A stretch of DNA of 64,000 nucleotides from Zygnema cylindricum (lineage: Eukaryota; Streptophyta; Zygnematophyceae; Zygnematales; Zygnemataceae): positions 250,001 through 314,000 of the forward strand of contig JBBHKE010000696.1 of the NCBI GenBank assembly GCA_037447655.1, written 5' to 3'. Shown here piece by piece: positions 1-64,000 of the stretch; position 1 is the first letter of the stretch, and each line of letters starts with the position of its first letter. Below the pieces are notes generated by a model that saw only the letters and a program-made list of their open reading frames with translations, did not search any database and was not told the DNA's origin. Made by a program: the position numbers and the translations under genes.

Positions 1-2778
1 CCCTTCAAAATCGGACGCCGGTATGGAAGGCATCCTTGGGTTTCGTTTTGGGAGATTTTCAGCTTCCCTATCTTCCAATTCCGGTGTCTCATCAAATTCC
101 TCATCGGTTTCCACTTCGTATTGTGGCGTTGCCTCGGATGTTGTCCTTTCCTCCTTCTCCTTTGTTAAATCTGCAGATTTTTCTTTTTCTCCCTCTTCCT
201 TCTCTTCATTTTCAAAGTCAAAGTCAGAAAACTGATCCGTTTCAAATCTGATTTTGACTTCCTTATTATATTTGAATGGATCAATGGACTTCTCTTCATT
301 CATCACCACTATGTGTTTTACCAAAATTATATCTCTCTTTTTCAAGTCATACACTCGGTATCCTTTTGTGCACTCATCATATCCTACAAGATATCCTGGT
401 TTCCCTCTTCCCTCTAACTTCCATTTAGTCTTATCGGAATCCAAACTGTAGACTTGACTTCCGAACACTCTCAAACTAGACAAATCAGGCTTTCTTCCTG
501 TCCACCTCTCATACGGAGTTTCCTCCTTATTTGCTGAAGTTAGGACTCTATTTTTGATGAAATTAGCATAGTTCATAGACTCAGCCCAAAACTGCAGCCC
601 TATCCTCTTATCACTTAACATACTTCTAGACATATCTCCTAAAGTTCTATTAACTCTTTCTGCTACTCCGTTTTGTTCCGGATTATAGGGAACAGTTTTC
701 TCATGATGAATTCCTTCTTCTTTAAGATATTCTTCAAAATCCCTTGAGGTGTATTCTTTCCCATTATCACTTCTTATCTCTTTTATTGAGGTTTCATGTA
801 GCTTTTCACTCCATACTTTATACTCTTTGAAACATCTTAATACCTCTGACTTAAGTCTGAGAAAGTATACCTTCGTGTATCTAGACCAATCATCTGTGAT
901 AGTTAACATCCATCTCTTCCCCCCATGTGAAGCATACCTAGCAGGTCCCCAAACATCAGTGTGAACTAGATCTAATACTTTCTCTCTCCTAAATGTGGTT
1001 GCCTTTGGAAATGGAAGTCTATGAATCTTCCCTTGGGCACATCCACTACAATCATCAAAGGTCTCATCATCTTCAAAAGTAATACCCTCCACTATTCCCT
1101 TTTTCTTCATTTTCTTTAATCTATCTAGATGCACATGTCCCAACCTTTTATGCCAAAGCATCATCTCACTTGCACACGAGTAGAGAACACTTTTTTCATT
1201 GCAAAGAACAATTCTGAACATTCCTTGACTGCCCTTCTCAGCTATGAAATAAACCTCATTATCAAAGCTTGCTGTGAAGATTCCTTTCCTAGTTCCTGTT
1301 TCAAACTCCTTTTCATCTAGGACAGCTGTTGAGACTAGGTTCTTGCTAAGTTGTGGAATGTAAAGAACGTCTGAGAGTGTTACAATTGAGGCCTTTCCAT
1401 CAACTAGAACCTTCAAGTCAACAGTTCCAACAAGACTTGTGGTTTCTACTCTACCATCTCCGTACTCTATCTCAACTGTTGGGATCTTTCTCAGTTTAGT
1501 GAACCACCGCTTATCTTTGCACATATGCATTGAAGCCCCTGAGTCTATGATCCACCCATCCTCCGGTGGATCCCTCTTACCTCCGAAAGCACACTTTTGT
1601 CTCCGTGGAATATCGACATGCTTTTCAGTGTTTTTCGGATTAAGGAGAAGCTCCTCAAGCTCCTCTTCAGGTTCAGTTTTTTCTTCCACTTCCTCATCAA
1701 GAACTTGAGTCAGGAATGCCTTTTTCTTTCCTCCGTCCTTTGAGGTTCCTTGACCATCTTTCAGTCGAAGATCTGCAAGTCTGACACAATCTGCCATGTA
1801 GTGTCCCGGTTTCTTGCAGAAGTGACATAATCCTCCTCGAGAAGTTCCTCTCCCCTGTCTATCAAATCTGCCACCTCCTTGTCCTCTTCCACCAAAGTTT
1901 CGATAGGGATCTTTCCCTCTCTCCTCATCACGCTTCCGCCAATCAGCTCCTGCAGACAATGCTTGAACACTTGGACTCCCTCTCCTAAGCTCTATGGTGC
2001 TTTCTTTCACTAAAATCATTCCCACAGTGTCATCCCAATTCCAATTGCTATCTCCTATGTCCTGCAATCGGTTAATGATATTCTCATACTCTTCAGGTAG
2101 TTTCATTATTAGTGTGTTCACTCTTTGTCTCTCAGACCATGAGTTACCTGCACTCTCTAACTCTCCAAACAATGCTCCTAAATCATTGCAATAATTATCC
2201 ATACTTCCTCCCTTATAAGTATAAGCTGCAATCTTATTTTCTGCCAACTGTTGCTGCTGCAATGATCCACTCTTATATTTGTTAACTAGTGATATCCAAA
2301 TCTGAGATGAAGATTTGACATGCATAAGGGGAATGGCAATGCCCTTTGCTACACTTTTAAGAATTAAGAGCTTAGCAACCTTGTCTTTGTAGTTCCACTT
2401 TTCATACTCCGATCTTTCGGTCTGAACCCTTGTCGCCGTTTTTGGTGGTGCTGCTGCCGGTATCGCCTTCGGCAATGGTGTCACTTGAGTTGCAACTCCT
2501 CCCTTTTCTCCTTCCATGACAATCTCCTCTCCTTCCTCATCTTCATCCTCGGTGATGGTGGCAGCTGTTTTACCAACTGTAGAGGCGGAGGTGCCAGAAA
2601 AACGTGTCCCTCCAAACCCAGGTGGAGGTGGGCATCGAATTTGTCCAGACACTATGCCCCATAGATGCCTCTCAAATAGTTCTCCCTCCATCATCATTTC
2701 CCAATAAAGAAAGTCTGATCCATCAAATATGGGCACCCTAGAGGGTGGGCCCATAACCTGAAATTCTGTGGTCTCCAT
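1..2778 (-). CDS. Ty1/copia retrotransposon Gag-Pol polyprotein, 5' part, runs off left edge
   Basis: One frame is open from the ATG at 2778 to base 1 (926 codons) with no stop seen. Reading leftwards it holds a Gag domain (IFDGSDFLYWEM near the start), a CX2CX4HX4C zinc knuckle (CHFCKKPGHYMADC, about 1827-1786), an aspartic protease motif DSGAS (about 1545), a GAG-pre-integrase segment (LWHKRLGHVHLDRLKK) and an integrase core with VHTDVWGP, IRSDNGKEY and PEQNGVAER, i.e. the DD35E triad. The order Gag-PR-IN with IN before RT is that of Ty1/copia, not Ty3/gypsy. Reverse transcriptase and RNase H would lie beyond base 1. An internal ATG at 2517 is possible, but the Gag similarity upstream supports 2778. 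The intact frame suggests a young insertion. Confidence 0.93.
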   Translation of the reverse strand, partial: METTEFQVMGPPSRVPIFDGSDFLYWEMMMEGELFERHLWGIVSGQIRCPPPPGFGGTRFSGTSASTVGKTAATITEDEDEEGEEIVMEGEKGGVATQVTPLPKAIPAAAPPKTATRVQTERSEYEKWNYKDKVAKLLILKSVAKGIAIPLMHVKSSSQIWISLVNKYKSGSLQQQQLAENKIAAYTYKGGSMDNYCNDLGALFGELESAGNSWSERQRVNTLIMKLPEEYENIINRLQDIGDSNWNWDDTVGMILVKESTIELRRGSPSVQALSAGADWRKRDEERGKDPYRNFGGRGQGGGRFDRQGRGTSRGGLCHFCKKPGHYMADCVRLADLRLKDGQGTSKDGGKKKAFLTQVLDEEVEEKTEPEEELEELLLNPKNTEKHVDIPRRQKCAFGGKRDPPEDGWIIDSGASMHMCKDKRWFTKLRKIPTVEIEYGDGRVETTSLVGTVDLKVLVDGKASIVTLSDVLYIPQLSKNLVSTAVLDEKEFETGTRKGIFTASFDNEVYFIAEKGSQGMFRIVLCNEKSVLYSCASEMMLWHKRLGHVHLDRLKKMKKKGIVEGITFEDDETFDDCSGCAQGKIHRLPFPKATTFRREKVLDLVHTDVWGPARYASHGGKRWMLTITDDWSRYTKVYFLRLKSEVLRCFKEYKVWSEKLHETSIKEIRSDNGKEYTSRDFEEYLKEEGIHHEKTVPYNPEQNGVAERVNRTLGDMSRSMLSDKRIGLQFWAESMNYANFIKNRVLTSANKEETPYERWTGRKPDLSSLRVFGSQVYSLDSDKTKWKLEGRGKPGYLVGYDECTKGYRVYDLKKRDIILVKHIVVMNEEKSIDPFKYNKEVKIRFETDQFSDFDFENEEKEEGEKEKSADLTKEKEERTTSEATPQYEVETDEEFDETPELEDREAENLPKRNPRMPSIPASDFEG

Positions 2779-3200
2779 TGACCCACAGAATGAGCAGCCT
2801 ATGTAAAGCCTCTAGGATAATATTTGCCCCTTCTACTTTCCCGCTGAATAAGCGCCGCCCAGGCACACAAATATTCAGACCACTCTCACCCTTGTGAGGA
2901 CAAGACTCCCCTGGGTCAAACGCAAAAAGAATCACTGAATTTGCTCACCCGAGCAGTAAGTTATGGCTGGTCAAAGATGACCTTTATAGTTACAAGCTCT
3001 CTTAGAGAGAGAAGTACCTAAATATTACTAAGTCTCGGTCTGCCTACTCACGACTACCTACTATTAAACCCTAGTCCAATAGGAACACTATAAAGTACAA
3101 GAAGGTACAATGGGCGATGTACTTATTGTACAACTATTGTACGACAAGGTCTACAAGGTGACACCTGTCATATCGGAAGCCATGGTTCCTCCTCCCATCT
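2779..3200 (-). mobile_element. Probable 5' LTR and leader of the copia element
   Basis: This non-coding stretch lies directly upstream of the Gag start. On the minus strand it has TATA-like motifs (ACTATAAAGG near 2980 and TTTATAGTG near 3090). A possible LTR 5' end is TGTCGTACAA, beginning at 3146. Only one LTR is in the window and I could not find a standard initiator-Met primer-binding site, so the LTR limits are not fixed. Confidence 0.5.
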
Positions 3201-3433
3201 TCTCCGGTATCAAATAATGTGGCGCCACGTGGCACCGCGTGACGCTATATCCGTTTGCCGCCAAAAAGCTCACTTCGCGTGGCGGCTATAATGCCGGCCG
3301 TCCGATCAAAACATATTTTACACGGTTCAGATTCGCGTACATGCAGAAATTGCTCCTTTTGGTTAGTCTGCTGTTAATTAGCTGTTTCGTTAATGTTTAT
3401 ATATTTATGAAACCCGTCACGTGTATCGTTTCG

Positions 3434-3512
3434 TAACGCCTTAATGGTTAAGGCGTTAGGCTACAAAGAATCTAGAGGTCACGGGTTCAAACCTAGACCT
3501 AGGCATCATTTT
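3434..3512 (+). repeat. tRNA-derived sequence (SINE head or tRNA pseudogene)
   Basis: The stretch has an A-box-like TGGTTAAGGCG followed about 40 bases later by a B-box-like GGGTTCAAACC, the spacing of an internal RNA polymerase III promoter. The anticodon arm and acceptor stem do not pair properly, so a working tRNA is unlikely. A SINE head is the better reading, though no second copy is visible here. Confidence 0.5.
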
Positions 3513-3710
3513 AGCCAAAATACCCTTAACTGCAAAAAACTGCCACTTTCTAAATATGGCGGCAGCCATGGCGCGCCTTTGATCCTTACTCTCTTTCTTT
3601 AAAACAAAACTAAATAGGGAAGTGAACTATTAATTACCTCTTTTCAACAAAGAGAAAGACCCACGAGGGAAAGTTAAATACCGAGGGGGGTAGAGAGGGA
3701 AAGAGATGTC

Positions 3711-4085
3711 ATGGAAATCGTGATAGGAGAAAGGGGTACAGCGGAGGAATTAGCGAGAGAAAGGGAGGCGGCCACTTCGCTACAAATCGGTTGGGTGCCG
3801 CCGCAGGGGAGGGAGCGTGAAAGGGAGGTGAGAGAAGAGGTAGAGTTGGAAGGATTGACACCGGTTGGGGGAGGAAGGGAAGAGTCAAATTTGGATGAGG
3901 GAGTAAAGGAGGGAATTTTACCGGAGGAGGGTTGGGTGCCGCCGGAGGGGAGGGAACGTGAAAGGGAGGTGAGAGAAGAGGTAGAGATGGAAGGATTGAC
4001 ACCGGTTGGGGGAGGAAGGGAAGAGTCAAATTTGGATGAGGTAGCAAAGGAGGGGATTTACCGGTGGAAGGAAGGGAGGAAATAG
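3711..4085 (+). CDS. Hypothetical acidic/arginine-rich protein with a 47-residue tandem repeat
   Basis: A 124-codon frame contains two tandem copies of a 141-bp unit (from 3792 and 3933), each encoding 47 residues beginning GWVPP(Q/E)GREREREVREEVE. The repeat period is a multiple of three and the differences are mostly conservative, which favours past coding use. No known domain is seen. It lies 250 bp upstream of the transposon ORF1 and shares its GA-rich, E/R-rich composition, so it may be a 5' part of the same gene. The opposite-strand frame over the same bases is proline-rich and reads as a shadow. Confidence 0.35.
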   Translation: MEIVIGERGTAEELAREREAATSLQIGWVPPQGREREREVREEVELEGLTPVGGGREESNLDEGVKEGILPEEGWVPPEGREREREVREEVEMEGLTPVGGGREESNLDEVAKEGIYRWKEGRK

Positions 4086-4336
4086 GAGAATCGGTAATGT
4101 GATGAGGGGGGAGGCGGTAAAAAGTGAGATGATTATGGGAGAAAAAGTTCCATTACAAGAAGAGGGTGGAAAGACGGTAATGGGTGTAGTCGGGGGGGAG
4201 ATAGAGGCGACGGTAAAAGAGGGTAAGGGAAGGCGCGGGAAAAGGTAGAGATAAAATGTAAACAAAAAAGAGAAAATTAATACTTCTTGATGAAGGCGTC
4301 GAGGAGGAAAATGGTGGGGGTTTTAGGGAAGATAAT

Positions 4337-5554
4337 TTGTTGAGTGAGGAGAGGGAGGGGAAGACAGAATTGGGAGAGAAAAGAAAGGGAAAGGAGGCGA
4401 TGGTTGAAGAGGGTGGGTTTAGTGAGGATAGGGGAAGATTAGGTACAAAGAGAAGGATAATAAAGAAAAAATTAATAGGCTATTGTGAGACCGTGGAGGA
4501 GGAAGGAGTGGGGGGAGAGGCGAACGTCGACAAAGGTGGGGGGATTGACGCACGAAGAAAGATAGGTAGGAAAAAGGAGATAGCAAAGGGTAAGCGTAAA
4601 GTGAAAGATGACAATGACGAATTATACGTCCCCTCCTCTTCGGATAGTGACGAGAGCATCGATGACGGTGAAGAACCGCCGGAAGACAAGCCGGAACCCA
4701 AAATTTTGGAACCCACCGACATCGTGGAGTGGAAATACGAGGATGATCCCACCATCGAGGATGAACAAACTCCGGATAGTGAGGAAAATTAACGTGAGGA
4801 GGATTTTGATGATGATGATGATGTTTTCGGAGCGCCTCCCACGCCGAATAGGGAGAGAGCCATTGTAATAGCTCCTCCGCATCCTCAACCTCCATACCCG
4901 GTTGAGCATCCCGATTGGTATTTTCCTTCTCCCACTGGAGGGGAGGAAATGGACAGTTTCGTGCCTCAACCCGAACATTATATTTCAGTTGTCGAATGGC
5001 CGGAACACTGGAGGTATGGTGAACCCCGACTCCTAGACCCGGAAGCGAATCATTTTCCCCAAATTCTCGACATCCCCCCTGATGTCACCGCACATCCAAC
5101 ATGGTTGTTTATCTCGCTTGAGGATCGAGGCTCAACCTTTGCCCACATAAGGCAATTTGATCCGGCGGATCCCCGGTTAACATGGGTTGTTCGTGGGGAG
5201 GACGGTTTTCGGGTAAATGTCGCGGAGTTGCTACGTCATCATCATCCGTGGGATCCGCGGCTATACTACATCCTAAAATTTTGTCGAGTAACTCCTGAGG
5301 TACTTGCTCTCTGAGATGCTCGTACGACGATATTGCAAAAGTTTCGTAATGTCGAAGTGCCACGCCCTCGCATATGGGAAATACAAAGGGTTCCGCCACC
5401 GTTTAGGCCACCTTCACCTCCGAGAGGAGAGGATTTGCCTTTAATAATCGCGGCACTCACTCAACAATTAGCTGCTCAACAAGAACAAATAAGAGCGGAT
5501 CGAGAGCAATTGACGAGGCTCACACGGGCATTGTCGAATAAAAAAAAACGGTAA
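4337..5554 (+). pseudogene. ORF1 of a pogo-like DNA transposon, broken by two in-frame stops
   Basis: A single frame runs from 4337 to 5554, interrupted only by TAA at 4790-4792 and TGA at 5312-5314. The frame is the same on both sides of each stop. The product has an acidic N-terminal half with basic patches, an aspartate run (about 4810-4830), a proline-rich segment and a C-terminal Q/E/R-rich stretch (ALTQQLAAQQEQIRADREQL) likely to form a coiled coil, ending in KKKR. It resembles no enzyme I know. Its place just upstream of the transposase suggests an accessory DNA-binding or oligomerising protein; that role is inferred from position. Confidence 0.5.
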
Positions 5555-5648
5555 TTGGTATGTATTTCTTTCTAACTCTTACTCCATTATATCACTTCCC
5601 ATGTTTGAACCACACACTTACTTGTTTAATGTCGTTGTTGAATCTTGA

Positions 5649-5739
5649 AATGGCTGCAAATACTTCAACCAGCGACGACCAACATTGGTGGCTGAATTTA
5701 GGGACGACTACAGGACGTCGCTGAACCAAATATGATTTG

Positions 5740-5794
<55 letters not shown>

Positions 5795-5990
5795 TTATGA
5801 ATTAGGACTTACATGTTTTTTTTTTTCACTTGTGGTATGGTTGACATTGCGACAACTTCAACTCGTTGCTGAATCAGCGACGACAATCAATCAATCAATC
5901 AATCTTGAAATGTCTCCAGATACTTGAACCAGCAACGACCAGCATTGGTCGCTGAATTTAGCAACGTATACAGGCCGTCGCTGAACCAAA
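5649..5990 (+). repeat. Two diverged copies of a ~95-bp motif flanking an (AT)n microsatellite
   Basis: A block with CTTGAAATG, ACCAGCGACGACCA and CGTCGCTGAACCAAAT occurs at about 5643-5740 and again at about 5905-5990. Between them is an AT dinucleotide run (about 5742-5790) and four copies of AATC. The AGCGACGA/TCGTCGCT core recurs in the tandem array at 8175-8664, so it probably belongs to the transposon itself. Confidence 0.65.
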
Positions 5991-6083
5991 TTTATTACGA
6001 TATATATAATTTTTTTAAAGTGAATTTGGACTGACATTTTTTTTATTTTTTTATGTTTTTCTTTTCCTTTCCTTTCATTGCAG

Positions 6084-7880
6084 AATACCAAAAAGCAAGT
6101 CGGTGGTGGAATGGCCGTGTTGCGACAATGAGAGACATACGGGCGACGAAACATACTTTGTCGTCTGCGATATTTGGAAGAAGAAGTGTGGTGGTGACAA
6201 AGGCATTGCCGGGTAGGGGAATGAAAGAGTTTCCATGGGTAACAGCTGTGCACTCGGAGTTGGTGGAGGAGTTTTACCGCTTCAAGAAGGCAGGTATGAA
6301 AATGTCACAAACCATAGTAGGGACCATGGCTGCATATATCATTAAACAAATGAAAGAGGAGAATAGGAGACTATTCGTCAACAATAAGGGTAAGGAGATT
6401 AAAATGAAAATGACAAAACGATGGACGCAACGGTTTTGCGAAAACAAAATATTGTGACGAGGGCTCAAAAAGGAAAATTACAACTAAGCCCGGAGAAGGA
6501 GGAATACATCGAAAAAACAGTAGCATATCACATGGGCGAATTAAAAAGAGGATTTGTATCGGGTAAGTGTTTAGAACATTTGTATAACTCATTGGTGTAT
6601 GTTGTAATATATGTTACATATATTTATTATTCTAATTTTGTTTTCTAAGGTTATAAATGAAAATAAGCAAATGAAAGCATTTGCCCCAACCATCATACTT
6701 TCCTGTGTTGTGTGTTACTTACAATTTTATGTGTTATTGTGATTATAGGTCGCTACAAAAACATGGACGAGACCCACATGGTTGTAAATATGGATAACAA
6801 AAAGACGTTGGGTTTTCGCGGGGACGAGGTGGTCAAATACGCGGATGTTGTCGGAGGTGGAGAGTCGATGACTTTGATGGTTCGACTCACGGGCGGAGTG
6901 AACGCCCGAATTGAATCTCCTATGTTAATCTTCGCCAACAAGCTTCGTTTTTATCCAATCAGGGGCATCCACGATGACATACCAGGTGTTTTTCTTTCCA
7001 TATGTGTTTTTTTCCTATTAAATATTGACGCTATTGTCTAACTTATATTCCTTTGTACCAAAAAACCAAAATATTAAATATGAGGTGATATGTTGTTTAA
7101 ATTGATTTCTCCCCAAACACTACTCGCCCTCTCTCTCCCTCCCTCACTCAATATTTTTTCCCACTCTCTTTTGTAGGAGTTTGTTACCGTACCGGGGCGA
7201 AAGGTTGGAACGACAAGACGGTCTTCCCACAATGGATCGCCGAACCGAGGTCATACCAAGGTGACCATGATGGGCGTGAAGAGGTTATATTTGTGGACAA
7301 CTGTGGCGGTCACAATATGTCCGAGGAATTAAACACCGCTTTACGCGCAAAGAGAACTACACTCCAATTTTTTCCTCCGTGTGCAACGCTTATAGTGCAA
7401 CCTGCCGATTCATTTGTAATTTTTAAAATCAAAGAAATGTGGTCAAGAAAATGGGAAGATTAGAAGATGAAGGGGGTAGAGAGCCACAAGTGGTCCTTAC
7501 CTAGGGGCCAAAAATGGTCTAGTAAGTTAGTTGGACCGGGTAAAGCCTTTTTCTTAAAGTTGGCACGTGATTCGATACGAGAGGTGAACGAAATGAAGGA
7601 CAAAAATGGCATGGGATGGGCACGAAAGGCGATGATCTAGTGTGGATTATCATTAAAGGATGGCAAATGGGAGGAGAGCATGCATACGCAAGATTTGCAA
7701 GTCATAATAATGAAATGGCAAAATCATTTCGATGGCGACGAGGTGCCACCTCCATCGGCTCCCGCACGAGATTTACTCCAACTCCTTCGAGAGGCCGACA
7801 TTCAAGATGATGAAGCCAGTCATGACGAAGACTTAGAGGAATACAGTGATTACGAGGCACTTTTTAGAGAAGTGCTTTAA
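6084..7880 (+). pseudogene. pogo/Tigger-like DDE transposase, decayed, three exons
   Basis: Inferred exons are 6084-6561, 6749-6985 and 7177-7880, each joined by GT..AG in consistent phase. The N-terminal part is basic and helical, as in a DNA-binding region. The catalytic core shows the first Asp in NMDETHMVV, the second in VIFVDNCGGHN and a third candidate in LIVQPADSF, the layout of the DDE_1 (pogo-type) superfamily. The C-terminal tail is acidic (DEDLEEYSDYEAL). There is one frameshift near 6440 and two in-frame stops near 7460 and 7640, so this copy cannot encode a full protein. Other DDE families are possible; pogo-like is my best reading. Confidence 0.7.
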
Positions 7881-8174
7881 TTAGGAGTGGCGGTATAATA
7901 GATTATGGGCCGTTTGCAAATCTGTTTATTAATAGTGTGGATTTGTTTGTTAATTTTTTTTTTATGTTTTTTTTATAGGTTTTAACAAATACTTTTCTTT
8001 TACTGCACTATGCAAAATATATTGTATTTCTTTCTTTGACGATGAATATTATCTACCCCTCTTTCATTTTTTTGTTTTCATATTGTTTATGATACTTGAA
8101 TGGCCAAAAATAAAGATGAAATGTGTTTGTTGTGACGGTGTATAATCGTTTCTATGTTTGGATTATCATTCTTT
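7881..8174. other. AT-rich spacer after the transposase
   Basis: T-rich non-coding sequence with no feature I recognise. It probably carries the transposon 3' untranslated region. Confidence 0.4.
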
Positions 8175-8664
8175 CATTCAGCGACTGGACAGTCTCGTCG
8201 CTGAGTACCTAGAGACCTTCTTTTGACTCATAGTTTGTGCTGAATTGTAAAAATTGAAACATGCCATTCAGCACTGAGGAATTTTCATTGTTGACTGTCA
8301 GAATAAAAAAAAACAACCATTCAGCGACGAGATGGTTTCGTCGCGACGAGACTTTGTCGTCGCTGAGTACCTAAAGACCTTGTTTTGACTCACTATTTGT
8401 GTTGAATTGTAAAAATTGAAACATGCCATTCAACATTGAGGAATTTTCATCATTGAGTGAATAAAAAAAAAACCATTCAGCGACGAGATGGTCTCGTCTC
8501 GACGAGACTTTGTCGTCGCTGAGTACCTAAAGACCTTGTTTTGACTCAATGTTTGTGCTGAATTGTAAAAATTGAAACATGCCATTCAACACTGAGGAAT
8601 TTTCGTTGACTGTCAAAATAAGAAAAAAACCATTCAGCGACGAGATGGTCTCGTCGCTGAGTAC
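8175..8664 (+). repeat. Tandem array of a ~143-157-bp unit with hairpin cores
   Basis: Units begin with CATTCAGCGAC at 8175, 8318, 8474 and 8631, giving spacings of 143, 156 and 157 bp; the last unit is partial. Each begins with a palindromic core of the type CAGCGACGAGA...TCGTCGCTGAG, then GTACCTA(A/G)AGACCTT, GAATTGTAAAAATTGAAACATG and a poly-A stretch. The core matches the motif repeated at 5649-5990, so the array may be the subterminal repeat region of the transposon. Confidence 0.8.
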
Positions 8665-8775
8665 CATAAGGGAGAGAGAGACAGAAAAAATGGGAGATTG
8701 ACTGAGATAATATAAAAAATGAATTGAAAATAATATGACATATTAAAAAAAATAGCGAGAAAAACAATCACATGT

Positions 8776-9078
8776 GTGACAACGAAAATAGTCAACAATG
8801 ACCACGCACTTCATGAAGTGTATCGCTTAACATTTACAAAACATGTAAAATTAAAATCAGAACACCCGTCATTCCAACAATATAAAAATGAATTACAATT
8901 TAAAAAACATCACATTAATACACTTGGAAAAAAATTCAATCCTTTTCGCCTAAGAATGACAAAGAGGTTCACCGTAAAAAAACGACAATATGTACAACCA
9001 ACCTATTTTTCAAAATTAAATAAAAGATTAGTCTACATGAACGAAATGTACATGGAATATAAAAATTATCCTTTGTAA
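8776..9078 (+). CDS. Hypothetical 100-codon basic ORF
   Basis: The frame is rich in Lys, Tyr, Phe and His (for example KRFTVKKRQYVQPTYF) and lies in AT-rich DNA beyond the tandem array. I recognise no domain and see no clear splice sites or promoter. It may be a relic of the transposon or chance. Confidence 0.2.
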   Translation: MTTKIVNNDHALHEVYRLTFTKHVKLKSEHPSFQQYKNELQFKKHHINTLGKKFNPFRLRMTKRFTVKKRQYVQPTYFSKLNKRLVYMNEMYMEYKNYPL

Positions 9079-9299
9079 CAAATGATATCCTAATAGCCTC
9101 CTCTAACTCATGTAAAAATGTGTTTGGAATTACTAATATTAAATGGAGTAAAGATAACTCCATGACATTGCCACAATCTGTGCATTAGTTCCTCCATCAC
9201 AATCAACTAACTGAATAAAATCACGCGCCTACAACAAAAAAAAAATACAACAATGGAGTTAGTTATAAAAATGAATGACATTAATGTGGTATTTTCATG

Positions 9300-10044
9300 G
9301 GGGAGTAAACGGGAGAAGGAAAGAGGGGAGTAAATGTGAGAGAGAGAAAGGGAAGGAGTAACCACATGATTTTGAGAATGAAAGGGAGAGAATGAGAGAG
9401 TGGGAGAGGTGGCAGCCTGAGAGGGTGAGGGAGAGGGAGAGTATGAGGTAATGGATGAGAGTGCGACAAATTGTGAAGGTGAGAGGGAGAGGGAGAGGGG
9501 AAGGGAGAGGGAAAGGGAGAGGGAGAGATAGAGGCGGATAGAGGGAATGGGGAGAGGGAGAGGAATAGGGGAAGGGAGATACACCGGCAGACCGAGAGGG
9601 TGAGAAGGAGAGGGTATGGCTGGAATGTAAGAGAGCAAGAAGGAGGTGCAGAGAGGGAGAGGGAGAGGGGAAGGAGAGGGAAATAGAGGGTAAAAGGGAG
9701 AAGGAGAGATAGAGGCAGATCGAAGAAGGGGAGAGGGAGAGAGAGAGTGGGAGGGAGATAATGCGGCAAATGAGGAGGGCGAGAAGGAGAGAGAGAGGGA
9801 AAGAAAGAGAGAGAGAGAGAGAGTGTGGATGGGAGAGAGAAAGGGTGAGGGAGAGAGCGGCAAACCAAGGGAGTGGGGAGAGGGAGAGGAATAGGGGAAG
9901 GGAGATAGTGCGGCAGAACAAGAGGGTGAGAAGGAGAGGGAAAGGGAAAGGGAGAGGGAATGTGAGAGTAAGGAAGGGAGAGGGAAAGAGAGAGGGAGAG
10001 GGAGGAGGGTGGGAAAGGGAAAGGGAGAGGGAATGGAGATAGAT
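9300..10044 (+). repeat. Polypurine (GAGAGGG)n minisatellite with higher-order repeats
   Basis: About 745 bases are almost wholly purine on the plus strand, built from GAGAGGGAGAGGG-type units. Larger blocks recur, for example GAGAGGAATAGGGGAAGGGA near 9560 and again near 9885, each followed by GAT, a short divergent stretch with GGCAGA, and AGGGTGAGAAGGAGAGGG. The long reading frames on both strands are low-complexity products of the repeat. Confidence 0.9.
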
Positions 10045-11392
10045 CGAGAGGGAGCGAGAGAGGTGAAGGGAGAGGGCATAAACGAGAGAGAGCACATTTT
10101 AAATAACTTTCAAAATTAAAAAAGAGAGATTGGCATTGGTAGGTTTGGGAAAAAATGGAGCGTGAAAGAGGGGCGGAGGCATATATAAGTAAATGGAGGG
10201 CGCGGTAAATAGAGTGACGCGCCATAGAAGAAGCCGCCACGTGCGACCTCGAATCCATGGAAATGAAACGAAGGTGGCGGCGGTATTTTCGCCTGCTTCT
10301 TCATGAAACGAATGAGAATGTGTTCGATTGACAAAATGACGACGCATCTTCAGATCCCTAAAAAAACATAAATAAAAAATGGATGGATGAGATTCGTTCA
10401 ATAAGGGATCCATTTTTTTGTGGATTATCCGTATTTGGCGTTAAGCTGTCCCAAATATCATCCACGACAAATGTTTTTTTTTATTCTAATTATTTTTATT
10501 CATTAATTGTAATTTGTGGTCCATAGTTACTTCGACCCCTTATTAACGTATAAATTAATTCTAATTTGGAGCGAAATCACCTGTAAACACCATATTAAAA
10601 TATACATTTACACTATATTCGTTCGTTGTACCTAGAGTACATATCGATGCTAATCGAACAAAATACATGTTATAGTGTTTATATTAACTCAACAGCAAAA
10701 AATCACATGAATCAAGAGTACAAAGTTTAAAGACGGTTTACGTGGACGTGTTAAATACAAACAGTTCAATGCTTTAACTGTAACACCATGACTTCGCACA
10801 TGCAAATATATTTTACGTTCACACTGCAGAACAGGCGATTATAGGAGATCGTGTGCGAACGAGATTTTTTGCGGCGAGAGTCAACCAATTTTTTCAGCGC
10901 ACGTTCATATGCATGCGCGTATAATTTATAAATAATTTAAAATATTTTCAAGTAAAAATGTATAAATATGTAACGTCTGACATCATCCGTACACTATACT
11001 AATTATACATTGTTGTACTTTCGGTATTAACGCTATTTTGTACGGAACCTCAATTATAGTCAAGGAAAAATTAAAATCACGTATACTATTTTGGGAAAAA
11101 ATCAAAATTTTAAGAACCCAAATTAGTGTCGTTTACACTAATAACGATGCGCGGTGTAGTGGGTTAATGATCAATATAGGGATCATTGGAGTAATCTGTG
11201 TTTTTATTTTGGAGGGGAAAAACCGAAAAAGCCTCCGGTGAAATATATGACTTTTGCCGGATTTCTTTGTAATCTATTTGTCTTGCTTCTGCTGTGGTGT
11301 ATCTGCTGTTATTCCTGTTTATCTTTCTATCACAAAGCACATTGTGAACGCTCTCCAAAGTACAGTAGTACGGAGAACTTGCACAAATATAC
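10045..11392. other. Intergenic, AT-rich
   Basis: No gene is supported. A G-box core CACGTG lies near 10225. At 11144-11160 the sequence ACTAATAACGATGCGCGGTGTAG matches the end of the TA-flanked MITE family at 12406-12906 and may be a solo end. Confidence 0.4.
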
Positions 11393-11696
11393 CATAGTTC
11401 AAAAGTAGGCGTTTTATGGTAGGCCTTTGGTCGGCGCCTTTATCGTAAGTTGTGTTATGGCTTTTCATGTGATCTTCTTAGATCGCTACTTTGATTAGCG
11501 ACCGTCCGATTGTCTAAATCTGACGGTGTAAATAAAAGTTTTTGGTCTGAATGTTTTAATTGGTCCAAATTTTGGTCTAAATGTTTTAATTGGTCCGAAT
11601 AGGTCCGATTACACTATGTGTATTAAGGTCATATTGTATGTTTTGCATACAATAGGCATATTGTATGGGCCTACTTTCACCTACTTTTGAACTATG
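11393..11696 (+). mobile_element. hAT-like MITE copy A
   Basis: It begins CATAGTTCAAAAGTAGGCG and ends CCTACTTTTGAACTATG, terminal inverted repeats shared with the element at 55715-56262. The left flank AAATATAC (11385-11392) and the next eight bases AAAAATAC (11697-11704) form an 8-bp target duplication with one mismatch. It has the same orientation as the 55.7-kb copy but is shorter. Confidence 0.8.
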
Positions 11697-11704
11697 AAAA
11701 ATAC

Positions 11705-12159
11705 CATAGTTCAAAACTATGTGAAAGTACACCCATACAATATGCATGTTGTACGCAAAAAATACAATATACCCTTAAGACCCATATTGTATAGGCCGCA
11801 AAATGAAATAAAATAGTAACAGGGTTGAGTTGCACATGGATCGATAGAGAATTAAAGGTCATGTCTAAATTTGAAAAAAAAACGGACAAAAAAATATTTT
11901 ATGTGAGTTTTGAGCGAATTTTTATTTAAACCGTCAGATTCAGACGATCGGACGGTCGCTGACCAAAGTAGCGATCTCAGAAGATCACATGAAAGGCCTA
12001 TAACACAACTTACGATAGGATTATCGTCAGATTTGGACGATCGGACGGTCGCTGATCAAAGTAGCGACTTAAGACGATCACATGAAAAGCCCATAACACA
12101 ACTTACGATGAAGGCGCCGACAAAAGACCTACAATAGAAACGCCTACTTTTGAACTATG
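11705..12159 (-). mobile_element. hAT-like MITE copy B, directly abutting copy A
   Basis: It begins CATAGTTCAAAACTATG and ends CGCCTACTTTTGAACTATG. AAAAATAC precedes it (11697-11704) and also follows it (12160-12167). The interior matches the 55.7-kb element on the opposite strand. Inside, a segment containing CGTCAGATT..GACGATCGGACGGTCGCTGA..AACTTACGAT occurs twice in tandem (about 11925-12020 and 12023-12110). Confidence 0.8.
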
Positions 12160-12405
12160 AAAAATACAAAGTACCACTTCAGATTGTCGGTTACCCGGGC
12201 ACACCCCCTCAGAATTAAACATTTTTCGGGCAGTCAAAGTTCTTAAAATTGTCACATACTTAGACTTCTAATCACGACATCACTATCGAAGGGTGTGACA
12301 GTCACCTTTCAATCACTTGCCTCATAATGATCCAACGGTCAATCACAGACGTAATTTTTTTTGACTGCCCGTAAATTTCTTATGCTAATATGCGATAACG
12401 ATGTA

Positions 12406-12906
12406 CACCGCGAATCGTAATTAGAGTAAATTACTCTAATTCGGTCGCTCGAAATTTCGACTCTATCACATCAAATAGAGTAAATGATTCTAATTTTTTC
12501 ATTATGCTATTTAAGGTAAGGTTTAATTAGCATTTTTAATTCTAATATAGGTTCATTTTAAATAGTGTGGAGTACGGACGACGTCCGACCGTGCAAAATT
12601 GTACTTCTATAAGTAAAAAAGTACAAATAATGATTTAAAACAGGTCATTATCATGTAAATGCGTTTTAACAAACCGCGTAGTGCAAACGTCATAGTGACG
12701 ATAAACTGTACGTTTTTTCAGATTCTGTACGAATACCTTATTTAAAGTAGAGGATATTAGCTTGCCAAATTAGAGTACACCGCATAAATTAGAGTAAATT
12801 CCTTTTTGAAACAGTTCTATCACATAAATTAAAGTAAATTACTCTAATTATTTTTTTCTCTTTTTTTACTCTAATTTTTTCATTACTCTAATTACGATGC
12901 GCGGTG
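12406..12906 (+). mobile_element. TA-flanked MITE, copy 1 (501 bp)
   Basis: The ends are CACCGCGAATCGTAATTAG and CTAATTACGATGCGCGGTG, bounded by TA at 12404-12405 and 12907-12908. TA duplication is the Tc1/mariner signature. The interior is AT-rich with AGAGTAAA/TTTACTCT repeats and no transposase. The element at 59874-60353 is the same family in opposite orientation. Confidence 0.8.
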
Positions 12907-12908
12907 TA

Positions 12909-13953
12909 GTAGTCGAATACCACCCTATTAGCTCCAGGCAGCGTTGGGAACAGCTGCACTGTTACTGTACTGTAATGTTGCAACGAATAGCGTCTTGTGG
13001 CTCTGAGCTATTGAAACTGGACATCACGGTTGGTTCGTTGTTCGTTCCTGCCGTGTCTACTGTAGCTGAAAGTCCGAAACTCAACAGACTACCTCACGAC
13101 CAAGCTTGACTTCGAAGAGAAGAAAAGGTCAGGAACAACGCGCGAAATGCCATGGAAACGCCAAATGTGTGGTTGTCCCACACTCTGGTATACCCGTATT
13201 ATACTAAAAAGATGTAAAATATGCATATGATACGGGAGGAATCAGAATATCAGATATAGTGGTCTACGCGCTTTCGCACTTCTGAACTATGACAACACGA
13301 CGCGTAACGGCAAGTTCGTTGACCCTTGACTGTCTACGTATATCTTTCGAGTTCCTGACGATCTCTAGGTGAACGTAATTGTCGGCCAGATTGAAATTTC
13401 AAATTTGTTTCCCAGATGTTGAGGGTGAGATGTACTTTTTTAAGTTTTTAGGGTGAGTGGTACGTACAATCGCTTTATAAAATGTACTACAATACCTGTA
13501 CGATTTATTTGAAAAAAACTTTTGATAGGTAAAACTAGTCAATTACCCGTTGAAGGCTTGAATACTATTGACGGCTGGCAAGTTTTCCAAATATATCGTA
13601 TGACGTATGGGCCGTTAAAAACTTAAAATATACCATGCATATGTACGAATTTTACGCGGACACGCCACCGTCTGCCGAAGTCCCAGATTCCATGTTATTT
13701 CGCCGTTATGTTGTAGTTAAGCATCACATAAAATCCGATCCCGTTACCAATCAGTGAACTCCATGCGCTTCTGCAGTCTCTTGCAATTCAAAATTTGGCT
13801 TTATTTTTGGTTCTCCTTTGTCTTTACCTTCGCATCTACTACAGTACTGTACTCTCTCCCAGTAAAACTGAACTCTCTTCTTGCACTCTCTCTTTTCCCT
13901 CTCTCTTTTCCCTTTCTCTTCTCCCTCTCTCTTTGTAATCTTTCTCGAGATCC
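12909..13953 (+). promoter_or_regulatory. Upstream region and 5' leader of the PRA1 gene
   Basis: The last 110 bases before the ATG are pyrimidine-rich (TCTCTCTTTTCCC repeats), typical of a plant leader. An alternating CAGTACTGTACT motif lies about 110 bp upstream of the start. No clear TATA box is seen. The rest is AT-rich with no gene I can support. Confidence 0.4.
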
Positions 13954-14574
13954 ATGGCTACAACCGTCCCTCCTCCCTCTGGTACGGCTTCCGTACAACC
14001 TAATCCAGGACCTCCGTCAGCTGCTGTCGCTCGAGCTTTTCTCGCAAGACTCCATGAATCGGCAAAACTACATCTGGCGCAACAACGTCCCTGGCACGAA
14101 TTATACGACAGAAATACGCTTGGAAAACCCGAAGCATATGCTGACGCCATCAACCGAATCAAGAAAAATGCGAGCTACTTTAGGGTTAACTATTCTGTGG
14201 TACTTCTCGGTACAGTTGTCATCAGTATGCTGACGAGTCCTCTGTCCGTACTATGGCTTATCGCTTTGGTCCTCCTATGGGGATACGTTTTTATGGTCCG
14301 TACGGAGCCAATCGTTATCCTCGGCAAAACTTTGACCGATCCGGAGAAGTTCGTGGCTTTATGCGGAGTCTCTTTCCTTGTCGCTTTCGGTCTCACACGT
14401 GTCGGTTACACTGTTATGTCTGGTCTTACTATTGGTTTGGCGGCGGTGGTGATCCACGCTATTTTTAGAGTCCCTGACGACCTTTTTTTGGATGACCAAG
14501 ACGCCGGAGGATTTTTGTCGTGGCTCACACAACCATCGTCGTCACAGATGCCAGCTTCTATCGGACACGTGTGA
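13954..14574 (+). CDS. PRA1: PRA1-family protein (prenylated Rab acceptor)
   Basis: An intronless frame of 206 residues, the usual length for plant PRA1 proteins, which are small membrane proteins that bind prenylated Rab GTPases and act in ER/Golgi/endosome trafficking. Visible features are the N-terminal PWHELYDRNTLGKPEAYADA block (about residues 47-66), then NASYFRVNYSVVLL leading into two hydrophobic hairpins (about 74-110 and 126-165) separated by the RTEPIVILGKTLTDPEKF loop. The C-terminal tail is short and acidic (VPDDLFLDDQDAGGFLSWL). The ATG at 13954 is the first in frame after the pyrimidine-rich leader. In function it pairs loosely with the clathrin gene downstream, but nothing indicates co-regulation. 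Confidence 0.92.
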   Translation: MATTVPPPSGTASVQPNPGPPSAAVARAFLARLHESAKLHLAQQRPWHELYDRNTLGKPEAYADAINRIKKNASYFRVNYSVVLLGTVVISMLTSPLSVLWLIALVLLWGYVFMVRTEPIVILGKTLTDPEKFVALCGVSFLVAFGLTRVGYTVMSGLTIGLAAVVIHAIFRVPDDLFLDDQDAGGFLSWLTQPSSSQMPASIGHV

Positions 14575-17500
14575 TTGTACGACTGAGGAAGGTACTTATT
14601 TCTGTTTTTTTTTTTTTTTCGCAGTTTTTTTTTGGTGTTTTTTTTTTTTTTTTTTTTTTTTTTGGGTATGGAGTAACCGTTAATGTCACGTTGCCCTCTT
14701 CGATCGGACACGTTTGCTTATGGAGGCACTGAGAAAGGTGAGGTTTTGTTGTTTTTTGTCTGTTTTATTTTTTGTTTTTTTCTGAAAATTTGAGCTTTGT
14801 CACATCGGCCATCAAAAAGGTATATGAAAAAAGGTACCTGAAAAACGTGTTCCAATGGGGCTCAGCTTTTTATTTATGGCAGTATTGCAATTTTATTTAT
14901 CATTATATGTCAGTGGTGAAAAAGTAATGTATGTTCAACTGTACAACTAGGGTGGGTTAATGATTTTTTTGCTAATAATGTTGTGGTGTTTGTATATGAC
15001 TCACAGTTTAACTGGGTGAAAACAATGGGAACTCTATATGTGATTACCCCATACTTCAGTATTTTATGGTATAATATGCGTGTAGTATGGGCTGACCACC
15101 TATGGTGTTTCCTATGTTTTCGCAAATTTGAACTTTGATTTGACTTCCATTTTTCATAAAAGCTGTGGGTAGTCATTATTTTCCTCTGCCGGATCCGTGA
15201 GATACGTCAGAAAAGGGAGTTTAGTGACTTATCTTTTATCCCTTACAGTATCCGTATTATATGTAGTAACAATATATAGTGTTTCTATTTTTTTTTGCAT
15301 ATTAAACCTATGTATCATATGGTATAATACTTGTATAGTACGGGGGAAACCACATATAGCGTTTCCAATTGTTTGTCACATTTAAACTATCGTTCTTTGT
15401 CATCTCAGTTTTGCCATTCAATTAATTTTACAACTGGGAAATTTGTGATATTGGTTATTTCTGTTTTTTAGACGCATTTCATTAGAATTCGTTTTATATA
15501 GCTTTTTTTTTTCTTTTGTGGGATCAAGAGCCATAAATTCCTGCCATTCAGTAATTCTGTGATTCCTTGATTTGGTTCATCTTTTTTTTGTACTGTTTTT
15601 TTTTTTTTTTGCTATTTTTGAACAACTGACTTCTTTTATTTATTTATTTTGAAGTTCCTCATTTAAAGTAGGTTTCATTCTACGAATGGCAGTTTTAGGG
15701 TAAATGTTTTTCTTTTTTCTTTTAAAGTTTATGTTAACTGTCCAGCAGTATTTTTTTTCTGTTTTTTTTTTTTTTTCCTTTACATGTTAGCCTTTATGAA
15801 CAACACTATTGTCTGTTAGTTTTTGTAGTGACCTAATTTTTTTCTGGAAAAGCATAATCAAGAGTTACCGATAGCCATTGTGCAATCACGAGGTTTTTTG
15901 TTTTTATCTCTTTTGTTTTATGACTTTATTCCACATTTTTTGTCTTCCAGTTTAGAAACTTGGTGGTCTATTTTATGGAAACAAAACCCCTCAGACACCT
16001 TGTAAAACCCTGATTAAGTCGTTGTAGGTGTTCTTCAGAAAGTAAATTAGAGTAGTTTTGCTTAAACCAGGTTAATTGTGTGTTTTGCCCATTGTTATTA
16101 GAGTTTATAATACTAATTTGGTTGTGACATTTTTGGGCCGAAAATCATAAAATAGTGTTAACAAAGGGAGTGGACCTCAGTTTGTCACATCTCCTTGCAC
16201 AAAATTAGTATTATATATCATAACTTTGCACTAACATATTAAATTAGTATAATGTATTATACTGTCATATCAACACTAATAGATCCTTAATACTAATAAC
16301 GATGGGCAATGTAGTTGTGTGTTTTGGGTTTTTGACACTGTAAAAACTTTGTCTAAGGGTTCTACATTTTATATTTTACATTTTACACTATATAATCAAT
16401 TTAGAATTTTTAAATTTTAAATTCTTTTCGATTTGGGAATAAAGGGGAGAGAGAGAGCGAGGGCAGGAGAAGTCGTACATTTCAACATTTTCCATTATAA
16501 TTTTACATTCTATATTTTACATTTTCCTTCTCCTTTTGTACTGTCTCGTTTGATGTTATAATATGTAAATCAATAAATAACATGTAAATCAATAAATAAC
16601 AGTACACCGTCAACTGTGATAAGATTTTTTTTTTTTTTAGCTTCTTTTTTGTGGGTTTTTTTTTTAGTTTTATTAATTTTAATTCAAGTTCGTATTTGAA
16701 CTATTTACGGAATTATTGTTGTAAAAAAAAAGATTAGCATTATTAATTTTATTTTGTGGTTGCCAGGTCCAAAAACTAAATGAAAATCAAAGTGGAACTG
16801 AAATTAGTGTTATTGACGCTCTTCTTTCCTTTTTTGGTCCTTACCATGTTAGAATTAACTGACAGAAAGCTGTACAGCGGTTGGTTCTCTATACAATTTT
16901 TTTGTAACGAATCTAATTATTATTATTTTTTTTTTTTTGTGGTTTCAATGTGCTATCAACTAAAGCCTTTTTCTTTTTTGCTTTGTTTTATGGTCAAAAC
17001 TTACTGAACGCATATTGTTTACTATATATATATAAAAACGTATGTTATTAAATAAGTTCATTGAGAACAAAAATGTTGATCATAGAGTAGAGAGGTGTTA
17101 GTTCACTCATATTTAAAATTTTATCTACTGTGTCTGACCACTGTTCTAGGATGTTGTTGTCAAATGTTTTTTGTTTTTGTTTCACTTTTCTTGTTGGTTA
17201 ATGTTTGTATTTTTGTTTTTGTGTCACGGTGTTAATTGATTAATGTTTGTACCTTTTTTTTGTTTCTTTTTATTTCTTTTGCTTTTATTTTGTTTTGTCA
17301 CAGGTTCTGAATTTGAAATTCGACGGTTATAATCTTCACAACAATCCTTTTTTTTTTCGTGGATTCTACAATCTTCTTTGTATCATTTTGTACTCAAAAT
17401 GATGGACGAAAATGCATGAAAAGCTGTGATTCTTTAGTGTGACGAGTATATTTGGATAATCTTGTCTTCTAGAAAAAAGAGGAAGAAAAAAAAATAGCTG

Positions 17501-17590
17501 GCTAATATAAGTGTGTTTTTGTCTTTCCTTCCCATTATTTTATTTTTTTGGTCTCCAGTCAGCTTTCCTTGTTACAGTTTTTTCAAAGTC
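14575..17590. other. T-rich intergenic DNA between PRA1 and the bacterial island
   Basis: Long T runs (for example 14610-14662) dominate. No gene is supported. The sequence GGTATAATACTTGTATAG..CGTTTCCAATTGTTTGTCACA (about 15320-15380) recurs in diverged form near 15060-15130 and on the other side of the island at about 26825-26895, a dispersed repeat of unknown type. Confidence 0.5.
16087..16308. mobile_element. Possible small MITE with GCCCAT(T/C)GTTATTAG ends
   Basis: GCCCATTGTTATTAG near 16087 is mirrored by CTAATAACGATGGGC near 16295. A TA follows the right end, but no TA is preserved at the left. The end resembles that of the TA-flanked MITEs, so this may be a diverged relative. Confidence 0.4.
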
Positions 17591-17604
17591 AGTTAATATT
17601 AAAT

Positions 17605-18220
17605 GTTTAGATGTAATGGTTTATAGTTTTGTTGAAGATGTTGCAGCTTCTGGCGGATACTGGCTTGCTTGCAGTGATAATAAAATATTTGCTACTAACA
17701 GTTCAATTATTGGGAGTTTAGGAGTTATTTCAAGTGGATTCGGTTTTTATGGTGCTATAGAAAAATAAGGAATTGAGAGAAGGGTAATAACTGAGGGTAA
17801 AAACAAATCTGTTCTTGATCCTTTTCAGCCTGTAAAAGCTTCTGATGTAAAGCTGGTAAAGATCTACAGAAAAAAATATACGATCATTTTACGGATAGTA
17901 TTAAGGAACTAAGAAAAGGCAGACTTACCCAAACTGATGATATTATATTTAATGGTGAGTTCTGGACAGGGCAGAAAGCGTTGGATTATGGCCTAATTGA
18001 TGGAATAGACGATTTATATTCATTAATTGATGGAATAGACAATTTATATTCATTTATTTATAAAAGATATGGCAATGAAGTATAAATAGAATATATAGAG
18101 TCTCAGCAGTCATGGTTTAAAAGAAAATTCGGAATGGCACTTAGTGCTCAAGAAATCACAGATACTGTTCTTGATAGGGTAGAGGAAAGGTTTTTAACAA
18201 GTAAAATCGACTTATATTAA
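17605..18220 (+). pseudogene. sppA: sppA (peptidase family S49) C-terminal two-thirds, decayed
   Basis: SppA is a membrane-bound serine protease of the S49 family that degrades signal peptides. The N-terminus is missing. The catalytic Ser block is seen as VEDVAASGGYWLACS, followed by SSIIGSLGVISSGFGF and a Lys-containing GKNKSVLDPFQP. Defects are a TAA at 17766, a frameshift near 17855 and a TAA near 18083. A 30-bp in-frame tandem duplication gives LIDGIDDLYS/LIDGIDNLYS (about 17995-18055). The natural stop at 18218-18220 is directly followed by mid-murF sequence, so a junction lies here. Confidence 0.85.
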
Positions 18221-18711
18221 ATGAGCCTTAAGGAAAAAAACTACGTTGAAAAAGCTCTAGCGCAATTCAAACCTCAAATGGGAAGGGGGTTGATCGTGGA
18301 CATTAAGAAAGAAAATAAGGAATAATCTATAATAACTGATTACTATAATGCGAGTCCTGAATCCCTGAAAGCAGGTCTTGAGTATTTACATCAATCTAAA
18401 AACTCAAAAAAGAGCGCAATATTAGTTGACACGAAGGGGAATGGCAAGGACGAATTAAAGTTTCATTTCACCGCCATCCCATATATTGTTAAATCCGGTG
18501 TAAAGAAATTGTTTTTAGTGGGGGATATTATGCTGCAGCTTGTGCAAGAAATCCCAAAAAGTATTTTGGTTTAACCTATAAAAATTCTGACGCACTAGCT
18601 TACGATATTATTAAATACATTGAAGGTGAAGAGCTTATCCTAATTAACGGTTCAAGAGGTCTTCATCTGGAAAAAGTTGCCAAAGCTCCAGGAGTTACAA
18701 ATGCTTTATAA
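18221..18711 (+). pseudogene. murF: murF C-terminal domain, decayed
   Basis: MurF adds D-Ala-D-Ala to the UDP-MurNAc-tripeptide in peptidoglycan synthesis. Only the C-terminal ligase domain is present: ALAQFKPQMGRG, then DYYNASPESLKAGLEYL (the DxYNANP-type family signature) and KLFLVGD. A stop at about 18323 and a frameshift near 18540 break it. The final segment NGSRGLHLEKVAKAPGVTNAL ends with TAA at 18709-18711, overlapping the mraY start by 11 bases. That overlap preserves the bacterial operon arrangement. Confidence 0.85.
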
Positions 18712-19786
18712 ATCATTACTGCCATATACAAGTCATTGGCATATAGCCAATTTAATGACTTACATTACATTTAGAAGCGGTATGGCAATACTAAGTAGTC
18801 TGCTTATAAGTTTTCTAACAGGCTCGAAAATTATTCTGAAATTAAGGACGTTACAAAAACAAGGGCAACCAATCAGGGAAGACGGTCCGGATACTCATTT
18901 TGCTAAAGCAGGGACTCCTACAATGGGTGGGTTAATCATTATTAGCTCCATGTTATTTTCTATATTATTGTTTTCAGATCTTACTAACCCTTATAGGTGG
19001 ATAATTATTTTTGTTCTCATAATGTTCGGATTACTAGGTTTTTTAGATGGTTATACTAAAGTCAGCAAGTTTAATTACCGTGGTATCACGGGTAAAAAGA
19101 AGTTATTTTTGCAATTTGCTGTCAGTCTTATCGCATTTGGAGGTATAAAATATTGCTCCCTCCATTCCCATGCAACTGAGTTAGCTGTACCGTTTTTTAA
19201 AACCCTTTTGATCGACCTTGGTTATTTTTATTTTCCCTTTGCAATGTGCGTTATTATCGGTTCTTCTAATGAGGTAAATTTAATTGATGGTCTTGATGGT
19301 CTAGCTATTGGTACGCTAACAATAGCGGCTAGTGCTTTTGCTATTATTTCTTATTAGTAGGTAATTTTACTTCTGCAAATTATTGCAAATTATATATGTT
19401 CCACACGTTGGGGAGCTTGCCGTAGCATGTTCTGCGAAGGTGGGCAGTGGCCTTGGTTTTTTGTGGTATAACTGCAAACCTGCGGAAGCATTTATGGAGG
19501 ATACTGGAAGTTTATCTCTTGGGGCAGTTATCGGTACTAATAGCGTTATTACCAAACATGAAATTGTGCTGGCTACAATAGGAGGGGTGTTCGTTATTGA
19601 AACGTTATCGGTGATTATGCAAGTTTATTATTTTAAAATGACTAAGGGTAAAATATTTTTCAAAATGGCACCTATCCATCATCATTTTGAAAAGAAAGGG
19701 TGGCCTGAGACTAAAGTGTCATAAGATTTTGGATTTTAGCAATTGCTTTTGCTTTAATTGGGTTATCACCGCTAAAGTTAAGGTAG
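18701..19786 (+). pseudogene. mraY: mraY (phospho-MurNAc-pentapeptide translocase), near full length but frameshifted
   Basis: MraY makes lipid I, the first membrane step of peptidoglycan synthesis. The start MLYKSLLPY at 18701 fits the rickettsial N-terminus better than upstream codons. Conserved blocks are QPIREDGPDTHFAKAGTPTM, LGFLDGYTK, NLIDGLDGL, the later EDTGSLSLG and [11 protein letters not shown]. The family has Asp-Asp in LGFLDDYxK, and here the second Asp is Gly, which should abolish catalysis. Frames change after FAIISY (19355-19390), and a TAA with a frameshift near 19722 separates the C-terminus FWILAIAFALIGLSPLKLR, which ends at 19786. Mosses have nuclear plastid-targeted MraY, but this copy is intronless, has no transit peptide and sits among bacterial genes. 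Confidence 0.9.
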
Positions 19787-19792
19787 TTTCAT

Positions 19793-20470
19793 ATGTTTGG
19801 CGATAACTTTAAGCGTCCAGTGGTTAAAGGAAATGGTCAGTTTTTATCTATTAAAAGGATTTTTAAAACTTTACAAGCTGAAGGGCCTTATTGTGGAGTT
19901 CCAGCAATTTTTATTAGGTTAGGCGGATGTAACTTAGCTTGCAGTTTTTGTGATACCGAATTTGAGGATTATATAGAAAAATCTCTTGAAGAGATAATTG
20001 GGCAGGTTGAGTACTTAAGCAAAAATAGTAATAAAATACAGTCAATATTTCTAGTTGTCATTCACCGGAGGAGAACCATTTAGGCAGCCAATCTATAGAT
20101 TATGCGAAAAATTATTGCAATTAAATTACAAAGTGCAAATCGAGACTAATGGCACATTATATCAAGACCTTCCGGATGGAATTGGTATAATTTGTTCTCC
20201 TAAGGTAACGAACTTGAAATACCACGATATTAGAGAAGAGCTGTTGCCTAAAATTACAGCTTTAAGTATATTATATCTGAACACGTAGCAGGGTATAACA
20301 AAGTTCCGGAATTAGGCCAATCACTCTATAGCATACCGGTATTTATACTAGCAATGGACGAATATGATGGAAAGCGCAATAGTGCAAATAAGAAATTAGC
20401 AGTATCTATTGCTCTTGAGAATAATTATCGTTTATCATATCAGATTCACAAAGAACTGGGGATTGAGTAA
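19793..20470 (+). pseudogene. queE: queE (7-carboxy-7-deazaguanine synthase), two frameshifts
   Basis: QueE is a radical-SAM enzyme of queuosine precursor synthesis. The N-terminal FLSIKRIFKTLQAEGPYCG and the CX3CX2C cluster motif CNLACSFC (about residues 46-53) are intact. One frameshift near 20056 falls just before TGGEPFRQP. A second, near 20275, falls before YIISEHVAGYNKVPELGQ; the C-terminus YRLSYQIHKELGIE ends at 20470. The start is six bases after the mraY stop. Confidence 0.88.
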
Positions 20471-20568
20471 GCACGAGTAGTAGAATAAAATATATTATTT
20501 ACTCTACCTAAGTAAGGTTATAAAGTATAAATGCTAAGGTAATTTTTCAACTTAAAATTAATGTTACT

Positions 20569-21006
20569 ATGAAGCATGAAAAAATCGCTAATGTTTTGAA
20601 ATCGGTATTAGCGGATAGCTATAGTTTATATTTATAAACCCAAAACTTCCATTGGAATGTGACTGGACCTAACTTTAAATCGTTACATAGTTTATTCGAA
20701 GAACAATACACAGATCTTGCAAACGCTATTGATGAAATAGCTGAGCGAATTAGATGACTTGGACAAAAAGTACCAGGAAGTTTAAAATTCTACTCAGATT
20801 TAACATAAATATCGTCAAGCGATGAACATGCTGATTCAGCTACCGCGATCAGAGAGTTAACCAAAGGCCAAGATTTAATCATTAAAAATTTAAAAGCTAC
20901 CCTAACTATTGCACGGGCATTTGATGATGAAGGAACATGTGACCTTTTAATTGCAAGAATCAAAACGCATGAAAAAAATTCCTGGATACTTAAAAGCAGC
21001 ATGTAA
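20569..21006 (+). pseudogene. dps: dps/ferritin-like DNA-protection protein, three premature stops
   Basis: Dps proteins oxidise and store iron and protect DNA. The 146-codon frame is continuous and full length. It shows MKHEKIANVLKSVLADSY, the ferroxidase block [20 protein letters not shown] and [16 protein letters not shown], then a helical C-terminus. In-frame stops occur after SLYL, after AERIR and after FYSDLT. No frameshift is seen, so decay is by substitution. Confidence 0.85.
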
Positions 21007-21106
21007 GGTAGATGATAAGATTAATGTGTACTTTTTATGTAAGTAACTATAAGGTATTCCCTAAGCTGGAACAGAATTAAATTTATAGCATAGGGTTAGA
21101 TAAATA

Positions 21107-21148
21107 ATGACAAAGAAAGCAATAGTATTGGTAAGTGGAGGGGACTTA
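21107..21148 (+). pseudogene. queC: queC, first ~14 codons only
   Basis: ATG at 21107 opens MTKKAIVLVSGGDL, which matches the start of QueC (7-cyano-7-deazaguanine synthase), including the beginning of its SGG(A)DS ATP-binding loop. The match stops abruptly where glutamate dehydrogenase sequence begins on the other strand. It is short, but its position after queE and dps supports it. Confidence 0.5.
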
Positions 21149-23272
21149 GAACCAACCGGTACTATAACAGCATTCTTAGCCATCTGAGCCTTCATCAAGC
21201 CCAGTACTTCTAATCTATAATCTTCTCCCCTATCTGACCACCGAATTCCTCCTCGTGCAACCTTCCCACCCCTAAGGTGGATACCTTCAAATTCATTAGA
21301 ATAAATAAAAATTTCGGCATAAGGTCTTGGCAGCGGTAGGTCTGGCACTTTATACGAATCAAATTTAAAAGAAATATAAGGTTTTATCGCATCATCTCTG
21401 GTTTGATAAAAAATAGTTCTAGTAGTCGCCTTAATGGTTTGATACATATTACGCAGGACTTTATCTTCCGTGCTGTTTGAAACTACATCAAGGTAATTTT
21501 CCAGGTCCTTACCAATAAATTTTGCCAGTTTTTTTGAATATAATTCAGGATCGAATAATGCACTGAAAAGCTTCACGAGCAGTTCTGTAAATTTATAATG
21601 TTTTATTAAAGTTAGCTGAGCATATACCTTTTCATACGAAATAACGGTTTGATGTAAATATGTTGTTAAAGCCTTCAATAAATAATTTTTTTGCCAATCC
21701 ATACCGGAAATAACAAGTAACTTGCTTAAAGAATCGGTTGAGAATATACCCTCGTTTATTTTCTCAAGAGCTACTTCGATATTTTCTTTAACACGCTAAA
21801 TGGAATTTCTATTTCCATCTGGCTTGCTAAAATAAATTCATAAATCCAACTCTGTTTAATTTGAGCTGTCTCTTTAGTTATAAAACTTTGCTCATCAATG
21901 GCTATAAAACCTAAATTCTCAATAGCAGGCAAAGTATCAGAAAGAGTTAAAAATACAGACGGACTGTAAATTAAACTCCGAAGGTGATTTTTGTAAGAGA
22001 TTAAAAACGGTTTTGTTTAAATCTGAAGCTTTTTTCAGGTTGTTAATATCCTCAATTGTAGCACTTGCATTAAATTTATGCTTTTACTCAGGAGGAAAAG
22101 CAGATTCTAGCTGCTTGTGTTTAAGCCCCCCTTCGCACTCTCCATATTTTTCGCATAACTTCTCTGATAAAGAATGTAGTAATTTTTATTAAATCTTCTT
22201 CTAGTTCCTGAGGGATAAAATTGAGCTTTCTTTTATCTTTTACAGAAATAGTAGCAAAAAGGTGAGAGAAATCCTGAGCTAGTACTGTTATATTATCGGT
22301 AATAATCTCACTATCAAACTTTTGTGACAGATAGTTACTAATTGTCTTATAAACATCTGGGGTGAGACGATTCCTTGGCATAAAAATGATAATATTAATA
22401 AAGGATCCGGCCCAATCTTGCTGAATAAATAATTTTATTTTTTGCTACGCATGCTTGAAAGCATATGAAGACACATACAATACAAATCGGTTTCATCAAT
22501 TTGGATTAAAGTATCACGAGGTAAAGATTCGATAATGTTTTTTAGCTTTTTCGAATTGTAACTGTTTAAAGGAAACCCTGATTCGTTAAGTACATAATTC
22601 ATCTTTCCCCGCAAAATAGGTACACTTTTTATAGATTGGTAATAAATTGCCATTCCGTAAAGTCCAAAAATTATGCTACCTGAATTATATTCCCAATTTT
22701 CATCTAGATCCTTAATTAGAATATAATCTACAAGGGCATTAAGATGCACCGGCGATACTTTATTAAGCTTACCAAGTATTGCCAGTTTGTTAGAGTAATA
22801 ATCCCTTTTAGAAAACTCTATTATAACCTTCAAGTCCTCTTTATTATCTTGCCAAATATCTTTTACCCCATCTTCATGGGTTATTTGCATGGAAGAAAAT
22901 ATCAAATTCAACCATGCCAAGGAAAGTAAAATGATCTTTCTGTAACCAATTTAGGAAATCAAGAGCCTATTCAGTAGGCAATCCTGACATCTTTATGGCG
23001 GACTATCTCAGTAGTTCCGGCAATTAACTTATTTAGTAAAGTTTGCCAAGAGTTATAAGTATAATCGACTAAATCGATAATTTCATTTATTTCTTTTTTT
23101 AAGATTTGTATGGTTTCTTCATTAGAATTTCCAAGAGCTTTAATAAACACTAACGATTCTCTTGAAGCCTCTTCACCTGTCGAAATAATCTCAATTAAGT
23201 TGCCGTTTTTATCTCTTTTAGAAAAAACCGCAGGATGAAACGTAAAAATAGTTTGCAGCCCCAGTCTTGATA
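21149..23272 (-). pseudogene. NAD-specific glutamate dehydrogenase (large bacterial type), truncated and decayed
   Basis: This belongs to the large (about 1600-residue) bacterial NAD-GDH family that converts glutamate to 2-oxoglutarate. From right to left: FTFHPAVFSKRDKNGNLIEI, IIDLVDYTYNSWQTLLNKLI, the block at 22920-22435 (NIIESLPRDTLIQIDETDLY), the block at 22381-22121 (MPRNRLTPDVYKTISNYL) and the start of the dehydrogenase domain at 21702-21150 (EFEGIHLRGGKVARGGIRW, LGLMKAQMAKNAVIVPVGS). Several stops and frameshifts lie between blocks. Both ends are cut: the right at a leuS junction (about 23273) and the left at the queC junction (about 21149), so most of the catalytic half is absent. 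Confidence 0.88.
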
Positions 23273-23360
23273 GTGGTTTTTGGGACTTATTGTCTGAAAC
23301 AAAAGCGTTGCCCTTATCCCAGGCTTTTTGTCATTTCTCCTCCATTTCTTTGATATTCAT
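23273..23360 (-). pseudogene. leuS: leuS, first ~29 codons only
   Basis: ATG at 23360 begins MNIKEMEEK, stop, QKAWDKGNAFVSDNKSQKP. This matches the leucyl-tRNA synthetase N-terminus (EEKWQKxW...), with the Trp codon changed to TGA. It starts 12 bases after the DUF3576 stop, the gene order common in alphaproteobacteria. Sequence changes to glutamate dehydrogenase directly after KP. Confidence 0.65.
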
Positions 23361-23372
23361 AGGAATATATGA

Positions 23373-24503
23373 TTATTTATCTGCCTGGTATAAAGCTCTT
23401 GCTTTTCTAAATGCTGCCAATAGCAGATTCTTTATACTCTGTTGATCATTTATTCCCGATTTTAGTACGCTCATAGGCTTTCACGTCTACTGCTTCAGAA
23501 CTTATCACTTCATCCTTAATGAACACATTAATTTTAAATTGAGTATTAGGTTGTCCTTTAGGGTTATACCATTGGGTAATTATTACTCCACCAATACTAT
23601 CTGCTGAAGTTAACGGTGCGAAATCAAGTACGTCTAGGGCTGCCTGGTAAAGATACTTGTTTGCATTACCAACCTTTGATTTTGTGGCAGTACTTTTGGT
23701 TTTACCTGGCGAACCCTACTTCAGCTACAGTTGTTGGTCAGGCGGCTCGACATCTTGGGGTGGCAGCTCGTGATGCTGCTAAGGCGAAGGAGCGTGATTA
23801 TGCCAATCGGGACCCTATGGATGACTTTATCCCGATGGCGGTCGAGATCTTTGGTTGTTTGGGTGTTGCACTGGACGAGTTTCTCCGTACTTGTGCTCGA
23901 CGTGCGTTCGAGCGTCGAGGACCTGGGAGCCCTCCTCCTTCGGTCCTTACTTCTTTTTATCGTCAACGCTTATCTGTGGCTCTACAACGGGTGCAAGCTT
24001 CTATTCTCCTCCGATCGGCTGTTGCGGCTATGGATCGTCGCCGTGCTCCGGAACTCCCTCAACGTGCTCCTCCGGGCTGGGGGGACTTACGGGGTTGTTT
24101 TTCGTAGGTATTTAATTGAGTTAGGGTTGGGGTTGGGGTTTGTATTTTTGTTTTTGTGAGTTGTCGTGCTTTTCATTTTGAGTTAGGGTGTTTTTATTTT
24201 CCTTGTTGTTGCTTCCTTTTTTTAGGGTGTGTTCTTGTCGCTTTTTTTTTTTTTTTTTTTTTTTTTATTATTGTTGTTTTTCAGTGTTGGTCATGCCACC
24301 CCTTTTGTACCCCCAGACTCAGATGGTTTACCATCGTGCTTTTTAATTTATCCTGCAAGTTCAAAAACAAGTCCTTCTCCTTGAAGTAGAGACCCCATTT
24401 CGTCCGTCTCTGTCTCAACCCTTGATTTTGGATAATCTCCGGATAAACTAGAAATTATATATGATAATAATACAAATAAGAATGAGAAAGACTTAAGTTT
24501 CAT
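23373..24503 (-). pseudogene. DUF3576 family lipoprotein gene, split by a LINE
   Basis: The N-terminal exon-like piece (24503-24357) begins MKLKSFSFLFVLLSYIISSL, a signal sequence, then SRVETETDEMGSLLQGEGL. The remainder (23706-23373) continues with VGNANKYLYQAALDVLDFAP, GGVIITQWYNPKGQPNTQFK and VNVFI-type sequence, ending ARALYQADK after a stop and a frameshift. DUF3576 proteins are small envelope proteins of unknown function, typically encoded just before leuS in alphaproteobacteria. The 650-bp insertion between the two parts is a plus-strand LINE. Confidence 0.8.
23707..24356 (+). mobile_element. 5'-truncated LINE fragment inserted in the bacterial DUF3576 gene
   Basis: Starting with TGGCGAACCCT, it encodes the same C-terminal region as the LINE at 47849-49590 (SATVVGQAARHLGVAARDAA, then DPMDDFIPMAVEIFGCLGVA). 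It carries the same 3' UTR end, including GATGGTTTACCATC and TTTATCCTGC. The shared sequence ends at 24356. No clean target duplication is seen. The fragment's coding frame is partly kept (23707-24110). Confidence 0.9.
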
Positions 24504-24610
24504 AATGATAAATAGATTATAATTTAGAATATTTTTTGTTTGCATTAATATTAGGAATATAATGCTTTTTATAAATAATACAACTAAAAAGGAAAAAAAT
24601 AGCAGTATTA

Positions 24611-25766
24611 TTATAAATTACTTATTAATTCTGTTTCAAGCATTAAGTGGCACACCATTGCTCCAAAAGCTTCTGCTGATAATTCTTTTAAAATAACGCT
24701 TCTTATAGGTGGCTTTTTCAAGCTAAGAGCGTTGATGGTTGCAGTAAAGTTTGCTTTATTAATATCAGAGAGTTCTTTATGGGCTAAATATCCGAATTTA
24801 TTTAAATTGCTTGTCTTATACTCTCCTACCTCTTGGCTAATCTTCTCTAGATAAAAGAAACTAAAAAGTTTATCTTGTGGTCCTTCTAAATATAGTTGCA
24901 GCATACTATGTTGATGGTTTGGTCCTAAACCTTTTAGAGGTGTATAACCTTTACCGTTCTTACCTAAAGATTCCGCAATAATTTGGGAATACCATTCTAA
25001 AAATGGCAAAAACCTTTGTAGATAACCAATATTTACCAGCGTGTTTTTATTTGAATAATACATGGAACTTGCGCTTAACATGGCTTTGCTTCTAGCTGAA
25101 GTAGAGCAGAAATCATCGATAACCTTGTTTGCGCCGGAAATGTAAGATAGCATATCAATGCCTGCGATCAGCCCAATTAATAGAGAAACAGAAGAAAGCC
25201 CAGAATATCTTCCACTAATTCCTTCTTGATGAGGAATGAGAGTAGCTCCTATTTCCATAGCTATATCTTTTAATATGCCGGCTTTAAGGTTAGCAATAAA
25301 AAATGATCGCAAGCCAATATCTGTAATGTTATGTTTCTGATATTCTCTCAGTAAACATCCCACTAAAGCATTAGTTTCTAAAGTTTCTCCGGAATTGCTA
25401 ATTGCGATAAAGGCAGTATTTTTTTATCTCTATTATGTCCATGAGATCGGCAAAGAAAAACGGATCAGAGTTATTTAAAAAATGTATTTTGGCGGAATTT
25501 TGATCTTGTCCTAGAAAACTTACCAACATCTGAGGATTAAGACTTGCCCCTCCCATACTCATAACAATTAGATCAGAAAATATATTTATAATCTCACTTG
25601 CTACTGCAATAAGGTTTTTAAGTAACTCCTGCAGTTCATGCTTTTTGAAAATCTGATAGTAGGAGTTACCAGATTCTATATTATTTACTATAGCCTTTGC
25701 CGTCGAAGATAATAAATTATTGTCTTGTTTCCGAGAATCCAAGTTATAATATTTTATTTCGTACAT
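24611..25766 (-). pseudogene. pgi: pgi (glucose-6-phosphate isomerase), nearly intact, one frameshift
   Basis: Pgi interconverts glucose-6-phosphate and fructose-6-phosphate. The start MYEIKYYNLDSRK is at 25766. Blocks are LIVMSMGGASLNPQML, AISNSGETLETNALV, GISGRYSGLSSVSLLIG (active-site region), GPNHQHSMLQLYLEGPQDKL and KELSAEAFGAMVCHLMLETE. The only break is an extra A in a run of A at about 25420-25426, which shifts the frame just before NTAFIAISN. The length, about 385 codons, fits the short alphaproteobacterial form. It is the best preserved gene of the island. Confidence 0.88.
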
Positions 25767-25815
25767 ATTTTGTGCTATTTTGTAGGTGATGTTATATTAC
25801 AAAGTCCAGCAAGAA

Positions 25816-25997
25816 TTAGTATCCACCTAATTTAAGTTTTCTTAGTAGCCAATCTACATTAACTCCAATATCCTCAAAAGCAGTTTCCCACTTTTCTGCT
25901 TGCTTGATAATTTGAGTATAAGGTGGGAAGTGATCATTAGTAGCAAGTATCACTCTATTGTTGGAAGTTAAATTGGTAATACTGTTAAAGTGTTCTT
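25816..25997 (-). pseudogene. C-terminal fragment of an unidentified bacterial protein
   Basis: An open frame of about 60 codons ends at TAA 25816-25818, just upstream of pgi. It contains NNRVILATNDHFPPYTQIIK and EDIGVNVDWLLRKLKLGGY. I do not recognise the family. Composition and position make it the right end of the island. Confidence 0.45.
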
Positions 25998-26000
25998 ATA

Positions 26001-26959
26001 GAGTTGTGACTCTAATCAATAACGTTAAATTTTTTACCAAAACATTAACAAGGGTCTTAAATTTATATTAATATTTACATTGTATTAATTTTATTGTATT
26101 ATTTCTATTTCTATAGTTCATAATAGTACTGCTCACATATTAAAACCCCTCGGAAACGTAGCACTATCGTACGCCTCCTCTGTGCCTTTCGTTAGCTCGG
26201 AGAACAAGTCGACCTTCTCAAAAATTAAAAATATCTTATAAGTTCTGGTGAGTTTTTGACGAAACCGTTGAACCACAAGACCAAAATTTGGTCAATACAT
26301 TCTATCATGACAAAATTAGTGTTTTAACCGGTTTAAAGTACATACTACACGTGCAATCTAGTTCATACAATATATACACTTTATTTTATGATTTGAAATA
26401 TGATTCAAACATACCAACATCAAAGAAAACCCTGACACTAACAACATTATGAACTACAAGAATGTATACTAAAACCACATTCACACTAATACAGACTCTA
26501 TGTTGTGAAATAGTCAGAAGAGAGGAACTGTAAACTTTTTGAAGTTGTGAACTTGTGGAACAAAGCCAAAACAGACTTTGAAAAAATGGGCACATACTTT
26601 TAATACAAACAGAAGGGGTTGCTACAATAAAAACTGTCAAAGATGGGAGAACCAAGCAAAAAACAACACATGGCAGCCATAAAACTAAACATAATTCGGT
26701 TAAGACTGTTGCTAACGGCAGCAGTTCGATACAATAGATCACCGTGGCAGCTAGACCAACTAAGTTGAAATGTGAAGAAACAATAGGAAACTCGACCTGC
26801 AGTAAACCCATACTTTACACATATAATACAGTATAATACGCGTATGATGTGGGGTGAAGTCATATTACGTTTCCAATTGTTTTTGCACATTTGAATCACG
26901 GGACAAGCAGCCTCAAGTGAGCCGGGTGTTAAACATAGACCACAGCACAGAAAAAACAC
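26001..26959. other. Intergenic plant DNA right of the island
   Basis: AT-rich with no supported gene. A diverged copy of the dispersed repeat seen near 15060-15380 lies at 26825-26895. Confidence 0.4.
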
Positions 26960-26962
26960 TAA

Positions 26963-27107
26963 GGGTATCTACACTGGCAGCAAGTTAGAAATGTTTATAT
27001 AATGTTCCTATGAAGTGACCTAATGGTTGCTGAAAATCGGGTAAAAATTGGAAACCACTACAAAAACATTATATAAACATTCTAACTTGCAGTCAGTATG
27101 AATACCC
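26963..27107. mobile_element. 145-bp hairpin MITE
   Basis: The left arm GGGTATCTACACTGGCAGC continues AAGTTAGAAATGTTTATATAATG and pairs with the right arm of the same sequence ending ATGAATACCC, about 40 bases each with a few mismatches. The left flank is TAA; the right is TTG. The GGGTA end and the TAA suggest a Harbinger/Tourist-like MITE. Confidence 0.7.
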
Positions 27108-27110
27108 TTG

Positions 27111-27745
27111 ATTTTATGATTCAATTCGGTAGCAATCTTTACCAAACTAACGCATTGCCTTTAGAAAACGAAAAAAAAGTCAGACTAGCAGCATATATCA
27201 ACAGGAAATTGAGCACACATTTTTGCCTACGCTTGTTGAAAAGTTAATAAGTGAACCGTTGACAACGGCAGAGAAATTTCCAAAGAAAGCATCTGAACTT
27301 AAGTATCTATACTTGGCCACCAATAAATAAAGCAGATCTCAAACAGAAATTCTAAAAACATTGCGAGACAATTCCAAGTTGGTATATCAGAAAAATACGA
27401 GGCAATGGCCATTGTAACTGATCACAATAAATTGCAAAAAAGACAATACCATTAAACTTTTCCTTGGCAACTAAACAAGGGGCAACCTAAAATCTACAAA
27501 CAAAACGATGCTCTTTTCCCACATCTGCTTCTCCTTTTTTTCTTTTAATCTCTATGTGCCTAATACCCTAAACAAGTAGATGCGCTCAAAAATACAACCA
27601 TACCTTCGGCTCACAGCTTCGTTTGACGTGTTTCCGCAATTCCTAGAAGGCCATGCTTTCTGCACTCCTAAAATCATGCCATTTAGCAGCAAACTCATTT
27701 TCTGACTAAATATTACTTTACAGGAAGTCCTGAAAAAAATTATCT
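27111..27745. other. Intergenic or 3' UTR of the ZNF706-like gene
   Basis: AT-rich with no supported gene. The right part probably carries the 3' UTR of the minus-strand gene ending at 27746. Confidence 0.4.
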
Positions 27746-28367
27746 CTACTCTGATGGAGGTGGAGGAGGAGTTTCCTTCGGATGTTTTGAACCATAGTGG
27801 TCAACTAATTGGTTATGATTCGCCAGCGAAGACTGCAAGCTCTCACATCACATACATTCAAATTACACACCATCTAAAATAAGAACGTTTGACTATAACT
27901 TGTTCCAACTTGTCTCTGCGACGTTAAACAACTTAAAATGGCAATGACTTAAATTATATTATCAAAACTGAGACATATGAAAGCAGATAGCGGCAGGTAT
28001 ATGAGTGCACGAAGTGAAGAATTGCCACAGTACTGACATTAGCAAGGATAATCCATAACAGATGACCGTTAAAACAGTGCAATTTCATTATGGAGTTCTG
28101 GAAGAAAATGCATGAGTCTAATAGAAAATAAATGACTACTGAGATAATAGCAACTACTATTAGAAATTCAGTGCCTTTTTGCAAAGTGTTAACAGAAATT
28201 AAACAATGTGCCAAGAAAAGGTAAAGGGTTTGCAAAGAAAACACCTTGCATATGGGACAAATAGTCTTAAGAGCAGCAGCTCTAGCTTCAAATTGAGATC
28301 CTTTTTGCTTCTGGTCCTTAGAAGCATTCTTCTTCTGAGCTTCAAGCTTTTGTTTTCCTCGAGTCAT
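27746..28367 (-). CDS. Small C2H2 zinc-finger protein of the 4F5/ZNF706 type, two exons
   Basis: Exon 1 is 28367-28245 (41 codons) and exon 2 is 27832-27746 (28 codons plus stop), joined by a GT..AG intron. The 69-residue product starts MTRGKQKLEAQKKNASKDQK, then KGSQFEARAAALKTICPICK, with the finger CPIC...HNQLVDHYGSKH (C-X2-C, H-X4-H) and a KETPPPPPSE tail. This is the 4F5/SERF-like N-terminus plus single finger seen in plant At2g23090-type and animal ZNF706 proteins. Its biochemical role is poorly known; a role in protein aggregation or translation control is suggested for relatives. An in-frame ATG four codons upstream exists, but the family starts at MTRGKQ. Confidence 0.88.
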
Positions 28368-30333
28368 ATCTGCTGTCACGATAGAAAACCAACCTTGACC
28401 TTATCTTTTTTTCTTCTAGTCTTATATCTCTCTCCTTCCCTCCTCTATTATATCTTCTGTAATTCTTTCAAAATTTTCCGATATTCTCGCAAAGCAACCT
28501 AGTGAAAGGTAAAAAGACTGTTAATTTTTATCTGCTGATCTGCTTCTACAGTATGATTTTCCTTTCGATTGACCCAAGACAAATCATAATCAGCAGTGGA
28601 AACATAGAAGAAAAGAAAAGAAATAGCCAAAAGAAAAGGAGCCGTTGGAAGGAAAGTAATAATTAATCATCTTTACTTTGTTCCTTTCATTCCATGGACG
28701 ACGAATCAGCTTCTTATTTTTCCTAAGGGTTCATTTTGAGTTAAAAAGTACGTTTCTCCAACATGTCTTGATATTGTCGGAAATACAGTTACGAGAGACA
28801 AAGTACACGGAGGCAGTTTTCTGGCAGACGTCAATCAGGTAGCCTTTTCATCGAACAGTAAAAAGAAAAAAAAAAAAAATGTTTTTTTTTTTTTCTGGTT
28901 TCACTACTTTTTTCGCCATTTCCCAAGAGCTACAGTACTTTTTAATTCCTTCTAGCTGATTTTTGTTCAGTACAAAAAGCACCATTTGTTTTGCAGTACG
29001 TTTGTATAAAATTTATAACAATATTACGCGATATGAAATTGCTGTTTTCTTGTATCGATGAGATTCGATATTTTTTGAGTAATTCATTACCGTGTGCAAT
29101 ATTCATTCAATACAATAACTGTTGTGACACATCGCGATATTTTATGCTTCCAATTTTAGTACAATATGCGCAGCGTTTCGACTTCCAGTAATGAATATCC
29201 TGTACGGCCTGTTATTCCGTTTCACGTGGCAATAACGTGAACCGGAAAAGGCCCAAAACGACAATTTTGTGTGCCAAGTTTACTCACCTTTGCATATGCC
29301 TATCTGACGCGTGGACGGGTAATAATGTGTCTTCAACTTTACAATCAGCCCGATTTGGAAAATCTTGCAAATCTTTGACAGACTTTTCGGGCACCGACGT
29401 CCCTAGTCGGTCGCCTACTCGACGAATTGTGACGATTCGTAGCAGCGGTGGTGTACCGGGCTCTCGATACCGCAACCAGTAAAATATCGCGTATCGAGAG
29501 AAATTTCAATACCCCGTATCAGATATCATGGAATATTCCTCGATGTACATATCGCTAACCATTTAATGAATTTTTTCACGTGTGAAAGTTCCTTATTTAT
29601 AGAGTTTAAGAGTAAGCTTTACTCGAACTCGGGGATGGTAAACCATTTGAGTACATGAAATCCATTCTAAATCAAGGAGAAATGTTTTATTCATCCAAAA
29701 GAAAATAGTAATATTTACTATTAATAACATTTTTCATTGAGTGGCTTGTAATGAGCCGCGTCGACAAAAATATTCTCATTTGCTGATTCTAAAATAGTGT
29801 TAACGCAATTATTCACTAATTCAAATAGCCATGCGCGCTGTACTTCTAGTCTTCTACGGCTTCCGTTCCAGTTCCAAAATTTGACCCTTCCTGCCCGATC
29901 GCGCTGATTTTTTTCCATGAACTTTTTTTTTGCAGGATTTCTTTTTTTCGTTCCTTGTTTTTTTTTTTCAAGCTTCGGAAGTTGCCGTTTACGGATCAGC
30001 AGGTTCGGACAGCGCTTCCTCCGAGTCTGGCATTACCAGCACCAACATCCTTGACAACCTGCCGTTGCAGACCTTGTTAGTTTGATCGCAATTTTTTCAT
30101 TCATTTTTTTTTTTTTTATTACTTTTTTCTTCCTTTCTCGGCTGTGTGGATGCCTTCCACGGGCGTGAGAGAACGCTGTCATTAGTTTATTGTTCCACTA
30201 ATTGTTGGTGGCTTGATCCATTTATCTCTCTCTCTTATTTCCTGAAACAGAATCAGAACCAAAGAATCAAAGAATCACATACTGAAGGAGTTTAATAACA
30301 GTGTTTTGGTGCCGATAAATATACTCCGTCATC
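28368..30333 (+). promoter_or_regulatory. Divergent upstream region between the ZNF706-like gene and clathrin, with possible 5' UTR exons
   Basis: No protein gene is supported. A GC-richer stretch at about 29970-30074, followed by a GTTAGT donor-like site, and the sequence 30252-30333 after an AAACAG acceptor-like site may be non-coding leader exons of clathrin. Near 29635 the sequence GATGGTAAACCAT resembles the LINE 3' hairpin and may be a relic. The splice interpretation is tentative. Confidence 0.35.
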
Positions 30334-33300
30334 ATGGCGGCCGCCAGTGCTCCGATTGCTATGAAGGAGGCCCTAACGGTAATAGCAGGCTTTCTTATCC
30401 GCAGATTGGCATTAAATTTAGCAGTGACTGTTGTGTTTTGGATTAACTCCTGCTGTATACTTTTTTTAGCGAAGATGATCAACTATTTCTGTTTATTTTG
30501 GATTATTTTCAATAACGATCTTGGAATGCTGCTATTCTAATGGTTTTACCATATCTAATAAGTGCCAGTAGTACACCATCTCACGTGTATCTGTTTTGCA
30601 ATGCTGTATTGTAGTAGTTTAATATTTTTATTAAAGAAATGGCTTCCGTAAGGGCCAGTAGTATACCATCTCACATGTATCTGTTTTCTCAATTTTGCAG
30701 TTGACAACTTTAGGAGTAAATCAACAATTCATTACGTTCACTCATGTGACGATGGAGTCGGAAAAGTTTATCTGTATTCGAGAAACAGCTCCCTCTAACA
30801 GTGTAGTGATCATTGATATGGCGATGCCAATGCAACCTCTTCGTAGGCCAATCACGGCAGATTCCGCCCTTATGAATCCTACAAGCAGAGTTTTGGCTCT
30901 CAAAGGTACGCGCAAATGATCCATCTAATGATTGGTCATAAGTTTTTTATTAGTGTTGGCTTTCAAGGGTACTTGAAAATTGTCCATCTAATGGTTTGTC
31001 ATAAGTTATCTGTTTTTTAAGTGTTGCCCTAACCTACGCGGAAATGATCCATGTAATGATTGATCAAGAGTGTAATTGCCAGGTCTAGATCTTTCTGTTT
31101 TTCGACTGAACTGTCGTTTTTGATGTGATTCTGTTTTGCCCAGCTCAAATACAAGGAACAACTCAAGATCATCTGCAGATTTTCAACATAGAGGAAAAAG
31201 CAAAAATGAAGTCATACCAAATGCCAGAGCAGGTAAGCTACAGGAACTTGATCTGCTGCCAAAGAGGATGTATTGAAGGAATCACAGCCAGTATTTCAAA
31301 TACAGACTTAAGAACATAACTGTTATTTCATCTGTTTTTTGTTCTTACTATTCTGTGTTTGTTTGGCAGGTTGTATTTTGGAAGTGGGTGACACCATCGC
31401 TGTTGGGTCTTGTGACTCAGACCTCGGTCTATCATTGGTCGATTGCAGGTAATAATGACACTTTTTGATCCAAATTCCCTGAATTAAAGGGCACACATTG
31501 GCCCTGGCTGATATTTTTCTCCACGCTGACACGTTTCAGGTTCTACTTTCAGGCAGAATTTTTCAATAATTAGTTGTTTTTCTATTTATTTCCAGGAACC
31601 TCGGAGCCAGTGAAGATGTTTGAACGGACAGCAAATTTGGCGGGAAACCAAATCATTAACTATCGATGTGACCCCTCGGAGAAGTGGTTGGTCGTGGTTG
31701 GAATCGCTCCAGGAGTACCAGAGGTTGGTTTATCGTTTAGCGAGCTCTTGCATTAAAAACTGAGTGACCAACTTATGCTGTTTCAAGGAAGGTAGGTGAG
31801 TTGTATTATTTTTGAAATCAGGCTATATAGGTCATTCCCGGCAGAGACTTTTTTCTATTCTTTTTGTTTCTTTATGGTGACATAGTCCTTTCTGGTTGCA
31901 GAGACCCCAACTTGTTAAGGGCAATATGCAACTTTTCTCTGTGGATCAGCAACGAAGTCAAGCTCTCGAAGCACATGCTGCTGTTTTTGCTTCTTTCAAG
32001 GTGAGAATTTGTTTTCCATTTTTTTTGGAAACTAATGTTGACTAATGTATTCACAACGGTTTAAGGAGACTATTTTCTTGGATTTTTCTTCATATTCAAT
32101 TCTGATTGCCCAAGTACCAGTGGAGCTCCCTTTTGTTTCCCCCACGTCCTTCAAGCCATGGTTTTTTTTTTCACAGTATCTACAATATATGTTTTATAGA
32201 GGCACACATTACTGCAGATATATATATTTTGTCGTAGTCGCCTTGAAGAAGGATCATGGTTATTATGTTTGAATCAATTCTAAACCCTTGCAATTTGGTT
32301 AAGGAGTTTTCTGACTTTAATTCTTATGGTGTTTTCATGCATTCAGGTTCCTGGAAATGATACACCGTCGTTATTGATTGCTTTCTCTACGAAAAGCATT
32401 GTGGCTGGGCAACTTGTGTCCAAGCTCCATGTCATTGAGCTAGGAGCACAGCCAGGTTGAATTTCAGATCTGTTTGACTTTTCAAACTTGTCATGGGCCG
32501 CTGCTAGCGTTGCTACATACAACTTCATTTTTTACTTTCAGATTTTAGTTTTGTTTCCTTCCTCAATATCCCACGCTTGTTCTTGCAAATGGTTGCATTT
32601 CAAACCCCAGATTTTGATGTTTTAGGATGTCAGCCAGTGAACCAGGAAGGGGTTACTGCCAATGTGTTTTGCAGGGAAAACTCCTTTTGCAAAGAAGCAA
32701 GCAGATCTTTTCTTTCCACCAGATTTTGCAGATGATTTTCCAGTGGCAATGCAGGTGAGAGCTCTATTATTTTCTTCAATATGTTTCTTGGGTCTTTCCT
32801 TAATTTGCTTGGCTTCAACTTGCAAGAGTGAGGAATTTGCTATGCCCAAGAGTGAGGATTGTTTTGAAATAAGTAGACTACGCTTTCCCCTCCCCCCCTT
32901 TTTTTTGTCTTTTTATGGTAGATTTTGGCAAAATCTCATATATGTGATCACCAAGCTAGCCTCTTGATCGTGCACGACCTCATTGTTTTGATGTATGCTT
33001 TCCCTTGATTTTATGCTACAGATTTCGGCAAAATACGGCCTCATCTATGTGATCACAAAGCTCGGCCTCTTGTTCGTTTATGACCTTGAAACAGCAACAG
33101 CTGTTTATCGCAACCGTATCAGTCCCGACCCCATCTTTCTCACAGCTGATGCTCCAGCAGTGGGTGGCTTCTATGCTGTCAATCGAAGGGGACAGGTTCT
33201 GCTTGCGACTGTGAATGAGCAAACTATTGTACCTTTCGTCAGTGGACAGGTGAATTATTCTCTTAGATTTGTCTTAGTCTGCTGTTGGGAATTTACACTA

Positions 33301-36300
33301 GTTGATTAGTGTAAATGAGCAAACTATTGTACCTATTTCCAGTGGGCAGGTGAGCTATTCTCCTAGGTATATCTTAGCCTGCTGTTAGGATATCATATGA
33401 GCTCATTAGTGTGAATCCTCAGTGGACAGGTGAGTTATTCTCTTAGGCTTATCTTAGTGTGCTGTTGGGAATTTGAGTTCATTTGGGGAAGCTTGCATGG
33501 GGGTTAGCGGCAGAAATGAACATGTTCATACTGACTTTTTCTGGCTGGATTATGGCAGTTAAATAATCTGGAGCTTGCGGTCAACCTTGCAAAGCGAGGG
33601 AATCTCCCTGGTGCCGAAGGTCTGGTAAGCTAATAGAAAAGAACACCGTTTTGAAAGCAGGTGGAGGTGTTGAAGTCTCTGGTTATCAAAGTATCTGCAT
33701 GGAGTATATACACAGTATAACAGATCCTAACTATTTTTGCATGAATTTTTTAGAATATATTTTTTGACCCTCTGCTTGGCATTTCAGGTGGTACAACGTT
33801 TCCAGGAGTTGTTTTCTCAGATGAAATACAAAGAAGCAGCTGAACTTGCAGCAGATTCCCCACAGGGCATATTGAGAACTCCAGACACTGTCGCTAAGTT
33901 TCAGGTCAGAAATTTTTAGAAGGGCCCTTCTGCTTGTATACCCCTGAATCTTGCAGACTGGTTTTAGGAAATAAACTAATACTCAAACTTTTTTGATCCA
34001 GGGATAGTAACTGTTTTTAAGTTTCTCAGTTTGGTTGCTTATTTAAGCTGACTTTTTCTTGGAAATTCATCTGTACGCGATAGACAGAAGTCCCACCCTG
34101 AATTAAATTTCTTGAATTCCCCAAACACAACCCTTTTCAGTATATGAGGCTCTTCTTCTCCACTTTCTTCGCTCTCTTCGCTATAATCCTGAATCCTGTA
34201 ATTGGTGTGTTTGATACTCACTTGTTTTTATTTTGTGGTGGTCAGAGTGTACCTGTTCAACCTGGAACAACCTCTCCCTTGCTTCAGTATTTTGGTACTT
34301 TGTTGACCAAGGGAAAGCTGAACGCTTTTGAATCACTTGAGCTTTCACGGTTGGTGGTTAATCAAAATAAAAAGAACCTTCTGGAGAACTGGCTTGGAGA
34401 AGACAAGCTGGAATGTAGTGAAGAGCTGGGAGACTTGGTAAAGGTAAGACCTGTTTGTCATTTCTGATACACTATGGTGGGCAGTCATCTGCTGGTCACA
34501 CTTAAACCCTCGGGTTCCAAATATTTTGCTTGTGGAATGTTTTTTCAATTACAGACCCAAATGGTCGACTCTCTACAGATGATATCTATTGATGTATTAA
34601 GTTCTTTCGATTTTTTTTTAATTTGGTTTTGTGATTATTGGCTGCGCCGACCCTCAGCGTCAATATCCTTAGCTAGCGAAGGTTTTGATCTCGCATAATT
34701 TTTTTTTTAGGTTTTTTTTTTTTTGTTGGTAAGAGTTAGTAACCATGAGGTGGCGTATGAATATTCCAGTGCGGCAGGCTGGGTCACCAATTTGGATTGA
34801 CGTGTTGTTGTAAATAGATAGTGCTAGTGTTCCGCTTTGTGTTACTGGGCATTCGTTTGTCGTAGCACTATGCGATTACAGATCAGTAGCAAGTTCTCTG
34901 GTACTGGTCAGATAAAGCTCGAGTTTATGGCGGTTGGAAAGAAAGAAACGCGGAAAGAACAGACAGCTGTGTGAAATGTGATCACATTGGCATTGTTGAA
35001 GGCAGTCTGACCCGACCATCATGGTTTTCCTGGAAATAGTCTGTAGATCACTAGGCTTAACTAGGATGTTAGTTCTATGGAAATGGCCATCTGTCGTGCA
35101 AAACTCTACGGCAGTCACCCGTGGCTGATAGCACTGAACTTTCATTTTTTGTTATGAAGTCCCATCCTTTTTGCTGCTGCTTTGCATCTCTTGCTTCGGA
35201 AGTAAACACGATAAAGATTTCATTAGCTTTTGGAGCAGAATTTCTTATCATTAAAGGATGGACTTTTTATTACAGCATGGTTCTTTGCAAGGGTGAAGGA
35301 AATCATTTTATTTTTTGTTATGATGGCCAGAGACGAAGTGAATGGCTTGAGAGAATGTCATGTATCGCGAAAACAGAAAGGGGAAGAGGTATATAGTGAC
35401 GGTGCCAATATGGAAATTAGTTGACAGCAATGGAGATTAGTTGACTTAGTAAGTTTTAAAATTTAGATGCGGACCCACACATGGTGGTTCTATTTGTAAT
35501 GTAAAGTGAGCTGATTTGAAAAGAGGGCCGGGAGAATCATGGGATACAATGCATGCAGTGGAATCAGGAGATGTGTGTTCAGTGTTAGTCAGCGCCAAGG
35601 CGATAACAATGAATCCGCTGAGGGACAGATGGTTTGGGCTTTGCTGTTGTTTTAGGTTGCCCATGTAAACTTAGGCACGCATCTGAAATAGACCCAACAA
35701 TTTTCTAGTAATACTCCAACTTTTATTTCTATGTGGAACATTGGACCTTGTACCGGCCACAGAAGCATGGAAACTCCCATATTTGAGATGGTTTCTGTCC
35801 TAAGTGGTAGAACATAAACAGTCTATTCTTCCAAAACCTGTGTAATTTTCAATGGACTTTGTGCACAACACATTTGTGACTGCAGGTATAAAAGATTCTG
35901 ATGCAGGTCTAAAGCTATGACCTTCTGAATCTAAAATCTTGTAGCTGCAGTTAGAAATCAACTTTTTAAGCGCCAAGTTGCTGATGATACAATGGTTTTA
36001 TTCAAATAATGAGCATTACAGTCACTGGGCAATTTAGCATTTTAGTCATAGCGTGGTTCAGCATTTAAATTTATTTTCTTCCACATGATCACTCCATTTG
36101 TAAATTCAGGCAAGCTTGTTATGGTCAGATTGTAAATTTCGTGTGTCACTTAAAATCATCTGGAACTGCTGGATATGTGATAGGTTTGTGTAGATACGTA
36201 AAGGAGTAATCCACATTGCCAATGTCCTCATGGCCGGTATTGGTAATATCTGTTTCCAACTGTAATGATCAGGTTGGTTTCTCAATCTGTGATTTGGCTT

Positions 36301-39300
36301 AGAGTATGAATTTGGGAAACTTGCCATCAGTAGAGTTTTTGCAAGGGAACCTGATTTCAACGCTGATTTTTGGCTCTCCTTTTTTTTCAGACAGTGGATA
36401 ATGAACTTGCGCTGAAGATTTTTATCAAGGCCAGGGCAACTCCTAAAGTCATTGCCATGTTTGCAGAACGAGGGGAATTCGACAAGATTCTCATCTACTC
36501 CAAACAGGTGAAAAGCTTTGGAAATTTACTCTAGCAAGCTGTAGGCTGGAGAGTTTAGTCCCAGAGTCTAAGACAATCCGGGTTTGCAACATGTTATGAG
36601 GAAAGTGAGCGGTTGCTAGTTCTAGGATTATAGCAGTAAGATGGTTCACGTTCTGGTGTTTTTCACTTGTATATACCTGGCTGATGTCACTCCCTGCGGG
36701 CGTTATCTGTTATCCGTACAAGAGGGTTGGGTTTTCTTGTGTTTTTTTTTTATTTTAACGTGGTATAGCAACAATTTTTTATCACAGGTTGGATATACAC
36801 CCGATTATCTTTGGTTACTACAATCTATGCTTCGGTCCAACCCTCAAGGTGCTGTGAACTTTGCTTTGATGATGGCACAAATGGAGGGTGGATCACCACT
36901 GGACTACAATACTATAACAGATCTCTTTCTTCAGGTGACCTTCCACTCTCAAATATGTCTTGAACTTTAGCAAGGAAGTTGTTTAACCTTTTGAAACAAT
37001 GGAAGAACAGAGGGATGGTCAGTTTTAGGTGCTTTAGGTTTTGATTTTATTTGAGTGTTGGAAGGTTTTGCAATAAAATTTCAATGCCAGAGTGAAATTG
37101 ATTTATGGTAGTCACTATGTCATCTATCATCCGGTGCTGAAGTTCAATTTCTAACAGATTTTACTGGATGTTGCAGCGAAATATGATCAGAGAAGCAACT
37201 TCCTTTCTCTTGGATGTCTTGAAACCCAACTTGCCGGAGCACGCCATGCTCCAGACTAAGGTGAGTGGTGTAAGATAACTTTTGAGCATTGCGCATTTGT
37301 GTTTGCAAATGTTTAACTCTTTCAGAACATAGTGACGAGTGGTAATAGCTTTGCCTGCATTCTTTTCAAGACTGTTGAGGAATTTTCTGCCGGTTGCAGG
37401 TCCTGGAGATCAATTTGGTGACTTTTCCCAATGTTGCTGATGCCATTCTCGCAAATGGAATGTTCAGCCATTATGATCGACCACGTATTGCACAGTTGTG
37501 TGAGAAGGCTGGGCTTTACATGCGAGGATTGCAGGTATATTGACCGATGATTTTCAATTGCTTTTTGTGAGTCCTCGTTTGATGGACTCAGTGGTTTTAA
37601 TTCTCACATGCATGTGCGTACTATCTCTATCTGCACTGACACTTTTTTTGTCTGTGAATACAGCACTACACTGATCTGCCAGATATCAAGCGTGTCGTGG
37701 TGAACACCCATGCGATTGAACCACAAGTAAGTCCTTGGCTACATTAAAGCTTGAATGGCAATATGTAGAGTAGTGGGAAAAGCGGGCTAGTCCTCAGTTC
37801 AGGGGTCTTGTGTTGTTTCTCTCAGGTTGGGCACAATTCTACTATGTAATGTGTGACTTTCGATACATTTTACTTGAATTACTGACACGTGGCACCTCTT
37901 TCTGCAGGCATTGGTGGAATTTTTTGGGACCTTGTCACGAGAATGGGCGCTGGATTGTATGAAGGAGCTGCTGTTGGTGAATATGCGAGGAAACCTCCAG
38001 ATTGTGGTGCAGGTTTGTTTAACATGAACCATCATCCAGGATCATATTTTGGTGCAAGTAAGGATACGGCCTTGTGATTTAATTTAATGGTTAAAAGATT
38101 GCTAATGAACGTTGTGATGGGGTGTTACCCCTGACGCCGCAATTGGACTCAGGAACTTGTTGATGAGGCAGTAGCAGCATTCTCTTGTTTTTTTTTGTAT
38201 GTTTGATTTGCTGTATTTTATCTTTCTTGCTAAGCCACGCCTCAAATACATCTTGCAATCAAGTGTTCTTGTGTTGATCTTCTAAGCACAGTGTTTTTCT
38301 TTATCCATTCTAAATATTGTATGGTGGGGCACTGATGTCTTCACAGGTGGCCAAAGAGTATGCAGATCAGCTGGGGGTAACAGATTGTGTCAAATTGTTC
38401 GAGCAGTTCAAGTCGTATGAGGGCTTGTTTTTCTTCTTAGGATCCTATTTGTCCACAAGGTACATCAAGCTGATATTTTTGTTTCCTTCCTCTCAAGGCT
38501 CGTTGTCTTTCAACGCCATAAATTCCTGTATAATCTGCAGTTGAAACTGTAGCTGACATCAAGCAAAATTTTCACATCTTTGTTTGAGAGTATGCATGTC
38601 TACAGCAGCAGTGGTCTTGTCCTATGAAACCATTTGGGAGAAGGGTGAATTCTATAGCATCCTTGCTGTAACATTTTTTTTTGTGTTTTTTTAAATATTA
38701 AGTTGTTAATTTAGAACTCTTGCAGAGTTCTGAGGCAATAGCTTTGCATTTCCAATATGTGTTGCCATTCACCTAGAGGTCTCAGACACTGCAGATTCGC
38801 ATTGAATGACCTGATATTGCAGCCTATGTTTATGCATTATACTTATGGAAGTGTGAGGAATTAGGAGATATGAATAGTTCAGTCTAGAACTTTCTTAGCG
38901 TTGTCTTTTTTCATTGAGAAGGTTTTGTTTTTAGTGCATTTGTGTCGCAGTGAAGAAGAGAGAACATAAATTTGTAATTAACTTTCCAGCATATTTACTA
39001 GTATGGACCTGATATTGCAGCCTATGTTTATGCATTATACTTATGGAAGTGTGAGGAATTAGGAGATATGAATAGTTCAGTCTAGAACTTTCTTAGCGTT
39101 GTCTTTTTTCATTGAGAAGGTTTTGTTTTTAGTGCATTTGTGTCGCAGTGAAGAAGAGAGAACATAAATTTGTAATTAACTTTCCAGCATATTTACTAGT
39201 ATGGACCTGATATTGCAGCCTATGTTTATGCATTATACTTATGGAAGTGTGAGGAATTAGGAGATATGAAGTCCACTGTCTCAGGGTAAGAACCCCCCTC

Positions 39301-42300
39301 CCGCTCTCTCCCCACCCCCCAAAAAAGGCATTTCTTGTGATTCGACATTTTTTTATTTCCATTTTTTTTTCAATTTCAATATTTTATGTAGTGTTGTGTA
39401 TCGGTAAGGATTTGCCGATAACCGATATGGGCCTTTTTTCGCGTAGCCGATAATCGATATATTGGTTCGATATATCGTTATCGGTGTTATCGCCGATAAA
39501 TACCCGATATTTATTGGTTATTATCGGCGATAACACTGATATCGATAACCATCGGCGATATACGTACGGACCGTACATATAAATGTACGGCCAGTACACT
39601 CAACTGTACGTGTTATTCCCCGGACGCGCCCTACTCACAACCCCAATCTACTTGAGGTGTCTACCAATCAGATCACTGTATTGTACAGCTGTACAAGCAC
39701 AGAAAGTACAGTAGCCGCCATGAGATCTGCACGGTTTTGGTACGGATCCAGTAAAAACGATGTACCTTTCACATCCGACGCCATGGTTTTGTCCCTTTCT
39801 TCTTTGGGATCCACTGGGGACCTGCCACGTGTCAATCTGTTGGCTTTGCTGCCAAAAGAGCCATTCGGGGAATGCCGGCGCCCACGCTGGCTGTCCGCTC
39901 GTATTTTCTCATTCCAAGTCGTCCGTTCGATTCCGGCGGCGCGCAGAATGTTATTTTGCGTCCGTTGTACTTTGTGTCCGCCGTCCTTTTACCGTTCCAT
40001 TTTCACCAGTTTGTCGGTTCAAGTCGCCCTCAAATTTCTGTTCAGTTAACCGGCCAACGTTTATGTGCTGCGCTGTCCGTAATAAATCGCAGTTAAACAG
40101 AGATGGAACAGATTCTTATACATGGCATGCCACGCTATATAAAGTCAACAATATATTACAGTATGTTATAAAGTAGTATTGTATGCATACTATATTTTTT
40201 AAAAGTTATCGTCGATATGGAATTTGTTGGTCTCAGACCGATATATCGGGACCTCTGACCGTTCGATAACCGATAACTATTGGTATCGGTGTTATCGCGA
40301 TAAATTTTTTACCGATACACAACACTAATATTTACGTTTATGTTTTGCAGTGAGGATCCTGAAATTCATTTCAAATACATTGAGGCAGCTGCAAAGACAG
40401 GGCAGATTAAAGAAGTAGAACGGGTGACCCGAGAATCAAACTTTTATGATGCGGAAAGGACCAAGAACTTTCTCATGGAGTCTAAGCTTCCTGATGCAAG
40501 ACCCCTCATCAATGTCTGCGATCGTTTCAATTTTGTGCCAGACCTTACCCATTATCTGTATACCAACAACATGCTGCGCTACATCGAGGGTTATGTGCAA
40601 AAGGTATCGTCAAGTCAAGTGTCAGAGGAATCTAGATTTGCTGTGTGATTCAAACTATAGTAGCATTGTGATTGAGGGGAAAGATCCCTTATTTTGGGAA
40701 TATCCACTGTGCTTGAGGCTGCAATTTAAAACCCTTCACTGTACATATCCTTTAGCGAGTAAAAGCTGAAGGCTTCTGACTATAGAGCTAATACATTGTC
40801 ACACACTCATAATTGATGTGTGCTCTTTTATTGAGTGATTCTTTCCTTCGGTTGTTCTTAGTAGCTTTTGATATCTGATCATCTAAGCTGCACCTCAATA
40901 AGTCAACTTTTATTGAGTCTACTGTCGGTGGCATCTTCTATTGAAAGGTTGAAAATTACCCCTAAAAGAATAGTCAGTCAGTACTCTTTTAGATTAACAA
41001 CACTGATGACGTGGTTTTGAACTGTCCATGTCATCAGTATTAGCTCTAAGAGGAAAGCAATTGTATTATTTACGACATTTTATGTTTTGTGGCCTCTTAA
41101 ACCTGGATTAAATTCATGTTGTTAGCACTACTAGTGATTCATAAATTGCATGTTTTTGTTTTTTTTTTAAACGATGGCGACTTTTTTTTTCGGGCTTTTA
41201 TACAAATGTGGCTGAGTTTCTGAAATTGATGTGGTATGTTGGACATACAGGTGAATCCCAGCAATGCCCCTCTGGTTGTTGGTCAACTCCTTGATGATGA
41301 ATGCCCCGAAGACTTCATTAAAAATTTGATCCTTTCCGTTCGCTCATTGCTGCCAGTGGAGCCTCTGGTGGATGAATGTGAGAAACGGTATGTGGCTGCT
41401 CACATTTTTAAGAGACATGTGTTTGATCTGAGACCATGATTAAAAACCTGCCGCTGGCTGGTTGAATATCTAGAAAAACTATTTTTCACGTTTTCTTTTA
41501 GTATGATGGTCAATTTCTTCTGGTTATCAAGATCTTGGTCAATGAGGTGCTGGTATGACCTTGTTCGTGTGATGGTGATTGTGCACTATCAGTTCTTCTC
41601 TATTTCTTTTTATTAAACGTTGTCATTCTGTACTTTTGCAGCAATCGTCTTCGCCTGTTAACACAGTTCCTTGAGCATTTAGTTAGCGAAGGGAGTCAAG
41701 ACGTGCACGTCCATAATGCTCTTGGAAAAATCATTATTGATACAAATAACAATCCAGAGCACTTCCTCACTACTAATCCCTACTACGACTCCAAGGTGGT
41801 TGGAAAATACTGTGAGAAGCGTGATCCCACTTTGGCTGTGGTGGCTTACAAACGCGGTCTTTGTGATGAGGAGCTTGTTGCTGTCACCAACAAAAATTCC
41901 TTATTCAAACTGCAAGCCAGGTATAAGTCCTGGTGGAAATTGCCTTATTGTTTGCTGCTGTGTGTTTCATTTAGGTACTTTCTGTGAATTTAACCATTGG
42001 CAGCGATCACTGTTATCTATTGTCTCTGTGGAGGATTAATCTGGCAGGCGGACATTATATTTTATTGTTGTTAAAATGTATAGTGTTGGTTGTTGCTCTA
42101 TCATGGCGCAGTTAAAAAATTATGTGTTCGTAACCTGGATTTGTGACATAAAGTAGATTTGTTGTCCTATAAGGTATCATCTCCTGCTGCTTTAGGCTTA
42201 TTTATTAGCTTTTTTGTTTGTTTGTTTCATTTATTCTGTAGGCTGTCTGTTAGACTTTTGCTGGGTATGAGTTTTGCTATGCATGAAGTTGACAAGAAGG

Positions 42301-45300
42301 AATGTTGTGTTTGTTCTTTCTTCCTCACACGTGTTATGTGACAGGTATGTGGTGGAGAGAATGGAGCCTGTTCTGTGGGCGAAAGTGTTGGATCCAGAGA
42401 ACCCTTTCCGCAGGCAGCTTATTGATCAGGTATTCCAGTTTTCGTGAGAGCTGCACTCCTGACCCCTCTTTTTACAAGTACCCGAGACTTTTTGTTATCG
42501 TTATTGCACCTCCTGTTTTTGACTGTCGCTTTAAGACCATAAAAATACTAAATCTATGTTAGCGATGTTTCTGGATTGCAGGTGGTTTCTACAGCTTTGC
42601 CAGAGAGCAAAAATCCTGACCAGGTGTCAGTGACAGTGAAGGCATTCATGACAGCTGACCTTCCTCATGAACTTATTGAGCTTTTGGAGAAGATTGTCCT
42701 CCAGAACTCAGCTTTCAGTGGAAACCCGAACTTACAAAACTTGCTCATTCTGACAGCTATTAAAGCAGACACAACTCGAGTTATGGATTATGTGAACCGC
42801 CTCGACAACTTTGATGGACCTGCTGTGGGAGAAATTGCTGTTGGGAGTGAACTTTACGAGGAGGCTTTTGCGATCTTTAAGAAGTTTAGCCTCAATGTGC
42901 AAGCTGTTAATGTTCTTCTTGATAACCTTGGAAGTATTGACCGGGCTGTGGAATTTGCAAACCGTGTTGAGGAAGATGACGTGTGGTCTCAAGTTGGAAA
43001 AGCCCAGCTTAAAGAAGACTTGGTTTCTGATGCTATTGCTTCCTTCATCAGAGCTAATGATGCAACTCAATTTCTCGATGTCATTCGTGCTGCTGAAAGA
43101 GTGGACGCATATCATGACATGGTCGATTATTTGGTAATGGTTCGCAAAAAGGTGAAAGAGCCAAAGGTGGATGCAGAATTGGTTTACGCATATGCAAAGA
43201 TTGACAAGTTGGGCGAGATTGAGGACTTTATTCAGACACCACATGTGGCAAATCTCCAAAGTGTGGGAGATAGATTGTTTGACGAGCAATTATATGAGGC
43301 TGCCAAAATTGTTTTCACTCATATTTCTAACTGGGCCCGACTGGCTAGCACTCTTCTTAAACTCAAGCAGTTTCAGGCTGCGGTTGATGCTGCCCGGAAG
43401 GCAAATAGTGCCCGAACATGGAAAGAAGTCTGTTTCACATGTGTTAACGAGGGAGAGTTTAGGCTTGCTCACCTTGCAGGTCTCAACATCATTGTCCAGG
43501 TATGTTCACTCGTCCACGAACCCCTTATCCGTTGTATATACATTTTCACCCTTTTTAATGCTTTTTTTGGGCCTTAGCCTGTATGTAGTGGATATTGTTT
43601 GTTGGAATACCGAGGAACAAGTTGTGATTGTGATTGCTTCCTGAGGTATTTTTATCTGTTCGTTTCCTATCCAGAGTGCATACAATGTCAACCACTGGGC
43701 TGTGTGTAAAAATTTTGTTGTCATTTGGCAGTTTCTTGCCATGTTTTAATCTGGCCTGTTGGTAGAAAAGAGTGTACATTTCCTGCATTTCCTTTACCAG
43801 TTTTTCTCTCTCTGAATTCTAGCCTTCATAGGATACGGTCATTAAATTTCGCTGGGTTGGTGCGAAACTTTTGTGTATTTCTGTTAACATATATGCATAT
43901 TCTCTGGGCTTGTTGTCACTCAATTTCCCATACAGGTTGATGACCTTGAGGAGGTTTGCGACTACTATCAAAACCTTGGTCGCTTTGATGAACTTATCGC
44001 TCTTTTGGAGAGTGGTCTTGGTTTGGAACGGGCTCATATGGGTATATTCACTGAGCTCGGAGCATGTTACGCACGTTATAGGCCCGAGAAACTCATGGAA
44101 CATATCAAACTTTTCTCCACTCGCGTCAACATTCCCAAACTCATTCGCGTCTGCGATGAACAGCAACATTGGAAGGAACTTACCTTTTTGTACATCACAT
44201 ATGATGAATTTGACAATGCGGCAACGACAATCATGAGCCACTCTCCTGAGGCTTGGGACCACTCCCAGGTAAAAGACTGCTTTTTTTGCCATTTTTTAAG
44301 ATGCCTGTTGTTTATTATGCATGGTTGCGAATATTGAACATTCTGGATGGGAGTAGTTCCTTTCAGTGGTGGTAACTTAAAGTATAGAAATAAGTGAGTT
44401 TGAGATGTACCATTTTTTTTTGCTAAATCCTATTCCTATTTCGCACAGTTTAGTTATGTAAAGAAGACAAAGTCATGAACATCATTAATTTGAGAGAATC
44501 ATATCGCTTATGCTTATCAAGTTTTCTGGTTGCAGTTCAAAGACGTCACGGTTAAGGTGGCGAATCTGGAGCTATATTACCGGTCAATCCAGTTTTATCT
44601 TCTGGAACATCCTGATCTCATCAATGACCTTCTCAATGTGCTTGCTCCTCGAGTAGACCATACAAGAGTGGTGGATATGATGAAGAAGGTTTGTCCACTT
44701 TCTCAAAGGTTCCATCATCCTCTTTTGTGAAGGTTTCATTATCCACTTTCTTAAAGATTTCACGCAACTATTGTTGGATGCCTTTTTGCAGAAATGGTGG
44801 ACGGTTTCTGTAAGTCCTCGTGAAGTGAATGTCATTTGTGGGGCTCGGAAGAAATTGATGTTTGAGATCATCCTCGTTCAATCTGCAGTCAATTTTCATC
44901 CTTTGGTGCCTTATTTTCTTTTTGCCTTTTTGGATACGACAGGCTGGACATCTGCCTCTTGTGAAACCGTATTTGGTGGCGGTGCAAAGCAATAATGTGG
45001 CTGCTGTCAATGAAGCTCTCAATGCTCTCTACATTGATGAGGAAGACTATGATCGCCTTCGCGAATCAATTGATATGCACGACAATTTTGACCAGATATC
45101 GTTGGCTCAGAGGGTGAGTCTGCAGGAGTGAAAATAGGGTCATTTTGCTTTCATTCTTTTTGGAAGGGTGTCGTTGGATGGTTGTATCAGGGAAGCATAG
45201 GAAAACATCTTGAGATTATTAGATAGATGTTCCACATTATTCTTTTTGGTTCTTACTATGGTGTAAGCATTTACCCTGCCTGTTTCCCAAACTTCATGGC

Positions 45301-47023
45301 TCAAGTTTTGCGGGCAAAATCTTATTTGGCGTGTGCGTCGCATCATTCTTTTTATATTCTTACACAATGAATAACATATTGCAGGTAGAGAAGCACGAGT
45401 TGTTGGAGTTCCGTCGAATCGCTGCATTCATTTACAAAATGTCAGGCAGGTGGCGCCAAAGTGTGGCTCTTTCAAAGAAAGACAAGCTGTACAAGGATGC
45501 CATGGAGACTGCCTCGCAGTCAGGGGACAGAGAACTTGCTGAAGAGCTCCTGACATTTTTCATTGATGAGGTAAACGGCGAGGCTTGATAGTGTCTTTGT
45601 TGTCAATCCCTGACATCATTTGGTGTTTCAACGATTTCTTAACTTCTCATCTTAATGAGGGCCGGATTTCTCCTCAGTTTGCTGGGCTTTTAATATCCTG
45701 TCAATTTCGTCTGCTGCAAATGGCTTAGGGTGACAAAGCCCGGATTTCTCACACGTGGGGCTCTTAACTAACGTGAGGTTTCCGTGTTTGATGTGAGGAC
45801 AGGACAAGAAGGAGTGCTTTGCTGCATGTTTATACACATGCTACGATCTCATTCGTCCGGATGTTGCCGTGGAACTCGCGTGGCTCAACAACATGCAGGA
45901 TTTTGTCATGCCTTACATGCTACAGGTTTGTAATTTATTTTTGTTAGTTTGTATAGGATAGGGTAGCCCCTGGTTTGCTTTTTGTTATTTGTTTTTGTCC
46001 TTGGTTGTCTGATTTATGATGAAATCCGTATGTCAAAATGTGAAGTTTTGGAGATATTATGCATCGATTAATTTTTGTGCGTGCACTATCTTAATCTCGT
46101 TTGTTTGGGCATTTTGTTCTTTTGTAGTTTTTGCGTGAATATTCAAGCAAAGTGGACGAACTAGTTAAGGACAAGGAGGCAGCTCAAAAGGAACTGAAAG
46201 CTAAGGCAGCTGAAGAGAAGGAAGTCATTGCCCAAGCGGTACGTCTCCTGTGTTGACTTTTTATCTCGCACTCATATGATCTATAGGACTTCCTTCTTTT
46301 CCCATTAATGGGCATAAGGGCACCGTCTATCACTGCTAGTGTAAAGGAATCACTAGTTTCAGAGTGAGATTAGTTTTCAATTTGGTCTAGGGTTGGGTCA
46401 ATGGCCCTATGGCCATAGCTTCATGGGTTTTCCTTCACATATTTTTGCCAATACGCAAAAGTATTTGTCATTTATAAATCATCAACATGTACTGTTTTTA
46501 CATGCAATTATTTAATCTTTGAATGAGAAGACTGCATTCACTCACATTACGTGTTGTTCTGTAGATTACTGCGAGTAAATTTTTTTCAACAGACCTTGAA
46601 TTGCTAAATTGATACCCATCAATGTAGAGTTTGTGAATTATTAATGTTAATACTTTATTAGAGTCAACTACACTAAGTTATGTTTTGCCACGTGGCTCAG
46701 TATGGGCTATGTATCTAAATAATGTTATTAAGAGTAATTTATGATTTTGGGAAGAAAAAACACTTTCCTTGAATTAGATTGATTAAAGCGATGTGCTGTG
46801 TAATTGGCACTTGCGATCAAATGTTGTATTCCATTTATGGTATCGAATTTGATATTAAATTGAATTCGGAATTTTTTTGTCCTCTGTTTTGCAGAATATG
46901 TACCAGCAGTTGATGCCATTGGCTCTCCCAGCCCCACCAGGAATGGCTGCTCCTGGATTTGACCCCGGTTATGGAGCCGGAGGAATGCCAGCATATGGAA
47001 TGCCTCCTATGGGAGGCTATTAA
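30334..47023 (+). CDS. CHC: Clathrin heavy chain, 31 exons, 1697 residues
   Basis: CHC forms the triskelion legs of clathrin coats on plasma membrane, TGN and endosomes. Exons read from splice sites and protein similarity: 30334-30378, 30701-30905, 31144-31232, 31370-31448, 31596-31733, 31902-32000, 32347-32455, 32676-32754, 33022-33249, 33559-33624, 33788-33904, 34246-34443, 36391-36507, 36788-36934, 37177-37260, 37400-37534, 37664-37726, 37908-38012, 38347-38459, 40351-40603, 41251-41397, 41642-41920, 42345-42429, 42582-43499, 43936-44268, 44536-44688, 44943-45113, 45385-45570, 45803-45925, 46138-46238, 46895-47023. They sum to 5094 nt in one frame. The N-terminal propeller (exons 1-10) is followed by the leg repeats, with [20 protein letters not shown] and NAFSGN-type blocks. 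The C-terminus is [17 protein letters not shown] and ends YGMPPMGGY, the trimerisation/uncoating tail. Arabidopsis CHC is about 1705 residues. All introns are GT..AG. Confidence 0.97.
32922..32982 (+). repeat. Decayed partial duplicate of clathrin exon 9 in intron 8
   Basis: ATTTTGGCAAAATCTCATAT and the following bases match the first 60 bases of exon 9 (33022 onward) at roughly three-quarters identity. A GTAG acceptor-like site comes just before, as in the real exon. It carries stops in the exon frame and is not needed for the protein. Confidence 0.75.
33214..33450 (+). repeat. Tandem duplication across the exon 9 donor site
   Basis: The sequence AATGAGCAAACTATTGTACC, AGTGGACAGGTGA and the following 40 bases occurs from 33214 and again from 33314 (period 100). 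A third, shorter copy has AGTGGACAGGTGAG at 33421. GT donors thus occur at 33250, 33350 and 33430; only the first keeps the clathrin frame directly. Confidence 0.85.
34444..36390 (+). other. Clathrin intron 12 (1947 bp)
   Basis: This is the longest intron. It holds T-rich and mixed sequence with short chance frames on both strands. I see no gene, terminal repeats or tandem array in it. Confidence 0.6.
38810..39270 (+). repeat. 198-bp tandem repeat, 2.3 copies, in clathrin intron 19
   Basis: CCTGATATTGCAGCCTATG starts units at 38810, 39008 and 39206, an exact 198-bp period. The copies are nearly identical, so the duplication is recent. The third copy diverges after GATATGAA at 39270. Each unit carries an acceptor-like TTGCAG followed by a short open frame ([17 protein letters not shown]). 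Confidence 0.9.
39389..40327. mobile_element. 939-bp terminal-inverted-repeat element in clathrin intron 19
   Basis: The ends are TAGTGTTGTGTATCGGTAA and TTTACCGATACACAACACTA, an exact or near-exact 19-bp inverted repeat. Subterminal regions are dense in CGATAAC/ATCGGCGATA motifs. No transposase is seen. The TAGTGTTG end recalls hAT elements, but an 8-bp duplication is not clear (ATTTTATG left, ATATTTAC right). Confidence 0.8.
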
Positions 47024-47848
47024 CAAACTTTTTCACTTTAAAAAAAGGTTTTTTCGAGACAATTTGTGGTTGCTTGGTGTGTATCAGGAAGGCAAAGGCG
47101 CTGGTTAATGTCTCTCTCTCTCTCAACTTGTCGGTTAGGCAGATAACAGACCAGGGTTAAGTCATTTTGGTGACTAACGAGTGCTTTACTGGCAGTAGAT
47201 ATTGTGTCCTCTAGTAGCGAGAGTTTGAACGGCAATGGTAGGTCTTAAATTCTTTTTGGCCATATTTACTATGGCAAGGTAGTGTGGTGTAGACCGTGTG
47301 CACGGTTTGAAAATTTCTGTTGTGGCCAATTTTGTATTAGCGTTTTTTTTTTTTAGGAAGTAACTTTTTCTTCAAGTCCTACAACCATGGGTGTTATTTT
47401 GACTCGTCCATGGTGGTAGAATGACTGCAGATTACTAATACTGGCGCACATAGATGTTGGAAAATAACTGTTATATGGTCGATGGTGCAGTTTAGTTGCC
47501 ATTTGTTGAAAGGAAAGCTCTGATTTTTTGGCTGAAGTGACAATTATTTGTGCTAACTGTTTTTTTGTGTACCTTGTGTCTATTTTTTATTTTATTTTTA
47601 TGTTTTCACCGTTGGGCTCCTGGTTTTCCTGATCTGTTGCTTGTTTTTTCTTAAGTATTTCTACACATTTTTTTGCCGATTGTGATGTTTATGTTTTCTC
47701 ATATGTATGGACAAGCGGCTGTCCCTTTATTACTCAGATTGTTTAACAAATTTAATTAATATGTTTATTATGGTTGGCCTATTATTTTATGGCAAAAGTT
47801 TACAGGCCTGGTATACCTTGTGATGTAGCTTCTGTAAATAATCAAGGG
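47024..47848 (+). other. Clathrin 3' UTR and downstream spacer
   Basis: T-rich sequence typical of a plant 3' UTR, with a CT repeat at 47110-47125. The polyadenylation site is not resolved. A TAATCAAGG near 47840 resembles TTAATCAGGAAGG near 49598 across the LINE and may be its target duplication. Confidence 0.4.
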
Positions 47849-49590
47849 GCAGGATAAATTTAGAAGCACGATGGTAAACCATCCGAGTCCGGGGGTACAA
47901 AAGGGGAGGCATGGCCAACACATAAAAACTACCAGGGCAATAAAACTAAAGAGAGCAATGGGAACAACAACAAGGCAAATAAAAGCACACAAACCCAAAA
48001 TCAAAAGCCTGGCAACACACAAATCCAAAACCACAACTTTAACACCAACTCAATTATCTATCTATGAAAAGCAACCCCGTAAGTCCCCCCAACCCTGGGG
48101 AGCACGATGAGGGAAGTCCGGAACACGGCGACGATCCATAACCGAGATAGCCGATCGGAGGAGAATAGAAGCCTGCACTCGCTGTAAAGCCACAGATAAG
48201 CGTTGACGATAAAAAGATGTAAGGACCGAAGGAGGAGGGCTCCCAGGTCCTCGGCGCTCGAAAGCACGTCGAGCGCAAGTTCGGAGAAACTGGTCCATTG
48301 CAACACCCACACAACCAAAGATCTCGACCGCCATCGGAATAAAGTCGTCCATAGGGTCCCTGTGAGCATAATCACGCTCCTTCGCCTTAGCGGCATCACG
48401 AGCCGCCACCCCAACATTTCGAGCCGCCCGTCCAACAACCGTAGCCGAAGAAGGGTTTGCCAAAACAATATCACCGAAAATGCGACGGGCACCATCAAGC
48501 AAAACAACATCGATCCGACGTGATGGAATAATGTGAGAAACCTCCCGACGCACAGAAAAGCCCCCCTCCGAAGCGATAGTCGCAACAACGTCGCGAATAG
48601 TGTCGTGCGCCTGGATCAAATCCCCCCCATGGGAGCAACGAAGCAGATGGACACCATCGGGCGCCAAAACACGACCACATGCACAAACAAGAGAGCCAAG
48701 TAAAGGAGGATGGGGGAGGCCAAGGCGAAATCGAAGGGCGGTGGTGAATTGAGCAGGTGAGAATCGGAGAGTGGACAAAATAGGTGTAGCCAAAAGCCAA
48801 GATCCAGAACCTGGTCCACCACAAGAGAGAAGACGGGCACGCGAAGAATCAGAGGGAAGCGCCTTAAGAAGGTCAGATTTAATGGCGGCGACAACCCGAT
48901 CGGAAATTGATTCCTGGACACACTCAGCGGAGGTGGTAACCAAGGTGGAGAAAATCGACATATCCACTAGGGCATGGGGAGGAAGAGAACGTGATGCGTC
49001 CAATAGAGTCCGCTGGAACGCTAACACACCGTCTGAAACGCGGGGGACAACAATAGCTAGATCAGGGGTGTCCCCAGCCAAAAAAGGGGAAACAAGGGTA
49101 GATGCAATAAGACACCAACTTCCCAAATAGGCAGCGGGAGCAACACGAGCAGTCGATAATAGACCCAACCCTCCGACAGATACAAGGAGGGAAGCCTGAA
49201 TGCGGGCTGAGGGCCCGGACTCGCGATCCAATGCCCTACGACCTAAAAGAGTGTGGAGGACGTCCATGAGGCGATCGTCAAATGCCGCAAGAGAGGAGAC
49301 GAACGTCGAGGTGGGAGGGGAAGTACGAGTGAGGTAAGAAGGGCGATGGGGAAAACACCTGGTTAACATAGCAAAAGCCACTTGGGGATCGTGAAGGTGA
49401 GGAAGGTCGTCCACCTGGGCCGAATCTGTCTGTAAAGCATCATGAAGGAATTGGGTCACGAAAGTATCCGAACCAAGGGGGCAACCTAGCACACGAATGC
49501 CATCGGAAGGAGAAGGGGTTTGAAAACCAAGAGGGGGGGTAAAGGAAGGTGAAGGCTTTATGTTAAGCCATGACCATGAGTTTTCCACAT
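47849..49590 (-). mobile_element. 5'-truncated LINE copy with C-terminal endonuclease-like region
   Basis: The 3' end is at 47849 (GCAGGATAAA on the plus strand), with the hairpin GATGGTTTACCATC 22 bases inside. The 5' end is near 49590, where the coding frame begins mid-protein. The same 3' UTR and C-terminus occur in the fragment at 23707-24356. Confidence 0.88.
48062..49588 (-). CDS. LINE polyprotein C-terminal part (508 codons): post-RT region, zinc-finger-like motif and RLE-like endonuclease
   Basis: The frame is open over 508 codons, but the RT palm is absent: it begins after the catalytic core at GIRVLGCPLGSDTFVTQFL. Further on it has a Cys/His cluster CACGRVLAPDGVHLLRCSHG, then RIDVVLLDGARRIFGDIVL followed by AKAKERDY. 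The pattern R/P-D-V ... D-V/I ... K..Y resembles the restriction-like endonuclease (RLE) that follows the zinc finger in R2-group LINEs. The assignment to an RLE type is inferred from motif order. Stops are lacking, which suggests a recent insertion. Confidence 0.7.
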   Translation of the reverse strand: MENSWSWLNIKPSPSFTPPLGFQTPSPSDGIRVLGCPLGSDTFVTQFLHDALQTDSAQVDDLPHLHDPQVAFAMLTRCFPHRPSYLTRTSPPTSTFVSSLAAFDDRLMDVLHTLLGRRALDRESGPSARIQASLLVSVGGLGLLSTARVAPAAYLGSWCLIASTLVSPFLAGDTPDLAIVVPRVSDGVLAFQRTLLDASRSLPPHALVDMSIFSTLVTTSAECVQESISDRVVAAIKSDLLKALPSDSSRARLLSCGGPGSGSWLLATPILSTLRFSPAQFTTALRFRLGLPHPPLLGSLVCACGRVLAPDGVHLLRCSHGGDLIQAHDTIRDVVATIASEGGFSVRREVSHIIPSRRIDVVLLDGARRIFGDIVLANPSSATVVGRAARNVGVAARDAAKAKERDYAHRDPMDDFIPMAVEIFGCVGVAMDQFLRTCARRAFERRGPGSPPPSVLTSFYRQRLSVALQRVQASILLRSAISVMDRRRVPDFPHRAPQGWGDLRGCFS

Positions 49591-51137
49591 TTGCAGTTAA
49601 TCAGGAAGGTCTGAATAGACTTCTTGGTACCACGTTGTCGCTCATGGACTGTCATGTAGTTATGGTTTTAAACCCGGTTAATATCTATTTTTAGTGCTAA
49701 ATCAATCTATTGGAGAAGGCTCACAAAATTTATAAGAGATATCAGAATATCGTTAAACTCAGCTCCAGCATGCGGAGGCATCCGATGAAGAAATTGTTGT
49801 TAGATGCTATTTTTGACAATAATTGTTTAAAGCTGCTGAGCACTGTTGCTTGACATAAGTGTTTGCGGCAGATACTGTGCACTTCAACAAAGTAATGTCA
49901 GTTATTCACCTTTGTCATTGGGATATCTTCTAACTACTGCTTTGAATCGGCGCATGTCGGTAAGCGATTTATCGGTAGCCATCGCGAGGTGTTGCACACC
50001 GATGTGGACAGAACCTTCCTGGATATGCAAACAGCAAAGAAAAATATGCGCAGTTCGAAAAATATGTGCTACAAGGCTCGTCAGATATTGCCAAGCGGTT
50101 GTACTTCCAGTACACCCTCTATCGTTATTAGTGTTCATGTTTTTCTTTGCCACGTAAAACATCTTTACTCTGTACACATTTGTCAGATTTGGGATTTGAC
50201 GGTTGCGATTGAAAGCCAAGATCCCCACCTTCCGATTGGCGATCTCTATGTGAAAATCGGACAAGTGTGTACAAAGAAATGATGTTTTAAGTGGCGAAAA
50301 ACTCATTAACACTCATAGCGATACACGGCGTAGTTTAGGGTTGTGTACCTCACATGGGGTGCCGATAATGTGGTCTGCCGTTGTGTGCATGGGAGGTGAC
50401 TTCCATAGAATAGAAGGATGGAAGGTGATTTTAATAGAATCGACGGATGGAGGTGATTTCCACACAATGACATAAAGGAGGTAATTTCCACATAATCTTT
50501 TATATTCAATTTCTATAGGTTTCCTATCGATTTCGTATAAACCTTAAAGACATTAAAATTTAGTGATATAAACTCTCCGAAATTTTGCTTAATTTAACTT
50601 TTACAAGAAGGAAAAGAGTATCCATATTGCGATCATTGGATAAGGAAAAAAGCTCCCTTTATTTTTATCACATTTCCAATGGAAAGGGAAAAAACAATTA
50701 GCAGTTTTATTTGTTATAAGAAAACACCATTGAAACACTATTTCTTTGTTTTAACAGTTAAAGAGTAAAAAACAAAAATGGATACACATTAACAATGTAG
50801 ACTAAGATGAATATAACTGCAATTTAATTCAGCATTTTTTTCACTTTTAGAGGAAAATAGACTTTACCAGAAACCAACTAGATTCCAAAATATATTTTAA
50901 CTATTTTTTTGGTCTGCCAATGCACACTACAAAGTACAGAAAACAACCTTAAGAAATTAAGAAACAAGTTTAAGAAATTACCATTTTTTAAAATGGAAAA
51001 TTTGGAAAAATAAAAAATAAACACCGGAAGGCACAATGATTCATTTGTAACGGAAGCCTTTTTTTTATTTATTCTTTAATTGAAAAAAGAGAACAAATGG
51101 TACTTTTTCACATCGAAAATGCGCGAAACTCCAGGAG

Positions 51138-51176
<39 letters not shown>

Positions 51177-52109
51177 ATCCCAAGTGGAAAAAGGATGAAG
51201 TCGTTTCAATAACCATAAAGCAAAACAACATTTGTAAGTTTAAACAAGTTAAAGTATAAGTAATTGTTAATCTGCACAAAATATGAATATGAAACTGAAA
51301 TCACATAAACAAAGTATCGTAAATAAAACTCTCTCGTTGGAAGAGGGTTTTTCTTTGTTAACGAGATTATCATCTGCATAAAACTCCAAATTTGTACCAA
51401 ATCTACAAAAAATCTAAAAGAAAAAAAGAAAGTCCATTTTTTTGTACCAAATCTACAAGCTAAAAATATAAAAAAAGGAAAAATAACAAAAAGAAAAAAA
51501 AAAAAAGAAGGGAAAAACTTTCTACCTACTCAAAAATCCTTACTTTTTCCCTACTTGGAAAGGTCCACACTATTTACAGTGCCCTCGAGTACGTTTTAAG
51601 AGAGATAAAAATTAAAAAGAGGAAGAGAGGGAGAGGGAGAGAGAGAGACAGAGAACATGTCATATGATGATATGAACACCAGACGAATACTTCACGTGAG
51701 AACGAATAAAGTCATTCGAAAAATTCGTTCGCGGGCGATTTTTTAAACGAATATCCTTTCCCGAGCACGCGCCGACTTCTTATACTACATTATGGCCGTT
51801 ACACTAATTGACGTTCTATAATCCTTTTCCATGCTCTGCCATTCCGTTCCGTTCCGTCACTTCTCGTTCCGTTCCGTCGGGACGCGTTTTGTGACGTTAC
51901 TTATCGTTTCGTGACGTTACGTATTGTTTCGTCACGTCGAGTCACCTCAATCTCCAATCTAAAATTGATTATGTACCAGAATCCGTACAGCCTTCCGTAC
52001 ATATCCAGGTTTACACGCGACTACACGCCGACTTCATCATCCCTTCAGCCTCTCCGGATGTGTACGACTTCGTACGATCTGGTCCGTACGAATTTAAATT
52101 TCCGTACGA
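49591..52109. other. Intergenic AT-rich DNA
   Basis: No gene is supported. A run of 37 A residues lies at 51138-51174, and ACTCATAGCGATACACGGCGTAG near 50316 resembles a TA-MITE end. From about 51800 the sequence becomes dense in CGTAC and CGTTCC motifs, running into the 3' region of the bZIP gene. Confidence 0.4.
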
Positions 52110-53436
52110 TTACGCTACGAAAACCTCCCCGCGTCCGTACGGTACGGTTCCCGCCCCCGAGTCCAGACACTCCAGCCACCCGCCGACATCCAATTCGCCG
52201 ACTTCCGTCAAATATTCACCTCCGGCCGTCAGATTTTCCCCGCCGGCCGGCTTCCAGCCGTCAAAAAGTCCCAATTCCAAAAGGGATCGTTTCCCCTTCG
52301 ACAAAAAATTACCGGCCGGCCGTTTCTCTTTCCCGCTCTCCGTCAAATCAGCTTGCTTCCTTTTCACACCGGAAACTGCCACGTGGACCTCTCCGCCTTC
52401 TTTCACAACCACTCCCTTCTTCTCTTCCCCTCCTCCTCTTACCTCCCTCTTCTTATCTTCCCCCGTCCTCTCTCCTCCTCTCTCTCCTCCTCTCTCTCCT
52501 CCCCTCTCTCCTCCCCTCTCTCCTCCCCTCTCTCCTCCTCTCTCTACCCTCTCTCTCCCTCTCCCTCCCTCCACCCCAGATCCCCTATCCCTGCTGGCCC
52601 TCAAGCCCTTAACCTCGGCCTGGAGCTGCGCCATCTCAGATCTCAGCCGTTGATTCTCCTCGCTCGCCTTCCGAGCTTGGTCGGTGGCATCCCGGAATTT
52701 CCGGAATAGGGCGGCATGTTCCACTCTCAGGGCGGCCGCCTGTCTCTCCAAAGCCCCCAGGCGCTCCTGCCGCCTCTGCCGCGACCGCTTCGCGGAAGCT
52801 CTATTAGAAAGCATCCTGCAAAACGACAAAAATAAAAAAAAAAACGCCAACAGAAAAACGGTCCAGCGTCAGTTATACGCAACGGAATTTCGATTTTTGA
52901 AACGTGGGTATTTTCTTGAACCCGCTTTCGGAAGTGGGTTTTGAAAAAGAAACGGTAATATTATTTGTTACTAATAATATTAGTGTTATTATTATTATTG
53001 TTATTGTTATTGTTGTTGTTGTTTTTTGGTTTTGTAATCGGGGGTGGAGGGAAGGAGAGGGAGAGGTTTTCTACCTGCGTAACCGTTTGGGATCCTGTAC
53101 GGCTTGCTCTCCTCCGTCCTCGTCCGTTCCTTCTGCGCTGTCAGTTCTTTGTCTCATTCGGTCGCTGACGTCATCACCGGCATGGTCGCAGGGCGAATCC
53201 CGGGTGTCTGTCGCGGCGTGACACGTGTCACACGAGTCGAGAACCGACGCGGAAGCATCCTCGGCCGCGGGGGAGAGCTGAGGCGGCAGCATGTTCACCA
53301 GCCACTGTTCGAGTTCGGTCACACGTGTGGAGGGATGCGGCCAGAGGCCGGTGGCTGGTGGGGAAGAGAGGATAGGGTTGTCAACCGCAGAAGACACGTG
53401 CCAAGCACTAGGTCCAAAATGGGGAGCCATGGACAT
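52110..53436 (-). CDS. bZIP transcription factor (group C-like), two exons, 355 residues
   Basis: Exon 1 is 53436-53075 and exon 2 is 52815-52110, with a GT..AG intron in consistent phase (1068 nt). The intron falls inside the basic region, which reads KRLRR|MLSNRASAKRSRQRRQ. The leucine zipper follows (LGALERQAAALRVEHAALF...RLRSEMAQLQAEV). The KRxRRMLSNR basic region and the zipper spacing resemble plant group C (Opaque-2/CPRF2-like) factors. Exon 1 has an acidic Ser/Thr-rich activation-like region. Exon 2 has a run of six ERGG repeats (12-bp period) and a basic KRKQ patch. The product should act in the nucleus on ACGT-core DNA sites. Confidence 0.9.
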
Positions 53437-53519
53437 CCACTAACGACAAAATTCGGGAAAATGAGAGAAGGATAGAAGAAAACGATGAAAGTGAAATTAA
53501 CAAAAACAGGGAAGTGAAA

Positions 53520-53760
53520 AGGTAGGTGGAAGAGGAGGAGGTGAGGGAAGGGAAAAAGAGAGGGGAAAAAGAGAGGGGAAAAAGAGAGGGGGAAAAGAGA
53601 GGGGAAAAAGAGAGGGGGAAAAGAGAGGGGGAAAAGAGAGGGGGAAAGCGAGAGCGGAGATGGAGGAGAGAGGAAGGGAAGAAGTGAAGGGAGGGAAGAA
53701 GGGAGGGAAGAAGGGAGGGGAAGAAGGTAGGGAAGATGTGAAGGGAGGGAAGAAGTGGAG
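53520..53760 (+). repeat. GA-rich minisatellite upstream of the bZIP start
   Basis: Repeats of the type AGAGAGGGG(A)AAA with about 12-17-bp units, followed by GAAGGGAGGGAAGAAGG units. It is a CT-rich leader or promoter tract on the transcribed strand of the bZIP gene. Confidence 0.85.
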
Positions 53761-55596
53761 CGTGAGATTTGCTTGATTGAGATTGTATAAATAATATTTT
53801 GTGGATCCAAATCCTGCGTCTGGTTGGTCGGAGGCGTGCGCCTACAAGTGCGAAGCGAGGCTGATCGGAGAGGCGTATGGGGGACACGTGCCGTAAAGGT
53901 ACATGCCAGCTGGAAAGCGCTCATTGGATGGCAATCGTACAGACGAGGAAATTTTGGCGGCATCAAAAAAATAAATTCCGATATAATACGACAAGATACG
54001 GAATCGTGCACGTGAGAAATTTGTGCGGATTGGACAGAGTACAGTGGAACGTACGGAAAGGAAAGTAATGTCGACGTACGGCACTGTCAAGTCTAGATAT
54101 GCTACAGTACTGTACTGTACTGTACAGAGCAGAAGAGCCAATGGGAGTGGCAGAGACAGTTTAGGGTTACGGGGAGTCTAGGTATGTTTTGTAGGCTTTT
54201 TTGTCGTTAGCGAAGTGAAGGTCATCGTTTTTGAAAAGTCTAGACTTACGAGCGGCAAATGCGGTAAAGTACGGTTTTCGTCCGGGAAAAAAAAAAATGG
54301 ACGGGTCTAAAGGGGGTATTGCTTTGTCGTTAAGATAGTGTAAAGGTATGACGGTCAGAAAATAGAATGGAAAAACAAATAAGAGGAGGAGGAAGGTTTA
54401 ATCGAGAAAAGACGTGAAAAAAAAAGTGAAACGTCTTTGTCCTACATTGGACGGACAAGATTGGCGGACGCTTTTATATCTTTACATGAGAAAAGCACTA
54501 CCGTAGAAAGGATCATCTCTATTTTGCTTACATTGGACAACACTTTTATTTTTTTAAGTCAAAAATGTTAAAAAATAAGGTACATTTTTCTTTTCCTTTT
54601 TTTTTTCCGCCAATGGTACAGTACTGTACTGTACTATTTAGGGCTCGGCTCCCATTGGGCCAATTACCGGCTCATAAAAAGGACGCTTTGAAATATTCGA
54701 TGACCCGGCAAAAAAAGATCTGCGAAAGCTAATTAATTGAGATAGCCGCGGAAAATCCGTTGAACCTCTTATATTGTTACACGTGTAAAAGGTGAGATGA
54801 AAAAAAATCCACAGAAACTGCCCGTTGTAAACTTAATTAGGCGTCGGAAAAGGAAATCGATTCGTCCAATTTGGAAGTTGATCCGAAAAAAAAAGTGAGA
54901 CTTTAAAAAAGCCGCGATTAACGGTTTTCACATACTTTTTTGCTCTCACCGATTTTCCTTTTCCATGTATGTGTATATGCCACGTGGCGTATCAGGAATG
55001 GCGACTGTTACGAACCTCCTGCACCCGGTCCCTTGGAAAAATTCACGGGGTTAGGGGGGGGGGGGGGGGGGGAGGTAGTTTCTGTCTCCTGACGCTTTCC
55101 AACTGACCGTACGGCTTCTGCCATGGCCAGCCTGCCGCTATAATTAAAGGGACTGGATGGCACGTGACTAAATAGTTGTTATGACGTCACTGGCGGCGCG
55201 CATGCGAAAACGAGAAGATATTTCTGACAGATACTTGCGAGCGCAGCCAACCGCAGAGATTCGTGACGATGCGTTTATCTACACGCCTGCAAAGCTGGTT
55301 TGGATTTTTTCAGCCACAATTATTAGGGAAAAGTACGACCGTACGAACATTTTTTTTAACTTTTTTTTTTGGCGGCGGGCTGCACGTTGCGCTTCTGCAG
55401 AAAAAATCTGAAATTAAAGTGGATTATCGAATTATCATACAGTTACATGGTACGGCAGCTGAGAAAATTAGTGACGCTACACCGCCCTCCGCTATTGGCC
55501 GTCAGGCAATGTTTCGGCATTTCGGGACGTTTTACACGATGTCGCACTAGATAGCCATTTACAATTTGCCACGTGGCTTAAGACAACAAAATGAAA
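53761..55596 (-). promoter_or_regulatory. bZIP upstream region rich in CACGTG and GTAC motifs
   Basis: CACGTG cores occur at 53885, 54009, 54782, 54981, 55161 and 55570, and within the first exon at 53395 and 53222. An alternating CTACAGTACTGTACTGTACT motif lies at about 54102-54127 and a related one at 54617-54640. A run of 19 G lies at 55054-55072. No second gene is supported here. CACGTG is a classic bZIP-binding core, so self-regulation is possible but unproven. Confidence 0.45.
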
Positions 55597-55714
55597 TAAG
55601 GGTACATCCCCATGTAAGCGATACTTTGAAAAAGTACTTTGGACTGTAGTGAAGTGTTCCGTACTACTTTGAAAAGCGTCCCTATGTGCTTAAATAGAAA
55701 GAAATATTTTATTA

Positions 55715-56262
55715 CATAGTTCAAAAGTAGGCGTTTTTATGGTAGGCCTTTGGTAGGTGCACAAAACTTGGCACTAAACTCACGTAGAGTAGGCATACTG
55801 TATGGGTGTGTGCTGTGGACACTTTTGTACGGACGTAAAAAATCTGACGTATGATCATAGTTCAGCGCACGCCGACGGACGAAATTTTTTAGCGAACTAA
55901 AACACGCGGACGTTCAAATTTGCAGACGCTAATATGACAGATAGTTCTTTCGTAAGTTGTGTTATGGGCTTTTCATGTGATCTTCTTAGATCGCAACTTT
56001 GATCAAAGACCGTCCGATCGTCTAAATCTGACGGTTTAAAAAAGTTTTACCTCAAAACTCACAGAAATTATTATTTTTGTCCCTTTTTTTTTCAAAATTT
56101 AGACAATACGTTTAATTCTCTATCGATCGATGTGCAACTCAACCCTGTAACTAGTTTTTTCCATTTTTCGACCAATACAATATGGGTCTTAAGGGCATAT
56201 TGTATGTTTTGCATACAATAGGCATATTGTATGGGCCTACTTTCACCTACTTTTGAACTATG
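55715..56262 (+). mobile_element. hAT-like MITE with perfect 8-bp target duplication
   Basis: It begins CATAGTTCAAAAGTAGGCG and ends CACCTACTTTTGAACTATG. TTTTATTA flanks it exactly on both sides (55707-55714 and 56263-56270). It is 548 bp, non-coding and related to copies A and B at 11.4-12.2 kb. Confidence 0.9.
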
Positions 56263-56400
56263 TTTTATTATGAAAAACGCGATGGTTAAACCATCAAAGT
56301 ACAAAACATGATTGAAAAGGAAAATTGTTTACTACCATTAAAGGCTAGAATTGTAAATCCAAAAGTACGTACAAAAATTGTACATGCTAACCAACACTAA

Positions 56401-57348
56401 GGGTACGTCCCCATGTAATCGGTACTTTGATAAAGTATTTTGGACTGTAGTGAAGTTTCGCCGTACTACTTTGAAGAGCGTCCCAATGTGCGAAAATGAA
56501 ATCGGAACTTTGATATGTGACGGTCGTAGACGTAGGTACAACTTGTGACGATTGAAGGCGACTAAGAAACTTCCGACGATTAGTGACGCGAACAAAAACA
56601 GCGACAGTTGTAGACGCCGAGATTTTTGTGAAATTGCAAATGTTTAGGGTTTGGTGGCATTGTGACGTCACGCTCACTTGTGACAACGTCGACGTCACGG
56701 ATTCAAGAACTTTCCGCCATGGTTTTCCGATTTCGCTTTTTCTACTTTCTCACTCGATTTGCCATTAAATAAAAATCTAAAAAAAATCAAAAAATATATT
56801 TTTTAAAGATCTTTCATTTTATACCAATATTGTCGTGTCTCATTTTAAAAAGTGTGAGATACAAGCGATAGTATGAGAGGGAGAGAGGAGAGGCGACAAC
56901 AACGAAAAATTATGCAAAGGACCCATGAATGCAAGTGGAAGTCCGAGACCCCTGCAATTTTTTTTCCGTACATAGCGCGTGACGGGTACGGAGAAAAATA
57001 GTGAGGACTCTCCCTCGTCCAAAAAAATCACAAATCGTGTGGCGGGTGCGTGGTTCGTTTTTCATTCGCTGTTTCGGCGGTACTTGAACTGAAATCAACC
57101 CCTCGAGGTGATTTTGGATGAAGTTTTTTTTTGGGCTGGATTTTCTTGCCCGGGGGTCGAAAAGGGGAAAACGCCAAAATGCGTTCACATAACGACAAAC
57201 ACGCCGTACATCCAAAGTATGAATTGACGTTAACTTTACTTTGGTAAAAATGATTTTATCGTACGGCTAAAGTTTTTTTCAAAGTTCCCTAAATTTTAGG
57301 GCAAAAAGAAAGAGAAAAGTATGTACTTTAATACATGGGGACGTACCC
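56401..57348 (+). mobile_element. Harbinger-like element H1 (948 bp)
   Basis: The ends are GGGTACGTCCCCATGTA and TACATGGGGACGTACCC, flanked by TAA at 56398-56400 and 57349-57351. This is the 3-bp TWA duplication and GGG end of PIF/Harbinger-Tourist elements. It contains no transposase; short frames inside are also present in diverged form in H3. Confidence 0.88.
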
Positions 57349-57351
57349 TAA

Positions 57352-58076
57352 GAGTGAAGTTCCATCATACGTTTATGTAATCGTACGACCAACTCTACAG
57401 ACCGGGTCGATTGAGTCGAAGTTCCATCACATATAGTCTGTAACACACCTGTTATACATTGATTGGCGCCACGCAAGTTACGACCACATAGGGAAAATCT
57501 TTCATAAATTAAGCACCGACAAAGCTTACAACAAATCTTTATTTTCGTACCATGCACATACGTACTTCGACAAAACTTTTATACTTTTTGCATACGCCAG
57601 TTTATATGCCAGCTCATTTTTTAGGGTTTTTTTTTCGAACATAACGAAAGACCTTTGAGAGAAATAGTGTGTCGAACAAAAGTTACCGAAAAAAGCGTGA
57701 CAAAGGAATGTTACGAAATTTCGTTTTTATTTTCAGTTGTATATTAGAAAGCGCGAGACATGTGCAAATCTTAAGATTTTCGTTGGTTTTCCATCATGAC
57801 ACGTAGCTTTATCATCCAACGTGTCACGCTTTTTATTTTATGTATCTCCCAACCCACCTCGTCGAGGTGGGTTGACAGTTACAAAAAAAATTGAAGTGAC
57901 CTCTTCGCAGATGAACATCCGACTGCTAGTATTACCTCCAATACCTTCGGAGAGTATCGACAAGATTCTCTGTAATGTTGTTTTTCGAATAAAAACAAAG
58001 TAAGCGGTACGATTTGGTACAGAGAGTCGCGGATTTCTGTAAACTACGCCACTTTTCGCCTGATGGAGCTTCACCC
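57352..58076 (+). mobile_element. Harbinger-like element H2 (725 bp), abutting H1
   Basis: The ends are GAGTGAAGTTCCATCATACG and CGCCTGATGGAGCTTCACCC (inverted with a few mismatches). TAA at 57349-57351 is shared with H1, and TAA at 58077-58079 closes the right side. It is non-coding. Another member begins at 63981. Confidence 0.85.
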
Positions 58077-58311
58077 TAAGAACAAAAGAAAGCAAAGAAA
58101 ACATTAGAAACAAAAGACAAACACTAAAATTAAACTACAAAAGCACTTAAAACTACACTATACAAAGGCTCTAAATGACAAAAAGGGTCGTCGACCCAAA
58201 GCCTAAAACAAAACTACACTAAAGGTCCGAGGAACAAATATCATCAATGTGCACCGGGTGGCGAGGAGGTAAATCTTGTAGGCTTCGACCATCGTTCACC
58301 ACCGTGCTCTG

Positions 58312-58830
58312 TCAGATAAGGGCAGATGCTTGAGATCGTTGAAGGGCAACAGAGATTCGTTGGCAGTAAAAGGCTGACATGAGAGCCAAGGGAGGGCTGC
58401 GAGGTCCTCGAGCCTCAAACGACCGTCGAGCACAATCGCGGATGAAGTTGTCGAACGACGAGTCCAAGGTCCTAAGTATCTCTAAAGCAAAAGGTATGAA
58501 GTTGTCGGTTGGGTGTCGATGAGAGTAATCGCGTTCTTTAGAAGCCAGTGTATCTCGAGCCGCAACACCAGTATGTAATGCCGCACTCGTTGAAACATGG
58601 GATCCCGTCGGGTCGGTCAAAACTACATCCCCCAATGTTCTTTGTGCACCTTGCAAAAACACAAGGTCCACGCGAGGGCCGCGCACTCCTCGAGATTGAG
58701 AACGTGGCGAGAGGATATGCGACACCTCACGTTTTACCGTATACCCGGCTTCACTACCAACAGAGGCGATTGCATCTCGAACCATATCATGCGCCGATGT
58801 ACGTTCTCCACCATGTGAACAACGAAGCAA
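58312..58830 (-). pseudogene. LINE C-terminal coding remnant (172 codons)
   Basis: The frame reads LRCSHGGERTSAHDMVRDAI, then RVDLVFLQGAQRTLGDVVL, LASKERDYSHRHPTDNFIPF and SFEARGPRSPPL. It aligns along its length with the LINE at 48062-49588 but is clearly diverged, so it is a separate subfamily. It is cut at the N-terminal side by 5' truncation and keeps the RLE-like D...D...K..Y pattern. Confidence 0.8.
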
Positions 58831-59520
58831 ATGGACGCCTTGCTCATGAAATGTGCTTAAATGAAATCGGAACTTTGAAATGTGACGTTTGTAGACGTAG
58901 GTGCAACTTTGTGACGGTTGACGACGACTACGAATTTGGTAACGCTAACAAAAACAACGACAGATGTAGACGGCTAGATTTTTGTAGTTTTGTGACATAG
59001 CAAATGTTTAGGGTTTTGTAACACTCTGACGTCACGCTCACTTGTGACAACCTCGACGTCGCATATTCAAGAACTTTCGGCTAAGGATACCCGATTTCGT
59101 TTCCTCTATTTTTTACTCTCTACTTGCCATAAAGATATACATAAAGGTATTCAAAAGAATTATTTTTCAAATATCTTTCATTTCATACCATTTTTGTCGT
59201 GCCTCATTCTAAAAAGTGTGAGACAAAAGTGATAGTGTGAGAAGGATAGGGGAGAGAGACGACGACGCAAAATTATACCGAGGACCCCATGAATGAAAGT
59301 GGAGGTCCGCGACCACTGCAGATATTTTTCCGTACATCCTCGTCTTTTCCGTACATGCGCTTGACGAGCAGGGATAAAAATAGCGAGTACCTCTCCCTCG
59401 TCCTAAAATTTTCCCACTCGTGTGTCGCCTGCGTGGACCTTTTTGTATTCGTTGTTTGGGGGGTATTTTCTCTGAAATCACCTTTGAGGTGATTTTTCAT
59501 AAAGTTTTTTGACTGGCTAA

Positions 59521-59871
59521 ATTCTCTCCATTTTCCTTTTTGCGATAACGGAAATCTTGTCTGGGAATCTTCTTTTTGCGATTATTGCGTGATCCTGATT
59601 CTTCCTTTATTTCCTCACGTGCGTGTAAGAAAATAAGAGGACCATCGGACTCTCCACGACTATCGCATTCAATGCGTTTCTTACGCAAAACAACTTGATT
59701 TTGATTCGAAACTGCGCGTTAGCCGGATTGACGACGATTAGTGAAGTAGACGCTTTTCGCTGCTGGCTTACCTCGACCGATTATCTTATTTTCCTGTTTT
59801 TTTATCCTATGAGGTCACATGATAAACAAAGATTTTGGACGCATCCGTATCTGTTGGCATATACACCGCGA
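59521..59871. other. Spacer, possibly the diverged end of H3
   Basis: No gene, terminal repeat or array is recognised. Similarity to H1 fades around 59520. Confidence 0.35.
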
Positions 59872-59873
59872 AT

Positions 59874-60353
59874 CGTATTAGAGTAAAGAAAAAATTAGAG
59901 TAAAAGAGAGAAAAACATAATTAGAATTATAAACTCTAATTTGTGTGGTAGAACTTTTTCAAAAAGGAATTTTACTCGTATTCTATTTAAGTACTCTAAT
60001 TTGGCACGCTAGTATATCTACTGTAAATAAGGTATTTGTATAGAATTTGACAAAACGTACAGTTTATAGTCACTATGACGTTTGCACTACGCGGTTGCAG
60101 TTATATGATAACGGCCTGTATTAAATCATTATTTGTACCTTTTTATTCATAAAAGTACAATTTTGCACGGTCACACGTCATCCGTACTCCACACTATTTA
60201 AAAGTTATTATATTATAATATTTTTACTCTAATTAAACCTTATCTTAAATAGTATAGTAAAAAAATTAAAATAACTTACTCTATTTAACGTGATAGAGTC
60301 GAAATTTAGGGCGATCGAATTAGCGTTATTTACTCTAATTACGATTCGCGGTG
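59874..60353 (-). mobile_element. TA-flanked MITE, copy 2 (480 bp)
   Basis: It starts CACCGCGAATCGTATTAGAG and ends CTAATTACGATTCGCGGTG, with TA at 59872-59873 and 60354-60355. The interior (GACGTTTGCACTACGCGG and the run of AGAGTAAA motifs) matches copy 1 at 12406-12906 on the opposite strand. Confidence 0.85.
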
Positions 60354-60553
60354 TAGCGTACAGGCGATCTTCGAAAACCTTTCGTGACAAAAGCCGAATT
60401 CTAAGAAAGACGGCATTTTCCATGTTTAGATTTTTGTAATTCTGTTTGCTTTAAATTTTTCGTTCCATGCGCAAACTAACAGCCCTAAGAGAGATACGCA
60501 GTACAAGGGAATCTTAAGGGCCTTTTCCTAAACGACATAGGGCAGGTGGCTTA

Positions 60554-61339
60554 GGCTGCGGCCCCATGTAGTTGTAACTTAGCGTACTTACTTTGTATTT
60601 TAGCGCGGATCCGGCGGACCCGGATTTCAAGTGTCTCTATGTGTTCATTCGAAATTGTTACTTAAGTTTGTGACAATTGTATACGTCGACAACGCCCGTG
60701 ACGGCTGTCACCGTATACAATTTGTGATGACGCACCATATTTTTTTGTAACTTTTTGAAGTGTCGCAAGACACATCGTACTTTTTGAAACGATTTGCGGA
60801 TTTGGTATGTCGCGTGTCTTTGCGTGACATCGTTGACGTAGAGCCTTGCACCCGTGGCTGTGCAAAATGCCTTTGCATAAACCTCTCCCGTCCGGCCGCC
60901 ATTACTTCGCAGAATTTTCACGTTCGCAGACTTTTCAACTTTGCGTGAAATGACACTGCAGCGTCGAGACCCCTGCAAAAAAAGAACCGTACAACATGCA
61001 AGCCGACAAAAACAAACAAACCCTGTACTTTTTTTTGTCGTCAAAAACTTATAAAATCTTTTCACACGTGGGAATATATTTTCAGATTGGTGTAGACGGA
61101 TTTGCTTAGCTTAAAACACATTGCCGATGTGTTTTATGATAATTTTGAAAATGACGTGACAGTGGGTCGAAAAAACGCAACACGACAAATTTTCGTACAT
61201 CCTAAGTTCAAGAATGACGCAAATTGTACTCTACAAATTTGCAATTTCTTCGTACGGTCGCAACTTAGGCAGTACGGCGCTAAGTTATATAGGAAAACGA
61301 CAGAAAAAAACCCGAACTTAGCCACATGGGGCCGCAGCC
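60554..61339. mobile_element. Harbinger-like element H4 (786 bp) with TTA duplication
   Basis: The ends are GGCTGCGGCCCCATGTAG and (C)CACATGGGGCCGCAGCC, flanked by TTA at 60551-60553 and 61340-61342. It is non-coding. The CCCCATGTA core is shared with H1 and H3, placing it in the same superfamily with a different outer end. Confidence 0.88.
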
Positions 61340-61342
61340 TTA

Positions 61343-63977
61343 GTACTAATGATGTTGTTTTCACCGCTTAAAAACATTTTTTCTGCATGCACACTTGTCG
61401 GAACTTAATCCGACGGTCTATATTGAAAGTCTAAGATTCCTCCTTCGGATTGGCGGCTCCAAACGAAAATTGAACAACTTTGCGCGGAGAAACGCTGTAT
61501 TAATTGTCGGAAATAATTTGACACTAATAGATAATACGCAGTTTACTACACGGAACTCCATACTAAATTTGATTTCAGTCAAAATTGCTGACGCAATTGG
61601 TAAGTTTCCCCGAAACCATCGTCTCTCCGTGTCAAACGCGAGTATTGTGGAAAAAAGAATGGAAATATCGAAAATCAACAAGAATATCTTAGATTCTGAT
61701 TCCACACGTGTAAAATGTTTATCTGCAAATATTTCAAACAGAAGTGAACAATGGGAGTTCATATTTTGTACATTTGTTTTGAAGTCTTTGACCAATGTCT
61801 GACGATTTTCAAGCATGAGTTAGCTGTACTGTACTTGTGAGAATTATTAGTTCCATACTCTAATTTCCGTACTGTAGGTTCTGAATTTCGTAAACCCGCA
61901 CAGCTCATAAAGTACAATTTTGAAACAATCCACCCGTTGGAGATAAGTCGATAGCGAACAAGCCCCTTGTACTCTTAGCACACTTAATTAACTGCAATTT
62001 AACACATTCGATTAGATTATGACACGTGTCTTAAAACAAGCCACTTGAGTAAATACCAAATAGTGCTGTCGAAAATAATTTTATGATCAAATGTCAAAAT
62101 AACGTGCACCCGAAATAGAATTAATTTGTTCCAATAGTGATGGGTAATGGGGTTCGCCAGCAAAGTGTACCGTACCGCTGGGGCACATGTTCAGGGTATG
62201 ACGTCATATGATCTTGTCCTGACTTGTCATTGGCCGAAATTTTTAGATGACCGGAACGGAAACTTGTCGGTCAGAGTCAAAGCGGTCAAGAAAAAATCAG
62301 TCGAATCTTAGATTTTGACTTCCTTTGCTGCGCTGTAGGCAAAGTTTCTACATCATATAGTATCTTCCATGAAGGTCGCCGAATCTTTTTGTGAATCTCT
62401 GGGTCCGTACCACTGTATATGTCGTGCAGTTCAATATCCCGTAAAAACGTGAGTCGCCAATTCTTGATCTTGACCGTCCAACATGCACAAATTAAATTTT
62501 GTTCGATAGCGACTGCTCGTGACATACACGACAAATGTAAAGACTAGCTAGTGGGATTGCGGCCATATCGTTATTATAACGCTATGGCAAAACGACGAAA
62601 AATGTACGGAGATGAAACCGACTTTTTTCTATCCGACAAAAGACTACCAGAAAAGCTGAAAACCTAAAGAAGATACGGAAAACAAGGGCTGGCGTTACGT
62701 TATGATCTATGCTCGAAAAAGGCCAAAAAGTACGAATGTTGGATACAGATCGAATCGAAATATAACGCTTTTGCTTTCCAAAGTACGATAAGCATAAACA
62801 CGGTACACCGTTAATCGCTTATAATGTTGAGGAATTATTAGTGTAAATAAACAAACAGTGTTATTGACGTTATATTGGGTTTCATGACCTCGCGCCAACA
62901 AAAAGTTAACACTGATTTATACATCTATCATGGAAGGGAGGTTGTTCTAGTAGCGAAAAAATGGGACTGTTTAATGAAGGGCGTATTTTTTCATACAGTG
63001 TCGTACTATATTTTATTTTGTGGTGAAATCATTTTTAATGAAGGACTCATTGGATCCTCCCAAGGTTATGGGCGCAGACCATGACCGTCGGATGCTCTGC
63101 TTTACAGAATCCGATACGCCATCGGTCGAACTCTTCAATTTGCGGCAAGTGACCTCAAGGAGGACAATTATCTTTTCATAGATTGAATGAAGAGATTTGT
63201 TCCACGTGCAAAACAGCAAAAGCCATCCACGATGAGCGCGCGATCGGGTGCCTACACGTCGCATAGGCCACGTGCCTTGCGTCAGGGTGGACGGAGTCCA
63301 TCGAAAGCGGCGAAATTTTTTTTGACGGAGGATATTATTTGACGCTCCTTTTGCCATCCACTGACCTTTGAACAAATCACAAATCTTACGTTTCGTCCAT
63401 CCGTACAGATAAATGTTTGCGCTTGAATCATCTTTTAACGTTTAATCATTACATTTCACAAAAACCTTTCCCTATAAAATATGAGCGTACACACAGTACA
63501 TTACAGTACACTCCTCCGCTGGTACACATATTGCGTTCACACTTTGATTTCAAAGATTCTTTGTAGATTTTAGATATCCTAAGCCTAAGCCAGAATGAGC
63601 CACGCAAATAAAAAGTGGTTTACTGGAACGTATACGTACGCTTACTGAGACCGCCTAATGGAACCCCAGCCTAACACATATTACTTAGGATACACGCTCC
63701 CATAGTGGAGGCCCTCCAAGCCGGTGTTCACATGTTCGATGACGTTTGAACACGTGTGAACAGGTTTGCGTGATTTCGCGTGTCTTTATTCCTACAGAAT
63801 CTATTCGGAGAGCGCTTCCACGTGTCAGTACCACTCACTTTCCGGTCTCGACGCCGGTATCTGACACTTTTCTGTACGATTGTACCAAAAAACGAGCATT
63901 TTTTGTACATGTTGACACATTTTATACACGACATTATTTAAAAACCGGCCTAATTACTGGATTAGAGTCAATGACGC
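61343..63977. other. Intergenic DNA, no supported gene
   Basis: A 135-codon frame at 61395-61802 overlaps an almost equally long frame on the other strand; neither has a recognised domain. TACACCGTTAATCG near 62800 resembles a TA-MITE end. CAGTACATTACAGTACACT near 63496 is another GTAC-alternating tract. Confidence 0.4.
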
Positions 63978-63980
63978 TAA

Positions 63981-64000
63981 GGGTGAACCTCCATCAGGCG
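63981..64000 (+). mobile_element. Left end of another H2-family Harbinger-like element, runs off right edge
   Basis: TAA at 63978-63980 is followed by GGGTGAACCTCCATCAGGCG. This is the inverted complement of the H2 right end with one difference. The rest lies outside the window. Confidence 0.75.

Follow-up and report, generated by a model that had tools for sequence, protein, structure and literature searches.

A decayed island of Candidatus Megaira DNA, joined from four chromosome fragments, in a probable zygnematophycean nuclear genome

The window analysed here, a 64-kb stretch of a Zygnema contig, carries at positions 17607-26050 an island of about 7.8 kb of bacterial DNA and a 0.65-kb host retroelement, which we interpret as the nuclear capture of four Ca. 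Megaira fragments followed by neutral decay and the insertion of a LINE-like element (probability about 0.93). We take it for a heritable nuclear insertion and not contamination, because its genes are broken, coding constraint on them is relaxed and a host element sits inside one of them, DUF3576. The bounds were set by alignment to the Megaira chromosome CP084576.1, to which 7303 of 7734 aligned bases (94.4% nucleotide identity) are identical, an agreement that, at the level of sequence, is far above chance. The original prediction had outlined a bacterial island at 17590-26000; the island is real and its limits are now refined, with the exception of 650 bases (23707-24356) that belong to a host LINE-like element and are not bacterial. 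Likewise, its reading of the region as a nuclear graveyard stands, while the view of the 8.4 kb as one block, which overlooked four joined pieces and the LINE-like element, does not.

Structure and gene content of the island

The features of the island and its two host flank markers are as follows.

13954..14574, plus strand: PRA1-family protein, host flank marker, 3.0 kb left of the island
17607..18234, plus strand: piece 1, 3' part of sppA (signal peptide peptidase); Megaira 371267-371866
18235..18249, no strand: filler of 15 bases at joint 1/2
18250..21141, plus strand: piece 2, 3' third of murF, mraY, queE, dps and the start of queC; Megaira 1253021-1250128
18701-19786, plus strand: mraY in piece 2 (gene ends read off the sequence)
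19793-20470, plus strand: queE in piece 2 (gene ends read off the sequence)
20569-21006, plus strand: dps in piece 2 (gene ends read off the sequence)
from 21107, plus strand: first 35 bases of queC, in piece 2
21142..21145, no strand: filler of 4 bases at joint 2/3, from queC codon 12 into the GDH interior
21146..23272, minus strand: piece 3, NAD-GDH interior, 718 of 1597 codons; Megaira 546219-548376
23273..23274, no strand: filler of 2 bases at joint 3/4, from the GDH interior to leuS codon 29
23275..23710, minus strand: piece 4a, first 28 codons of leuS and 3' part of DUF3576; Megaira 934439-933987
23707..24356, plus strand: 5'-truncated host LINE-like element within DUF3576
24363..24631, minus strand: piece 4b, 5' part of DUF3576 and 3' end of pgi; Megaira 933984-933710
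24632..26050, minus strand: piece 4c, remaining pgi and 3' end of a 271-aa ORF; Megaira 933634-932214
42552..43577, plus strand: clathrin heavy chain exon, host flank marker, 16.5 kb right of the island

All ten bacterial genes or gene fragments named in the original prediction were recovered by NCBIfam/Pfam matches and Megaira alignments, and an eleventh, the end of the 271-aa ORF of unknown function at the right edge, was added. NCBIfam and Pfam matches back sppA, murF, mraY, queE, the large NAD-GDH (domains GDH_ACT1/2/3 and HM1), DUF3576 and pgi; the Pfam matches of NAD-GDH and DUF3576 lie above the cut-offs, and the NCBIfam scores fall under the whole-protein cut-offs because the island genes are fragments. 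The dps gene gives a ferritin match below the cut-off (E 2e-4) and aligns over its entire length with the Megaira gene, and the stubs of queC (35 bases) and leuS (28 full codons) are known by alignment to the Megaira chromosome. No 16S rRNA was recognised within the island. At an E-value of 1e-3, the rest of the 64-kb window, outside the four Megaira intervals, has no match to the chromosome, and the 2.9-kb piece 2 occurs a single time in the assembly, as the window's own copy.

The pieces correspond to four distant loci of the Megaira chromosome, separated in the island by fillers of 15, 4 and 2 bases, and these four donor intervals rule out a single contiguous transfer. The joints lie inside murF, queC, GDH and leuS, each cutting a gene on at least one side, and as they fall within genes they cannot reflect bacterial gene order; the donor order used for comparison is that of MegNEIS296, from which that of the actual donor could have differed. 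Two of the breaks recur against a second Megaira-like genome: that in murF, at the left of piece 2, against a metagenome-assembled genome (MAG; L081), and that in leuS, at the left of piece 4a, against L002 and L003. We consider it improbable that the patchwork came through an intermediate carrier (a virus, a plasmid, an organelle or another eukaryote that already held it) rather than from a resident Megaira: although no resident Megaira was observed in the assembly, nothing positive points to a carrier, the Megaira matches reach the joints and leave between them only 2-15 bases, no room there for vector sequence, and the Megaira bits in other contigs (see below) are better explained by repeated direct exposure. 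When viral contigs were scanned for relatives of the pgi piece, none turned up.

Decay, relaxed constraint and a nested host element

All 11 genes are broken, by 12 premature stops, 18 frameshifting indels and truncations, so that "nearly all disabled", as the region had been described from the sequence, was right about the disablement and understated its extent. The sppA fragment is truncated at its 5' end and has 2 premature stops, 1 frameshift and a 30-base insertion at ~18012 that, by eye, looks like a tandem duplication. We find 2 stops and 6 frameshifting indels in the NAD-GDH piece, 1 stop in the leuS stub, a 17-base deletion and a premature stop in the 3' part of DUF3576, a 75-base deletion in pgi (between 24631 and 24632) with a frameshift in the rest of the gene, 2 stops and 3 frameshifts in the end of the 271-aa ORF, and 3 and 2 frameshifts in mraY and queE, respectively.

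Among the 4479 coding sites that were polarised, all belonging to two of the four pieces, island-specific changes number 37, 46 and 72 at codon positions 1, 2 and 3, and those on the Megaira branch 18, 9 and 46: coding constraint is relaxed on the island's branch only. The neutral phase is estimated at m = 0.023 (~2.3%), with m = 0 rejected (LR 30.9), and, with sites pooled over genes, a model in which a bacterial phase gives way to neutral decay fits the sites tested without further selection. At the 230 noncoding sites the island's branch has no surplus of changes (7 vs 8 on the Megaira branch).

The LINE-like element within DUF3576 ends at its 3' side in ...TTTATCCTGC, an end common to a longer copy at 48462-47849 on the minus strand. 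It has 42 matches in the assembly, including itself and two weak ones, and hence at least 39 other good ones, with 40 of 2388 candidates scored; among these, the nearest other copies are 96% identical. A target-site duplication was sought at the insertion, and no clear one was found.

These observations bear on two further explanations. Megaira inhabits algae, and a Megaira genome is reported to have come out of an algal sequencing project (PMC9098888), so that an assembler might have joined a contig of a living Megaira to an algal one. We regard this as very improbable given the 11 broken genes, the constraint relaxed on the island's branch only, the joints within genes and the host repeat inside the island; moreover, neither of two 20-kb Megaira probes, which cover 40 of 1448 kb, found a full-length match or an intact Megaira stretch in the assembly, although any bacterial contigs may have been filtered out of it ahead of deposition. 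It is just as hard to credit that a transferred gene was useful to the host and decayed recently, or that some fragment is currently transcribed and functional, since the small number of changes at codon positions 1 and 2 in mraY (8 and 14 of 361 sites) and queE (6 and 3 of 226 sites), which would agree with it, stand against the frameshifts in both genes, the lack of any intact gene and the fit of the neutral-decay model, pooled and not per gene, without added selection. Functional horizontal gene transfer was rejected, as no open reading frame is intact.

Donor, host and proposed route of capture

Judging from nucleotide identity and from a gene tree for pgi only, the donor is a Ca. Megaira closely related to the Mesostigma strain of clade A. 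CP084576.1 is a complete Megaira chromosome from Mesostigma viride, whose Megaira carries the clade A label in the literature (PMC10132079). In the pgi tree (42 rows, in which the sole named Rickettsia is a MAG labelled Rickettsia sp., L003) the island piece falls inside the Megaira clade with MegNEIS296, P0001 and P0003 (99/94), and the best protein matches reach 95% for mraY and 91% for pgi. With 94.4% identity to the Megaira chromosome, Rickettsia proper was not retained as a candidate donor; the Rickettsiales donor proposed at the outset is thus borne out by tree and identity alike and sharpened to Ca. Megaira.

The PRA1 gene, the island and the clathrin exon share one contig, with both island edges as given by the assembly. 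In its gene tree, PRA1 groups with Mesotaenium and Closterium; none of its 107 homologues is an identical protein. By this one gene tree, the host appears to be a streptophyte alga, probably a zygnematophycean one, and not a land plant, which makes the word "germline" in the original prediction a loose one. Mesostigma NIES-296, also considered, is an improbable host in view of this grouping. A search for matK gave no match, but it gave none in 14 control genomes as well and so carries no weight.

We propose that a Ca. Megaira symbiont resident in an algal ancestor released DNA, of which four linear chromosome fragments would have been ligated end to end, with fillers of 2-15 bases, and taken up where a double-strand break had opened in the nuclear genome, probably in a single event and by non-homologous end joining, as for mitochondrial and plastid DNA entering the nucleus. 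As useless passenger DNA, the insert would have decayed neutrally through stops, frameshifts and deletions, the host LINE-like element would have inserted later into the decaying DNA, and the symbiont would later have been lost. The ~2.3% divergence, combined with assumed mutation rates, would place the capture some 10^5 to a few 10^6 years ago. Several successive insertions, in place of one capture, would be another reading. Nuclear concatemers of mitochondrial and plastid DNA also unite distant donor pieces and short fillers at one nuclear site; the island resembles them in its non-adjacent donor segments and its fillers of 15, 4 and 2 bases, but its source is bacterial and not organellar.

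Precedents and further Megaira matches

A rickettsial 16S-murB-ddlB-ftsQ island has been described in the nucleus of Volvox carteri (Kawafune et al., 2015, PMC4324946). As presented there, it is similar to ours in being rickettsial DNA of mostly incomplete sequences in a green algal nucleus, in its size (6.28-6.29 kb in one type), in harbouring a host transposon (Jordan), and in occurring in host strains without the symbiont, but some Volvox strains keep the murB, ddlB and ftsQ frames intact (PMC4324946), whereas the Zygnema island keeps no gene intact. The present case differs further in 1) its probable streptophyte host, 2) a donor 94.4% identical to a sequenced Megaira, 3) the fusion of four non-adjacent loci with fillers, 4) a two-phase divergence estimate, and 5) further Megaira bits in other contigs. 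Wolbachia insertions into arthropod and nematode nuclear genomes (PMC4299567, PMC3849323) also represent Rickettsiales symbiont DNA moved into a host nucleus; in contrast to the many large transfers reported for them (PMC4299567), we find a small patchwork with an algal host and a Megaira donor. Gene transfer involving eustigmatophyte algae provides an algal precedent (PMC6092422). Given the probable zygnematophycean host, this clean and datable patchwork would document the same symbiont-to-nucleus traffic in a lineage adjoining land plants. It also indicates that segments lying far apart on a symbiont chromosome can come together at a single nuclear locus, and it constitutes a molecular fossil of a Megaira symbiosis for which further strains can be screened.

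On contigs other than this one, the two 20-kb Megaira probes had 8 and 1 additional short matches, respectively; one non-donor control probe gave 1 weak match. Five of the nine, in contigs C457, C17, C2108, C135 and C666, appear firm in our judgement. The bits are 100-300 bases long at 75-90% identity; the island, at 94%, is the largest match within the two probes. We give even odds to the idea that the algal genome is littered with Megaira DNA through repeated transfers differing in age; if so, the island would be the youngest and the 75-90% bits older, which would imply that symbiont DNA keeps streaming into the nucleus in the algae that are sister to land plants, and that the genome preserves datable traces of a symbiosis invisible in the assembly. 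As to the other matches, the one in C1005 covers conserved leuS sequence, perhaps that of a host leuS, those in C1285 and C931 match an identical 60 bases and are both weak, and the one in C1848 is weak as well (73%).

Origin and structure of the island

The bacterial island occupies positions 17607-26050 of the window (8444 bases) and holds NCBIfam and Pfam matches to sppA, murF, mraY, queE, the NAD-GDH domains, DUF3576 and pgi, with dps giving only a weak ferritin-like match; the NCBIfam scores lie below the whole-protein cut-offs, as expected because the genes are fragments. Top protein matches reach 91% for the pgi piece (best 120 of 424 matches) and 95% for mraY (best 120 of 169); most of those listed lack an organism name, and the named ones are Rickettsiaceae, Rickettsiales bacteria or Rickettsia endosymbiont, bar one Janthinobacterium and one Pseudomonadota. 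Scanning genome contigs with the pgi alignment yielded at least six loci, and the top one among the matches listed (91%) lies on CP084576.1, the complete Ca. Megaira chromosome from Mesostigma viride (PMC9098888). In a pgi tree of 42 rows, the window piece groups with this Megaira and two further rows, P0001 and P0003, with support 99/94, in line with the rickettsial donor of the original prediction.

The donor comparison was made against the chromosome, leaving the plasmid aside. Blastn of the whole window returned six rows, every one inside the island, which map to four stretches of the donor: 371267-371866, 1253021-1250128, 546219-548376 and 934439-932214; in the island, this last stretch is broken up by a LINE-like element and a 75-base deletion. 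The four pieces, numbered from left to right, are separated by fillers of 15, 4 and 2 bases and meet as follows:

Joint of pieces 1 and 2: 15 bases past the sppA stop to murF
Joint of pieces 2 and 3: queC codon 12 to the GDH interior
Joint of pieces 3 and 4: GDH interior to leuS codon 29

Bacterial gene order cannot give such joints. The piece starts in murF and leuS are also breaks against the Megaira-like MAG ErkenSummer bin-4287, in which the DNA flanking the LINE on both sides is contiguous to within 3 bases.

Decay of the genes and estimated age of the island

The island and the Megaira chromosome are identical at 7303 of 7734 ungapped positions (94.4%), with differences at 85/2463, 87/2465 and 237/2463 sites of codon positions 1, 2 and 3. 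Relative to the open frames of that chromosome, 12 premature stops and 18 frameshifting indels were counted across the 11 affected genes; a joint or edge cuts off part of six genes, the LINE divides DUF3576 in two, and pgi lacks 75 bases. At window position 18012, the sppA remnant has a 30-base insertion resembling a tandem duplication.

The Erken MAG served as outgroup for polarising 4479 coding sites, which come from piece 2 (murF into dps) and from piece 4; they give 37/46/72 island-specific changes at codon positions 1/2/3 vs 18/9/46 Megaira-specific ones (simple Fisher tests: position 2 vs 3, p 0.003; positions 1+2 vs 3, p 0.023). The 230 noncoding sites show no excess in the island (7 island-specific vs 8 Megaira-specific changes). 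In a two-phase model, the island's neutral component comes to 0.023 (about 0.015-0.031 within 2 log-likelihood units), and its bacterial phase equals 0.72 of the Megaira branch; a model without a neutral phase was rejected (LR 30.9). Mutation rates are ~1e-9 per generation in Chlamydomonas and 7e-9 per year in land plants, from which the neutral component would imply an age between about 10^5 and a few 10^6 years.

Megaira-like DNA elsewhere and precedent

In the assembly searched (352,776,454 bases, 2689 contigs), the 2.9-kb piece 2 occurs once, in the window. Two of 73 Megaira chunks (20-kb slices of CP084576.1) were used as probes: 920001-940000 matched eight other contigs plus the window, and 1240001-1260000 one other contig (99 bases, E 2e-16). 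One 20-kb control, taken from a different alphaproteobacterial MAG, hit the window's pgi and one other, weak stretch (66 bases, E 4e-5), so that the second chunk exceeds the control in strength only, not in number. Five of the nine outside matches look firm in our judgement:

C457:17272-17576, Megaira-like stretch, 305 bases, 83%
C17:131335-131473, Megaira-like stretch, DUF3576 end, 84%
C2108:56355-56456, Megaira-like stretch, 102 bases, 90%, ending at the probe end and possibly longer
C135:31766-31879, Megaira-like stretch, 114 bases, 75%, adjoining a frame that we take for rpsO
C666:722435-722533, Megaira-like stretch within a 749-codon frame, presumably ftsK

At 75-90% identity, these are probably older insertions; the remaining four could come from conserved genes of the host or be weak. 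We give even odds to repeated Megaira transfers of different ages into the host genome, a reading weakened because chunk 1240001-1260000 gave one further match, the same as the control.

In the available portions of PMC9098888 and PMC10132079 we came across no account of Megaira DNA in the nucleus of a streptophyte, and we recognised none by title or abstract opening in the wider literature covered, to which most subscription journals do not belong. According to Kawafune et al. (2015; PMC4324946), the V. carteri nuclear genome holds pieces of rickettsial 16S, murB, ddlB and ftsQ, which occur with the transposon Jordan and in symbiont-free strains; the island appears to be the same kind of thing in a different algal lineage.

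Host element and flanks

The element inside DUF3576 (23707-24356) matches part of a longer window copy (48462-47849, minus strand) at 82%, with a common 3' end, and we label it LINE-like because of its truncated 5' end, the 3' end in common with that copy and the appearance of the open frame. Related sequences in the window are:

47849-49600, minus strand, longer copy with a 512-aa open frame
58435-58324, minus strand, partial, more distant match, 71%

The 512-aa frame has no Pfam match, and no clear target-site duplication was found for the element. It has at least 42 matches in the assembly (40 of 2388 candidates scored), namely its own locus, 39 further ones with 93-96% identity and two weak hits (74% and 78%), which makes it a host repeat that landed within a bacterial gene.

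The contig also carries a clathrin heavy-chain exon and a PRA1 gene that groups with Mesotaenium and Closterium (85/96 in a 14-row set, below the starred level), and Pfam finds a bZIP domain in one frame:

52110-52868, minus strand, open frame with bZIP domain

A moderately conserved host repeat (67-75%) lies on either side of the island, at 26765-26895 and 15019-15386, the match to 26895-26765 being in inverted orientation.
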